A DNA stretch of 43,460 bases from a virus: the IMG/VR virus record IMGVR_UViG_3300008113_004027, positions 1 to 43,460 of that record; one strand, written 5' to 3'. A model generated the notes under the pieces. That model had not been told where the DNA came from. It was given only the letters and a program-made list of their open reading frames with translations, and made no database searches. Positions 1-43,460 of the stretch are shown piece by piece (the first letter of the stretch is position 1; every line of letters starts with the position of its first letter). The position numbers and the translations under genes are program-made.

Positions 1-180
1 ATTTGGGATCCGGATACTGAGAACAAACACTATATCAATAGCAATGCCGGCTTCTGGAATGACGAAGACTGGCATGGCGGCGACAGTATAGGCGAACAGG
101 ATTATGCTTTACGTGTAGATTGTAAATTTACAGAAGAGTTTCGCAAGGCTCTTAAGATAGATTATTTGGAAAATTATTAA
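1..180 (+). CDS. C-terminal end of an unidentified protein (5' end outside window)
   Basis: Frame 1 is open from the window edge to a TAA at 178-180, giving the last 59 residues of a protein. The fragment is rich in Asp, Asn and Trp (it contains WHGGDS and EQDYALRVD) and ends in LENY. I do not recognise the family. Its stop shares one base with the ATG of the next gene, so the two are probably co-translated and belong to the same accessory island. The missing N-terminus prevents any functional call. Confidence 0.6.
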   Translation: MWDPDTENKHYINSNAGFWNDEDWHGGDSIGEQDYALRVDCKFTEEFRKALKIDYLENY

Positions 181-914
181 TGAAAATAGGTTTTTTTGGC
201 GACAGCTTTTGTGCAGAAATGAATAATACTTATACTTGGAAAAACAAGTATGATACTTATATCAACAAATTGCAGGATCATTACAAAGCAAAAATAGTAA
301 ATTTAGGATATGGGGGTAGTAGCTATTGGGATCTAATACTGTATCAATTTCCAAAGTTTATTAATAACTTACCTGATGTATGCATATTTGTATGGACTTC
401 GCCTGGACGAATTTATCATCCTGAGTGTCGAAACATTACTTCTTGGGTTTTAGATATAGATAATGTGCCTATTTCAGAATTTCATTATACTAGACTTTTA
501 TATAAGAAAAAATATAAAGTTGCAGCTGAATTTTATAAAGAGCTCTATAATGAGGAAAAAGAAAAGCGAGAACGATTAGCAGCCTTATATCATTACGATA
601 GAGAAGTATTACTTCCCTTAATGGAAAAAACTAAAATAATTCATCTATGGAGTTTTGGTAACTTTAAAACTTGGCACGACCCTAACACACGTTATAGTGC
701 AAACAACATGTATTATGATTATAGATTTTTAAGTGGCACAGAGTGTAGACCAGCTTTAGAAAATTTTTCTAAGTATAATAAAGATGTTGATTATAATACA
801 GATACAGTTTCAAATCATTTATTTGGTAATGAAATTAATGATCTTGTAAAAAACATGTTAGTAGAAGCAATTGACAATCATGGTAACGGAAAAGTTTTAG
901 ATTTTAATTTATGA
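180..914 (+). CDS. SGNH/GDSL-like hydrolase
   Basis: The 244-residue protein begins with a short beta-strand followed by GDSF (residues 7-10), the block I nucleophile motif of SGNH hydrolases. NLGYGGSSYWD at 41-51 fits the block II glycine region. SNHLFG near 211-216 could supply the catalytic His of block V. The block III GxND motif is not obvious: a WTSPGR segment occupies the comparable place, so activity is uncertain. Such enzymes remove or transfer O-acetyl or other acyl groups on glycans. There is no signal peptide, so it should act in the cytoplasm. It overlaps the following oxygenase gene by 4 bp (ATGA), which suggests coupled translation. Confidence 0.6.
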   Translation: MKIGFFGDSFCAEMNNTYTWKNKYDTYINKLQDHYKAKIVNLGYGGSSYWDLILYQFPKFINNLPDVCIFVWTSPGRIYHPECRNITSWVLDIDNVPISEFHYTRLLYKKKYKVAAEFYKELYNEEKEKRERLAALYHYDREVLLPLMEKTKIIHLWSFGNFKTWHDPNTRYSANNMYYDYRFLSGTECRPALENFSKYNKDVDYNTDTVSNHLFGNEINDLVKNMLVEAIDNHGNGKVLDFNL

Positions 915-1408
915 AATATATAGGAAATTATAGTTCTTGGATAAATGACAATTGGATTTCTAAAATATTAGAAACTCCAGGACAAGCCCGCCCCAGAGAT
1001 TGGCCGCCAAATTCTAAAATTGAACAAGAAGAATATCAGCGATATGCAACTTCTGGATACGATCTAAACGCAGTTAATTGGTGGATTTACGAAAGTAAAG
1101 ATCTAGATATAATAATTTCCCCGCCTTGGACCAATGGAAAAATTCATTGGTGGATTACTAACTTAGCCGCAGGACAATTCATGCCAATGCACCCTGATCC
1201 TCATCCACACGATGTTAGCTGTTTGCGATATTGGGTTCCGTTACAGGACTATCATCCTGGGCATATATTTGTATACAAAGATGAAATGATCACTAATTAT
1301 AAAAAAGGTGATGTATATGTTTACACTAGTTCTACAGATTTACATGGCGCTGCTAACATAGGCCAGATACCTAGACTTGTTTTACAAATTACAGAATATG
1401 ACATCTAA
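911..1408 (+). CDS. 2-oxoglutarate/Fe(II)-type oxygenase-like protein
   Basis: The 165-residue protein has the layout of a small double-stranded beta-helix dioxygenase. An HxD metal pair lies in HPD (94-96), followed by a strand with LRYWVPL, a GDVYVY strand, a distal His in LHGA (145), and an Arg at 155 in IPRLVLQ that could bind 2-oxoglutarate. The order matches phage and AspH-like hydroxylases, which hydroxylate protein side chains or small molecules. The substrate is unknown. It overlaps the SGNH-like gene by 4 bp and the radical SAM gene by 11 bp, so the three form one translational unit. Confidence 0.7.
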   Translation: MKYIGNYSSWINDNWISKILETPGQARPRDWPPNSKIEQEEYQRYATSGYDLNAVNWWIYESKDLDIIISPPWTNGKIHWWITNLAAGQFMPMHPDPHPHDVSCLRYWVPLQDYHPGHIFVYKDEMITNYKKGDVYVYTSSTDLHGAANIGQIPRLVLQITEYDI

Positions 1409-2552
1409 GACATATTGCGTATATCCTTTTATAAGTTCTAGTCTGCAAGCAGATAACACAGTTTTGCCTTGCGGACAGTTTATGAAATCTACTCTATTTC
1501 AAAACATTATTCCAATAAATGAAGTAAGACACGGCCCTGTAATGCAAGAAATGCGTAGAAAAATGTTAAACGGCGAACGAGTAGAAGGATGTCAATGCTA
1601 TGCTGAAGAAGATGTAGGTATTCCGTCAATGCGCCAAAGCGGACTTAACAAATATGAATTTACTACTGACACTACAATAAAAAAATTAGAATTAGTCATG
1701 GATAACATCTGTAACATAAAATGCAGAAGTTGTGGTTCACCTAATAGTCATACTTGGCACGAAGATGAAATAAAAATTTACGGAGAATCTTTTTCTAAGA
1801 AAAAATATATTAAAAATACTTTATACAAAGATCTTGAGTTAGATAGCTTAATTGAAATAGAAGTTCTTGGTGGTGAGCCAATGTACAGTCCGGGAACTAG
1901 AGATTTTTTTAAATTATTAAAAGACAAGGACATTTTAAAAAATCTTTCTATACAACTAAGCACAAACGGAACTATAGAACCAACTGACTCTGTATTAGAC
2001 AGTTTATTAAGTTGTAAAGAATTAAGTTTAAATATTAGTATAGACGGATTTGGTCATTATAATGATTATATTAGAAGCGGCTCCGATTGGAATGCAATTG
2101 AACAGAATTTAAAATTTTATGATAACTTAATTGATTTAAGAAAAGATAAAAAAACATCAATGAACGTGCATACGGCAGTAAGCATTTATAATGTAAACCA
2201 ACTCGACTTGTTAGACAACTACGTTAAAGAACACTTCCCTAGATTTTCTAAAACATTTCAACTAGTACAATATCCAGTATTTTTGTCTATTAAAAACACT
2301 CCATTAGAATATAAAGAACTAGTCTCTAAATACATTAATAACGATAGTATTACTGAATATCTCAACTCAGAAGGAAATGATCATTTCCAACATTTTATAA
2401 ACTATTCTCAACAGCTTGATGAAATTAGATCGGAAGATATGGCAGAATTTAATCCGCTGTTAAAACAATATATTGAAAAGTATACTTCTAAGGTAACTAG
2501 AGCAGAAAGTAAAGTTTTTTTAATAAAAGAATTTAAAAAACTACAAAATTAA
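1398..2552 (+). CDS. Twitch-type radical SAM protein
   Basis: With the start at 1398 the protein has 384 residues. It contains the radical SAM 4Fe-4S motif CNIKCRSC (C105, C109, C112) and the SAM-binding GGEP (158-161). Upstream are four further Cys (7, 25, 65, 67) in the layout of twitch-domain radical SAM proteins, which may hold an auxiliary cluster. An earlier ATG-less start at 1377 is possible, but ATG 1398 places the conserved CVYPF at the N-terminus, as in the paralogue at 9726. Radical SAM proteins with auxiliary clusters often modify peptides or sugars. The substrate is not evident. The gene converges on the next gene, and their stop codons share TTAA. Confidence 0.85.
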   Translation: MTSKTYCVYPFISSSLQADNTVLPCGQFMKSTLFQNIIPINEVRHGPVMQEMRRKMLNGERVEGCQCYAEEDVGIPSMRQSGLNKYEFTTDTTIKKLELVMDNICNIKCRSCGSPNSHTWHEDEIKIYGESFSKKKYIKNTLYKDLELDSLIEIEVLGGEPMYSPGTRDFFKLLKDKDILKNLSIQLSTNGTIEPTDSVLDSLLSCKELSLNISIDGFGHYNDYIRSGSDWNAIEQNLKFYDNLIDLRKDKKTSMNVHTAVSIYNVNQLDLLDNYVKEHFPRFSKTFQLVQYPVFLSIKNTPLEYKELVSKYINNDSITEYLNSEGNDHFQHFINYSQQLDEIRSEDMAEFNPLLKQYIEKYTSKVTRAESKVFLIKEFKKLQN

Positions 2553-3772
2553 TTCCAGTCTAGATTATAATGCCAAGTTGGTTTTTTTAAAGTTTCCATA
2601 TTAGTAATTTTAAAATCTTTACTAATTCCCAATGTCTTTAAATTTTCTACAAATCCAACTGCGGCCCTAATATTAAAATTAATTGTACATTCAGGAACTT
2701 TTTCTTTTAATGAATTAATAATTTCATTTTCTTTGTGTACCCTATAGTACAACGGTGACAAACATGCTGTACCTTCGTAGCAAAAAATATTTGATAAATT
2801 AATTAACGTAGTTGAATTATGCTCTGCGTTGATGTAATCTATAAGATTATTTTCTAATAGTAAATCGGCTTTTACAAATATATACTCAATATTATTCTTT
2901 TGTTGAATTTTGTTCTTCCAGTAGTTTAAAGCATTATCATTGTAATCATAAACAACGATTCGACCCTCGTCAATTAAATCAGTATAAAGTAGACCACTAG
3001 CTGGAATAATTAATTGTGTAAATTTTTTATTAACATTGCTATGTTCTTCGGTATTTTCTGTATGAATAAATTCAGATGCTGCATACTTTTCTCGAAAGTA
3101 TACCCAATTAAGATTTTCTAAAAAGTCTTTTTTAGATTCTGGATAAAGATGTTTTTTGTTATGTCTAATATCGTTATTAAATATTTTAACAGGCAGATTA
3201 TATGTAAGTGCTAAACTTAATATATTCCATCCGTGACATTTATGATCATATGATTTAGTTTGATATCCAGTTTTAACCCAAATAGGTGTATAATCATCGT
3301 GTATATTTTCTACACTTCTTTCTGGAATCACTTGAGTATGTTTAGTACCAAGCTCTAATTGACCAATTGCTGGACAACCTAATTTACGATATATTTCTAA
3401 ATTTATTAGATAACACTGATTGTGCAGTTCATAATATGCGGTACCTCTATCTAGAATATGTCCATAGATAAAAAAATCGTCTTTGATAAGATCTTCTAAT
3501 GAATTAAAAAACTCACTTCCGTTAATAAATTCTGTCCCAGTACTAAAGACAAGAGCATAGGTATAATCTAAATTTGCTACATGTTGTAATACAGTATCCT
3601 CATTTAAAGACTGATATACATCATAATTTTTATTTAGTACATTTGATAATGTATAATCAGACTGATTTTTTATAATTTCCTTACAAAAATTATCTTGTAT
3701 CTGATTAGTATTATCTATAAAACAAAATGCAATCTTATTAGAAGAATTATAATTGTACTCAACTACATTCAT
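2549..3772 (-). CDS. Two-part protein of unknown function, possible GT-A-like plus Rossmann-like halves
   Basis: The protein has 407 residues and I do not recognise a firm family. The N-terminal half contains YALVFSTGTEF and GHILDRG followed by YYELHNQCYLINL, a pattern that recalls GT-A-like glycosyltransferase cores in phage accessory islands. The C-terminal half has IIPASGLLYTD and GRIVVYDYND, which looks like a Rossmann strand ending in an acidic residue, as in SAM-dependent methyltransferases. Both readings are weak. It is the last gene of a three-gene minus-strand unit and overlaps the radical SAM gene upstream by 4 bp (ATGA). It converges on the plus-strand radical SAM gene. Confidence 0.55.
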   Translation of the reverse strand: MNVVEYNYNSSNKIAFCFIDNTNQIQDNFCKEIIKNQSDYTLSNVLNKNYDVYQSLNEDTVLQHVANLDYTYALVFSTGTEFINGSEFFNSLEDLIKDDFFIYGHILDRGTAYYELHNQCYLINLEIYRKLGCPAIGQLELGTKHTQVIPERSVENIHDDYTPIWVKTGYQTKSYDHKCHGWNILSLALTYNLPVKIFNNDIRHNKKHLYPESKKDFLENLNWVYFREKYAASEFIHTENTEEHSNVNKKFTQLIIPASGLLYTDLIDEGRIVVYDYNDNALNYWKNKIQQKNNIEYIFVKADLLLENNLIDYINAEHNSTTLINLSNIFCYEGTACLSPLYYRVHKENEIINSLKEKVPECTINFNIRAAVGFVENLKTLGISKDFKITNMETLKKPTWHYNLDWN

Positions 3773-4770
3773 TTTTTATAAAATTTAATAGGCAAAACAT
3801 TTTCTTCGGTCAATATTACTTCATTTTGAGATGACGGACACATTGAACATTCACTAATTGGTTTATACTTAGAAATAGAAAAATTTTCTACTTCTTCGTC
3901 AGTACAATTAGTTAAGTCAAGAGGTTTGTATGCTAAAAATTTCTGCCATTCTTCGTCGTCGACTGCATTATGTCTTTCTAAAAAGTTTTTTAAAGTTCCT
4001 AATGCTGCACACTTATAAAGTTTTTTATTATACATAAATGTACAGTAACAACTTGGACAGTTACCATAATAAGCCTTTTCAATATCCGTTGAGTTAAACG
4101 GTTTTGGTTTATTATCTTTCATGTAAAAATGTTTTAGATGGGAATCTTGATCAATTGAAAGTACACCGTACTGGCCGTTCCACCAAAAGTCATCATCAGG
4201 CGGAATTGGTGATTTATTTTCTATAGCACAATAAGCATTATGTCTATAGTCCTTAACATCAATCCAATAATTCCTCCAACCATCAGTAGAGTCGTACATC
4301 ATCTTTGACCAAAAATTCTCACTAGGAAGTTTTTGAATATCAAGTTTTTCTGTTAACACTTCAACGGCAGCTTTTATTCTATTTGATCGAGTCTTATCTT
4401 CAAATTGAATAAAGTGATCACTAACTAATATCATAACTTTATACTTAACAATAATATTAGATAAGAAGTCTATGTTCTTATCGATAAGTTCGCCATTAGT
4501 TGGAATCCATACTGGTGTAGTTTGATCAAAGCTTCTAATAAATTCTAGGAGTGATTCAATTCTGTCTTTGTATAACAGTGGTTCACCGCCTAGTAAACTA
4601 TAGTGTTCAATATGAAACTTTTCTTTAGTTAACAGAATTCCTTCTTTGATTGTTTCAAGGTCAGGATCATGTTCTCCTTTTCTAATCAAGTCACTACGTG
4701 TATCACACTGTTGGCAGGCAATTTGACATTTATTGCCGTAAAAAATATCAAAAACTTTAAGATTGGGCAT
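3769..4770 (-). CDS. Radical SAM protein with C-terminal Cys cluster
   Basis: The start at 4770 (ATG preceded by AGGAATATA) gives 333 residues. An upstream in-frame start at 4815 lacks a ribosome-binding site and lies deep in the preceding gene. The 4Fe-4S motif CQIACQQC (C15, C19, C22) lies almost at the N-terminus, with GGEP at 61-64. The C-terminal third carries more Cys, in NCPSCYC, a later KCAALG, and CSMCPSS, suggesting one or two auxiliary clusters of SPASM or twitch type. It overlaps the AspH-like gene upstream by 14 bp and the next gene by 4 bp. Such enzymes often act on peptides. The actual target is unknown. Confidence 0.85.
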   Translation of the reverse strand: MPNLKVFDIFYGNKCQIACQQCDTRSDLIRKGEHDPDLETIKEGILLTKEKFHIEHYSLLGGEPLLYKDRIESLLEFIRSFDQTTPVWIPTNGELIDKNIDFLSNIIVKYKVMILVSDHFIQFEDKTRSNRIKAAVEVLTEKLDIQKLPSENFWSKMMYDSTDGWRNYWIDVKDYRHNAYCAIENKSPIPPDDDFWWNGQYGVLSIDQDSHLKHFYMKDNKPKPFNSTDIEKAYYGNCPSCYCTFMYNKKLYKCAALGTLKNFLERHNAVDDEEWQKFLAYKPLDLTNCTDEEVENFSISKYKPISECSMCPSSQNEVILTEENVLPIKFYKK

Positions 4771-5503
4771 TATATTCCTTTTTATAACTTCTAGCAACGA
4801 GTTTAGTAAACTCACTTGTTTTATTTTCTAATTTACCGTGCGCAATTAAATGTATCCTAGACGTGTTAGATAAATTTATTACGCTATGATAATTTCTAAT
4901 ATTTATGATAAATGCTTTTCCGGTTTTAAATGGAACACATCCGTAACCGTCCAAGCTCATATAACATTCTTCTGGATGTACTAATGCTATGTTTATGGGA
5001 ACTCCAAATTTGAGAGCATCAAAGTTTTCTTCACCAGGTAATTTACCAGGGGCATCACTATGCGGGCTAATATGCCCTCCTGCTTCCAATTCCATAAATC
5101 TTATTCTTCTATAAGTATCGTACGGAAAGTTCTTCCAAAATTCTTTAATTACAGGTGTTTTGGATGCTACCGGGGTCCAATCATATGGTACTTGATCTTC
5201 ATGGGTGTAACCATACGAAGTCCATGCACCGGTGCTAGCCGCGTTTATACCGTGTATACAGCAACTATTCCACCCATGACTATCGCTTTCTCTATGAGGA
5301 ACTAAATGTACTTTTGAATCCTCAGCTTCTTTAATCCATTTATCAACATCAAACTCAATATCAAGTTCTAACCAACCAAAATTACTTTTGTTCAATAACC
5401 AATCTGCTATTTCATAATCAGTTTTCGCCCATTCAGGCATTTTAGGTAAGTTAGATTTTATATTTTTGTTTTTGTGATAAAAATCCAACGCAGTGGTATT
5501 CAT
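4757..5503 (-). CDS. Aspartyl/asparaginyl beta-hydroxylase-like oxygenase
   Basis: The 248-residue protein shows a full Fe(II)/2-oxoglutarate set: HSD (H148, D150) after GGHISP, distal His H206 in NYHSVINLS, and Arg R216 in TSRIHLIAHG. The last block strongly resembles the AspH family, which hydroxylates Asp or Asn side chains, and the related proline hydroxylases. The N-terminal 120 residues form an extra domain with two adjacent Cys (81-82). It is the first gene of the minus-strand trio with the radical SAM gene. A TATAAATA late promoter lies 28 bp upstream and is shared, in palindromic form, with the divergent radical SAM gene. Confidence 0.85.
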   Translation of the reverse strand: MNTTALDFYHKNKNIKSNLPKMPEWAKTDYEIADWLLNKSNFGWLELDIEFDVDKWIKEAEDSKVHLVPHRESDSHGWNSCCIHGINAASTGAWTSYGYTHEDQVPYDWTPVASKTPVIKEFWKNFPYDTYRRIRFMELEAGGHISPHSDAPGKLPGEENFDALKFGVPINIALVHPEECYMSLDGYGCVPFKTGKAFIINIRNYHSVINLSNTSRIHLIAHGKLENKTSEFTKLVARSYKKEYNAQS

Positions 5504-5530
5504 GTCATTAACCTAGTATTTTATATCTTG

Positions 5531-5542
5531 TATTTATAAATA
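5531..5542. promoter_or_regulatory. Palindromic bidirectional T4-type late promoter
   Basis: The 12-bp sequence TATTTATAAATA is a perfect palindrome. It contains a T4-type late -10 element (TATAAATA) on the plus strand at 5535-5542 and another on the minus strand at 5531-5538. It is the only element seen in the 43-bp gap between two divergent genes. The plus-strand copy ends four bases before the ATG of the radical SAM gene at 5547. The minus-strand copy lies 28 bp from the ATG at 5503. Confidence 0.7.
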
Positions 5543-5546
5543 GTTT

Positions 5547-6380
5547 ATGAACACAAAAATAAAAATCCCACATCTTGAGTGGCATGTTGCTCATGCTTGT
5601 AATCTATCTTGTAAAGGTTGTTGCCATCTTTCTGATTATGGGCAAAAAGGAATAGTTAGTTATAATGAGATCAAAGACTGGTATTCAAAATGGAGTCATA
5701 GACTAGCACCAAAATCAATAGACATTTTAGGGGGAGAACCTTTATTAAACAAAGATATCTGTAAAATTATTTCTTTAACAAGAGAAATGTGGGATGATCC
5801 GTATCTAGAACAATTACAATTAACAACTAACGGACTTTTAATTCACAAATTTCCAGATTTACCTAAAGTATTAAAAGATTCTAATTGTTCTATTTCAGTG
5901 TCTTGGCATAGTGAAGATCCAAGTTATAATAAATTGTTTGATAAATCTAAAAACATTTTAAATGAATGGGTAGAAAAATACGGAATCCAAGTTCGTATAC
6001 TAGATTTTTATAATTATTGGACTCCATTTTATAAAGGTTACGGTAGCACTATGGAACCGTTTAACGAAGAAAACTTTGAAAAAAGTTGGGATAATTGTAT
6101 AACGGGACAAGATTGTTTTCAGATATATAATGGCGATATTTATAAATGCTCAAATTTAGCGTACTTGCCTATGACTAAACAAAAAATTAATCTTTCAGAG
6201 AATTGGGATTATTATCTAAGTTATGTTCCACTAAAGCCGGAAGCTTCGGACAATGAAATTACAGAGTTTTTTAATAAAGGTGCAGAAAAATTTTGTAGTA
6301 TGTGTCCCAATTCAGTTGAAATGATTAAAAAACCAGATCCTTTAAAATTTCGTAAACAAATACTGATGAAGAAAATTTGA
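5547..6380 (+). CDS. Radical SAM protein with C-terminal Cys cluster
   Basis: The 277-residue protein has the cluster motif CNLSCKGC (C18, C22, C25) and GGEP at 62-65. The C-terminal half contains CITGQDC, then YKCSNL, and finally FCSMCPNS, so an auxiliary cluster is likely. The order resembles the minus-strand protein at 3769-4770, which also ends in CSMCP, so the two may be distant paralogues. No Shine-Dalgarno sequence fits ahead of ATG 5547, and the late promoter ends four bases before it, so the message may be leaderless. No later Met lies before the Cys motif, which fixes this start. The next gene starts 2 bp after the stop. Confidence 0.85.
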   Translation: MNTKIKIPHLEWHVAHACNLSCKGCCHLSDYGQKGIVSYNEIKDWYSKWSHRLAPKSIDILGGEPLLNKDICKIISLTREMWDDPYLEQLQLTTNGLLIHKFPDLPKVLKDSNCSISVSWHSEDPSYNKLFDKSKNILNEWVEKYGIQVRILDFYNYWTPFYKGYGSTMEPFNEENFEKSWDNCITGQDCFQIYNGDIYKCSNLAYLPMTKQKINLSENWDYYLSYVPLKPEASDNEITEFFNKGAEKFCSMCPNSVEMIKKPDPLKFRKQILMKKI

Positions 6381-6382
6381 TT

Positions 6383-7585
6383 ATGAAACAAGGAAGATTA
6401 ATAAACTTTGAATTACTGTGGGATACTGACCTAAGCGTCAATGTTGTATTACCAAAACTACTTGAATTAGAATTTCAAGAAGCAGTAGCTGACGGAGTAA
6501 CTACCATTTTTGGAATGTTTTTAATGGAGGGAATTTATCCGCATGATTGTCATAATCAACAACTGTTTTTAGAAATTAAAAAAATAGCTGACAAATACAA
6601 TTTAGAAGTTATTCTATTGTCAGGCCTTGGAGAAAGTTTTAACAATCAGTATAGTATAGAAAATGGTAGTATTTTAAACAATCTTCCATTTGAGGTAATA
6701 TACTCATCATATCCTTTAAGAGTATGTTACAACATCATTAATAATATTCCTAGAAAATCAAAAACTATCAATAATAAGTTTTTATTCTTAGGTGGAATTC
6801 CTACTAGATTAAATAGAATTTATTTATTAAGTAAGTTGTATGAAAACAATCTTTTAATAAATGGTAAATGGTCATTTTTTATTCCGTTATCCCAAGAAGA
6901 TAAAAATTATTGCAGAAATTTATTATCACATTATTCAGATGAAGAGTACGAAACTTTTTTAAAAAACTGTACTAGCTCAATAGATGAAAAATATCAAGAA
7001 ATGGCTAACTTTTTTCAAGACTATGCACCGTACGAAGAAGGCGATCTTGAAAAGTGGGGCGAAATAGTTCATACTGATTTTTGGAAAAATCCTATATACA
7101 TAGATCCTGAAGTTTACGATGAAACTTCGTTAAGTATAATTTCTGAAGGTCCAAATTATTGGTCGCCTGATTATAAATTTATTACAGAAAAAACATGGCG
7201 GACAATAATTTATAAGCATCCTTTTATATTTGCAGGCCCGCCTGAACAGTTTAGATATATTAAACAAATGGGATTTGAAACATTTGAAAAATATATGCTT
7301 ATTCAAAATTATGCACAGGTGGAAGATGAAAAAGAAAGAATTGAATTGATTGTTAAAAATGTAGAACATTTTTTAAAACACCAAACTTATCATCAAAAAG
7401 AAATACAACAAGATATTGAACATAATTTTAACTTATTCTTAAAACTAGCCAATGATCAAAATTGTCTACTAACATCTTTAAAATCAAAATACAATATTCC
7501 TGATGCTGAGTTTTCAAAATTTTTTAGTACAACCGGCTATGAAAATTTGATTAGGCCCGTTGCCGACCTCAAAAAATTAGGCTAG
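6383..7585 (+). CDS. Glycosyltransferase-like protein, paralogue 1
   Basis: The start at ATG 6383 gives 400 residues. A TTG at 6377 is in frame but starts inside the preceding stop. The protein begins with a LINFE segment and has a strongly conserved C-terminal block at about 250-310, including ISEGPN, FITEKTWR, HPFIFAG and RYIKQMGFETF. The TEK...HPFI..G...GF.TF arrangement resembles the donor-binding part of GT-B enzymes such as the GT10 family, but this is a motif-level guess. A paralogue at 8555 has the same architecture. It follows a radical SAM gene, so the two may act in one modification route. Confidence 0.55.
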   Translation: MKQGRLINFELLWDTDLSVNVVLPKLLELEFQEAVADGVTTIFGMFLMEGIYPHDCHNQQLFLEIKKIADKYNLEVILLSGLGESFNNQYSIENGSILNNLPFEVIYSSYPLRVCYNIINNIPRKSKTINNKFLFLGGIPTRLNRIYLLSKLYENNLLINGKWSFFIPLSQEDKNYCRNLLSHYSDEEYETFLKNCTSSIDEKYQEMANFFQDYAPYEEGDLEKWGEIVHTDFWKNPIYIDPEVYDETSLSIISEGPNYWSPDYKFITEKTWRTIIYKHPFIFAGPPEQFRYIKQMGFETFEKYMLIQNYAQVEDEKERIELIVKNVEHFLKHQTYHQKEIQQDIEHNFNLFLKLANDQNCLLTSLKSKYNIPDAEFSKFFSTTGYENLIRPVADLKKLG

Positions 7586-7617
7586 CATCATATTCGTAGT
7601 TATCAATAGTGTATGGT

Positions 7618-7625
7618 TATAAATA
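7618..7625 (+). promoter_or_regulatory. T4-type late promoter
   Basis: TATAAATA lies 28 bp before the ATG of the aminotransferase-like gene, in a 68-bp gap. The distance leaves room for a short leader. This is the consensus late -10 element read by gp55-type sigma factors in T4-like phages. It should start a second transcript for the genes from 7654 to 13426. Confidence 0.75.
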
Positions 7626-7653
7626 AGTTTATGACTATATCTGTTAGACTATC

Positions 7654-8568
7654 ATGAAAAATAATTACGATAAACGGCATCTTCCTTTTGGACATTCTAC
7701 AGCTATACAAGACAAAGAAACATTATCTTTTATCAATAATTGTAGTATCTCAACACAAACATTAAACGATCAAACAATTAACGAACAATTCCTTAGCAAG
7801 TATGTAGAATGGATATTGACTACAACAAATAACAAAGTAACTGGTATTGATCAGTATCCATTCAAATGTTTTTCGCAAGGGACATCTGAAGCGTTTGAAA
7901 AATTTTATATGAATTATTCTCATAGAAGATTTCGATGTTTTAAAGGCGAGTATGTTTATCATAAATTAGCTTGGAGAGATGATAGATTTAATTGGAAATA
8001 CTTAGAGGATGATGCGCTTGATGCCAATGACGTAGTAATAATTAGTCAACCTTTTTCTGATACAGGCGATCAGCATCCTTTACTTAATGATATTTTAGAT
8101 CAATGTGACAAACTAAATATTCCTGTAGTACTTGATTGTTGCTACTTTGGTATTTGTAGTAATATAAATTTTGATTTTACAAGACCTTGTATAAAAGAAA
8201 TCATCTTTAGTTTATCTAAAACTTTTCCAGTAGCTCATATTAGAATAGGTATGCGTCTTTCAAGGATTGATAATGACGATTTGTTATTTGTGTATAACAA
8301 AAGTGGCTACACAAATAGATTAGCAGCAAGTATAGGACTTAATCTTATTAATCATTTTGATTCTGACTACATAGTTAATAAGTATAAAAATAAACAAATT
8401 GAAATCTGTAAAAAATTAAATGTAACTCCTAGCAATACTGTGTTGTTTGGAATAGGCGGCTCTGAATGGCAGGAATACAATCGTGATAGAGCTACTAACA
8501 GATTAGGATTACATAATTTTTTACACATGGAAGATACAGAGTGCTTAGATGAATATGTCAAAATCTAA
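7654..8568 (+). CDS. PLP-dependent aminotransferase-like protein (fold type I)
   Basis: The 304-residue protein shows the order of a fold type I PLP enzyme: a phosphate-binding-like SQGTSEA (74-80), LDCCYFG with D161 and Y164 that would contact the cofactor, SLSK with K189 as the Schiff-base lysine, and an Arg at 201. It is shorter than typical class I/II aminotransferases (about 380-400), lacking part of the small domain, so it may be a reduced or divergent enzyme. It would move amino groups onto a keto-sugar or keto-acid. It sits between two glycosyltransferase-like paralogues and upstream of an amidinotransferase, which would need an amine acceptor. The start follows a late promoter. Confidence 0.7.
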   Translation: MKNNYDKRHLPFGHSTAIQDKETLSFINNCSISTQTLNDQTINEQFLSKYVEWILTTTNNKVTGIDQYPFKCFSQGTSEAFEKFYMNYSHRRFRCFKGEYVYHKLAWRDDRFNWKYLEDDALDANDVVIISQPFSDTGDQHPLLNDILDQCDKLNIPVVLDCCYFGICSNINFDFTRPCIKEIIFSLSKTFPVAHIRIGMRLSRIDNDDLLFVYNKSGYTNRLAASIGLNLINHFDSDYIVNKYKNKQIEICKKLNVTPSNTVLFGIGGSEWQEYNRDRATNRLGLHNFLHMEDTECLDEYVKI

Positions 8569-9736
8569 AATTATAAATTTTGAATGGATGTGTGATCACA
8601 ATCATTACACCCATGAACAATTTGATAAAATTAAAACTGATTTAATTAAAAAAGACATTGATCAAGCCATAGATGAAAATGTTGATACTGTTGTAGGGCT
8701 TTATCTAATGGATGGGTTTTTACAACCTAAGTATAGATACAAAGAGTTTATTTTGCACCTAAACGAAATAAAAGATTATGCTTACAATGCTGGAATTAAA
8801 AAAATAATTCTAATAAGTGGCCATGGCGAAACATTAGATAATTGTCCCTTTGAATACCTGTTTTTAGATTTTAATCTTAGATTATTAATTAATAGCTATC
8901 CTGATCTAAATGTATTACCTAAATTCAATCCTGAAAATACAAAGTTTCTCTTTTTAACTGGCATGCCAAATAGACCTAATCGTATAGGTCTATTGAGCAA
9001 GTACTATGATAAAGATTTATTAGACACTGCTGAGTGGAGTTTTTTTGGCCCATGGACACCTATGGATCAATCTTGGTGTAGAGAATATCTTAAACATTAT
9101 AGTGATGAACACTACAATACATTTTTAATTAATTGTGAAAGATCTTTTGATAATAGATATGAAACGTGTAAGCCATTCTATGGATCGTATACTTCAACGG
9201 AAAATGCACCGCTATGGTATGATGTAGTTAATATTGACTGGGTTCAATTACCCAGTCATATTGATTCTAAAGTATATAGCGATACACTTTTTAGTGTTAT
9301 ATCTGAAGGTCCAAATTTTTGGTCTGAAGATTGGAGTTTCATTACAGAAAAAACATGGCGAACTTTTTTACATCGTCATCCTTTTATATTTGCCGGGCAC
9401 CCTGATCAATTTAGATATATTAAGAAACTTGGATTTAAAACATTTGAAGAATATTTGTTAATCAAAGATTACGCCTATATTGAAGATGAAAATGAAAGAC
9501 TAGATGCTGTAGTCAAAAATACAGAATACTTATTAAAAAATATAAAAAATAATTTAGATGCTATAGAAAAAGACGTAGAATATAATTATCAAATGTATTT
9601 TAATCATGTAAACAATCAGGATAAAATTTTTAAATTCTTAAAGCACGATTTAAATGTTTCGTCAGATGATATCCAGCCATATGCTAATATCAAAGGTTAT
9701 CCGTATCTCATTAGGAGAATACCTGATGGATTCTAA
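8555..9736 (+). CDS. Glycosyltransferase-like protein, paralogue 2
   Basis: With the start at 8555 the protein has 393 residues and aligns from its first residues with the protein at 6383 (IINFE versus LINFE). ATG 8549, two codons earlier, is also possible. The C-terminal block VISEGPN, FITEKTWR, HPFIFAG, RYIKKLGFKTF is nearly the same as in the paralogue, and some stretches are also identical in DNA. This suggests a gene duplication. Function is inferred only from a GT-B-like motif pattern. It overlaps the aminotransferase-like gene by 14 bp and the next radical SAM gene by 11 bp. Confidence 0.55.
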   Translation: MSKSKIINFEWMCDHNHYTHEQFDKIKTDLIKKDIDQAIDENVDTVVGLYLMDGFLQPKYRYKEFILHLNEIKDYAYNAGIKKIILISGHGETLDNCPFEYLFLDFNLRLLINSYPDLNVLPKFNPENTKFLFLTGMPNRPNRIGLLSKYYDKDLLDTAEWSFFGPWTPMDQSWCREYLKHYSDEHYNTFLINCERSFDNRYETCKPFYGSYTSTENAPLWYDVVNIDWVQLPSHIDSKVYSDTLFSVISEGPNFWSEDWSFITEKTWRTFLHRHPFIFAGHPDQFRYIKKLGFKTFEEYLLIKDYAYIEDENERLDAVVKNTEYLLKNIKNNLDAIEKDVEYNYQMYFNHVNNQDKIFKFLKHDLNVSSDDIQPYANIKGYPYLIRRIPDGF

Positions 9737-10658
9737 ATGTGCAGCTTTCTGGAAACATACTAATGTTCGTAGCGATAACAAAATATTTCCCTGTTGTAGA
9801 TTTAAGAATCCTGTAGATAATTTCAACGGCGATTTAATTCATATATTAGAGTCCAGTGCATATAAAGAACTTAGAAAAAAAAGTTTAAACGGTGAATTTA
9901 TCCAAGGTTGCGAAAAATGCTATTACGAAGATGCCAACGGTAGGCAAAGTCTTCGACAACGATTAAACAAAGAATATACTACTGACACAGTTGAATTAGA
10001 ATTTTTAGAAATAGGGTTTGACAATATATGTAATTTAACCTGTGACGGATGCTGGAGTGATTTTAGTTCCGAGTGGAGTAAAAAACTTAACCCTACTGCA
10101 AACAAGATTACTCACTATCGTTCAGTTGATGAGATTGTTAAAGTTCCGTCTAGTATTAAAAAAATACTCTTTTTAGGCGGTGAACCTTTAATGACCAACC
10201 GGCATGAAAAGTTTTTAAAACTAATTGAAAATCCAGCAGCAGTTGAAATAATTTACAACACTAACGGAATGTTTTTGTTAAAAGAAGAATTTATTAATTT
10301 TTTACATCAGTTTAAATCGGTAAAATTTACGTTAAGTATTGATGGGTACAAAGATCTAAATAACAAAGTTAGATCTGGAAGTAAGTGGGAAGATATTTTA
10401 AGTTTTATAGAACAGATATCTAAATCTAACTTTGATCTAGAAGTGAATACAGTGTTACATTTAAATAACTGGCACGGAATAAAGGAGCTTGAATCCTTTA
10501 TACAACAATTAGGAGTACCGTGGATAGTAAATGTTTTAACATATCCTACACATTTAGATATTTCTAATTTTGAACAAAAGGAACAAATTATTAATTTGAT
10601 TAGCGAAACAAACATTCCAAATAAAACTTATGTCATTAACCATCTATTACATAATTAA
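9726..10658 (+). CDS. Twitch-type radical SAM protein, paralogue of 1398-2552
   Basis: ATG 9726, preceded by TTAGGAG at good spacing, gives 310 residues. The motif CNLTCDGC (C102, C106, C109) and GGEP (151-154) mark a radical SAM enzyme. An N-terminal Cys set (5, 23, 24, 62, 65) and the segment LNGEFIQGCEKCYYED match the layout of the protein at 1398 (LNGERVEGCQCYAEED), so the two are paralogues. Twitch-type members can hold an auxiliary Fe-S cluster. The substrate is unknown. It overlaps the glycosyltransferase-like gene by 11 bp, the same overlap length as the other twitch gene has with its upstream neighbour. Confidence 0.85.
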   Translation: MDSKCAAFWKHTNVRSDNKIFPCCRFKNPVDNFNGDLIHILESSAYKELRKKSLNGEFIQGCEKCYYEDANGRQSLRQRLNKEYTTDTVELEFLEIGFDNICNLTCDGCWSDFSSEWSKKLNPTANKITHYRSVDEIVKVPSSIKKILFLGGEPLMTNRHEKFLKLIENPAAVEIIYNTNGMFLLKEEFINFLHQFKSVKFTLSIDGYKDLNNKVRSGSKWEDILSFIEQISKSNFDLEVNTVLHLNNWHGIKELESFIQQLGVPWIVNVLTYPTHLDISNFEQKEQIINLISETNIPNKTYVINHLLHN

Positions 10659-10673
10659 TAAAAGGAGTTATTT

Positions 10674-11294
10674 ATGAGTTCAGAATTTTATCAGTATTTT
10701 GATTATCCAAATTGGTTAGAACATCAAAAAAAATTGTTAGCATATAGACAATTAAAGATGGCTGACATCGTAACTGACAATCAATCATGGGCTGCGTTAA
10801 ACTATGATGAATTTTCTATGGATTTAAAAGATGTTATTGACGATTATGCACAGCTTGGTCTATACATAAAACAGTTAATTTTTATATCTTTCCCCCCTAC
10901 TGATTTAAATTCTACAGACATGAATGATCCAAAAACAATTTATATACATGTTGACAGTAAGGATGACGATGAACATTTGTTAAAGGAATCAGCTCCTACA
11001 TTGTTTTCTCCAAGATATGTATTTAATATTCCATTAATAAATTGTGAAAACAGTACTACGTTTTTTTATGATTTTATAGATCCAAATAAACACACAAAAG
11101 ACACTCATGTATATTTTGGAGGTTGTGTCGATTACAGTAATGTAGTTGAAGTGGATAAATTTACTCTTAACAAACCTGCATTTCTAAAAGTTAGTGTTCC
11201 CCATGCAGTGCATAATCCTACTGATAGTTTAAGAATTGTTTGTAGTATGCGTGTTGATGATAGTAGTCCATTACTAAAAAGGCTTTTCAAATGA
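10674..11294 (+). CDS. 2-oxoglutarate/Fe(II)-type oxygenase-like protein
   Basis: The 206-residue protein starts after a strong AAAGGAG site. It has a plausible metal site with HVD at 92-94, a distal His at 177 or 180 in PHAVHNP, and an Arg at 187 in LRIVCSMR, which fits 2-oxoglutarate binding. The first 70 residues show no known motif. The spacing of HxD, His and Arg matches small phage dioxygenases and AspH-like hydroxylases. It overlaps the next oxygenase gene by 4 bp. Confidence 0.65.
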   Translation: MSSEFYQYFDYPNWLEHQKKLLAYRQLKMADIVTDNQSWAALNYDEFSMDLKDVIDDYAQLGLYIKQLIFISFPPTDLNSTDMNDPKTIYIHVDSKDDDEHLLKESAPTLFSPRYVFNIPLINCENSTTFFYDFIDPNKHTKDTHVYFGGCVDYSNVVEVDKFTLNKPAFLKVSVPHAVHNPTDSLRIVCSMRVDDSSPLLKRLFK

Positions 11295-11866
11295 CATCAA
11301 CTATAAGCTGTAAACGGTATATTGAATATAACAAGATTATTAGTGCTGTAGATTCAATGGCTAAAAAAGTTGCAGAATTTAGAGAAACTATGTCAAGTGA
11401 TATGTACGACTTGACTCAAGTTGACCCGGCTCCTGATTTAACAGACATACATCCTAGAGATAGAAAAAATGTTAAAATTCTTTGCGGTGCTTTGCCCTTT
11501 GATGGAAAACCAAACTTAGGCAAACTATTAAAAGAAGAATCAGATATACTAACAAATTTAAAAGGATATTCTGCTGGGTTTGTTTTCTTTATGACTCCAA
11601 ATTCAATCTTACCATTACATGTACACGGCGAATATGTAGCGAAAGATTCAAACGATACAATAGGAGTTTGGAATGCCTGTTTTGGAATTACAGTACCGTC
11701 GACAGATTCTAACATGGTAGGTATAGAAGTAAACGGTGAAGTTTATTCTCATGGTCATAATGTAGATGTAACATTTGACCCACAAACACCGCATCAAGCA
11801 TGGAACCACACTAACGAGTGGTGGACTATGTTAATCTTAAATATTGATAAGAGATTTTTTATTTAA
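11291..11866 (+). CDS. AspH-like (aspartyl/asparaginyl beta-hydroxylase) protein with altered site
   Basis: The 191-residue protein resembles the AspH fold. H110 lies in LPLHVHGE, a VNGEVYSHG strand follows at 147-155, and FDPQTPHQAWNHT (162-174) carries the distal His 168. The usual Arg a few residues later, which binds 2-oxoglutarate, is a Trp here (about 178). The usual LRxH-like stretch is also not conserved, and HVH replaces HxD. It may use a different co-substrate or be non-catalytic. It overlaps the upstream oxygenase by 4 bp. The next gene follows after 10 bp. Confidence 0.7.
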   Translation: MTSTISCKRYIEYNKIISAVDSMAKKVAEFRETMSSDMYDLTQVDPAPDLTDIHPRDRKNVKILCGALPFDGKPNLGKLLKEESDILTNLKGYSAGFVFFMTPNSILPLHVHGEYVAKDSNDTIGVWNACFGITVPSTDSNMVGIEVNGEVYSHGHNVDVTFDPQTPHQAWNHTNEWWTMLILNIDKRFFI

Positions 11867-11876
11867 AGGAAATATT

Positions 11877-12935
11877 TTGAAAATATCAACAAATAATCAT
11901 TGGGATCCATTAGAAGAAATAATTGTAGGCATAGCTGATCATGCACGAGTGCCTACAGTGGACAGAAGCACCATGAATATGAGCTACAGTAACTATAGTA
12001 TGGATAGTGTTAAACCTTTAGAAGGAGCATATCCTCAATGGTTAATTGATGAAGCTAACGAAGACTTGGAAGGATTGGCTACCGCGCTAAGAAAAGCCGG
12101 AGTTAAAGTACATAGACCAAAGCCGTTAGATCACAGTAAACAGTTTAGTACACCAGAGTGGCAAACTACTGGTTGGTATACTTGGTGTCCTAGAGACTTA
12201 CTGTTGCCGTTAAAAAATCTAATTATTGAAACGCCTAGTGGGTGTCGTTCTAGATATTTTGAAACTAGGGCATATCACGATATAATGTTAGAAGCAGTTC
12301 GAGATGGAGTTGAATGGATAGCAGCACCTAAACCTATTCTATTAGATGAAGGCTATCAATTTGAAGATATACAAGGAAAGCCAAGTTTATTAAATTTAGA
12401 ACCTATATTTGATGCTCCTAACTGTGTGCGTTTGGGTAAAGATATTTTATTTCAAATTTCAAACACTGGTAATCATTTAGGAATGCAATGGTTAAAAAAT
12501 GTGCTTGAACCTAGAGGTTATAGAATACATGCGGCAGAGCATATTTACAGTTTTGCTCATATGGATAGTACCATCGTTCCTTTAAGTCCGGGGAAAGTTT
12601 TGTTAAATAGTACTAGAGTCACGCCTGAAAATTGTCCTAAGATATTTGAAAAATGGGATAAGATATGGTTTAAAGATGTAAATATTAATCCTACTACAGA
12701 AACCGGACCAGGCAGTATCAGTCCGTGCAGTCCGTATATAGGAATGAATATTTTAAGTATAAACCCTAGTACAGTAATAGTAGGCGAAGATCAGATTAAT
12801 TTAACAAGAGTTTTAGAAAAACAAGGATTTGATGTAGTACATGTAAAAATGCGGCACGCTCAAACACTTAGTGGCGGACTTCATTGTACTACTTTAGATT
12901 TAAGAAGAACAGGATCGTTAGAGGATTATACATGA
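11877..12935 (+). CDS. Glycine amidinotransferase-like enzyme
   Basis: The likely start is TTG 11877, since AAAGGA lies seven bases before it and it falls after the preceding stop. An earlier TTG at 11844 lies within that gene. The 352-residue product shows the amidinotransferase set: RDLLLP, an ETPSGCRSRYFE segment, Asp 179 in FDAPNCVRLG, His 228 in FAHMDS and Cys 337 in GGLHCTTLDLRR. These match the Asp-His-Cys triad of arginine:glycine amidinotransferase (AGAT). The enzyme would move an amidino group from arginine to an amine acceptor. An aminotransferase-like gene upstream could make that amine. It overlaps the next oxygenase gene by 4 bp. Confidence 0.85.
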   Translation: MKISTNNHWDPLEEIIVGIADHARVPTVDRSTMNMSYSNYSMDSVKPLEGAYPQWLIDEANEDLEGLATALRKAGVKVHRPKPLDHSKQFSTPEWQTTGWYTWCPRDLLLPLKNLIIETPSGCRSRYFETRAYHDIMLEAVRDGVEWIAAPKPILLDEGYQFEDIQGKPSLLNLEPIFDAPNCVRLGKDILFQISNTGNHLGMQWLKNVLEPRGYRIHAAEHIYSFAHMDSTIVPLSPGKVLLNSTRVTPENCPKIFEKWDKIWFKDVNINPTTETGPGSISPCSPYIGMNILSINPSTVIVGEDQINLTRVLEKQGFDVVHVKMRHAQTLSGGLHCTTLDLRRTGSLEDYT

Positions 12936-13426
12936 TTGAGTTTGTAACAAATATAAAAGATTTTTGGTCAACTGATTTAGAAAAATTTGTCTTTCCAGTT
13001 ATGTCACCTCTTAACACTAATGTAAGAGATTATTGGAATCATCCTAATTTTCAAAATGCCAAACCTCTCTTGCAAGCATTTGACAATGATTTACCAGAGT
13101 ATTGGAATAAATTTCTAATTGAGCTAGGTACAACAGAAGGTACAGTATCTTGGACTAACCTAGTACCGGGTCAAGTCCTACCTGTTCATACTGATGAGTT
13201 TTATAAACTAAGAACCAAGTACAATGTTGATATAGAAAAATGTAGAAGATATTTAATTTTTCTAAATGATTGGGTACTTGGACATTCTGTTGATTTTGAA
13301 GAAAAGACTATAACAAGATGGAAGTGTGGAGATGTTTGGTTATTTGATCATCGTTCATTCCACTGCGCCGCTAATGCTTCTACAGTAGATTTTATAACCT
13401 GTCAGGTTAATACTATTACGATTTAA
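12932..13426 (+). CDS. 2-oxoglutarate/Fe(II)-type oxygenase-like protein
   Basis: ATG 12932 overlaps the stop of the amidinotransferase gene (ATGA) and gives 164 residues. The metal site is HTD (86-88) after LVPGQVLPV, with distal His 144 in SFHCAANAS. Strands CRRYLIFLNDW and GDVWLFDH lie between them, typical of the double-stranded beta-helix fold. The C-terminal strand lacks a clear Arg for 2-oxoglutarate, so co-substrate use is uncertain. It is the last gene of the island. Its stop converges on the tail-fibre stop, with TTTAA shared at the join. Confidence 0.7.
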   Translation: MIEFVTNIKDFWSTDLEKFVFPVMSPLNTNVRDYWNHPNFQNAKPLLQAFDNDLPEYWNKFLIELGTTEGTVSWTNLVPGQVLPVHTDEFYKLRTKYNVDIEKCRRYLIFLNDWVLGHSVDFEEKTITRWKCGDVWLFDHRSFHCAANASTVDFITCQVNTITI

Positions 13427-14568
13427 GGATTTAGAGGATATAGTGGAAGTGCATAATCTACGCCATCAACTATAATTCTAATATATTTAACTGTTCCACC
13501 TGTATTAACTTCGCCGGAACCAGCACCAGCTACTATTGAATTATCTTGTATTCCGATAATCCCCTCGCTGTCTATAGATAACATAGTAACAAGTTCTTCT
13601 GTAGCATTTACACAACCTAATTCTATTCTACCTGGAATATACCCAGCACCCGGAGTGTCATCTACAAAAATTTGAATACCGGCTACTACAGCAGGACTAC
13701 CGTTGCTATCTGCACCAAGCCAGTATTGACTAACAATTTTATCACCAATTTGAAGTGGCAATGGTGTTTCATGCGTTCCTCTATATCTACTATACAATAC
13801 TGCTGGCCCTTCTACAGTATTAGAAGCGCCATAGATAGACATAGCGTCATACGCATCGTCCGCAGTACCAGTAGTATATACAGCTAATCCTGCTAAAGTA
13901 CCGTTATTATTTTGTCCTGATAATGTAATTGTAGCACCGTTAACATCTTTAGTAGTAATGGCAATATTATCAACTTCGCCAACAATTTTTCCAGCTACTG
14001 AATCAACAAGAGTGCTAGAATCATCAGCAAAAACAGAACCTGTTAAATCGCCTATGATTTCTCTTGCAGTAAGTGTATCAGTTTCTGCGTCCCATAGCAC
14101 TAAATTACTATCTGCTGAGCCGCTTGAGAGTTTAATAATTTGTGAACCAACTGCTAACGTAGTGTCTACGTTTGCTTGAGTAGCCCAAAGATTACGCCAC
14201 TGTTTGGCACTTGTACCTAAATTATAAGAATCGTCAATGGCTGGAGTCAGTGACGAATTAATTAAACCAAGTACACTGATATTGTCGGTTGCATTGTCAC
14301 CTAAGTTAATAGATCCAGTAGCAGTAATATTACCAGTAATATTAATGTTACCTGTGCCTATTATGTTATTACCGTTTAAGTTTAAATTGCCGCCCAGCAG
14401 TGGACTTGTTTCAGTTGAAAGGGCAGTTGGGCCAACGAGAATACCACCTGTAGTAGCTCCGTCGCCTACAAATAACTTTTTCGTATCAGTAACGTAGACA
14501 ATTTCGCCTATGTCTACGAATGCAGTAACACGTTCTGCTTCAGTACCGCGTCTTAATTTCAAAGCCAT
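13423..14568 (-). CDS. Tail fibre or receptor-binding structural protein
   Basis: The 381-residue protein opens with LRRGTEAERV, then GEIVYVTDTKKLFVGDG and TGG (residues 5-42). This is the N-terminal module of phage tail-fibre or tropism-determinant proteins. Next come repeated short strands of the type LNLNGNNIIGTGNINITG (60-100), then a Gly/Ser/Thr/Asp-rich C-terminal region without obvious enzyme motifs. It would sit on the virion and contact the host surface. A CATAAATA late promoter and a CAGGAG site precede the start. It lies against the oxygenase island, so it is a candidate target of those enzymes. Confidence 0.8.
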   Translation of the reverse strand: MALKLRRGTEAERVTAFVDIGEIVYVTDTKKLFVGDGATTGGILVGPTALSTETSPLLGGNLNLNGNNIIGTGNINITGNITATGSINLGDNATDNISVLGLINSSLTPAIDDSYNLGTSAKQWRNLWATQANVDTTLAVGSQIIKLSSGSADSNLVLWDAETDTLTAREIIGDLTGSVFADDSSTLVDSVAGKIVGEVDNIAITTKDVNGATITLSGQNNNGTLAGLAVYTTGTADDAYDAMSIYGASNTVEGPAVLYSRYRGTHETPLPLQIGDKIVSQYWLGADSNGSPAVVAGIQIFVDDTPGAGYIPGRIELGCVNATEELVTMLSIDSEGIIGIQDNSIVAGAGSGEVNTGGTVKYIRIIVDGVDYALPLYPLNP

Positions 14569-14598
14569 GTAAATACTCCTGGTATCAATATCATATAG

Positions 14599-14606
14599 TA
14601 TTTATG
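14599..14606 (-). promoter_or_regulatory. T4-type late promoter (CATAAATA)
   Basis: On the minus strand CATAAATA lies 30 bp ahead of the tail-fibre ATG, in a 53-bp gap. It differs from the TATAAATA consensus only in the first base. It fits late expression of a structural gene. Confidence 0.65.
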
Positions 14607-14621
14607 CCTTTGAATAAAAGA

Positions 14622-14957
14622 CTACTTGTTCTTTTTTAAGAAGCTTTTAGTGCGAGTTTGTATATCTCGTTTGATACGATCTGTATCTAACCTAAAATCA
14701 ACGTTAATAATGTGCTCGTCGTACTCTTTAAACATCTGTTCGAGAACAGATTCTAAGTCTAAACTAGAGTGTTTTTGTCGAGATTTTTCAACGTCAATAT
14801 CCCATACTTTTCCGCCCTTAAAGCTAACTCTAACGGAATGGAGATACTCTATGGGTACTGCTTCAACTCTAACATCTTGAAATACTTCAGGCCAATGTGC
14901 TATTACATCTTCAGGAAGTTCTGTTATTTTTTTAGGCACTTTCTTCGGATTTTGCAC
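14622..14957 (-). CDS. Hypothetical phage protein
   Basis: The 111-residue protein starts at GTG 14957 and overlaps the gene upstream by 26 bp. The sequence is hydrophilic, with EVFQDVRVEAVPIEYLHSV and GGKVWDIDVE in the middle and a basic C-terminus (KSFLKKNK). No catalytic motif or membrane segment is seen. It is probably a small beta-alpha domain. I do not recognise the family. It lies downstream of 14932-15555 in one transcript. Confidence 0.65.
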   Translation of the reverse strand: MQNPKKVPKKITELPEDVIAHWPEVFQDVRVEAVPIEYLHSVRVSFKGGKVWDIDVEKSRQKHSSLDLESVLEQMFKEYDEHIINVDFRLDTDRIKRDIQTRTKSFLKKNK

Positions 14958-15555
14958 TCTTTTTCTTTACAGGTGATAACTTATCTGCTTCTTCTCTAAG
15001 ACGTTTAGCTTCTTTATATAATCGATCAGCATCGCTGCGATATTTAGAAGCTATTTGATCATCTGTAAGTACGCCGTCGGCTGGTGCCGCAAGTGTTTGT
15101 ATAGTAGCAATATCTGTAACCTCAACGGAGTTTTCGTCAGTATTTACTACTGATGCAGTTTGCATATCAGAACTCTTAAGAGCTAATTCGTCAATACTTA
15201 CACCTTTTTGTTGTGCAATTGCTTGATTTAAATCGCTTAACAAAATAGTAGTTTTCATATCCGGCGTCATTTCTACTAAATTAGTGGCCATTTTTACCAT
15301 TTTACCTGTAACGTGAAATGCTGCCAACATATTCCTACCGTCTGGTAGTGATGTGCGAGCCATTGCTTCTGCAAATTCATAAGCAGTTTGGCCAGCATTT
15401 GATTCAATCAATTTCATTAAAGTGTCATGCTCGTCTGCTTGTAAGTTCTCTGTAGTAACTACAATACAGTTTTCTGCATCACCTGGTATTGTACGATACG
15501 CTACAACTATTTTTCTTTGGTTATTTTTTACTCTACCAACATGTTTTAGAGACAT
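14932..15555 (-). CDS. Hypothetical phage protein with charged C-terminal helix
   Basis: The 207-residue protein begins MSLKHVGRV after a strong AAGGAG site. Residues 1-110 appear mixed alpha/beta (RKIVVAYRTIPGD, then a long Ala-rich helix near 55-85). A Thr/Val-rich linker follows, and residues 160-200 form a Lys/Glu/Arg helix likely to be coiled (LYKEAKRLREEADKL). No enzyme motif is seen. It is 1 bp from the upstream small gene. Confidence 0.65.
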   Translation of the reverse strand: MSLKHVGRVKNNQRKIVVAYRTIPGDAENCIVVTTENLQADEHDTLMKLIESNAGQTAYEFAEAMARTSLPDGRNMLAAFHVTGKMVKMATNLVEMTPDMKTTILLSDLNQAIAQQKGVSIDELALKSSDMQTASVVNTDENSVEVTDIATIQTLAAPADGVLTDDQIASKYRSDADRLYKEAKRLREEADKLSPVKKKSAKSEESA

Positions 15556-15556
15556 A

Positions 15557-15790
15557 TTATTCTCCTTCTTTTTTAGGTTGTTGTGAAGCTACAGCGGCTA
15601 GAAATGCTTCTAGTTTATTGTATGTCTGTCCTACTACAACCATTTCGCTGGGTTTAAAAGTACCCCTTTGACTTGCAACATCAATAATTTGCTTTAGGGC
15701 GTTTAGATCCTGCACAGTTAGTTCTGCGCTAGGTTGTGCAGGTGCAGTTGTTGCAGTAGTTTCAGGTTGTTTCTTTTGTTCATCGCTCAT
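15557..15790 (-). CDS. Small hypothetical phage protein
   Basis: The protein has 77 residues, with a Pro/Thr/Ala/Gln-rich first 25 residues, then a helical core (ELTVQDLNALKQII and VGQTYNKLEAFLAAVAS), and a charged tail. The start follows AAGGAGATATT at good spacing. No known family is identified. It is co-transcribed with 14932-15555. Confidence 0.65.
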   Translation of the reverse strand: MSDEQKKQPETTATTAPAQPSAELTVQDLNALKQIIDVASQRGTFKPSEMVVVGQTYNKLEAFLAAVASQQPKKEGE

Positions 15791-15823
15791 AATATCTCCT
15801 TAATTAAATGCGCTTTTTATTTA

Positions 15824-16102
15824 CTAGTATTTTAAATATGGACACGCCAAAGTGAAATAAGAAAGTTCTTTATGATCTTCAAAACCTATTTTTAACAAAG
15901 TTACTACTTGATTGGTAGAATCTACTTCTACAGTTTTTCCAACATAAAATCTGCCCTTTTGATGATCCATAATCCACTTTGCAATACTGTCTTGCAAGTT
16001 GTAATTCATGGGAACTGAGACATACTCAAAATGCTTTGGAGGCACTTTGAGTTGTCTCAGATCAAAAAAGTTTAAAGGATTTGGATCTTTAAGACGTAAC
16101 AT
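15824..16102 (-). CDS. Hypothetical phage protein
   Basis: The 92-residue protein begins MLRLKDPNPLNFFDLRQL and has a helix ending in WIMDHQKGRFYVGK followed by strands. No motif is recognised. Its ATG shares one base with the stop of the VWA/metallopeptidase gene (TAATG), so translation is probably coupled to that gene. Confidence 0.6.
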   Translation of the reverse strand: MLRLKDPNPLNFFDLRQLKVPPKHFEYVSVPMNYNLQDSIAKWIMDHQKGRFYVGKTVEVDSTNQVVTLLKIGFEDHKELSYFTLACPYLKY

Positions 16103-17385
16103 TACTTGTCGTAGTGCGCAGTCAATCCAAACGGTGCTTGTAAATTTTTGTCATGATGTCCGTGAACAATAAAAATAGTATCACAGTAATCATCCTCGCC
16201 CCAACTGTCCCACGGATAACCGTCAGTAAACATAATAAACTTTTTAGGGTTAATATCATGGTCTCTCATGTATTTCCAGTTAGCCATAAAGTCAGTACCG
16301 CCGCCGCCCATAATCTCGTAACTGAGCAAGTCATCGCCTGTGTCAGCAGTAAAGTCTTGTTCATTATACACTTTTGTATCAAAGCACCAAAGTTTAATTT
16401 GATAATCTTTGTACTCGTCCATAATGCCTTTAATTTCACTTAAAAAGTCTTTAGCCTGATCATCACCGATACTTCCGCTCATATCCAAACTAACAGCAAT
16501 ATCGATAGTTTCGTCGTATTGTTGTCCGGGTAATACGGCACCAGTATGCCAGCCTTTACGCGAAGGACGAGCAAAGGTAAAGTCATGCTTAATAGTGCTT
16601 TGGATTTGTTGACGCAGAAGTTCACGCCAATTCATTTTTGGCTCAGTAAGCTCTTTGATCATACGTACAATTTCGCCCGGAGTGTTACCAGCACCTGCTG
16701 CCTGTGCCGCTTGTAGCATGCCTTCTTTAATCTCGTCACGAATCTTTTGCATCTCATCTTTAGAATACTTTGGACGACCTTTGCCTTTACCGTCTTTGTC
16801 ATCACCTTCTCCATCACCTTCACCGTCGAGGTCTAGGTGTTCGTCTAGCATAGAACCTAGACTTTCTAGAAATTCTTTACCATTTTTTTGTGCTTGCTTA
16901 AATAGTTCTTCGTAAACTTCTTCGCTAGTCCAGCCAGCATATTTTGCATCTTTAAAGCAGTCTACTAGGGTAGGCTCTACACCAATTCGATCTCGAATTA
17001 ACAAGTTGTTGACAATGTAGTCCTGTGCAATATTAGACAAAACTGGATCCATGTTACGATCTTGCCAAGTACGGCGACCAAGATGGTCAAATACACAATG
17101 CAGGATCTCGTGTGCAATAACAAACTCAATCTCTTTATTAGACATTGCATTAAAGAATTGAGTATTGAAATAAAGATTTCGACCGTCTACAGCGGCAGTA
17201 GGCAACCATTCATCTGCTGCCTGAATTCGCAAACGAGTTGCCATGTTACCAAAGAATGGGTGACGTAGAAGTAAGCCAACTCTTGCAACAATGATACGAT
17301 CAAGAACTTCTGTACGCATCTCTGCAAGTTGTTCGGGTGTAATATTTGGATCAGGTGTCCATTGTTTTTTGCTTGCTACGCTCAT
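16102..17385 (-). CDS. VWA-like metallopeptidase-type protein (DUF2201 type), MoxR partner
   Basis: The 427-residue protein has an HExxH site (HEILH, 92-96) in its N-terminal domain, as in DUF2201-type putative metallopeptidases. An Asp/Glu/Gly-rich linker follows (about 182-201). A VWA-type domain begins near 295 with the MIDAS DMSGS (301-305), a later GGGTDF and FTDGYPW. Partners of MoxR AAA+ ATPases with this layout help assemble or activate protein complexes. The preceding gene is such an ATPase. A sigma-70-type promoter and an AGGAG site lie ahead of the ATG, and a hairpin separates it from the ATPase gene, so the two are transcribed separately. Confidence 0.85.
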   Translation of the reverse strand: MSVASKKQWTPDPNITPEQLAEMRTEVLDRIIVARVGLLLRHPFFGNMATRLRIQAADEWLPTAAVDGRNLYFNTQFFNAMSNKEIEFVIAHEILHCVFDHLGRRTWQDRNMDPVLSNIAQDYIVNNLLIRDRIGVEPTLVDCFKDAKYAGWTSEEVYEELFKQAQKNGKEFLESLGSMLDEHLDLDGEGDGEGDDKDGKGKGRPKYSKDEMQKIRDEIKEGMLQAAQAAGAGNTPGEIVRMIKELTEPKMNWRELLRQQIQSTIKHDFTFARPSRKGWHTGAVLPGQQYDETIDIAVSLDMSGSIGDDQAKDFLSEIKGIMDEYKDYQIKLWCFDTKVYNEQDFTADTGDDLLSYEIMGGGGTDFMANWKYMRDHDINPKKFIMFTDGYPWDSWGEDDYCDTIFIVHGHHDKNLQAPFGLTAHYDK

Positions 17386-17416
17386 ATGCTATACTCCTAT
17401 GTAACTGTATATATGT

Positions 17417-17444
17417 ATTATACAGCATTTGCGGATAAAGTCAA
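17417..17444 (-). promoter_or_regulatory. Sigma-70-type promoter
   Basis: Read on the minus strand, TTGACT (17439-17444) and TATAAT (17417-17422) are separated by 16 bp. It lies just upstream of the VWA-like gene. The near-consensus sequence suggests use by unmodified host RNA polymerase, early in infection. Confidence 0.75.
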
Positions 17445-17454
17445 GAAAGAAAGT

Positions 17455-17477
17455 GGGCGTTTTTTGGAGAAACGCCC
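17455..17477 (-). terminator. Putative rho-independent terminator after the MoxR-like gene
   Basis: GGGCGTTT and AAACGCCC form an 8-bp perfect stem around a 7-base loop, 12 bases after the ATPase stop. The following minus-strand sequence (CACTTTCTTTCTT) is pyrimidine-rich but not a pure T run, so termination may be partial. The next promoter starts right after it. Confidence 0.65.
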
Positions 17478-17489
17478 ATAAACTCTATA

Positions 17490-18581
17490 TTACGCCTTTT
17501 GAGCGGCAGTAATATACTTACCAAATCGACTGTGGAACTCGTCAAAACATTCGACTTCGTCCGGATCAATTGGCAAGCTGTACTGAGTAAGAGCGAGTTT
17601 GATGCCCATAACAACCAATTCAGTTTCAAAATTATCCATTGCAAAGCGCAGGAAATTGTTAACTTTATTGTCAAACTTCTTATCGCTCTTGTCAGACGCC
17701 TCTTTTAGCTCGTAGCAGAGCGAGACTGTCAAGGAATACATGGCACTGATTTCTTTAGTCTTCAGCTCCTTTACCTTGCCATCCAAAATATCTGTTGGAT
17801 TAGGCATCTGACTGGCAACCTTGCGGTGCGCCATAAACTTAACAGCAAGACCTTCACCGACTGCGCCAGAGACTAGGTCAGTAAGTGTATTGCTATCAAG
17901 CTCGTCATCTAACAGTTCGCTAACAAAGGACCACGAACGTGGAGTAGCAAACGAACGGCTAGGGGACTTTGGATCAAAGTCGTAGAGGTCCTTCTTGCTA
18001 AAAGTCAAGAAGCCTACAACGTCTCTGTGGATACTATGATTTACAGCCCATTGGAACCAGTCATCAAAATTGACAGCCATTTCCAAGTGAACAAAACGGT
18101 TAGCTAACGGAGCAGGCATACGATAAGTAACACCTTTGTCAGCTTCTCGATTACCGGCTGCAACAATAAACACGTTATCGGGCAATTTGTATTGTCCAAC
18201 TCGACGGTTCAAAACTAATTGATAAGCCGCTGCCTGTACGCTAGGAGCCGCACTATTCATTTCATCTAAGAACAAAATAATATTTTCGTGCTTTGATGCC
18301 ATGATCTCATCAGGCAATTCTGCCGGAGGAGCCCAAACCATTTTACCTTGATTAGAATCAAAGTAAGGAATACCTTTAATGTCTGTAGGTTCCCAAAGAG
18401 ATAGACGAACGTCAATTACGTGAGCGTTCATATATTCACCAATTTGGTGAACAACATCAGATTTACCAATACCTGGGGGACCCCACAGGAAAATTGGTCG
18501 ACGTTTGATGATTGCATGTTTAATGCTAGCTTTTGCCGAATTAGGCGAAAGTTGACGGGCCGATGAGCTTTCCGATGCCAT
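17490..18581 (-). CDS. MoxR-like AAA+ ATPase
   Basis: The 363-residue protein has Walker A GPPGIGKS (34-41), Walker B LFLDEMNS (103-110), and an IVAAGNREAD segment typical of sensor 1 in MoxR-like ATPases, followed by APLANRF. It would remodel or assemble a protein complex with the VWA-like protein encoded next. The phage target is unknown. The start follows AAGGAA, with a sigma-70-type promoter and a hairpin in the leader. Host MoxR proteins have about 300-330 residues; here the C-terminus is longer. Confidence 0.88.
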   Translation of the reverse strand: MASESSSARQLSPNSAKASIKHAIIKRRPIFLWGPPGIGKSDVVHQIGEYMNAHVIDVRLSLWEPTDIKGIPYFDSNQGKMVWAPPAELPDEIMASKHENIILFLDEMNSAAPSVQAAAYQLVLNRRVGQYKLPDNVFIVAAGNREADKGVTYRMPAPLANRFVHLEMAVNFDDWFQWAVNHSIHRDVVGFLTFSKKDLYDFDPKSPSRSFATPRSWSFVSELLDDELDSNTLTDLVSGAVGEGLAVKFMAHRKVASQMPNPTDILDGKVKELKTKEISAMYSLTVSLCYELKEASDKSDKKFDNKVNNFLRFAMDNFETELVVMGIKLALTQYSLPIDPDEVECFDEFHSRFGKYITAAQKA

Positions 18582-18605
18582 TGTGTATTCCTTGTTAAGT
18601 TATAA

Positions 18606-18626
18606 AACAGTCAGTGCCTTACTGTT
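18606..18626 (-). repeat. Inverted repeat in the leader of the MoxR-like gene
   Basis: AACAGT and ACTGTT pair around a 9-base spacer, which can extend the stem with one mismatch. It begins a few bases after the -10 element, so it would form a hairpin at the very 5' end of the mRNA. Such hairpins can stabilise messages or bind a regulator. Confidence 0.5.
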
Positions 18627-18631
18627 CTTAT

Positions 18632-18659
18632 ATTGTAACACCTACACAATATAAGTCAA
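18632..18659 (-). promoter_or_regulatory. Sigma-70-type promoter
   Basis: On the minus strand TTGACT (18654-18659) and TACAAT (18632-18637) are separated by 16 bp. It lies 51 bp before the ATG of the MoxR-like gene. A TAGTTT/AAACTA inverted repeat at the stop of the gene upstream (18664-18678) borders it. Confidence 0.7.
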
Positions 18660-18675
18660 GATCTAGTTTACCAAA

Positions 18676-19062
18676 CTACTCCGCATCGTGTCGTTTCATT
18701 GCTTTGGTTAATCCGTATTTACGTATGTCTCCGGAAAAAAGATGAAGTTCGAGAGCTTTCTTTTCGTCCGTTACAATAATTGAATCTCTGCCTAACCAAT
18801 ATGGACAAGTAATAAATCGATCTAACCAAATTATGGTTTGCGTAGTTAATTCAAAATCTTTTGGAAAAGGAACTTCGTATGTTTGGAGATCAAGTGTATC
18901 AGTGACAAAAAGATATCCTTGATCTGTAAGACGCAGGCCACCTTCGTCTTTGGATCTAGTGTTTTGCCACCATGTTGAATAATATTCTTTAAAAGATATT
19001 TCGTTAACACCTTTTCCGGCCTGTTTTAGAAATATCTTTGTATATGTTTCTTTCCAATTCAT
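18676..19062 (-). CDS. Hypothetical phage protein
   Basis: The 128-residue protein begins MNWKETYTKIFLKQ and is rich in aromatic residues. It contains a pattern of strands (LRLTDQGYLFVTDTL) and TIIWLDRFITCPYWL near 92-107. No known motif is seen. It overlaps the upstream gene by 4 bp (ATGA). Confidence 0.65.
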   Translation of the reverse strand: MNWKETYTKIFLKQAGKGVNEISFKEYYSTWWQNTRSKDEGGLRLTDQGYLFVTDTLDLQTYEVPFPKDFELTTQTIIWLDRFITCPYWLGRDSIIVTDEKKALELHLFSGDIRKYGLTKAMKRHDAE

Positions 19063-19355
19063 TGTATTTCTTCAAGTACGATTTCGCCTGAAGTTAATTT
19101 TACTACTTGGAAGTCTGCGCAGGAAAACATTTCGTTTAATTTTTTTGCCAAATTAAATGCATGGCCAGGATTACTAAACGAAACTTTTTTATATTTTGGT
19201 CCCGGATAATTAGTGAGCATGTTAGAACTTTTAAGATTAAACGGATCGCCCTTGTAAAAGACAGCCCAAATAGCTTCAGCACGAAGCACTTGCTCACTCT
19301 TGTATGTTTTTTTATCTACGTGATCTAACAACACAGTGGGTTTTGGTCTACTCAT
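19059..19355 (-). CDS. Hypothetical phage protein
   Basis: The 98-residue protein is basic at the N-terminus (MSRPKPTVLLDHVDKKTYKSE), contains AIWAVFYKGDPFNLK, and ends with acidic strands. No domain is recognised. It is the first gene after a TATAAATA late promoter, and it is coupled by a 4-bp overlap to the next gene, so both are probably late-expressed. Confidence 0.65.
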   Translation of the reverse strand: MSRPKPTVLLDHVDKKTYKSEQVLRAEAIWAVFYKGDPFNLKSSNMLTNYPGPKYKKVSFSNPGHAFNLAKKLNEMFSCADFQVVKLTSGEIVLEEIQ

Positions 19356-19385
19356 ATACGCAATCCTTTAAATTAACTACGTATA

Positions 19386-19393
19386 TATTTATA
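19386..19393 (-). promoter_or_regulatory. T4-type late promoter
   Basis: TATAAATA on the minus strand lies 30 bp before the ATG at 19355, in the 65-bp gap after 19421-19669. It is the exact T4 late consensus. Confidence 0.7.
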
Positions 19394-19420
19394 TCAAAAA
19401 CACATTATATTACCTGTTTA

Positions 19421-19669
19421 TTACCATCCAGGATTACTTGAACCTATTTGAATTTGAATTACTTCGTTGTCGCCTGAGTTCTTTTTAGCTAATATTTGTT
19501 CTAAATCACCGTTTAAACGTGTCATAACAAGCCCTAAAGTAAATGCTAGAGCCTTAGCTTGCTGTATGTCTATGCGGATGTCTTTGGCTCGACTGGCATC
19601 TGCACTCTTAACTTGGTTAAGAAACTGCGTAATAGGTGTAGTGTTTAACGGCTCATTTTGTGTTGACAC
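19421..19669 (-). CDS. Small hypothetical phage protein
   Basis: The 82-residue protein starts at GTG 19669, seven bases after an AGGAG site that lies inside the end of the upstream gene (17-bp overlap). It has a helical middle (AKDIRIDIQQAKALAFTLGL) and a polar tail ending GSSNPGW. No motif is recognised. Confidence 0.6.
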   Translation of the reverse strand: MSTQNEPLNTTPITQFLNQVKSADASRAKDIRIDIQQAKALAFTLGLVMTRLNGDLEQILAKKNSGDNEVIQIQIGSSNPGW

Positions 19670-20123
19670 GACTTAACTCCTGTCTCATTTCTATCTCAGT
19701 CCTAAACGGACCTTTAGTTTCGTAGCGTTCTACAGTGATCAGCTTTGGACAAAAACTTTTGACCCAACCTTTTTCAAAGTGAATCACATAATATCCTGCA
19801 CAATATAAACTTTTTGATTTAGCTGATTTTGTAAAAAGAGGAAGTTTTCGTTTTACATCAAATATAGGATTGTGTGGTTGACACGATGTTGCATAGCCGT
19901 GAACTTCTTTGGTATAGTCTTTGGCTATTTTAAGAGCAGTCCATGTTACATCGTTACCTAAGGTTTTCTTAAGTTGTTTTTGATTTTCAAAAAATCGTGT
20001 GCCAGCTTTGTCGCTTAGGATATACTTTTCATCGTTATAAGAAATGGTAGCTACATTTTCACCATCTTCCTCAACAATCCAAAATTTACCACCTAATATT
20101 TCTTTCGCTATCATTTTATTCAT
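19653..20123 (-). CDS. Hypothetical phage protein
   Basis: ATG 20123 overlaps the RNase H stop (ATGA) and is preceded by GAGG. It gives 156 residues. The first part (GGKFWIVEEDGENVATISY) looks like a beta-sheet domain, and the rest contains TSCQPHNPIFDVKRKLPLF and YCAGYYVIHFEKGW. No catalytic set is evident. Translation is coupled to RNase H, which suggests a role in replication, but this is only context. Confidence 0.6.
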   Translation of the reverse strand: MNKMIAKEILGGKFWIVEEDGENVATISYNDEKYILSDKAGTRFFENQKQLKKTLGNDVTWTALKIAKDYTKEVHGYATSCQPHNPIFDVKRKLPLFTKSAKSKSLYCAGYYVIHFEKGWVKSFCPKLITVERYETKGPFRTEIEMRQELSRVNTK

Positions 20124-21106
20124 CCCGGATACCTCGCATTTAATGGTACAGCATATAACTGTGCATTGTCGGCCACTCGTTGCATGTCCCACTTAGCACA
20201 AAATTTAATCAGTCGCATTCCAACTTGTGTAATGTCTTTTGGAAAGCTAGCTTGTTTAATTGTATTATTAATTAGTTCTTTAATTTCTAAAGGTTGTGCT
20301 GTTAAATCGCATAGAGTCACATTTCTATTATAGTCGTCTAACACACGATGTTCTACACCCTCGTGATCGGACCAACGTTGCAACATGAGATTATTCCAAG
20401 CATAGCCTTTGGTATTCTTATCAGCATATGCTTCAGTAAGGCCTACTTTATTCTTAGTACCTTTAACTCTAACACCAGGATATGCACTAAAGACATTATC
20501 ACTAGTATCGCCACGCATACATTTTTCAAATAGCAACCAATCTGGATTAGGGGCAGGCTTAATTTCTTTCGTTTTCTTATCAATTACAGACTTACCCTTG
20601 TCGTCAAAATAGCCTTCATGAGTAGTTGTAATATTACTGACACCATTATATTGTTTTACGTTTGGTGCAATGAGTTGTGCAAAGTCGCCGTCTGTAGAAA
20701 TAATCACGTGATTGTCATGCGGGTGATTCTGCACCCAGCCTGCAATCAAGTCATCTGCTTCTAGTTGTGGGTGTTGCATTACAGTACAATTTGTTTTAGT
20801 TTGTACAAAATCTTTAAACTCGTCAAAGATTTCCCAAAACATTTTATCTTCCTCAGCTTCACGGGGAGTGAGCGCATCACGAGTTTCTTGTCGATTTCGC
20901 TTGTAAGGTTGATAAAAATCTTTACGCCAGCTACGTCCCTCAAGACAGAATACTACATGATCTGCATTAAAGTCAGTCCAAGCCTTTTTAATCGAATTGA
21001 ATGTAATATGCAGGGCCATGCCCACTTTTGTGTCAAGGTCACCACGTACTACGTGTCGAGCTCTAAAAAAAGTGTTTGCAGTATCTACTAGGATGTATGT
21101 GCTCAT
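20120..21106 (-). CDS. rnh: RNase H / 5'-3' exonuclease (T4 rnh type)
   Basis: The 328-residue protein has the metal-binding acidic residues of the FEN-like 5' nuclease family: D8 in ILVDTANTF, the LEADDLIAGW and STDGDFAQL motifs, and a GDTSDN segment near the helix-hairpin-helix region. Length agrees with T4 RNase H (305 residues). It removes RNA primers and flaps from lagging-strand fragments. It is 4 bp overlapped with the gene before and after. Confidence 0.85.
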   Translation of the reverse strand: MSTYILVDTANTFFRARHVVRGDLDTKVGMALHITFNSIKKAWTDFNADHVVFCLEGRSWRKDFYQPYKRNRQETRDALTPREAEEDKMFWEIFDEFKDFVQTKTNCTVMQHPQLEADDLIAGWVQNHPHDNHVIISTDGDFAQLIAPNVKQYNGVSNITTTHEGYFDDKGKSVIDKKTKEIKPAPNPDWLLFEKCMRGDTSDNVFSAYPGVRVKGTKNKVGLTEAYADKNTKGYAWNNLMLQRWSDHEGVEHRVLDDYNRNVTLCDLTAQPLEIKELINNTIKQASFPKDITQVGMRLIKFCAKWDMQRVADNAQLYAVPLNARYPG

Positions 21107-21552
21107 GAAACTTCGCTTTTGCCTTTTGCAATTGGTACTACATTAATATAACCAGCGCCGCGATTTGCATCCATGCCTTCTTCACTTAGCATTTGTGATA
21201 CAATGTCGCGGAACCAACGATCTACAACTTCTTCATCTGGATCACCTTCAAACCCGTATCCAGCTTGTCTTAATTGTACTATAAAAAGGTCATTCCAGTC
21301 AAGCTCAAAAAATCCATTCCTAATATTTTCTGGATTAACTTTAGTATCAAGCACCGCTACCCAAGGTTCTCCTTTAACTGTAGCACGTTCTTTTGGTGTC
21401 AATTTAGCTTGTTCTTCTGCTTTGGCAGCACGTTCAGCAGCCTCAGTGGCTGTTTTGGCTGCTTTGGCAGCGGCTGTAGCTATTGCCATATTACGTTCAG
21501 CTTCTGCCTTGATCTTATCTATGCCAAATAATTTTTCTATAAATTTTTTCAT
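21103..21552 (-). CDS. Hypothetical phage protein with Ala-rich helix
   Basis: Start at ATG 21552 (sharing a base with the QueE stop, TAATG) gives 149 residues. Another start 12 bp upstream lies inside that gene. Residues 15-55 form a long Ala/Glu/Lys helix, likely a coiled coil, and the C-terminal half is acidic with WNDLFIVQLRQAGYGFEGD. No function is evident. It lies between QueE and RNase H. Confidence 0.6.
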   Translation of the reverse strand: MKKFIEKLFGIDKIKAEAERNMAIATAAAKAAKTATEAAERAAKAEEQAKLTPKERATVKGEPWVAVLDTKVNPENIRNGFFELDWNDLFIVQLRQAGYGFEGDPDEEVVDRWFRDIVSQMLSEEGMDANRGAGYINVVPIAKGKSEVS

Positions 21553-22409
21553 TAAGTACCCCATTCATTTTTAAATAGCGGCACTTGCAAACGATCGCTA
21601 TAGCGTAATCCGTTTTTCATTGCCAGTAATGCTACATTCTTATTGTTTAGTGCGTACACACTTTCTACACCGCCAACTGGCATTAGATAAACATGCCCGT
21701 CAAAACCAGCCGCACGATATTCTTCAGTTGCACGTTTAGCATCTTCAAAATCTTGTTCTGTAGCAATAACAAACTTCAAATATGCTGTACCAACTTTTTC
21801 GTATTCACAAACTATTTCAGGAAGAATTGCTTCTTCCCACTTCTCACCACTACATGGAAGTTTAGCACTTACACTGAATGTAACTTCTCTCTCGTCACTA
21901 CCAAGAAACCAATCTGTTAAGTATTCTTTAAATTCTGGAGTAAGTCTCTGGGTACCGTTTGTTTCAAATGTAATCTCTTTCAAACCCGCCATCTTAGGAT
22001 GACTTAGCAAGTCTGGATAAGCACGTTGCCAACCTAGTAAAGGTTCGCCGCCTGTAATTACAAGATGTTCGTCTTCCCACTCATTGTATGGCAGTATCTC
22101 CATAATGCGATCAGCAATGGCATCACTAGTAAGCATTGGACTTAGATCTTTAAATGCTGGATGCCAACTTGCATAACTATCACATCCTGTACTTACTAAC
22201 GGAAGTTCTTCATATTTTTGAAAAGACTCTATATTTGCATGTGTATACGCAATATCATCTGCTTCAATACTAATTTTATCACGCGGCATACCAAAGCCTG
22301 CACATTTAAAGTTGCAGCCGAATGTGCGTAAAAAGACACTAGGTACACCCATGTACCTACCTTCGCCTTGTATACTGTAAAAAAGTTCTGCTATTTTTAT
22401 TTTGCTCAT
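21552..22409 (-). CDS. queE: QueE-like 7-carboxy-7-deazaguanine synthase
   Basis: The 285-residue protein has the QueE N-terminus (ELFYSIQGEG at 8-17, VFLRTFGCNF at 25-34) and GGEP at 120-123. The radical SAM Cys motif is unusual: C32 and C36 are in place, but the third Cys with its following Asp (CDSYASW) is at 76, after an insertion of about 37 residues. The enzyme turns 6-carboxytetrahydropterin into 7-carboxy-7-deazaguanine (CDG). FolE, a QueD-like protein and a DpdA-like transglycosylase lie nearby, so it most likely feeds a DNA modification. It overlaps the gene upstream by 4 bp. Confidence 0.85.
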   Translation of the reverse strand: MSKIKIAELFYSIQGEGRYMGVPSVFLRTFGCNFKCAGFGMPRDKISIEADDIAYTHANIESFQKYEELPLVSTGCDSYASWHPAFKDLSPMLTSDAIADRIMEILPYNEWEDEHLVITGGEPLLGWQRAYPDLLSHPKMAGLKEITFETNGTQRLTPEFKEYLTDWFLGSDEREVTFSVSAKLPCSGEKWEEAILPEIVCEYEKVGTAYLKFVIATEQDFEDAKRATEEYRAAGFDGHVYLMPVGGVESVYALNNKNVALLAMKNGLRYSDRLQVPLFKNEWGT

Positions 22410-22681
22410 GCTTTTAATGATTCCATGGTTGCTATTTTTGCAATACGATCGCCAAAGTCTTGATCATTAGTGATAATATAAGTTTGGTTATGACTGCGAT
22501 CCTTTATGCGATCATAGTAACGAAACTCTACAACTTTGCCGCCTATTGCATTGTATACTTTAAAGTTTAACACAGGTTCGCCTTCAATGCAATCACTTTC
22601 TCTACTAGATATGCATATATCTTTTCCAGGAGTATCTTCTTCAAACATCCAATTACGTAATTTACGTTTAATCCATTTCAT
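22406..22681 (-). CDS. Small hypothetical phage protein
   Basis: ATG 22681 overlaps the preceding stop (ATGA) and gives 91 residues. The sequence starts with basic MKWIKRKLRNWMF, then a strand-rich part with VLNFKVYNAIGGKVVEFRYY. It ends in a helix. No family is recognised. A longer reading frame begins further upstream but would lie in the previous gene. Confidence 0.55.
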   Translation of the reverse strand: MKWIKRKLRNWMFEEDTPGKDICISSRESDCIEGEPVLNFKVYNAIGGKVVEFRYYDRIKDRSHNQTYIITNDQDFGDRIAKIATMESLKA

Positions 22682-22893
22682 ACTTTGTCCTTTAACCACT
22701 CGTCTACTTTGGCTTCTGCTTCTTCCTGTGAAACAGCATAAGCATAAATCCAATAACATTCATCCTTGCCTTTAATATCAAATGGCACAGGTCCGTTAAA
22801 CAATATACCGTCTTCTAACATACGTTTAACTTCAAACTTTTTTAAATTTCTAGCACGATTAATTAAATCGTTAGTCATGTCTATTGAGTTCAT
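22678..22893 (-). CDS. Small hypothetical phage protein
   Basis: ATG 22893 follows GGAAAC and overlaps the preceding stop (ATGA). It gives 71 residues. An N-terminal helix (DLINRARNLKKFEVKRMLE) is followed by PFDIKGKDECYWIYAYAVSQEEAEAKV. The second part recalls small ferredoxin-like or signal-sensing folds, but no motif is decisive. Confidence 0.55.
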   Translation of the reverse strand: MNSIDMTNDLINRARNLKKFEVKRMLEDGILFNGPVPFDIKGKDECYWIYAYAVSQEEAEAKVDEWLKDKV

Positions 22894-23552
22894 TTTGTTT
22901 CCTTTATTAAACCACGCCACAGTACTACATGTTCGTTGGACCATTGATTGCCGTCCCATTGTGCATATGTAGGAAATGGCCAATTAGGTGTTACACTTGA
23001 AGTAATTTGATAAGTACCGTTTCTTACAGGATTAATATTTACAGAAAACCAATCAGTTACTTCTGGCTCTTCAACTACTATTTCTTCAACAGATTTAATA
23101 GGAACTCCGCCTACAGAAATATTTTTATCAGGTTCGCCTTGAAATACTTCGCCAGTATCTTGATTAGTAAGTTCTAAAGGACCGTAGTAGTGATATTCTG
23201 TATCGTCTAGCATCCAACCTAACGCCTCAACAGCTTCGTATGTATCTTCGTCCCAAGCAGTATTAAACTCTTCAAGGTCTGTATCAGTACAGTTACGACC
23301 TGCTTCAGTGTCTGCCCAACATCCGTCAATTAGGTCCCATAGTTCCCAACATTCGTCATTTTCAATACAGCTAAGTTCGTAACCGTCTTCGTTTTTAAGT
23401 TCTTCGTCAGTAAGTGGTCGCTCATCTGATTCTACGCTAAAAGTACCCCAGCGATAACCTTCTTCGCGAATAATTACCTTGCTGTCTTTATACCAAAATT
23501 GTCGCTCAACAGCGGATTTTTTATATTGTGGTGAAAGTTTCCAAGTAGTCAT
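22890..23552 (-). CDS. Acidic hypothetical phage protein
   Basis: ATG 23552 with AGGAAC upstream gives 220 residues. The protein begins MTTWKLSPQYKKSAVERQFW and has many Asp, Glu and Trp. The C-terminal part (DWFSVNINPVRNGTYQ, then YAQWDGNQW and WRGL) is similar in pattern to the DUF551-like W..G.W...WRGL layout, but this is weak. Acidity could suggest a DNA-mimic, which is only an idea. It lies 10 bp after FolE. Confidence 0.6.
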   Translation of the reverse strand: MTTWKLSPQYKKSAVERQFWYKDSKVIIREEGYRWGTFSVESDERPLTDEELKNEDGYELSCIENDECWELWDLIDGCWADTEAGRNCTDTDLEEFNTAWDEDTYEAVEALGWMLDDTEYHYYGPLELTNQDTGEVFQGEPDKNISVGGVPIKSVEEIVVEEPEVTDWFSVNINPVRNGTYQITSSVTPNWPFPTYAQWDGNQWSNEHVVLWRGLIKETK

Positions 23553-23562
23553 ATTTTGTTCC

Positions 23563-24402
23563 TTATCTCGGTGCAAACTCTTGTTGTAATTTGATATTGT
23601 CAAAGAATTCTTTCTTTGTATGAGGATCATCTTTAAATGTTCCTTTAAGGACTGTAGTCTGTGTTAGTGAGCTATGCGCCATAATGCCGCGATTCTCACA
23701 ACATCCATGTGTTGCTTGAATGTATACTGCTACGTTTTCGGAGTCAGTAGCTTTACTAATCTCACGGGCAATGTCGTTGCAAAGCTCCTCCTGGAGTGTG
23801 CCTCGTCTAGCACACCACTGTGCAATACGTGTGTACTTGCTGAGCCCAATAAGTTTCTGAGCGGCAATAATACCAATATAAGCAACGCCACTAACGGGTT
23901 GATGATGATGACTGCACATACTGCGAAGCTCACTACGAACAACCAACATACCTTCGTAACGGTCCTGCGAGTCGTTTGGAAATGCTGTTGCGTCTGGTCC
24001 TGGTTCATATCTGCCACTCATAATTTCGTTGAAGTACATTTTAGCAAGCCGTCTTGCTGTACCATGCGAGTTAGGATCGTTTTCACGATCAATCAACAAA
24101 GTATCTAATACTTGTTCAAATGCTTCTGTAGCTTCGTTGATTAAATGTTCTTTATCACTTTCGTGTAAGTAATCACTTATATTGTCTCCAGCCCAATATC
24201 TCTTTCCTTCTCTTTTCATTTTAGCACGTAGTACAGCAGATAGACTAGATTCCTTATATCCGCCGTCACCTGCCATTGCGTCAAGTGCTGTTTCTTTTTT
24301 AATATAAACCGGCTTACCCAATGGTTCATATTTCTCTTCAACAAACTCCCTGTTGTCAGGACCGTTCATTATCGGATCCGGTTTAAATTCTGCTTTTGTC
24401 AA
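23563..24402 (-). CDS. folE: GTP cyclohydrolase I (FolE)
   Basis: The protein has 279 residues. C163, H165/H166 in MCSHHHQPV and C234/C235 in HGCCENRG match the zinc and catalytic residues of GTP cyclohydrolase I. The core begins near residue 85; the first 80 residues are an extra N-terminal part. It makes dihydroneopterin triphosphate, the first step to 7-deazaguanines and folates. The start is a TTG (24402), with CGGAG at ideal spacing; the next Met is 11 codons later. A consensus sigma-70-type promoter and a 5' hairpin precede it, so expression is probably early. Confidence 0.9.
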   Translation of the reverse strand: MTKAEFKPDPIMNGPDNREFVEEKYEPLGKPVYIKKETALDAMAGDGGYKESSLSAVLRAKMKREGKRYWAGDNISDYLHESDKEHLINEATEAFEQVLDTLLIDRENDPNSHGTARRLAKMYFNEIMSGRYEPGPDATAFPNDSQDRYEGMLVVRSELRSMCSHHHQPVSGVAYIGIIAAQKLIGLSKYTRIAQWCARRGTLQEELCNDIAREISKATDSENVAVYIQATHGCCENRGIMAHSSLTQTTVLKGTFKDDPHTKKEFFDNIKLQQEFAPR

Positions 24403-24418
24403 TTTTATTCTCCGAGTT

Positions 24419-24436
24419 ATAGACGTGGATGTCTAT
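24419..24436 (-). repeat. Hairpin in the folE leader
   Basis: ATAGAC and GTCTAT form a 6-bp perfect stem with a 6-base loop, beginning about 7 bases after the -10 element. It would lie at the 5' end of the folE mRNA and leave the Shine-Dalgarno site exposed. The likely role is transcript stability. Confidence 0.5.
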
Positions 24437-24442
24437 TGTTAA

Positions 24443-24471
24443 ATTATATACTTTATTTAGATCGTTGTCAA
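24443..24471 (-). promoter_or_regulatory. Consensus sigma-70-type promoter for folE
   Basis: TTGACA (24466-24471) and TATAAT (24443-24448) on the minus strand are 17 bp apart, a perfect consensus. It starts immediately after the stop of the preceding gene and drives folE and the genes after it. Confidence 0.85.
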
Positions 24472-24678
24472 TCATTCTGAAAAATATTTGTTAAGCATTT
24501 CTAGCTTATCATCATATTCTGCAATTTGAGCTATCTCTGCTTCAATAGCACTCATTATGTCTGTATGCTCTGGAATAGCAATTGGGTTCCGTAACATAGT
24601 TTCAACATTCATTCTATGTTTTAAAATATGTGATTCAAAATGTGCTTTACTGGCTTGTAGTAGTTCTTTACGCATCAT
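24472..24678 (-). CDS. Small helical hypothetical phage protein
   Basis: The protein has 68 residues starting MMRKELLQASKAHFESHILKH and is entirely helical in pattern, with an acidic end. AAGGAG lies before the ATG. It overlaps the small Cys-rich gene upstream by 11 bp. No family is recognised. Confidence 0.6.
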   Translation of the reverse strand: MMRKELLQASKAHFESHILKHRMNVETMLRNPIAIPEHTDIMSAIEAEIAQIAEYDDKLEMLNKYFSE

Positions 24679-24847
24679 TGTCTCCTTGTTCTAATGCTTC
24701 TTTTAATTGCTTATCTTCATACTCAGCTAAACGTTGTCTAAATTCTTCTTCAGGCAGTCCGTGCCAACCAATACATTTACCTGTAGGACTGCGACCACAT
24801 CCGCAGTTACCGATTTCGTTAACATCTTCTTTTACTCTTACTTGCAT
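24668..24847 (-). CDS. Small Cys/His protein with a CDGSH-like motif
   Basis: This 59-residue frame runs from ATG 24847, preceded by AAAAGGAAAC, to TAA at 24668. The N-terminal half has CGCGRSPTGKCIGWH, that is C-x-C-x7-C-x3-H, one residue shorter than the CDGSH iron-sulfur motif (C-x-C-x8-C-x3-H). The rest is a charged helix (LPEEEFRQRLAEYEDKQL). It could bind a 2Fe-2S cluster or zinc. It overlaps both neighbours by about 10 bp, in keeping with the compact operon. Confidence 0.65.
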   Translation of the reverse strand: MQVRVKEDVNEIGNCGCGRSPTGKCIGWHGLPEEEFRQRLAEYEDKQLKEALEQGDNDA

Positions 24848-25191
24848 ATAGTTTCCTTTTTATAGTTGCCTTTTTCTGGTATAACATGACGTACTCCGCC
24901 TCTAGGATCTTCCATGTCTCCCTTTCTACGGGGAATTAAGTGTATGTGCGGATACATAACAGTTTGGCCTGCTGCCTCGCCTACATTTTGTCCAATATTA
25001 AATGCATCGCAGTATCCACGCTCAACCCAGTCATAACCCCACTTGTAGGCTGCTTCCCAACATTTTACCATGTGAGACCAATCTTCTACTTTAGGTACAA
25101 ACAATAAATGTCCGTCAGTTACAGGAAATCCGTCCTTGTATACTGTAAAATCTTTAGAATCAATTAATACGTTAGTCCATGGTCCTGGCAT
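24838..25191 (-). CDS. HIT-family-like protein
   Basis: ATG 25191, with GAGGAAC upstream, gives 117 residues; an ATG 15 bp earlier lacks a ribosome-binding site. The sequence follows the HIT fold, with GHLLFVPK at 27-34, NIGQNVGEAAGQTV at 65-78 and a His triad region at 80-84. The usual first His of HxHxH is Tyr (Y80), while the second and third (H82, H84) remain. HIT proteins hydrolyse or transfer nucleotides. With the nucleophile position kept, activity is possible. It lies between the CDGSH-like gene and a BPSL0761-like gene. Confidence 0.8.
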   Translation of the reverse strand: MPGPWTNVLIDSKDFTVYKDGFPVTDGHLLFVPKVEDWSHMVKCWEAAYKWGYDWVERGYCDAFNIGQNVGEAAGQTVMYPHIHLIPRRKGDMEDPRGGVRHVIPEKGNYKKETICK

Positions 25192-25423
25192 TTTTCTGTT
25201 CCTCATAGGATTTAAATAAACGAGTTACTGCTTCCATTTGTTCTTGGAATACATCTGGTGCGCCGTCGGCTGCACGTTTCATATCCCAGTCGCTAGGATA
25301 ATGACGCAAACAATGTCTAGCGCCGTCTTTAATTGCTTTCGGGACTCGAGGAGTATTCAGAATCTCAACTAAAAATTTTTGAGTCTGTACCACTGCTCGA
25401 TACCTTTCGTCAGGTAGTGTCAT
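25172..25423 (-). CDS. BPSL0761-like small protein
   Basis: ATG 25423, overlapping the preceding stop (ATGA), gives 83 residues starting MTLPDERYRAVVQTQKFL, then PRVPKAIKDGARHCLRHYPSD. This matches the BPSL0761 type of small bacterial proteins, which begin MT.PDER.RA and have a conserved LLRHYP. Its function is unknown. It is more common in proteobacterial chromosomes than in phages, so it may have been acquired from a host. Two other in-frame ATGs lie upstream but inside the previous gene. Confidence 0.7.
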   Translation of the reverse strand: MTLPDERYRAVVQTQKFLVEILNTPRVPKAIKDGARHCLRHYPSDWDMKRAADGAPDVFQEQMEAVTRLFKSYEEQKNARTMD

Positions 25424-25965
25424 TCTGATTGTTCCCATGGATATACTAACCAAACATCTTCTTCTGCCTTGTTTACTTCTGTACTGTAGTAGCTAACTTC
25501 GTCAAACTTAGAACTTAGATTGTTAGTTAGCACTGCAAATCTAACGTTCTTACCCCACACACTATTCCATGCTGAATCTTCGTTTGGAAAACATCCACTA
25601 GACCAATCTTCTTTGATCCAATTAAACGTAGCACCGGTATCGTTGATATCATCGATAACAAGGATATTCTTTCTTTTTGAAATATCCCATCTACTCTTTA
25701 ATGTCAATTGCTCTTCAGGTGATACAACCCCAAATGCATCTTCAGCTATACCTAAATCACTTACACATTGGCCACCATCACGCAGACTAACTTCTAGTGG
25801 GCGCATAGGAATATCAGTTAGATGACTTAGTATTACAGCAGGTATAGCACCGCCACGAGTAATACCAACAATGTAGTCTGGACGCCAATTATCTTTGTAC
25901 ATCTGCATACTGATGCCTACACACATGTGTTGAATATCAGACCAAGTGTAGTAGAGTTTCTTCAT
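25420..25965 (-). CDS. Phosphoribosyltransferase
   Basis: The 181-residue protein has the PRPP-binding motif ILVIDDINDTGATF (101-114) and an early GITRGGAIPA loop (34-43) typical of type I purine or xanthine phosphoribosyltransferases. It would join a base to PRPP or act in nucleotide salvage. A role in salvaging guanine-like bases for the 7-deazaguanine route is possible but not shown. It is overlapped by 4 bp with both neighbours. Confidence 0.85.
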   Translation of the reverse strand: MKKLYYTWSDIQHMCVGISMQMYKDNWRPDYIVGITRGGAIPAVILSHLTDIPMRPLEVSLRDGGQCVSDLGIAEDAFGVVSPEEQLTLKSRWDISKRKNILVIDDINDTGATFNWIKEDWSSGCFPNEDSAWNSVWGKNVRFAVLTNNLSSKFDEVSYYSTEVNKAEEDVWLVYPWEQSE

Positions 25966-26192
25966 TGCGTTAAACCGTAGGCCAATGCTTGAAGTTCTTC
26001 TTTAGTCATAAAAAAATTGTATGTTTGACTATCGGCAACTTCACCGTCTTTTAAACTTTCTTGAATAAGTTCAAGACTAAACAATCCCTTAGGGTTTAGT
26101 ACTTCGTGTTTTACCATGCGTACACGATAACCATCGTGTTCTTTAATTGTCATTTCTCTACGAGTGTGTGCAACTGATTCATGTAGTTTCAT
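25962..26192 (-). CDS. Small hypothetical phage protein
   Basis: The 76-residue protein begins MKLHESVAHTRREMTI and has a strand-helix pattern (GYRVRMVKHEV, FFMTKEELQALAYGL). A AAAGGAC site lies before the ATG. No motif is recognised. It overlaps its neighbours by 4 bp. Confidence 0.6.
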   Translation of the reverse strand: MKLHESVAHTRREMTIKEHDGYRVRMVKHEVLNPKGLFSLELIQESLKDGEVADSQTYNFFMTKEELQALAYGLTQ

Positions 26193-26614
26193 TTTGAGTC
26201 CTTTATAGTTTCAAATATTTTATACTTTTCTTCGGCAAGTCGATACTCTTGTGCCGCCTCTTTAATTTTTATATTAACATCACTTTGAAGTTTTTGCAAG
26301 AGTAATTGATATTGTTCTCCTGATTGTTTAAGTCCTTTAAACTTTGATTCTAAATCCCTGTTACGATTTACAACGCCAGTGACTGCCATTAAATCTTTAA
26401 GTACTTGTTCAACATCAATGCCGTTAACGTCAAGCGGAACAGTAACAGTCATCCGACCTTGATTTATTATCAAACTAGCATCTACAGACGAATTAGTAAT
26501 TGCAGAGGTAGTATATCCACCATTGACTACTGTATTGTTATTAGGAGCAAGATTATTATACAATGAATTAACAGTCCATGCAATCGGATTGGATTTAGTA
26601 TTAACTGTTCCCAT
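26189..26614 (-). CDS. Hypothetical phage protein with coiled coil
   Basis: The 141-residue protein has an Asn/Thr-rich N-terminal part, a strand region (ASLIINQGRMTVTVPLDV), and a long helix from about 85 to the end (LESKFKGLKQ to RLAEEKYKIFET) likely to form a coiled coil. The start follows AAAGGAAC. No function is evident. Confidence 0.6.
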   Translation of the reverse strand: MGTVNTKSNPIAWTVNSLYNNLAPNNNTVVNGGYTTSAITNSSVDASLIINQGRMTVTVPLDVNGIDVEQVLKDLMAVTGVVNRNRDLESKFKGLKQSGEQYQLLLQKLQSDVNIKIKEAAQEYRLAEEKYKIFETIKDSK

Positions 26615-27053
26615 GCCGTTCCTTTAGATATTGTTCGTTTGGTATCCATTTATTGTTAACTAAAAATCCCCAATCACGTTTATGTGGACCAGGCATAAAA
26701 AGTGTCCAAGCAGTGACACCTTCTTTTAGTTCAATGCGATGATAGCTATTAGGACTGCAAATACGGAAATGCCCAGGACCTCTCCATTTACGCACTTCAC
26801 ATGATTTAGTGCCGTCTGAATTAAATTGCGGAATCCATTCGTAGTAACCGCCTTTAAGAATTAATGTAGCATAAGGCCAAGGATGATCATGTACATCATC
26901 TGGATCGCCTTTTAAAAACTTGTGTAAAAATATATTGAAAGGAAAACGTTCTCTTTCTTTTAAGAAAAGATAGTAACGCTCTAAATACGGCTCGTCATTA
27001 ACACGATCCATAATAATTCTTTTTCTACCTAAACGTTCAAGAATTTTCAGCAT
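26601..27053 (-). CDS. Cupin-like protein
   Basis: ATG 27053 with AAAGG upstream gives 150 residues. The middle has DDVHDHPWPYATLILKGGYY (61-80 approx.), SPNSYHRIEL and AWTLFMPGPHKRDWGF. This is the HxH ... H arrangement of a cupin beta-barrel that can bind a metal. Such proteins act as small oxygenases, isomerases or binders. The substrate is unknown. It overlaps both neighbours by 14-17 bp. Confidence 0.7.
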   Translation of the reverse strand: MLKILERLGRKRIIMDRVNDEPYLERYYLFLKERERFPFNIFLHKFLKGDPDDVHDHPWPYATLILKGGYYEWIPQFNSDGTKSCEVRKWRGPGHFRICSPNSYHRIELKEGVTAWTLFMPGPHKRDWGFLVNNKWIPNEQYLKERHGNS

Positions 27054-27435
27054 CTTTCTTACCTTTCCAATCTTGTAGTACAAGATCGTATACTGTTTTG
27101 AAGTTTTCGTATACCTTTGCTAGTGCAGGGTATTCTTTACACATAGATTCAACTTCAACTATTTCGATATGCGTGTTTTGTGTGGTTACCCACCATTGGG
27201 GGTCTACAGGGCTTATTGTAGTGTAAGTTCCACCAGCGCCGCTGGTTATCGTATTATATCCACCTGCACCACTGCCTATACTAATAGTATCATCAAGAGT
27301 TATTGTATAACTGCTATCTATTGAACCTAGATCTTGTGCTAGGATGCCAACACCGCTACCGCCAAGATATGTAGTTGTTGAACCGTATGTGTCGTTTAAA
27401 TTTATAACAACAGTGTTGGAATCTTTATCATCCAT
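27037..27435 (-). CDS. Hypothetical phage protein
   Basis: The 132-residue protein has a Gly/Ser/Thr-rich first 80 residues with repeated GSGVG and GSGAGG patterns, then a helix (ESMCKEYPALAKVYENFKTVY). The first half resembles short virion-associated beta segments. No known family is identified. It overlaps the glycosyltransferase gene by 8 bp. Confidence 0.6.
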   Translation of the reverse strand: MDDKDSNTVVINLNDTYGSTTTYLGGSGVGILAQDLGSIDSSYTITLDDTISIGSGAGGYNTITSGAGGTYTTISPVDPQWWVTTQNTHIEIVEVESMCKEYPALAKVYENFKTVYDLVLQDWKGKKDAENS

Positions 27436-28519
27436 TTATTGCCTCATAAAGAGCTTTTCCTGAGAAGAATTCTTTTTTAAGTTTTGCTGTTTGTTTAAGT
27501 AAGCTAGGAAGAAAACTTTCGTAATTTTCCATATATTCAACTACTTGATTTACTATTTGTTTTCTATTTTGAATATAAGATCCAAAATCTTCTGTCCATG
27601 TACTAGGATACTTAAACTCTGCTAAAGCCATTTCAGAATAGCTTAAACGATCAGGAACCATTGGAATAGCATTTACTAGAGCGCCTTCGTACCAACTAAT
27701 ACCTAATGTTTCTTGCAAGTTAGCTGAAAACACTAATTTAGCACGACCAAGAATATTATGATATTCGTTCTTAGTTAATTGTTGCTCTTGACAAATTACA
27801 AATTCATACTGAGGTAGTTGTTCTTTAAGATCGCGAAAAATATCAACTTGTTTCTCGGGAGCAATACGATGAGGGAAAACAATTAAATTTTCCTTATCCA
27901 TGCATTTGTAACTGTCTAGGCTGTGTTCTAGATATTCCATAGGCCAGCCCACACGTTTGATTCTAGGATGTTCGCCAGCCAATGCATCAGCTATATCATC
28001 TTCTATCCAAGGATTATCTAGACCAAACAATGTTCTTACAAACATGTCAATGTGAAAATCTGTAGCAAAGAAGTTATCGTCGTATGTAAAAAACATACTC
28101 TGTTCAGCATGTCTTACCCAAGGCTTGTTTCCAATCAGTCGACCTAAGAAATCTTGAGGATCATAACTACCAGCATGCCATAAGCCACCAATTCTGATAT
28201 TAATGTTTAGCAATTCAGCCATGTAACGAAGCTGTATAACTGTAGGGTTCCACGCATCAGTATAAAGGAAGTAGTCGCCATCTTTAACATCTCCCCTACA
28301 AAACATCTCCCCTATGGTTTCCAACTGTTTACTTTTATAAACATTAGTACCACCAAAATTAAGAAATGCTCCAGGAGTTGTAGCTTGTGGTGTATCACCG
28401 CCACTAATGACTACTACTTCTTTATTCGTAGCATGATGCAGTTGTTTAGGTAAGTATTCCTTCCACTGCTTAGTATAGCGAGTGTCAACTGCTTCAATAT
28501 CTACGATATAGATTGTCAT
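27428..28519 (-). CDS. GT-B-type glycosyltransferase
   Basis: The 363-residue protein has the shape of a GT-B glycosyltransferase: an N-terminal Rossmann-like half and a C-terminal half with IVFPHRIAPEKQVDIFRDL, LVFSANLQETLGISWYEGAL and IPMVPDRLSYSEM. The E-containing motif near ETLGISWYEG fits a nucleotide-sugar-binding GT4-like enzyme. Targets may be a glycan, a virion protein or modified DNA, as in T4 glucosyltransferases. It lies in the transcript downstream of the QueD-like gene. Its stop and start overlap with neighbours. Confidence 0.8.
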   Translation of the reverse strand: MTIYIVDIEAVDTRYTKQWKEYLPKQLHHATNKEVVVISGGDTPQATTPGAFLNFGGTNVYKSKQLETIGEMFCRGDVKDGDYFLYTDAWNPTVIQLRYMAELLNINIRIGGLWHAGSYDPQDFLGRLIGNKPWVRHAEQSMFFTYDDNFFATDFHIDMFVRTLFGLDNPWIEDDIADALAGEHPRIKRVGWPMEYLEHSLDSYKCMDKENLIVFPHRIAPEKQVDIFRDLKEQLPQYEFVICQEQQLTKNEYHNILGRAKLVFSANLQETLGISWYEGALVNAIPMVPDRLSYSEMALAEFKYPSTWTEDFGSYIQNRKQIVNQVVEYMENYESFLPSLLKQTAKLKKEFFSGKALYEAING

Positions 28520-28773
28520 TAAGAACCTCTACGGTCGTAAAAACGTTTTGCACCATTGTTAGTATTGGTGTTATTGTTGTAATTATTAAATCTACCACGA
28601 CTCTTCGATTTGTAGATTAAGAATTTTTGGTAAGCCTGCCAAACAGGCGACTGGGTATCATAAAGATCCTTCTCATCGAAAGGATACCCACCGTAACCTT
28701 CGAAGCGACAAAAGTCGCGGAACTTATCCAAGTCGTCGAAAATTTTATTGACTGGAGGAAAAGTTTGTGCCAT
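28519..28773 (-). CDS. Small hypothetical phage protein with Asn-rich tail
   Basis: The 84-residue protein begins MAQTFPPVNKIFDDLDKF and has an aromatic middle (CRFEGYGGYPFDEKDLYD), then a low-complexity Asn/Thr/Gly tail ending YDRRGS. It shares one base with the glycosyltransferase start (TAATG). It is 13 bp from the QueD-like gene. Function is unknown. Confidence 0.65.
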   Translation of the reverse strand: MAQTFPPVNKIFDDLDKFRDFCRFEGYGGYPFDEKDLYDTQSPVWQAYQKFLIYKSKSRGRFNNYNNNTNTNNGAKRFYDRRGS

Positions 28774-28786
28774 TTTAATTTACCTT

Positions 28787-29176
28787 TTAAAGATTGAATG
28801 GATAATAGATAAGTGAGCCGTTTTCTCCATCTTCGGAGACTTCTATTTCGACAAAGCGGCCTGGAAACTTTGAACGAATTTGCTGATACAAATCATCTGA
28901 AATCATCTCACATGATTTGTGATTCAGTTCTAGTGTGCCTTGATTATAAAGATTTTCTAACCAACGCTTAAATTGAATAAATTCGATGTCACGATCGTCG
29001 TGAAACACTTCGATACGAATTTTAAAGTGAAAAATGTGTCTATGGGGATAGCCTAGAAAACTTACGTCATACTGATCTCCAGTTTTTAGATTAGGGTCTG
29101 TAAGTGCTGCCGGGTAAAGATGAATGCCTTCTTTACGGAAGGTTACCCAGATGCTTTTTGTAATTGCTGTACTCAT
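28787..29176 (-). CDS. queD: QueD-like (6-pyruvoyl/6-carboxy-tetrahydropterin synthase family) protein
   Basis: The 129-residue protein has T-fold features: H19 in an N-terminal strand, HRH (45-47) where QueD has its zinc-binding HxH, IEFIQFKRWLENL (64-76) where QueD has its VxDFxxLK, and LNHKSCE (84-90), where the pterin-binding Glu lies. The catalytic Cys that normally precedes HxH is not seen, so it may be a divergent or altered member. QueD makes 6-carboxytetrahydropterin, the QueE substrate. A sigma-70-type promoter ends 6 bp before the ATG and no Shine-Dalgarno site is visible, so the message may be leaderless. Confidence 0.7.
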   Translation of the reverse strand: MSTAITKSIWVTFRKEGIHLYPAALTDPNLKTGDQYDVSFLGYPHRHIFHFKIRIEVFHDDRDIEFIQFKRWLENLYNQGTLELNHKSCEMISDDLYQQIRSKFPGRFVEIEVSEDGENGSLIYYPFNL

Positions 29177-29182
29177 GTTCTT

Positions 29183-29211
29183 ATGATACTTTCAATGTAG
29201 GTAGTTGTCAA
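29183..29211 (-). promoter_or_regulatory. Sigma-70-type promoter for the queD-like gene
   Basis: TTGACA (29206-29211) and TATCAT (29183-29188) on the minus strand are 17 bp apart. Transcription should start at or near the ATG at 29176, leaving no leader. Confidence 0.7.
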
Positions 29212-29212
29212 C

Positions 29213-29737
29213 TTATTTGATAACTTCGTCTTCGGAATATTGAGACCATTCGGTAAACTTTGAACGATCCATTAGGTCGTGTAGGCTGTGACACCAAACA
29301 CCGGGATTAGATGCTTTAAAATCTTTGTCGTCAATCTTAAGCATTGTGTTGTAATTCCATAAACGGATGTATGGAATAGGAACTCGAATCTGTGGAATAA
29401 AATTGCTATACTCGTTAAATGCACTGTCGTTGAATGTTTCAACGTGGGATAATGGAATGTCTAAAGTACATAGAACACCTTGTTCCAAGAATGGAAGAAT
29501 CATAGATTCCCACTCTAACCATGCGTCAAAGCTACCTATGTCAGGATGAAAGCTGTGATTAGCACCAAAGAAAATATGCTTTACATCTTGTTCGATCATG
29601 TGCTTTTCTACAACGTCTGGACTATGAACCCCTGTAACAAACAGTGTGGGCATTCCATAAGCAGGAGTTTTTTCTATTTCATATCCAAAGAAAAATACTG
29701 CGTCATCTGCTTCACCTGTGCTGTAATCTCTTTTCAT
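29213..29737 (-). CDS. Unassigned protein in the deazaguanine neighbourhood
   Basis: The 174-residue protein begins MKRDYSTGEADDAVFFFGYE and has alternating strands and helices (PTLFVTGVHS, KHIFFGANHSFHP, GVLCTLDIPLSHVE), like part of a TIM-barrel or Rossmann-like fold. No clear cofactor motif is seen. It lies between the DpdA-like and QueD-like genes, with only a YdcH-like gene between it and dpdA, so it may act on the same pathway. It is not QueC: neither an SGGxDS-type ATP motif nor the C-terminal Cys set is present. Confidence 0.6.
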   Translation of the reverse strand: MKRDYSTGEADDAVFFFGYEIEKTPAYGMPTLFVTGVHSPDVVEKHMIEQDVKHIFFGANHSFHPDIGSFDAWLEWESMILPFLEQGVLCTLDIPLSHVETFNDSAFNEYSNFIPQIRVPIPYIRLWNYNTMLKIDDKDFKASNPGVWCHSLHDLMDRSKFTEWSQYSEDEVIK

Positions 29738-29943
29738 GTTAAAGTCATTCTTATTAATTGTTGGTTGATTCGATGTATCTCGTCTTTAAGCCATAGCTTC
29801 ATAGTTTTCTTTTTTCGAACTTCGTCTGAGGCTGTTATATTATTATAGCGTACTTCAATTTCTGTGTCAAGCTCTTTATGTCGCCGTTCTAATTCTTCTA
29901 GATGTGCTTTGAGTTTATCATAGTCATTATTAAAGTTGCTCAT
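29734..29943 (-). CDS. YdcH/DUF465-like small protein
   Basis: The 69-residue protein has the YdcH (DUF465) pattern: LEELERRHKELDTEI at 16-30 (His and LD), a D/E stretch, and KKKTMKLWLKDEIHRI at 43-58 (LK..L.LKDEI). It is a helical hairpin. In bacteria these are chromosomal genes of unknown function. Its presence in a phage suggests uptake from a host. It overlaps the DpdA-like gene by 14 bp, with GGAGG upstream. Confidence 0.75.
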   Translation of the reverse strand: MSNFNNDYDKLKAHLEELERRHKELDTEIEVRYNNITASDEVRKKKTMKLWLKDEIHRINQQLIRMTLT

Positions 29944-31489
29944 CCTCTAACGCCTCCAATTTATGTTCTTCATCTTCTGTAAAACAACCATCTTCCAGTT
30001 CTTCTACTTCAGGTTCAACTACATCAAACAAAGCTCCAAAATATGTGCTAGAGTTTACAGTCTTTTTACCAATGGCGCCTCTAGTGCCTGGAATAGCCAT
30101 CCAAAACTTTGAGTTTTGTTCTATCAACTTATTTGCAGCTTCTCTTGTAGTCTGTGAAAAGATTTCTTCTACAAGATCTCTAAAGAACACCCTGTCAAAC
30201 TTTTCTTGTACAAGCATGTTTGGTACAACTCCAGCATCATACTGTCTGTTAGCTTCCTGTACTGCATTAATATGGCTCCAAACATTATGGCCCATTTGAA
30301 TAGCGTAACTAAAACTATCCCAACTTGTGCGACCTTCTTTGCCAATTTTATTCAAGTCACCTGGTTTGTAAACGCATACATCACTAACTTTCATTTCTGC
30401 TGTAATAGGACTATCTTCAAAGTTTTTAAAGATACCATCTTGCAATACTGCTTGTTTAAAAGTTCTAGTATCAGTTGCATACTTTTTATCGTCAATGCTT
30501 GGAACCATTCTATAGGTCCACTTGCCTCTATCAGGTGTTTCGTTCTGAATATAAATCTGTCCATTAGCAGTTGCTAAGAATGGACTTGCACAGTCAAATG
30601 TCAACATCATAGTAGGATTGTAATACTTACGAATAGCACGTTGTAAGTCTGTAAGCAAACATGCCCACTCTAACTTACTAGTACCCAAGAAGTGCATTAC
30701 ATCATGTACGCCACTTTGTAGTAAGCCATCAAAGTGTAGTGCTACTATACGTTTAAGTACTAGATGCACGTCACACATATTTTGCCCACCCATTGACCAC
30801 CCATTAAAGTGATTGTCAGGATACTTAACTGGATCGCAATAATCTTTCATCTGCTGATACCAATCTTCTGCATCTGTATGATTCTCACCTTGTAGTACGT
30901 TTAAGAACTTACAAGCACCTGTACGATGCTTCATCCAATAATCGTTATTGATACGTGTTGCGGTTACAGCTTCGTCGTATGTACTAATGCCTGTAGCTTT
31001 TGCACCTTCGGGTGAGCGAGCGACCCAGGCAGGAATATCAAGTACCATGCCATAGTCCATATACGCATCCATCCAACGTAATACACCATCTCGTTTCTTT
31101 TGTGCCTTAGGACAATTAGGATCTTTCCAATCACCTTCCCAAACACCCTTACCAATCTGGAAACCACCTGAGTCGCCTAGTAACCAAGTGTTTTGACGAT
31201 CCCTGTTCCGTACCATATCTTCTTTAGGCACAATTTTGTTTGTATCTAAATCAGCGTGACCCGCAGAGTAAAGCGTCCACTTATAGGTAAACGCTCCCTG
31301 TTGTGCATTTAGATAGTTAAGACTTTCTACACCATTTTGAAAGTTAGCCGGAATACGAGTGTCTTCGATGTAAGGACCTTTAACAGGATCAGGAAAACGC
31401 TGCTTGCCCACGTAAGTTGCATAAAAGCCACTTAGTGCTGGTAAAAAGTGTGCGTAATCGTTTTGTGTTGCTGTTAAGTCTTTATTCAT
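29930..31489 (-). CDS. dpdA: DpdA/TGT-like transglycosylase
   Basis: The 519-residue protein carries tRNA-guanine transglycosylase-like residues: D106 in LGDSGGFQ, LQGENH (199-204) at the substrate loop, SMGGQ near 232-236, and D299 in LTFDCASP, which matches the TGT nucleophile in FDCxxPT. A TGT-type Zn-binding Cys set is not obvious. In phages such proteins (DpdA) exchange guanine in DNA for a 7-deazaguanine. With FolE, QueE and a QueD-like protein in the window, DNA modification is the likely role, giving protection from restriction. It begins 2 bp after the membrane-protein gene. Confidence 0.85.
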   Translation of the reverse strand: MNKDLTATQNDYAHFLPALSGFYATYVGKQRFPDPVKGPYIEDTRIPANFQNGVESLNYLNAQQGAFTYKWTLYSAGHADLDTNKIVPKEDMVRNRDRQNTWLLGDSGGFQIGKGVWEGDWKDPNCPKAQKKRDGVLRWMDAYMDYGMVLDIPAWVARSPEGAKATGISTYDEAVTATRINNDYWMKHRTGACKFLNVLQGENHTDAEDWYQQMKDYCDPVKYPDNHFNGWSMGGQNMCDVHLVLKRIVALHFDGLLQSGVHDVMHFLGTSKLEWACLLTDLQRAIRKYYNPTMMLTFDCASPFLATANGQIYIQNETPDRGKWTYRMVPSIDDKKYATDTRTFKQAVLQDGIFKNFEDSPITAEMKVSDVCVYKPGDLNKIGKEGRTSWDSFSYAIQMGHNVWSHINAVQEANRQYDAGVVPNMLVQEKFDRVFFRDLVEEIFSQTTREAANKLIEQNSKFWMAIPGTRGAIGKKTVNSSTYFGALFDVVEPEVEELEDGCFTEDEEHKLEALEDEQL

Positions 31490-31491
31490 TA

Positions 31492-31842
31492 TTATACCAA
31501 ATGTTGTGCCAATACCATACAGCTAATCCAAGCCCATATAGTGTTGAACCCTACTAATGTTGGTAACAGTTTCTTCTCGCTAGCCCAAATCAATGTTAGA
31601 CTTGTAAACAACGTGAAGAAATATAACCACCAAATTTGTATACCAAATATTAAGCCAGGAACAATAATAAAGGCCTTAGCCGCCCAACTGGCAAACTCTA
31701 CTGTATTATAGTCAGTCCAATATTCCTTTGTAAACCACATGCCGTAACATTCTTTAATTTTTTTAAATCCTATGTGACCATATACAGCGCCACACAGAAC
31801 TAAAAATGCTAAACATGCAGATAGTATTTGTACACTATTCAT
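31492..31842 (-). CDS. Small membrane protein
   Basis: The 116-residue protein has about four hydrophobic segments: near 4-25 (ILSACLAFLVLCGAVYGHI), 50-72 (AAKAFIIVPGLIFGIQIWWLY), 73-88 and 93-113. It should lie in the host inner membrane. No family is recognised. Its ATG shares one base with the sliding-clamp stop (TAATG). Confidence 0.7.
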   Translation of the reverse strand: MNSVQILSACLAFLVLCGAVYGHIGFKKIKECYGMWFTKEYWTDYNTVEFASWAAKAFIIVPGLIFGIQIWWLYFFTLFTSLTLIWASEKKLLPTLVGFNTIWAWISCMVLAQHLV

Positions 31843-32573
31843 TACTTGCTCTGCGCAGGAAGAATGTAATCGTATTTTGCTAATCCGCTGTCAATACTGA
31901 TCATCATAGCACCTTGATCAGAAATGCTCACAGTAGAGTCACCGTCTAGATTTAGAATACTTTGAATTTGTGCAACTGGCCAACTCCATGCATGCTTTAG
32001 AGATCCAGATATATCGTGTTGAAATACAAATGAACCTGCGTGTGTACTTGCGTCACCAAAGTAAAAAACTAGATTATTGTTCTCTGTCTTGACAGTAAAG
32101 ATTGGCTCTTCGCTGTGTGCGGCGCTCATTAGCTTCATACGTTGAATTGATGCAACACTAGGTTTAAATGTTACTTCCCATGATGCGCCTTTGAATTTAA
32201 CAGTCTTAAGTTTTTCTTCGATAATTGCTTTGTTCATAAAGCGATAATCGTTTTCAAAGTCACCTGCGGCATTTTCAAAGTGAATGTGTGTTGGAATAAC
32301 GTCACCGTTTCTTTCTGCACTTTTAACTTCAATCTTTGCCTTATCCTTATACTCAGGATTTTTTAAATGGAGAGAAAGTTTATCTAAGTTTGGCATACCA
32401 AATGTGCCAATAAATTCAGCGACTGGTTTATGAGTGCTTGCAGTTAAAATAACAGAACGATCTTCTGCCATTGAATCAATAGTAGTTGATCCGTTTTCTG
32501 AATTAACTTTCACTAGTGCTAAAAATCCTAGTGCGTGTGTATGTGCTACGATATCTTGTAGTATGTCTTTCAT
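31842..32573 (-). CDS. DNA polymerase sliding clamp (gp45-like)
   Basis: The 243-residue protein resembles T4 gp45 in length (228) and in its pattern of repeated strands: RSVILTASTHKPVAEFIG, KLSLHLKN, HAWSWPVAQIQSILNLDG and DQGAMMISID near the end. T4 gp45 holds the polymerase on DNA and also activates late promoters, which fits the late promoters here. No clamp-loader gene is seen in the window. A strong AAGGAGATATAC site precedes the ATG. Confidence 0.75.
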   Translation of the reverse strand: MKDILQDIVAHTHALGFLALVKVNSENGSTTIDSMAEDRSVILTASTHKPVAEFIGTFGMPNLDKLSLHLKNPEYKDKAKIEVKSAERNGDVIPTHIHFENAAGDFENDYRFMNKAIIEEKLKTVKFKGASWEVTFKPSVASIQRMKLMSAAHSEEPIFTVKTENNNLVFYFGDASTHAGSFVFQHDISGSLKHAWSWPVAQIQSILNLDGDSTVSISDQGAMMISIDSGLAKYDYILPAQSK

Positions 32574-32595
32574 GCCTGTATATCTCCTTATTAAA

Positions 32596-33321
32596 TTACA
32601 GTTTAATGTCTAAGCCTTTATTTGTCAAGAACTCTTTGACATTGTATTTAGGTTCAAAGCCTAATTCTTTTAAAATTTCTATGTTTGCCTGTGTACACTT
32701 TCTTTCGTGTAGTCTATTTAAACGAAGCGGTTTTCCTGGAGCTAGATCTTGAACGTTAGTACTTTCGCCAGTACCAACATCAACTACTCCTTTAATATTT
32801 GGATTTTTTATCAATAGCTCAATAGCATCACATAGATCCTCTACGTGAATAAAATCTCTAGAATGATCAGTGATATATTCTAGTGAGTTTGATAACAGTT
32901 TATCCAATAACATGCCTTTTCTAGGATTGTCAGAATACACAGTATGGAATCTCATACCCACGCTATTATCCGGAGCCATCATGTCCATGATATATTTGGA
33001 TGCGGCATACGGATTTAGTGTAGGCTCATATGCTGAACTTGAACTTGCATACAGTATGCGAGCTTCACTAAACTGATCAAAAATTCTACGCGATCCTTCA
33101 ACGTTGACATGCCAATAAGGTCCAGGAAGCCGCATACTTTCTCTTACACCACTTTTTCCTGCTAGATGTATTACTACATCAACTTCGTAATCAAGTGTAC
33201 ATGTTAGAATGTCTTTTCCATCTTTTAAATCTATACCATACATAGTATAGCCTCTATCCCACAAATATGGATAAAGGTGACTACCAATAAATCCTTTATG
33301 ACCTGTCATTAAAATACGCAT
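32596..33321 (-). CDS. NAD-dependent sugar epimerase/dehydratase-like protein
   Basis: The 241-residue protein has the short-chain fold: TGHKGFIGSHL (6-16) for NAD(P) binding and the catalytic SSS...YxxxK set (93-109, with Y105 and K109). It is shorter than typical epimerases (about 300-330 residues), lacking part of the C-terminal substrate domain. It probably alters a nucleotide sugar. With the GT-B enzyme it could supply a phage-specific glycan. Confidence 0.8.
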   Translation of the reverse strand: MRILMTGHKGFIGSHLYPYLWDRGYTMYGIDLKDGKDILTCTLDYEVDVVIHLAGKSGVRESMRLPGPYWHVNVEGSRRIFDQFSEARILYASSSSAYEPTLNPYAASKYIMDMMAPDNSVGMRFHTVYSDNPRKGMLLDKLLSNSLEYITDHSRDFIHVEDLCDAIELLIKNPNIKGVVDVGTGESTNVQDLAPGKPLRLNRLHERKCTQANIEILKELGFEPKYNVKEFLTNKGLDIKL

Positions 33322-33325
33322 TACT

Positions 33326-33436
33326 TTAATCCTGAAATCTTTCTTTTAATTCTTTTAACATCTGAATGAGTTCTTCGATTATTTGTAAATCGTGATCTCT
33401 TTCTGTATCTACTTCTACTTCAATTTTAATTTTCAT
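33326..33436 (-). CDS. Very small charged protein
   Basis: The frame from ATG 33436, with TTGGAGAC upstream, to TAA at 33326 encodes 36 residues. They form a strand (MKIKIEVEVD) and a charged helix (LIQMLKELKERFQD). The gene fills the gap between DNA polymerase and the epimerase, leaving only 1 bp and 4 bp to its neighbours. This tight fit supports it being real. Function is unknown. Confidence 0.6.
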   Translation of the reverse strand: MKIKIEVEVDTERDHDLQIIEELIQMLKELKERFQD

Positions 33437-33437
33437 T

Positions 33438-36110
33438 TTAGTCTCCAAAGTCAAACAAACTGTTGAAGGTATTGTGTCGCTTAGTATCCTCTAATGGATA
33501 GTCCAGCACTCCAATCAAATTGTCTAACTTATTATCAATAATAGTTTCTGCCATTGCTGCATCATCAAATGGCAGTTCTTTGAACCATTCAGGCATACGT
33601 AATTCATCTGTTGGATAAGCAACACTTGTATAGCCCAATGGGTTTTGTTTTAGTTTGCAAACAATAACTTTCATGCCGTCAACAATCTCTTGCGAGTATT
33701 TGTCTCCGTTCATACGTTTAAGTGTATTCCAATTAATACTTGCTCTAACGTGGCCGGGCATGTTTGCTTTGCCCTGTTTTGCTTCGAGTCGTTGATAGTG
33801 TCCAATCTTGTTTGCACGTTTTGGACTACCTTTCTCCCAACCCGGACGTTCACTAAACTCTTGCCGGAATCTTGTAATACGTTCTAATACATCTTCTCTA
33901 GGTTTATCTGTAAGCACCATAAGCAATAGTTCGCTTAGAAATTCTTGCATAAACACAGGTGTATCACTTCTACGCAGGTCTAAGCCCATAGCCTTTACTT
34001 TGCCTGGCTTACCATCTACGTCACTGCGGAAACCTTCTGTGTCATATACCAGAGCCGCATAACGTTTTTTAGTAATAAACAATCCGCTTTCAGCAACAAT
34101 CTCACGACCTGCGGCAATAACTTCTGCTCGACTTTTTGGACAATGAAATGATTTTGCCATCATGTCAACAAACGTAGCATTGGCTGCTTCTGCTACTTGA
34201 TCGTAAAGTGTAATAACATTTTCTTTAGACCACGGAATCTTACCTGCTTCTACTTCTTTACTGAGAGTAGGCCAAGCACTAAAATACACAGAGTCAGTGT
34301 CACCGTAAATTACTGCCTCACCAACGTGATCATAAACACCAGTAATAACTTTGTTTACTTCTGCACTCATGTGTTTAACAATAGTACGACCAGTAAGAGT
34401 AGTACTTTGACCAATACGCTTGTCAAAGAATCTACAACCTGGATTAAGAATGGCACCGTATAAACTGTTAAGCAAAATCTTCTTAACCAACTGTCGTTTG
34501 TCCCAGTATTCAGTTTCTGCTTTGTTACCTGCTTCTTTTGCTTTTTTCAACATCTTTTGCAGGTCCTTACGTTCAGCATACCAACGCTTTAGAATACCTG
34601 GAATAACACCTTCAAACTCTTGTGTAAAGATAGTGCCGTTACTACTGAGCATCCACGGATTGTTACTGTCAAAAATTAATTTATAAATTTCAGCACCGCT
34701 CATTACTTCTGTTTGTCCGCTTTCAAAGTCTATTGTTAGAGCAACATCCTTGCGCTTGCTCATAACAGCTTCGTATTCTTCTGTTGCAAAACGACCTTCC
34801 CAACTTCCAGCAAATGTTTTTTTCTTAAGAGTTATGTCTTCGTGAACACGAGCATCACTGATGTCTAGTCGTATTTGTCCAACGATAGTTTCTGGAGCCA
34901 TATTCAAAGCACGAATCACTGACGGATACAGAGAGTTCAAGTCCATCGAACCAATCCATTTGTGCAAGCCTTTTTTAGGAAACGCAACGTATGCACCTGC
35001 GGCTTGTATATTTTCTTCGTTATCTCTGTTTGTACGATTGGGAACCTGCAATCCACGATTGTGAGCTTCGTTGATAATACCTTGTTCAGTAACAGCAACA
35101 GCACCCATTGTAGTTTGGATAAGCACGGTGTTCTCATGTGCAATGGTATTACTCAAATCAATAAAGCGCAGTTTTTTATCTAACTTATCAAGTAGTGCAG
35201 TATCTTGAATGTTGTATTGAATAAACTTTTTAAAGTCATTGTTGTAAAGCTGATCCAACGTACCTTCGTATGCTGTCTTGTTTTCGCCTACTTCAATTTC
35301 ACCAATAGCATCTAGTCGATAACTGTGACGTTCTTCATAGGTATACTTACGATACAAGTTCAAACTGTCTACGTGTACACGACCTACTAAATCGTATGTC
35401 TCGCTCATCTTGCCGTACTTTTCGTATTCACGCTTCTTAGGCAATTGACCCCATAAGCAAAAACGTCTTGTATCGTCTTTACTCATTATGCGGGCTACAC
35501 GATTTACAATATAAGGGATATCATAGCCCTCGCTGTTCCAACCACTTAATATATCAGCTTCTTCGATAAGTGTTAAGAACGTGTCCAGCATGTCCTTTTC
35601 TTTTTCAAACAACATTACATTAGGAATATCTTTAACTAATTCTGTCGCTTGCTCCATAGTAAGTGTCTTAGGAGGGACTGCCAAACATATCATTGTTTCT
35701 AACCACTGCAAATAAACGGAGACAGACGTAATGCCCATAAATGGATCGCTAGGGTCAGCAAATCCACGTTCGGGATCAAAGTCTGTCTCAATATCGAAAA
35801 ATGCAATGTTTAGTTTTGGAGCATCTTGGTTGAGATAGTTTTCACTTAGACATTGAAAGATTGGATTAATATCACTTTCAAATAAAGTTTTATCTCGATT
35901 GATGGCAATTTCTTTGCGGAAATCTTTTGTGTTCTTACATACAATACGACTCAAAGGATCTCCGTACACACTCTTGTACTTGCCTTTTTGGTCTTTGTAG
36001 TAAAATGTATACTTTACAGGATATTCACGGAATGTTCTAACTCCGTCTTTGCGTTCAACTATTTTGATCGTATCATGATCACGGTCAAACAATGCGTCTA
36101 CGTAACTCAA
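33438..36110 (-). CDS. Family B DNA polymerase (gp43-like)
   Basis: The 890-residue protein is the phage replicase, close in length to T4 gp43 (898). The exonuclease domain has DIE (D106, E108) in IAFFDIETD, then GWNSEGYDIPY and YNIQDTALLD. The polymerase domain has MDLNSLYPSVI (motif A), KKILLNSLYGAI (motif B) and YGDTDSVY (motif C). It starts at TTG 36110, since GGGGAGG lies seven bases upstream and no ATG is near. It would copy phage DNA with the gp45-like clamp and RNase H. Confidence 0.95.
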   Translation of the reverse strand: MSYVDALFDRDHDTIKIVERKDGVRTFREYPVKYTFYYKDQKGKYKSVYGDPLSRIVCKNTKDFRKEIAINRDKTLFESDINPIFQCLSENYLNQDAPKLNIAFFDIETDFDPERGFADPSDPFMGITSVSVYLQWLETMICLAVPPKTLTMEQATELVKDIPNVMLFEKEKDMLDTFLTLIEEADILSGWNSEGYDIPYIVNRVARIMSKDDTRRFCLWGQLPKKREYEKYGKMSETYDLVGRVHVDSLNLYRKYTYEERHSYRLDAIGEIEVGENKTAYEGTLDQLYNNDFKKFIQYNIQDTALLDKLDKKLRFIDLSNTIAHENTVLIQTTMGAVAVTEQGIINEAHNRGLQVPNRTNRDNEENIQAAGAYVAFPKKGLHKWIGSMDLNSLYPSVIRALNMAPETIVGQIRLDISDARVHEDITLKKKTFAGSWEGRFATEEYEAVMSKRKDVALTIDFESGQTEVMSGAEIYKLIFDSNNPWMLSSNGTIFTQEFEGVIPGILKRWYAERKDLQKMLKKAKEAGNKAETEYWDKRQLVKKILLNSLYGAILNPGCRFFDKRIGQSTTLTGRTIVKHMSAEVNKVITGVYDHVGEAVIYGDTDSVYFSAWPTLSKEVEAGKIPWSKENVITLYDQVAEAANATFVDMMAKSFHCPKSRAEVIAAGREIVAESGLFITKKRYAALVYDTEGFRSDVDGKPGKVKAMGLDLRRSDTPVFMQEFLSELLLMVLTDKPREDVLERITRFRQEFSERPGWEKGSPKRANKIGHYQRLEAKQGKANMPGHVRASINWNTLKRMNGDKYSQEIVDGMKVIVCKLKQNPLGYTSVAYPTDELRMPEWFKELPFDDAAMAETIIDNKLDNLIGVLDYPLEDTKRHNTFNSLFDFGD

Positions 36111-36172
36111 TTAAATGCCTCCCCGTTATTAATGGCTAACGTTGCCTCTACATGTTCGTAAGTGAACGACTC

Positions 36173-36186
36173 TATAAATATTTATT
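36173..36186. promoter_or_regulatory. Late-promoter-like sequence upstream of DNA polymerase
   Basis: The plus strand reads TATAAATA at 36173-36180, and the minus strand AATAAATA at 36179-36186. Both fit the late -10 element, around a TAAATATTTA palindrome. The minus-strand copy is 68 bp before the polymerase start. The plus-strand copy points to no gene, so it may be fortuitous. Confidence 0.4.
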
Positions 36187-36469
36187 ACCACCAACTATTT
36201 GCAACGCCAAACCCGAATACGTTTACAACTGCAAAATAACCAGTCAGTAACATTGGCCAAGCCAAGCCTCTTCTATAATAAGCGTATGTGCCAGTGATAC
36301 TTCCAATAAAGAAGCCAGGATAGATAACAGCCATGTTTGGACTTTGTGCAGTAAAGGCAAGAGTTAAACTTGCCGCTACTGTAAACACAAAACTAATTAA
36401 CTCAAAAGTAAAAGCAGTTTTATCACTATGATAACTGTCCAGCCAAAAGTCTTTTATTTTTTTAATCAT
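36185..36469 (-). CDS. Small membrane protein
   Basis: The 94-residue protein has three hydrophobic segments near 22-40 (FELISFVFTVAASLTLAF), 45-62 and 68-90 (WPMLLTGYFAVVNVFGFG). It begins with a basic MIKKIKDF. It should be an inner-membrane protein. No family is named. It overlaps the DsbA-like gene by 4 bp. Confidence 0.7.
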   Translation of the reverse strand: MIKKIKDFWLDSYHSDKTAFTFELISFVFTVAASLTLAFTAQSPNMAVIYPGFFIGSITGTYAYYRRGLAWPMLLTGYFAVVNVFGFGVANSWW

Positions 36470-36726
36470 TTATCCTTGCCAACGGTTACGACCAATGTTT
36501 CTAAGTCGTCAAACTCGCCAGCAACACGATCCCAGTCGCCTTTTCGTGCAATTTTAATTGCTTTGGTAATTAAGCCAGGCTTAATGTCTAATTCTTCTGC
36601 TACTGATTTAATAGTATCTTTCAGACCTTCTTGTAGGTCTTCAATCTCTTGTAATACTGTAACGCCTTCGTTAACCAATTTTTCTAGTTTTGCCTTTTCT
36701 TCTGCGCCATAGGTGCGATCACTCAT
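36466..36726 (-). CDS. DsbA-like double-stranded DNA-binding late-transcription protein
   Basis: The 86-residue protein is helical, with EEKAKLEKLVNEGVTVLQEI near the start and a KPGLITKAIKIARKG segment that could bind DNA. Length and order fit the T4 DsbA-type late-transcription DNA-binding proteins (T4 DsbA has 89 residues). It probably helps late promoter use. AAAGGAG precedes the ATG, and a consensus-type sigma-70 promoter precedes that. Confidence 0.65.
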   Translation of the reverse strand: MSDRTYGAEEKAKLEKLVNEGVTVLQEIEDLQEGLKDTIKSVAEELDIKPGLITKAIKIARKGDWDRVAGEFDDLETLVVTVGKDK

Positions 36727-36756
36727 GAGTGTTTTCTCCTTTAAAAGTTATATTGT

Positions 36757-36785
36757 ATTATACGGGATTAATTAAAAGAAGTCAA
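36757..36785 (-). promoter_or_regulatory. Sigma-70-type promoter for the DsbA-like gene
   Basis: TTGACT (36780-36785) and TATAAT (36757-36762) on the minus strand are 17 bp apart. It directly follows the stop of the upstream gene. Expression of the DsbA-like protein and the membrane protein is therefore probably early or middle. Confidence 0.8.
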
Positions 36786-37490
36786 TTATTTTTTTCCTAA
36801 AAGATAGTTACTAATAATAGTATCCATCGTTCTAAGAGCTGAAAATAATCCAATATCTACGTCTTTTTTAAGAAGCTTGCCTTCTTTTTCAAATTGTTCA
36901 CCAAGGCCTTGAACAATAGTATCTCTTGCTCGTTTCGCCTGATTAGTACTGCCTGTTTTATATGCATCGGCCCATTGCTTAGATCGTTTTTGTTCAATAA
37001 GTACTGCAAGCCATTTTTTAATATAGTCATGTGCGCCACCTTCCCATTTAGTGAATTCAGTTACGCTCATGGGAACCCAAGTTGAAATGTCTTGTAAGGT
37101 TTCTTTTCTATCAGTTGCAAGCGGAGATGCCTGTGGAACAGTCTTTAGTTGAACCTTAGTATTAGCATGTGGTTTTATAAAATCATATATTTCTTGCCAA
37201 GAACTAGGTGATTTAGGAAGCCTAATACCGTAGGTAATAGCTTTTGAATTCCACATAACAGGTGACATTGGATTGCTTTTAGCACCAAACGCAGCGTTAG
37301 CCCTATCAATTTGATATTCTCTATCCTCTGTACTAGCAGCTCGATCAAGATCTAATTTTATAAAATGCATGATAATATTTCGCCACTGCTGGTCATCGAA
37401 GGCATTGCGCAGATCAGACATTGTCTCAATAGTTTTGCCTTGAGTTGCTGCCGCAGGATCTTGCTCTATTATAATATCAAAAACATTCAT
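36786..37490 (-). CDS. Hypothetical protein with capsid-targeting-like N-terminus
   Basis: The 234-residue protein starts MNVFDIIIEQD, similar to the T4 capsid-targeting sequence (MKTYQEFI.E), then a helix-rich body with LRNAFDDQQWRNIIMHFIKL, a Pro/Ser-rich middle, and a charged C-terminal part. No enzyme motif is seen. It is likely packaged in or attached to the capsid. The gene begins 3 bp after the LysM protein. Confidence 0.65.
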   Translation of the reverse strand: MNVFDIIIEQDPAAATQGKTIETMSDLRNAFDDQQWRNIIMHFIKLDLDRAASTEDREYQIDRANAAFGAKSNPMSPVMWNSKAITYGIRLPKSPSSWQEIYDFIKPHANTKVQLKTVPQASPLATDRKETLQDISTWVPMSVTEFTKWEGGAHDYIKKWLAVLIEQKRSKQWADAYKTGSTNQAKRARDTIVQGLGEQFEKEGKLLKKDVDIGLFSALRTMDTIISNYLLGKK

Positions 37491-37493
37491 AGG

Positions 37494-39011
37494 TTACTTT
37501 GGTGCAGTACCTTTAAATTTTCCAGCAGCGATTCCTGACAGGGTATCGCCTTTAACAACGGTATACGGCTCTGTCTTACCTGGTAATTTAATTGTCTGAC
37601 CAACTCTAATAAGATTAGGATTTTTAATATTGTTGGCCTTAGCTAAAGCTGTAATTGCTCTTGAAAACTGTGCTGATGGATCTCTACCACCTCTAGTATT
37701 TGTTCCACTACCTGCGGCCGGATCGTTAGTGGCTGTACCAACTGATCCTACATAACTACTCCCGCCAGCGCGATCGAGGCCGCCACTAGTTGTAGTTGAT
37801 CCGTCCGGTTTTACAGGGGTTACTTGTGCACCGCCACTAGTTGTAGTTGATCCGTCCGGTTTTACAGGGGTTACTTGTGCACCGCCACTAGTTGTAGTTG
37901 ATCCGTCCGGTTTTACTAGCGGATTTGTTTTAGCCCAACCAGCGGCTGGACCTGGATCGCCATACAGCGCACTAGATGGGTGTTTTGGATTTCTCAATGC
38001 AGTGTTTACATTATTATCTCGTAACTCTATAGCTTTCTTTCTAGTAATAAATCCAGATTTATAAATTATAACAGCATCTTCTATATTTGCATATCTTGCA
38101 GATTTATAATTTCCTGATTGGTCTTTATCAACATATACATAGCTGTCGCCATTTGGCATTGAATACAATCCAGGAAGATCTAATCGCTCTGCAACTCTTC
38201 CTAAGAATTGTCTTTTAATATAGTCTGGACTCATTGCGAATCTTTTAAATCCGCGGCTAAAGCCTTGAAGGAAACTGTCGTCGTCTCGTGACTGTAAGAA
38301 ATCGCGTATTCCTTTTACTGTGTCGTTCATGTCTTGTTCAACTTCTTCAATAGTTGTAGGAACACCACGCTTTGCTATTACACGATCAATATAGTCATTA
38401 ACTTCGTTAGACTCAACCAGTCTGCTTTCGCCTACGTGTTCGGGCTTGCCTTTGTGCTTTGTACTTGCATAGTCTTTAGCAGCTGATTTGCTCATGCCTT
38501 TAGCAGCCTTGGCTACTTCTGGACTTGCAGCTTTTTCGCCTTTCTTTGTAGCATAGACCATGCCCATAAATTTTTGTTGCGCTTTTGACTTAGCTTTTTC
38601 TTCTAGTTGTTGAGCTAGACGTAACTTGTATTCATCTTCTTTAACACAATTATCTACAGTCTTGCCGCCTTTTTGCTTAGTACCCATGCGCTTGTAACCG
38701 TCCCAGCATGCTTTGCCGTCAACGCCTTTTTGTTTTTCACTTTCGGCCATTTGAGCGCCAAACTTCATTTCATACTCTAAGTTATGAAAAACTGAACCAA
38801 TGTAGTCAGCTGCCTTGGTAATTTTGCTCTGCTGCCATGCTTCTAGGCCCTGTTCTTCAGAACGACCTTTAAGCATTTCGTGCAGTTTGATTGCATACTT
38901 GGCAATTTTGTACAGCTCAGAACGAGCCATTTGAATTTCGTGATCCATTTCTGCTTGTGCAGCTAAATCACCTAGGCCTTCTTTGACAGATTTTAAATCT
39001 TTTTCGCGCAT
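37494..39011 (-). CDS. Probable virion protein with DUF3008-like and LysM-like parts
   Basis: The 505-residue protein has an N-terminal helix-rich region, then ACWDGYKRMGTKQKGGKTVDNC near 107-128, a DUF3008-like segment near 143-190 (AQQKFMGMVYATKKGEKAAS, later STKHKGKPEHV), a Gly/Ser/Thr repeat region (three copies of VKPDGSTTTSGG) near 365-415, and a LysM-like C-terminus (ITALAKANNI ... LIRVGQTIKLPG, then YTVVKGDTLSGIAAG). LysM binds peptidoglycan or chitin. The second LysM half is cut short by the stop, so it looks permuted or truncated. A GATAAATA late promoter precedes it, which fits a structural role. Confidence 0.75.
   Translation of the reverse strand: MREKDLKSVKEGLGDLAAQAEMDHEIQMARSELYKIAKYAIKLHEMLKGRSEEQGLEAWQQSKITKAADYIGSVFHNLEYEMKFGAQMAESEKQKGVDGKACWDGYKRMGTKQKGGKTVDNCVKEDEYKLRLAQQLEEKAKSKAQQKFMGMVYATKKGEKAASPEVAKAAKGMSKSAAKDYASTKHKGKPEHVGESRLVESNEVNDYIDRVIAKRGVPTTIEEVEQDMNDTVKGIRDFLQSRDDDSFLQGFSRGFKRFAMSPDYIKRQFLGRVAERLDLPGLYSMPNGDSYVYVDKDQSGNYKSARYANIEDAVIIYKSGFITRKKAIELRDNNVNTALRNPKHPSSALYGDPGPAAGWAKTNPLVKPDGSTTTSGGAQVTPVKPDGSTTTSGGAQVTPVKPDGSTTTSGGLDRAGGSSYVGSVGTATNDPAAGSGTNTRGGRDPSAQFSRAITALAKANNIKNPNLIRVGQTIKLPGKTEPYTVVKGDTLSGIAAGKFKGTAPK
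37781..37916. repeat. Perfect 51-bp tandem repeat inside the LysM protein gene
   Basis: A 51-bp unit (17 codons) occurs twice in full at 37781-37831 and 37832-37882, followed by 34 bp of a third copy. The units are identical in DNA, so the expansion is recent or kept by recombination. It encodes the Gly/Ser/Thr-rich spacer and could vary in number between relatives. Confidence 0.9.
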
Positions 39012-39038
39012 AAAACACTCCGATATTCGTTATTATAG

Positions 39039-39046
39039 TATTTATC
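39039..39046 (-). promoter_or_regulatory. T4-type late promoter (GATAAATA)
   Basis: On the minus strand GATAAATA lies 27 bp before the ATG at 39011 and overlaps the stop of the previous gene. One base differs from the consensus. It is in place to drive the LysM protein. Confidence 0.6.
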
Positions 39047-39506
39047 TTTTGACAGGTTTGCCACCAAGCAAATTATCATTGGTGTCTAATGCATTTTTAG
39101 CAACTTTATTTGTCTTTTTAGGCTTTGTGTTAGCACCTGGATTAACTACAGCGGCTACAGCACCTGCTGTAGTAGTTTCTCCTATGCCTCGATTGATACC
39201 TCTGCTACCTGTTCCGCCCTTTTTACGCTTCTTGGCAAGTTCTCCTATACCGTGGCGTATTTGTTCAAAGTTTTGTTCTAGGCCCATAAACATGCCGCCT
39301 TTAGATAGCTTTGTAATTCTTTCCCATACTTCGAGTTCGTCGCTGTCTGCCATCTTTGCAAGTTCTTTTAACTGTGCTCTGGCCTGCATGATACGACCTT
39401 TAAGTGTCATAGGGTTAGCTTTTTCATGCCCGTAGATTCTTGGATTGTTTGGTTCACTAGGATCCATTTCAATAGGAGCTTCGTTTACTAGATCATGTAC
39501 TTTCAT
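39042..39506 (-). CDS. Hypothetical protein with capsid-targeting-like N-terminus
   Basis: The 154-residue protein starts MKVHDLVNEAP, which fits a capsid-targeting sequence with a cleavage-like NEA. The rest has a helical part (GRIMQARAQLKELAKMAD) and a Gly/Ala/Lys-rich basic tail with GETTTAGAVAAVV. This composition suits an internal or scaffold-type protein. No enzyme motif is seen. It overlaps the upstream gene by 4 bp. Confidence 0.65.
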   Translation of the reverse strand: MKVHDLVNEAPIEMDPSEPNNPRIYGHEKANPMTLKGRIMQARAQLKELAKMADSDELEVWERITKLSKGGMFMGLEQNFEQIRHGIGELAKKRKKGGTGSRGINRGIGETTTAGAVAAVVNPGANTKPKKTNKVAKNALDTNDNLLGGKPVKR

Positions 39507-40576
39507 TTCTTTTTTCCTGATTTCATATTAGCTAGCCAATGTGCCATGCGCTGTTTTTCACCTGAGCTATTCTTTGCTGTTTTTCTTAGACTGCTTACAC
39601 TAGCCTTAGTATTCACACCACTGCGTTTAGCAAGTCCTTTGCGCCCTGGATTCTTTCCATCTGCAAAGTTTTCGTGCATGCCAAAGTTTCCAGTCATACG
39701 TACTTGTTTTATTCCAACATCATTGGCAAACTTATCAATGACCATTGCTATTTGAAAGTCCAGTATAGTTAATCCCTTAACATCAAAGGTAGTTGTCTTT
39801 ACAGCAACTTCTGCAACGTCCTGTGTTACTTCACAGAAGTGATCCATCTTTTCACTTAGCTTATTAATTATTCTTACAAATGCTTCAGCTTCTCTATGAT
39901 CTTGTGCTACATACTTTGCTTGAAGTGTTTTATGATCCAACATCTCCCAGTCTGGAAGATACTTTGTTTTCATATCGTCTAAGGAATCATTATTAGGCTT
40001 AAATTCTTCAACATCGTTAGTTCTAAACTTGCCTTCAACTACACTTTCTACATTATAAGTAGGATCTGTTTTTTGACCTTTCTTTTTCTTATGTGCAGCA
40101 GGATCGAGATCAGTAGTTGTTAACCCTAACTTTTTTAAATTTTGAATATATTCGTGTTCCAAATCTTCACTTCCAAATGACAATATGGCGCTGGGAGGAC
40201 CTTTACCAAAATCATGTTTGCCCATGCCTTCAAGATCGCTGATGTGCATGCCTAGTTTGTACCAATCATATACATCGCTTACATCTACTTTAACAGTGCC
40301 AGCTGGCATAGTTGGTTTAGTTTCTGGACCATATGGACGATCATTTGGATGTCGATCTTCCATACTTACTTTATTTTTGCCTTCACCTAGATTAGATAAA
40401 ACATTAGTTGAAGAACCTTTAACACGTCTTTTGTGTGTAGGTGGGTAACCATCTTTGTCTACTGTATTGCCAAACTTTGCAGCTTGTATTTTAATTTCAT
40501 CAGGACCAACATCAACTGTTGTATTGACGCCCTTTACAATGCGACCTCCGTTTTCAAAAATTTCTCGTAACTTCAT
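39503..40576 (-). CDS. Protein with pterin-dehydratase-like domain and basic tail
   Basis: The 357-residue protein starts MKLREIFENGG, like its capsid-targeting neighbours. A middle segment near 206-290 (WEMLDHKTLQ, EAEAFVRIINKLSEKMDHF, VKTTTFDVKGLTILDFQIAM) resembles pterin-4a-carbinolamine dehydratase (PCD/DCoH), with the usual HHP replaced by DHF. The C-terminus is basic, with GRKGLAKRSGV and SGEKQRMAHW, a module seen in several marine phage proteins. Length is far above that of a bare PCD (about 100), so it is a fusion. Its role may be structural. Confidence 0.65.
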   Translation of the reverse strand: MKLREIFENGGRIVKGVNTTVDVGPDEIKIQAAKFGNTVDKDGYPPTHKRRVKGSSTNVLSNLGEGKNKVSMEDRHPNDRPYGPETKPTMPAGTVKVDVSDVYDWYKLGMHISDLEGMGKHDFGKGPPSAILSFGSEDLEHEYIQNLKKLGLTTTDLDPAAHKKKKGQKTDPTYNVESVVEGKFRTNDVEEFKPNNDSLDDMKTKYLPDWEMLDHKTLQAKYVAQDHREAEAFVRIINKLSEKMDHFCEVTQDVAEVAVKTTTFDVKGLTILDFQIAMVIDKFANDVGIKQVRMTGNFGMHENFADGKNPGRKGLAKRSGVNTKASVSSLRKTAKNSSGEKQRMAHWLANMKSGKKK

Positions 40577-40800
40577 CGCTTGCGTCCTCTAAATCCTGGC
40601 TGTTGACTCAAGGGGCCAGTAAGCCCAGGAATAGTAAACCAAAGTTGAAACCATTCTTCTGTACCAGGTTGTATATTACGTTCACGCTCAATCCGTTTCT
40701 TTTCAGTACCTGTAACTGAAATGTTTGAGCCTTCGTATGCAGTGTATCCTTTAAATTCGTTGATACCCGCTAGGCGTTTGAGCTGTTGGATTTCGTCCAT
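40573..40800 (-). CDS. Small hypothetical phage protein
   Basis: The 75-residue protein begins MDEIQQLKRLAGINEFKGY, has a basic middle (EKKRIERERNI), and ends with GFRGRKR. The LKRLAGI start is common in small phage proteins. No function is seen. It overlaps the gene upstream by one base. Confidence 0.6.
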   Translation of the reverse strand: MDEIQQLKRLAGINEFKGYTAYEGSNISVTGTEKKRIERERNIQPGTEEWFQLWFTIPGLTGPLSQQPGFRGRKR

Positions 40801-41687
40801 TATTTTTTTAATCGTTGTCTTGCTTGATTAAGCATATCGTCTAACTCTGGGTCGCTTGCATCAACATCACCTGTTTTACTAGAGTTCATAGTCGTGCCCT
40901 TGTATCTTAATTTTAAATTAGAATACATGGCGCCACGTTGTCTTAAAAAATCTGACAACCATTTATCAGCTTGCTCGATAACTTGTCTTGGTGTTCCAAC
41001 CCAATTATTTTTTTCCATAGTTGGTGTTAAATCAAATTCTTTATATTCACCACCCATTAACATAGATGCCATTAGTTTGTTAGGATCAACTGTTTGTTCT
41101 TCCATACTTTCTGCAGGCACAGCTTCTTTGTCTTTGATTCCCATACCCTTGCGTACAGCCGCAAACATTTCATGTGCTAGTTCTTGATTAGGCACACCTT
41201 GTGCAAATGCATCAAAGTCACCGCTGGCCGCAGCAGCTCGCATTTTACTTGCACTCATACCTTCAGCACCATCTGCATCTGGATCACGCTCGCCTGCACT
41301 AACTACTTGTATGTTGTTAAAATTGTATTCAACACCGTTGTATTTGTTAATTAGTTCTTGAAATGATTCTACACGATCAGATCCTGCTACATAAATTAGC
41401 TCAGTATACCCAAGTTGATTAATCTTTTGTAATGCTTGAATGATTGTTTTTACTTCTGGATTACCAATGGTTAGCTCTGGAAAGAAAAACTTTGCGTAGC
41501 GCAATTTTGTTTGAAAGTCTAGTGGGTCAGTCTTAGGTTTCTGCGATTGACTTAAAAAGATATAAGGGTCACCGGGTAAACTTTTAATTTTGTCAACTAG
41601 TTTTTTGTGCCCTATAGTAGGGGGATTCATCCTACCAAATGCTATTACGGCTGCACTTTTAGCTTCAACAATTTGATAGACTTTCAT
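40800..41687 (-). CDS. Cytidylyltransferase/adenylyltransferase-like protein with capsid-targeting-like N-terminus
   Basis: The 295-residue protein starts MKVYQIVEAKS, then FGRMNPPTIGHKKLV (17-31), a nucleotidyltransferase HxGH-type motif, and ISSTK-like SASKMR near 145-150. The first 170 residues fit the NMN adenylyltransferase or CTP-cytidylyltransferase fold. A 120-residue C-terminal part has no clear motif. Enzyme activity is plausible. The IVEA sequence could be cleaved by a gp21-type protease. AAAGGG precedes the ATG, overlapping the previous stop by 4 bp. Confidence 0.8.
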   Translation of the reverse strand: MKVYQIVEAKSAAVIAFGRMNPPTIGHKKLVDKIKSLPGDPYIFLSQSQKPKTDPLDFQTKLRYAKFFFPELTIGNPEVKTIIQALQKINQLGYTELIYVAGSDRVESFQELINKYNGVEYNFNNIQVVSAGERDPDADGAEGMSASKMRAAAASGDFDAFAQGVPNQELAHEMFAAVRKGMGIKDKEAVPAESMEEQTVDPNKLMASMLMGGEYKEFDLTPTMEKNNWVGTPRQVIEQADKWLSDFLRQRGAMYSNLKLRYKGTTMNSSKTGDVDASDPELDDMLNQARQRLKK

Positions 41688-42019
41688 TTGTAATCGCCCT
41701 TTTTAATAAGATCCATTTCTTCGGAAAATAGTTTATCTATAATAGCAGAGCGATCGTCATTGTTAAAAATTTCATCAGCTTGATCGGCTAGCTTAAATTT
41801 TCGGCAGTATTGAGTAATACCTTCTTCAACCATAGAAGAAAACATTTCCATTTTGTTGCAAGATTTACCTGCGCGACTCATGTCTGCAAGTTTAGTTACA
41901 GTAGGATAGTATTGTTTGCGATAGAACATGGGATCGTTACGCATGAATACTATTGCGTCTTCAACTACATCAAAAGGTAGTTCTTTATTATCTGGGTGTG
42001 TAAATTCAACTATTCTCAT
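41684..42019 (-). CDS. Hypothetical phage protein
   Basis: ATG 42019 gives 111 residues. A longer frame reaches back to 42079 but would overlap the preceding gene by 56 bp. It begins MRIVEFTHPDNKELPFDVVE and contains FMRNDPMFYRKQYYPTV and KSCNKMEMFSSMVEEGI. It is mostly helical. No function is recognised. Confidence 0.6.
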   Translation of the reverse strand: MRIVEFTHPDNKELPFDVVEDAIVFMRNDPMFYRKQYYPTVTKLADMSRAGKSCNKMEMFSSMVEEGITQYCRKFKLADQADEIFNNDDRSAIIDKLFSEEMDLIKKGDYK

Positions 42020-42023
42020 ATTA

Positions 42024-42590
42024 TTACCATTTTCTGCAAGACCAATAGCGTGCCTTAGTACGCGGTCCTGGATTATCACAATTATGTCTTGCTCTAAAGC
42101 TTCTACGTCTAGCTGGATTAGATTTCTTAATGGTCATGTTAGGATCACCAAAGTTAACTTTTTTAATGTTACCTGTGCCTGGATCTTTAACATATACCTT
42201 AAACTTTTTAACATCGCCCTGCATGGGCTTGCCCAACGAAACTTTACGACCTTGATATTCTGCTTCGTCTAGCTGATCTTCGTTGAACCACATTACACCG
42301 TACTCTATAAAGAAGTCGTCACCTTCGTAGGTTTCTTCAATAATGTTCTCATCTATATCTGAGCTTATTTCAATATCAAAATCGTCAAATCCTTGCTCAA
42401 ACATGTAGTTGCTTAGGCGTTGTGCATATTCGTCTGATTCTTGTTCTGTAAGTGCTCTTGGTAGAGGTATTTGAAACACATGTGCGCCCTGCGCAGTTTC
42501 AAATAGTTCGTTACCTGGAAAGACAGATTCGTCTAAACTTTCAGTTAGACTATCGCTCTTTTCAAATATTACTCTTACAAAATGTTCCAT
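42024..42590 (-). CDS. Hypothetical phage protein with conserved basic C-terminus
   Basis: The 188-residue protein has an acidic first half (residues 1-110, including ESLDESVFPGNELFE), then a C-terminal module with KFKVYVKDPGTGNIKKVNFG, ARRRSFRARHNCDNPGP and ARYWSCRKW. The last part is rich in Arg and Cys and is common in marine T4-like phages in my recollection; I do not know its role. A virion or DNA-packaging link is likely. It lies upstream of the nucleotidyltransferase. Confidence 0.65.
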   Translation of the reverse strand: MEHFVRVIFEKSDSLTESLDESVFPGNELFETAQGAHVFQIPLPRALTEQESDEYAQRLSNYMFEQGFDDFDIEISSDIDENIIEETYEGDDFFIEYGVMWFNEDQLDEAEYQGRKVSLGKPMQGDVKKFKVYVKDPGTGNIKKVNFGDPNMTIKKSNPARRRSFRARHNCDNPGPRTKARYWSCRKW

Positions 42591-42691
42591 ATATCAAACC
42601 TTAAATTTATCATGTATTTACTTTTTTACTTAATCTCAAGTTCTTAGTGTAGACTAGCATAGATTATCTCTTTAGTACTATTTACCGTTCT

Positions 42692-43460
42692 TTAATCCCA
42701 CGCTCCGCCCGTTTGTTGCCAAGCACCGTCTGTGAATATCAGTGTACAGAAAGCACTACTATCAACATATGAAGCGATGGCATCATTGAATATTCTAAAT
42801 GGTAATAGCAGTCCGTTAGTTCCTGTACCACCACCTATTCTGTAAGTAGCTACAGTAACACTTACGTTTGCGGGTGTTGCTCCGTTCTGTGGTACCAAGT
42901 ACATGATCTGTCCTTCAACACCGTCTGCTAAAGAATATATACCGTCTGTTAGTTTGTTGACAGTTTTAGTTAGATCCAGTGCTGTAACTGCTTGAATAAC
43001 ATCCGCAACTGATATATTTGCGGTGCTTCCTAAAGTTCCGCCTAGATCACCGGTATCTAATGTTCCAATAACGTCATTCACTGCGGTATTACCAGTTGTG
43101 TTAGTAACAGTATATGCGGCCGCGCCACCAGTGACCACTACTGTAAATGTGACCGGTCCTCGAGTAAATGGTCCGTAGTTGCCATCTACAATAGCACCTA
43201 TATATCCACTATCTGATAGAGAAGTTGCTGTTCCAGTGTTATAGGCAATCCCAGTCTTGGCCACTGTGCTGTTAACCACAGCACCTGGCAATGTTGTTTT
43301 ACCAGTACTGTCAAAAGTCCAAGTATTAACACCACCGGCGGTATTTAGAGTAATATTACCGCCTGCCGCTGTGTATAATGCTAACTGTCCACCGCTGTTA
43401 GCATCAATAGTGATATTACCGCCAGTACTGTTAGCACTACTACCGCTTTCAATATTGATG
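42692..43460 (-). CDS. Tail-fibre or structural protein, 5' end beyond the window
   Basis: The frame is open from the stop at 42692 to the window edge and encodes at least 256 residues. The N-terminal end of the fragment has repeated Gly/Asn/Thr strands and WTFDSTGKTTLPG, a tail-fibre repeat type. The C-terminus ends TDGAWQQTGGAWD. The TTG at 43289-43291 lies inside this frame and is not the real start. It should form part of the adsorption apparatus. Confidence 0.75.
   Translation of the reverse strand, partial: INIESGSSANSTGGNITIDANSGGQLALYTAAGGNITLNTAGGVNTWTFDSTGKTTLPGAVVNSTVAKTGIAYNTGTATSLSDSGYIGAIVDGNYGPFTRGPVTFTVVVTGGAAAYTVTNTTGNTAVNDVIGTLDTGDLGGTLGSTANISVADVIQAVTALDLTKTVNKLTDGIYSLADGVEGQIMYLVPQNGATPANVSVTVATYRIGGGTGTNGLLLPFRIFNDAIASYVDSSAFCTLIFTDGAWQQTGGAWD

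What the first reader, a model, noticed from the sequence alone, without database searches (positions are those of the whole stretch)
180..13426. Dense accessory island of radical SAM enzymes, oxygenases, amidinotransferase and aminotransferase beside a tail fibre
Seen: four radical SAM proteins (1398, 3769, 5547, 9726), five oxygenase-like proteins (911, 4757, 10674, 11291, 12932), a PLP aminotransferase-like protein (7654), an amidinotransferase-like enzyme (11877), an SGNH-like hydrolase (180) and two glycosyltransferase-like paralogues, mostly joined by 4- to 20-bp overlaps. Known: AspH-type oxygenases and radical SAM enzymes with auxiliary clusters often modify peptides; AGAT moves an amidino group to an amine. 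Inference: the genes form one late pathway that adds or alters a group, possibly a guanidino sugar or a hydroxylated side chain, on a virion protein such as the adjacent tail fibre.
Basis: partly seen in the sequence, partly recalled or inferred. Interest (0 to 1): 0.85.

Follow-up and report, generated by a model that had tools for sequence, protein, structure and literature searches.

The report
Phage island for building guanidino groups
A large virus of bacteria carries a long, evolutionarily conserved block of enzyme genes beside its tail-fibre genes, and a three-gene core of it looks built to attach an arginine-like guanidine group to something, probably a surface sugar, which would be unusual chemistry for a virus if confirmed.

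Summary
The genes are real and largely as described, but the finding is only the right end of something larger. In a near-identical 185.8-kb phage contig the island runs about 44.6 kb (51 called genes plus the Mtd_N fibre; 15 radical SAM), between a left fibre array and that fibre. Seven further contigs carry it in nearly the same order (longest collinear run 15-33 of 18-36 orthologues; random maxima 10-15). Inside it is a smaller unit that also occurs elsewhere: a 2OG-type oxygenase, a PLP aminotransferase and a StrB-like amidinotransferase. The aminotransferase lies within 5.2 kb upstream of the amidinotransferase in 36 of 36 island-type and 12 of 15 distant viral loci with enough DNA, and in 0 of 9 bacterial loci. 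I read it as oxidise, aminate, amidinate: installing a guanidine. A sugar acceptor is favoured (StrB is the closest solved relative; a predicted GT-B glycosyltransferase and its paralogue; epimerase linkage; bacterial homologues near deacetylase and mostly NeuB genes) but not shown. The aminotransferase fold is of the amino-acid type. Fibre modification is unproven: a fibre-like neighbour is found in 22 of 25 island loci and 0 of 5 distant ones. Known kind (phage surface or secondary-metabolite clusters), new variant.

The parts
180..914 (+). SGNH/GDSL-like protein (weak)
   Evidence: PF13472 E 0.0073, below cut-off; homologues in G003, G006, G009
911..1408 (+). OX1, small putative 2OG oxygenase
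   Evidence: no Pfam match; HxD...H conserved in 8 contigs; the OX5 profile finds OX1-position genes in relatives at about 1e-12 to 1e-17
1398..2552 (+). TW6, twitch-type radical SAM protein
   Evidence: NF033640 232.8 bits over cut-off 170
2549..3772 (-). protein of unknown function, methyltransferase-like C-terminus by eye only
   Evidence: no confident family; orthologues in 7 of 7 other contigs, 44-83%
3769..4815 (-). RS6, radical SAM protein
   Evidence: PF04055 33.9 bits; CxxxCxxC
4757..5503 (-). AspH1, aspartyl/asparaginyl-hydroxylase-type oxygenase
   Evidence: PF05118 33.9 bits, over cut-off; orthologues 57-67% in 7 of 7 contigs
5547..6380 (+). RS7, radical SAM protein
   Evidence: PF04055 39.6 bits
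6383..7585 (+). GT1, paralogue of GT2
   Evidence: 42% identical to GT2 in the family alignment; no family match; not modelled
7654..8568 (+). AT, PLP aminotransferase, class I/II fold
   Evidence: Lys189 invariant in an alignment of 19; model pLDDT 89.9; Z 22.2-23.5 for the 50 listed entries
8549..9736 (+). GT2, predicted GT-B glycosyltransferase
   Evidence: model pLDDT 88.8; VIA-align Z 8.9-11.1, listed rows nearly all glycosyltransferases; Foldseek gave nothing at E<=0.001
9726..10658 (+). TW7, twitch-type radical SAM protein
   Evidence: NF033640 212.4 bits, PF13186 SPASM
10674..11294 (+). OX3, putative oxygenase, sporadic
   Evidence: no family match; reciprocal orthologues in 2 of 7 contigs
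11291..11866 (+). AspH2, aspartyl/asparaginyl-hydroxylase-type oxygenase
   Evidence: PF05118 27.1 bits, over cut-off
11877..12935 (+). AGAT, StrB-like amidinotransferase
   Evidence: phmmer to 1bwd E 1.1e-93; Asp190, His239, Cys348 invariant in an alignment of 13 viral sequences
12932..13426 (+). OX5, 2OG-type oxygenase linked to AT and AGAT
   Evidence: HxD and distal His invariant in 20 sequences; within 5.2 kb of AGAT in 28 of 29 and 5 of 5 loci
13423..14568 (-). fibre-like protein with Mtd_N domain, right border of the island
   Evidence: PF18454 E 2.3e-9; match in 22 of 25 island-type loci

Best explanation
The region is the right end of a large phage island whose core is a guanidine-installing pathway. 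Inferred steps: (1) OX5, a 2-oxoglutarate/Fe(II)-type oxygenase, oxidises a carbon on the acceptor; (2) the PLP enzyme AT turns the resulting carbonyl into an amine; (3) AGAT moves the amidino group of host L-arginine onto that amine, leaving ornithine. The acceptor is most likely a sugar or sugar nucleotide, shaped by the island's epimerase, twitch-type radical SAM enzymes and other modifying enzymes, and the GT-B enzyme GT2 with its paralogue GT1 attaches it, most likely to the phage's own fibre proteins, whose genes border the island. Shown by comparison: the linkage and co-inheritance of OX5, AT and AGAT, their conserved active-site residues, the island's order and its fibre borders. Inferred: each reaction, the order of steps, the sugar, and the fibre as target.
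For: AGAT aligns end to end with StrB and with AGAT of animals, has invariant Asp190, His239, Cys348, and evolves about as slowly as two backbone genes (dN/dS 0.044 against 0.032 and 0.060). AT upstream of AGAT in 36 of 36 island-type and 12 of 15 distant loci with 5.2 kb of upstream DNA; OX5 within 5.2 kb in 28 of 29 and 5 of 5; both 0 of 9 in bacterial AGAT loci. Distances of AT, OX5 and AGAT correlate (r 0.79 and 0.72 with AGAT; 0 of 2000 permutations, 39 loci). The trio occurs outside the island: L092-L098 share the window's backbone (44-83% identity) and carry it between the homologues of window 26604-27083 and 25965-26192, where the window's own genome has none; 25 other distant loci share none of the nine backbone genes tested. 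Synechococcus phage S-SCSM2R has an OX5 relative directly upstream of its AGAT (HMM 2e-24), with an annotated AHBA-synthase-like protein, radical SAM and glycosyltransferases. Sugar side: StrB is the best solved relative; GT2 models as GT-B and a GT relative lies upstream of AGAT in 40 of 42 island-type loci; a relative of the island's NDP-sugar epimerase sits next to AT or AGAT in L075, L086, L087, L089-L091 (PDB matches); bacterial AGAT relatives have a polysaccharide-deacetylase homologue within 2.5 kb in 9 of 9 and NeuB within 10 kb in 7 of 9 loci. Fibre side: Collar-domain fibre left, Mtd_N fibre right.
Against: AT has the fold of amino-acid aminotransferases, with arginine oxidases RohP, Plu4 and MppP among tied best matches, and no PF01041 (DegT sugar aminotransferase) match. 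GT2's best structural matches include T4 DNA glucosyltransferases, and no sequence profile calls it a glycosyltransferase. Distant loci have no fibre neighbour by my query (0 of 5) and an upstream same-strand GT relative in only 3 of 33 (L083, L099, L108). L102, L103 and L106 lack AT. AT occurs in Pelagibacter phage Mosig, where no AGAT was found. F379 has AGAT without OX5 or AT of these families. Bacterial loci come from one pattern scan and may be a biased sample. No reaction was measured; that OX5 makes a ketone or aldehyde has no direct support.
Confidence: 0.35

Rival explanations
1. Same chemistry, other destination: the guanidino sugar remodels the infected cell's surface glycan (LPS, O-chain or capsule) and keeps competing phages out.
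For: This is the published reading of glycosyltransferase genes in pelagimyophage host-recognition clusters (PMC7029224, passages) and of jumbo cyanophage sugar clusters (PMC7824862 section 3.4.10). Bacterial AGAT relatives mostly sit near NeuB-type surface-sugar genes.
Against: In G001 only 3 of 52 called genes exceed a 19-residue hydropathy mean of 1.6 (122036, 127185, 141728), so no obvious flippase, polymerase or ligase is carried; host machinery could still be used.
Confidence: 0.22
2. The enzymes modify protein side chains directly, without a sugar: radical SAM and AspH-type enzymes functionalise fibre residues and AGAT adds the amidino group to a new or existing amine.
For: 15 radical SAM genes, several with twitch/SPASM matches; two PF05118 AspH-type enzymes over cut-off; OX5's weak PDB matches include 1e5r, deposited as proline oxidase (E 0.17), after the alkylsulfatase AtsK (0.018).
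Against: An epimerase and GT-B-like genes would be unexplained. The radical SAM family match does not tell peptide from sugar substrates.
Confidence: 0.15
3. The island makes a small molecule: a guanidino amino acid, antibiotic or signal used during infection.
For: AT's fold is that of amino-acid enzymes including arginine oxidases; a secondary-metabolite role was proposed for a related cyanophage cluster (PMC7824862).
Against: Island borders are fibre genes on both sides; few hydrophobic proteins that could export a product; no separate short precursor-peptide gene is evident, as the called genes leave gaps under about 100 bp, though my simple gene caller could hide one.
Confidence: 0.18
4. 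The island hypermodifies the phage's DNA bases.
For: GT2's top structural matches include T4 alpha- and beta-glucosyltransferases (tied with other GT-B enzymes); a GTP cyclohydrolase gene and a radical SAM gene that looks like QueE by eye lie in the backbone.
Against: A tRNA-guanine transglycosylase relative in 0 of 5 contigs, and a thymidylate-synthase-family gene in only 1 of 5 (contigs are incomplete). Far more enzymes than known base modifications need.
Confidence: 0.03

Closest known systems
Radical SAM plus amidinotransferase clusters of Campylobacter phages CP220 and CPt10 (PMC2853527, passages; F379 locus L035)
   Same: Five radical SAM genes and a putative amidinotransferase in one interchangeable cluster; AGAT 35% identical in CP220 and F379, 23% in CPt10
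   Different: No OX5 or AT of these families found in F379; 10-12 genes rather than about 51; the paper suggests non-essential, fitness-related metabolism
Host recognition cluster of pelagimyophages (PMC7029224, passages)
   Same: Large island beside fibre genes with glycosyltransferases and, in some, radical SAM cassettes; mean 44.6 kb
   Different: Those are T4-like and described as hypervariable and nonsyntenic; here gene order is conserved over much divergence and a guanidine-installing core is present
Jumbo cyanophage LPS and secondary-metabolite clusters, P-SSM2 and S-SSM6a (PMC7824862, section 3.4.10 read)
   Same: NAD-dependent epimerases, glycosyltransferases, several 2OG oxygenases, methyltransferases
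   Different: Carbamoyltransferase and halogenase core in S-SSM6a; 'radical SAM' and 'amidinotransferase' occur 0 times in that paper's text
Streptomycin pathway enzymes StrB and its aminotransferase partner (recalled, except the StrB match)
   Same: Amination followed by amidino transfer; AGAT's closest solved relative is StrB
   Different: AT here has a class I/II fold, not the sugar-aminotransferase family recalled for streptomycin; no cyclitol dehydrogenase identified; product unknown
Synechococcus phage S-SCSM2R cluster (L034)
   Same: OX5 relative next to AGAT; annotated AHBA-synthase-like protein, radical SAM, 2OG oxygenases and glycosyltransferases nearby
   Different: No AT of this window's family in the stretch; AGAT 34% identical

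Membership tests
L-arginine:X amidinotransferase (StrB/AGAT family) | Full-length similarity to solved members | tested here: met
   Residues 14-362 to 1bwd, E 1.1e-93; also HsvA, SxtG, AGAT
L-arginine:X amidinotransferase (StrB/AGAT family) | Catalytic Asp, His, Cys (residue roles recalled) | tested here: met
   Asp190, His239, Cys348 align with the solved enzymes and are invariant in 13 viral sequences
L-arginine:X amidinotransferase (StrB/AGAT family) | Acceptor specificity | not testable with these tools
   No assay
Class I/II (fold type I) PLP aminotransferase | PLP lysine and fold | tested here: met
   SLSK lysine 189 invariant in 19 sequences; Z up to 23.5, 292 aligned, rmsd 3.4
DegT/DnrJ sugar aminotransferase | Match to PF01041 or to its structures | tested here: inconclusive
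   No PF01041 match for AT at E 0.05; other enzymes fill the structure lists
NF033640 twitch-domain radical SAM | Score over the curated cut-off (170 bits): proteins at 1398 and 9726 | tested here: met
   232.8 and 212.4 bits
NF033640 twitch-domain radical SAM | Score over the curated cut-off (170 bits): proteins at 3769 and 5547 | tested here: not met
   29.2 and 24.3 bits
PF05118 aspartyl/asparaginyl hydroxylase | Score over the curated cut-off: OX5 | tested here: not met
   15.1 against 22.6 bits
PF05118 aspartyl/asparaginyl hydroxylase | Score over the curated cut-off: AspH1 and AspH2 | tested here: met
   33.9 and 27.1 bits against 22.6
GT-B glycosyltransferase (GT2) | GT-B fold | tested here: met
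   Model: VIA-align Z 8.9-11.1, listed rows nearly all glycosyltransferases; Foldseek alone E > 0.001
GT-B glycosyltransferase (GT2) | Sugar-transfer activity | not testable with these tools
   No assay; no sequence-family match
RiPP biosynthetic cluster | Short precursor-peptide gene beside the radical SAM genes | tested here: inconclusive
   Largest gap between called genes in the window part is 68 bp; no precursor models were searched, and a precursor elsewhere is not excluded
Phage host recognition cluster | Island bordered by fibre genes, with glycosyltransferase and radical SAM genes | tested here: met
   Mtd_N fibre right, Collar-domain fibre left; fibre-like match in 22 of 25 loci
Phage host recognition cluster | Position between VrlC and gp14 genes | not tested
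   Not examined; DNA polymerase closest to Phosso and Atu_ph07

The most novel reading that the evidence does not exclude
A virus-encoded pathway synthesises a guanidino sugar by an oxygenase, aminotransferase and amidinotransferase relay, and places it on the virus's own tail fibres, giving the virion positively charged, arginine-like groups made after translation; the three-gene core spreads between phage lineages as a unit.
Probability: 0.28. Interest if true: 0.87.

Novelty: new variant of a known kind. Interest (0 to 1): 0.62.

Why it matters
Phage islands beside fibre genes are usually set aside as 'LPS genes' or unknown. Here one conserved core gives a precise, testable chemical prediction (an arginine-derived guanidine) in phages that include a cultured cyanophage with a partly matching core. 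If true, it would show viruses building a new type of surface chemistry and give a handle on what the many phage radical SAM and 2OG enzymes do.

Tried and rejected
Nucleotide search of window 1-25000 in 50,697 phage records: no match. tblastn of GT1 and of the conserved gene at G001 148560 in the same records: no match; of the island's most conserved twitch protein: 3 records at 23-26%. Genes scattered at random: rejected by collinearity (the random control counted forward order only). A dedicated precursor peptide: none evident between called genes, not excluded. DNA modification: lowered, not excluded. Bacterial origin of the whole island: the one genome-contig scan found nine bacterial AGAT relatives at 37-42% whose neighbourhoods lack AT and OX5; the tenth (L058, 85%) looks like a phage contig in a SAR116 MAG. 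Profile searches of the PDB with the GT and X370 alignments: nothing convincing; with OX5: weak 2OG-enzyme matches only. DegT-type structures were not among the 50 listed matches of the AT model. Literature: the listings showed no paper on this oxygenase-aminotransferase-amidinotransferase unit; I opened four papers, in passages or one section; most subscription papers and all bioRxiv preprints are not held. Results that go against the reading: L102, L103, L106 without AT; L076 without OX5 within 5.2 kb (it has one about 6.3 kb upstream); 0 of 5 distant loci with the fibre query; island-only AT-AGAT distance correlation of r 0.39, so much of the overall correlation comes from the split into two groups. 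G007's OX5 is missing because my fetched stretch ended at base 40,000. In one search the orthologue lists exclude the separate stretches G002b, G003b, G003c.

Full report
What is in the window. The window is a virus record of 43,460 bases. Its DNA polymerase is closest to Sinorhizobium phage Phosso and Agrobacterium phage Atu_ph07 (48% and 45%), so this is probably a piece of a jumbo-phage genome.

The island is larger than the finding. Near-identical contigs exist. Window base 1 is base 149,196 of G001 (185,762 bp; 6 mismatches in 30,805 compared bases). A family search of nine parent contigs with NF033640 gave 8-18 matches in each; PF04055 gave 10-19 in the five contigs searched. Gene calling in G001 (a simple longest-frame tiling) shows the block from 117,976 to 162,621: 51 called genes plus the fibre, 15 of them with CxxxCxxC and a radical SAM match. 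It also holds a cold-shock domain fused to a 2OG oxygenase, a methyltransferase, two weak short-chain-dehydrogenase matches, a weak QueC-like PP-loop protein, an NDP-sugar epimerase, and several proteins without a family whose conserved His/Asp pattern looks oxygenase-like. To the left is a fibre array with a Collar domain. Island GC is 0.327 against 0.354 and 0.382 on its sides.

Conservation. Against G002, G003, G004, G006, G007, G008 and G009, I found 33, 33, 29, 32, 36, 31 and 18 reciprocal best orthologues; the longest collinear run was 28, 22, 28, 27, 33, 24 and 15, and strand agreed for 33, 33, 29, 31, 35, 30 and 17; random maxima over 2000 permutations were 10-15. Some contigs were only partly fetched, so absences are not losses. 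Catalytic motifs are conserved. Against L004, AGAT has dN/dS 0.044, OX5 0.200, AspH2 0.189, four flanking backbone genes 0.032-0.112, fibre 0.246 (dS is 0.6-2, so values are rough).

The core unit. Scanning viral contigs with the AGAT alignment gave 75 loci, an island-type group (42) and a distant group (33; AGAT 52-59% identical to the query). Of loci with at least 5.2 kb upstream, AT lies upstream on the same strand in 36 of 36 island-type (23 of 23 after removing 95% duplicates) and 12 of 15 distant (8 of 10). OX5 lies within 5.2 kb in 28 of 29 and 5 of 5 loci with 5.2 kb on both sides (19 of 20 and 4 of 4 without duplicates). None of nine bacterial AGAT loci has either. In the distant loci the usual order is OX5, AT, AGAT, in some with a further 370-residue protein (X370) before AGAT. 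L092-L098 share the window's backbone (of nine backbone proteins tested, 6-8 found per locus except 4 in L093, 44-83% identical) and carry the trio between the homologues of window 26604-27083 and 25965-26192, a place where this window has no such genes. L100 shares four of the nine; the other 25 distant loci, many of them short, share none, so the trio probably occurs in several phage lineages. Distances agree between the three proteins (r 0.79, 0.72, 0.68; 0 of 2000 permutations, 39 loci), less so inside the island group (0.39-0.53, 26 loci).

Chemistry. AGAT is StrB-like. AT has an invariant lysine and a class I/II fold, with arginine oxidases among many tied matches. OX5 keeps HxD and a distal His. 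GT2 has no sequence match but its model fits GT-B glycosyltransferases, Z up to 11.1, 275 residues, rmsd 4.5; Foldseek alone did not reach 0.001. The simplest order is oxidation, amination, amidination, which would place a guanidine on a carbon. This order is inferred.

Sugar or not. For: StrB as closest solved relative; a relative of the island's epimerase beside AT or AGAT in six loci (L075, L086, L087, L089-L091), and epimerase and UDP-glucose-dehydrogenase-type genes just upstream of the trio in L082; a GT relative upstream of AGAT in 40 of 42 island-type loci, the two misses (L004, L006) having about 1 kb or less of upstream DNA; bacterial AGAT relatives with a polysaccharide-deacetylase homologue within 2.5 kb in 9 of 9 loci and NeuB within 10 kb in 7 of 9, where deacetylation could free the amine that AGAT uses. 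Against: the amino-acid-type AT, an upstream GT relative in only 3 of 33 distant loci, and the tie of GT2 with DNA glucosyltransferases.

Target. The island is bordered by fibre genes, and a fibre-like match lies in 22 of 25 island-type loci with 9 kb on both sides (missing L017, L023, L027), but in 0 of 5 distant loci (the query may be too divergent). Only 3 of 52 called genes in G001 exceed a hydropathy mean of 1.6, so a self-contained envelope-glycan export system is not seen. This fits cytoplasmic modification of virion parts, but does not prove it.

Compared with what is known. Campylobacter phages CP220 and CPt10 have clusters with five radical SAM genes and a putative amidinotransferase, called an interchangeable module (PMC2853527, passages). 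Pelagimyophages have fibre-side islands with glycosyltransferases, some with radical SAM cassettes, read as host-surface changes (PMC7029224, passages). Jumbo cyanophages have sugar and possible secondary-metabolite clusters (PMC7824862, section 3.4.10 read; 'radical SAM' and 'amidinotransferase' occur 0 times in its text). A virus survey discusses creatine-pathway methyltransferase genes (PMC11360552, passages). Two further phages tie in: S-SCSM2R, with an OX5 relative adjacent to AGAT, and Mosig, with an AT relative in an enzyme island beside fibre genes but no AGAT found. I therefore class it as a new variant of a known kind.

Verdict. Observation confirmed and extended; interpretation partly supported; linked guanidine-installing unit likely, sugar acceptor favoured, fibre target open.

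Noticed in passing
L084:3532-4644, L086:1156-2280 and 4093-5220, L098:12509-13642, L101-L105, and G003 172578, G006 72083, G008 43142, G009 8069: X370, a conserved 370-residue family that often sits next to OX5 or directly before AGAT; its N-terminal half has conserved His-rich motifs that look oxygenase-like by eye, no Pfam or PDB match over threshold.
   Followed up: partly
L056 (Pelagibacter phage Mosig 46936-71610): Enzyme island beside tail fibres: AT relative, MoaA-like proteins, carbamoyltransferase, nitroreductase-domain proteins, desaturase-domain protein, two Asp_Arg_Hydrox proteins as annotated.
   Followed up: partly
window 21555-22409 (-) and 23566-24402 (-): A radical SAM protein that looks like QueE by eye (PF04055 28 bits, just below cut-off) and a GTP cyclohydrolase in the backbone, hinting at a 7-deazaguanine pathway; no TGT relative in 5 contigs.
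   Followed up: partly
G001 144276-145307 (L038:4276-5307): Cold-shock domain fused to a 2OG-Fe(II) oxygenase (PF00313 and PF13640).
   Followed up: no
L059-L067: Bacterial StrB-like amidinotransferases with a polysaccharide-deacetylase homologue within 2.5 kb in 9 of 9 loci and NeuB within 10 kb in 7 of 9, suggesting guanidino nonulosonic acids or similar sugars.
   Followed up: partly
L058 (JADHOR010000039.1): Contig of a Candidatus Puniceispirillum MAG that carries the island's AGAT (85%), TW7 and fibre-like genes; probably a phage contig and a weak hint that SAR116 bacteria are hosts.
   Followed up: no
G001 127185-129153 (L037:7185-9153): Two overlapping frames, one with a hydrophobic stretch and overlapping a radical SAM gene; may be a frameshifted or miscalled gene.
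   Followed up: no
window 39506-40576 (-): Protein with a pterin-4a-carbinolamine dehydratase domain at residues 205-282 of 357.
   Followed up: no
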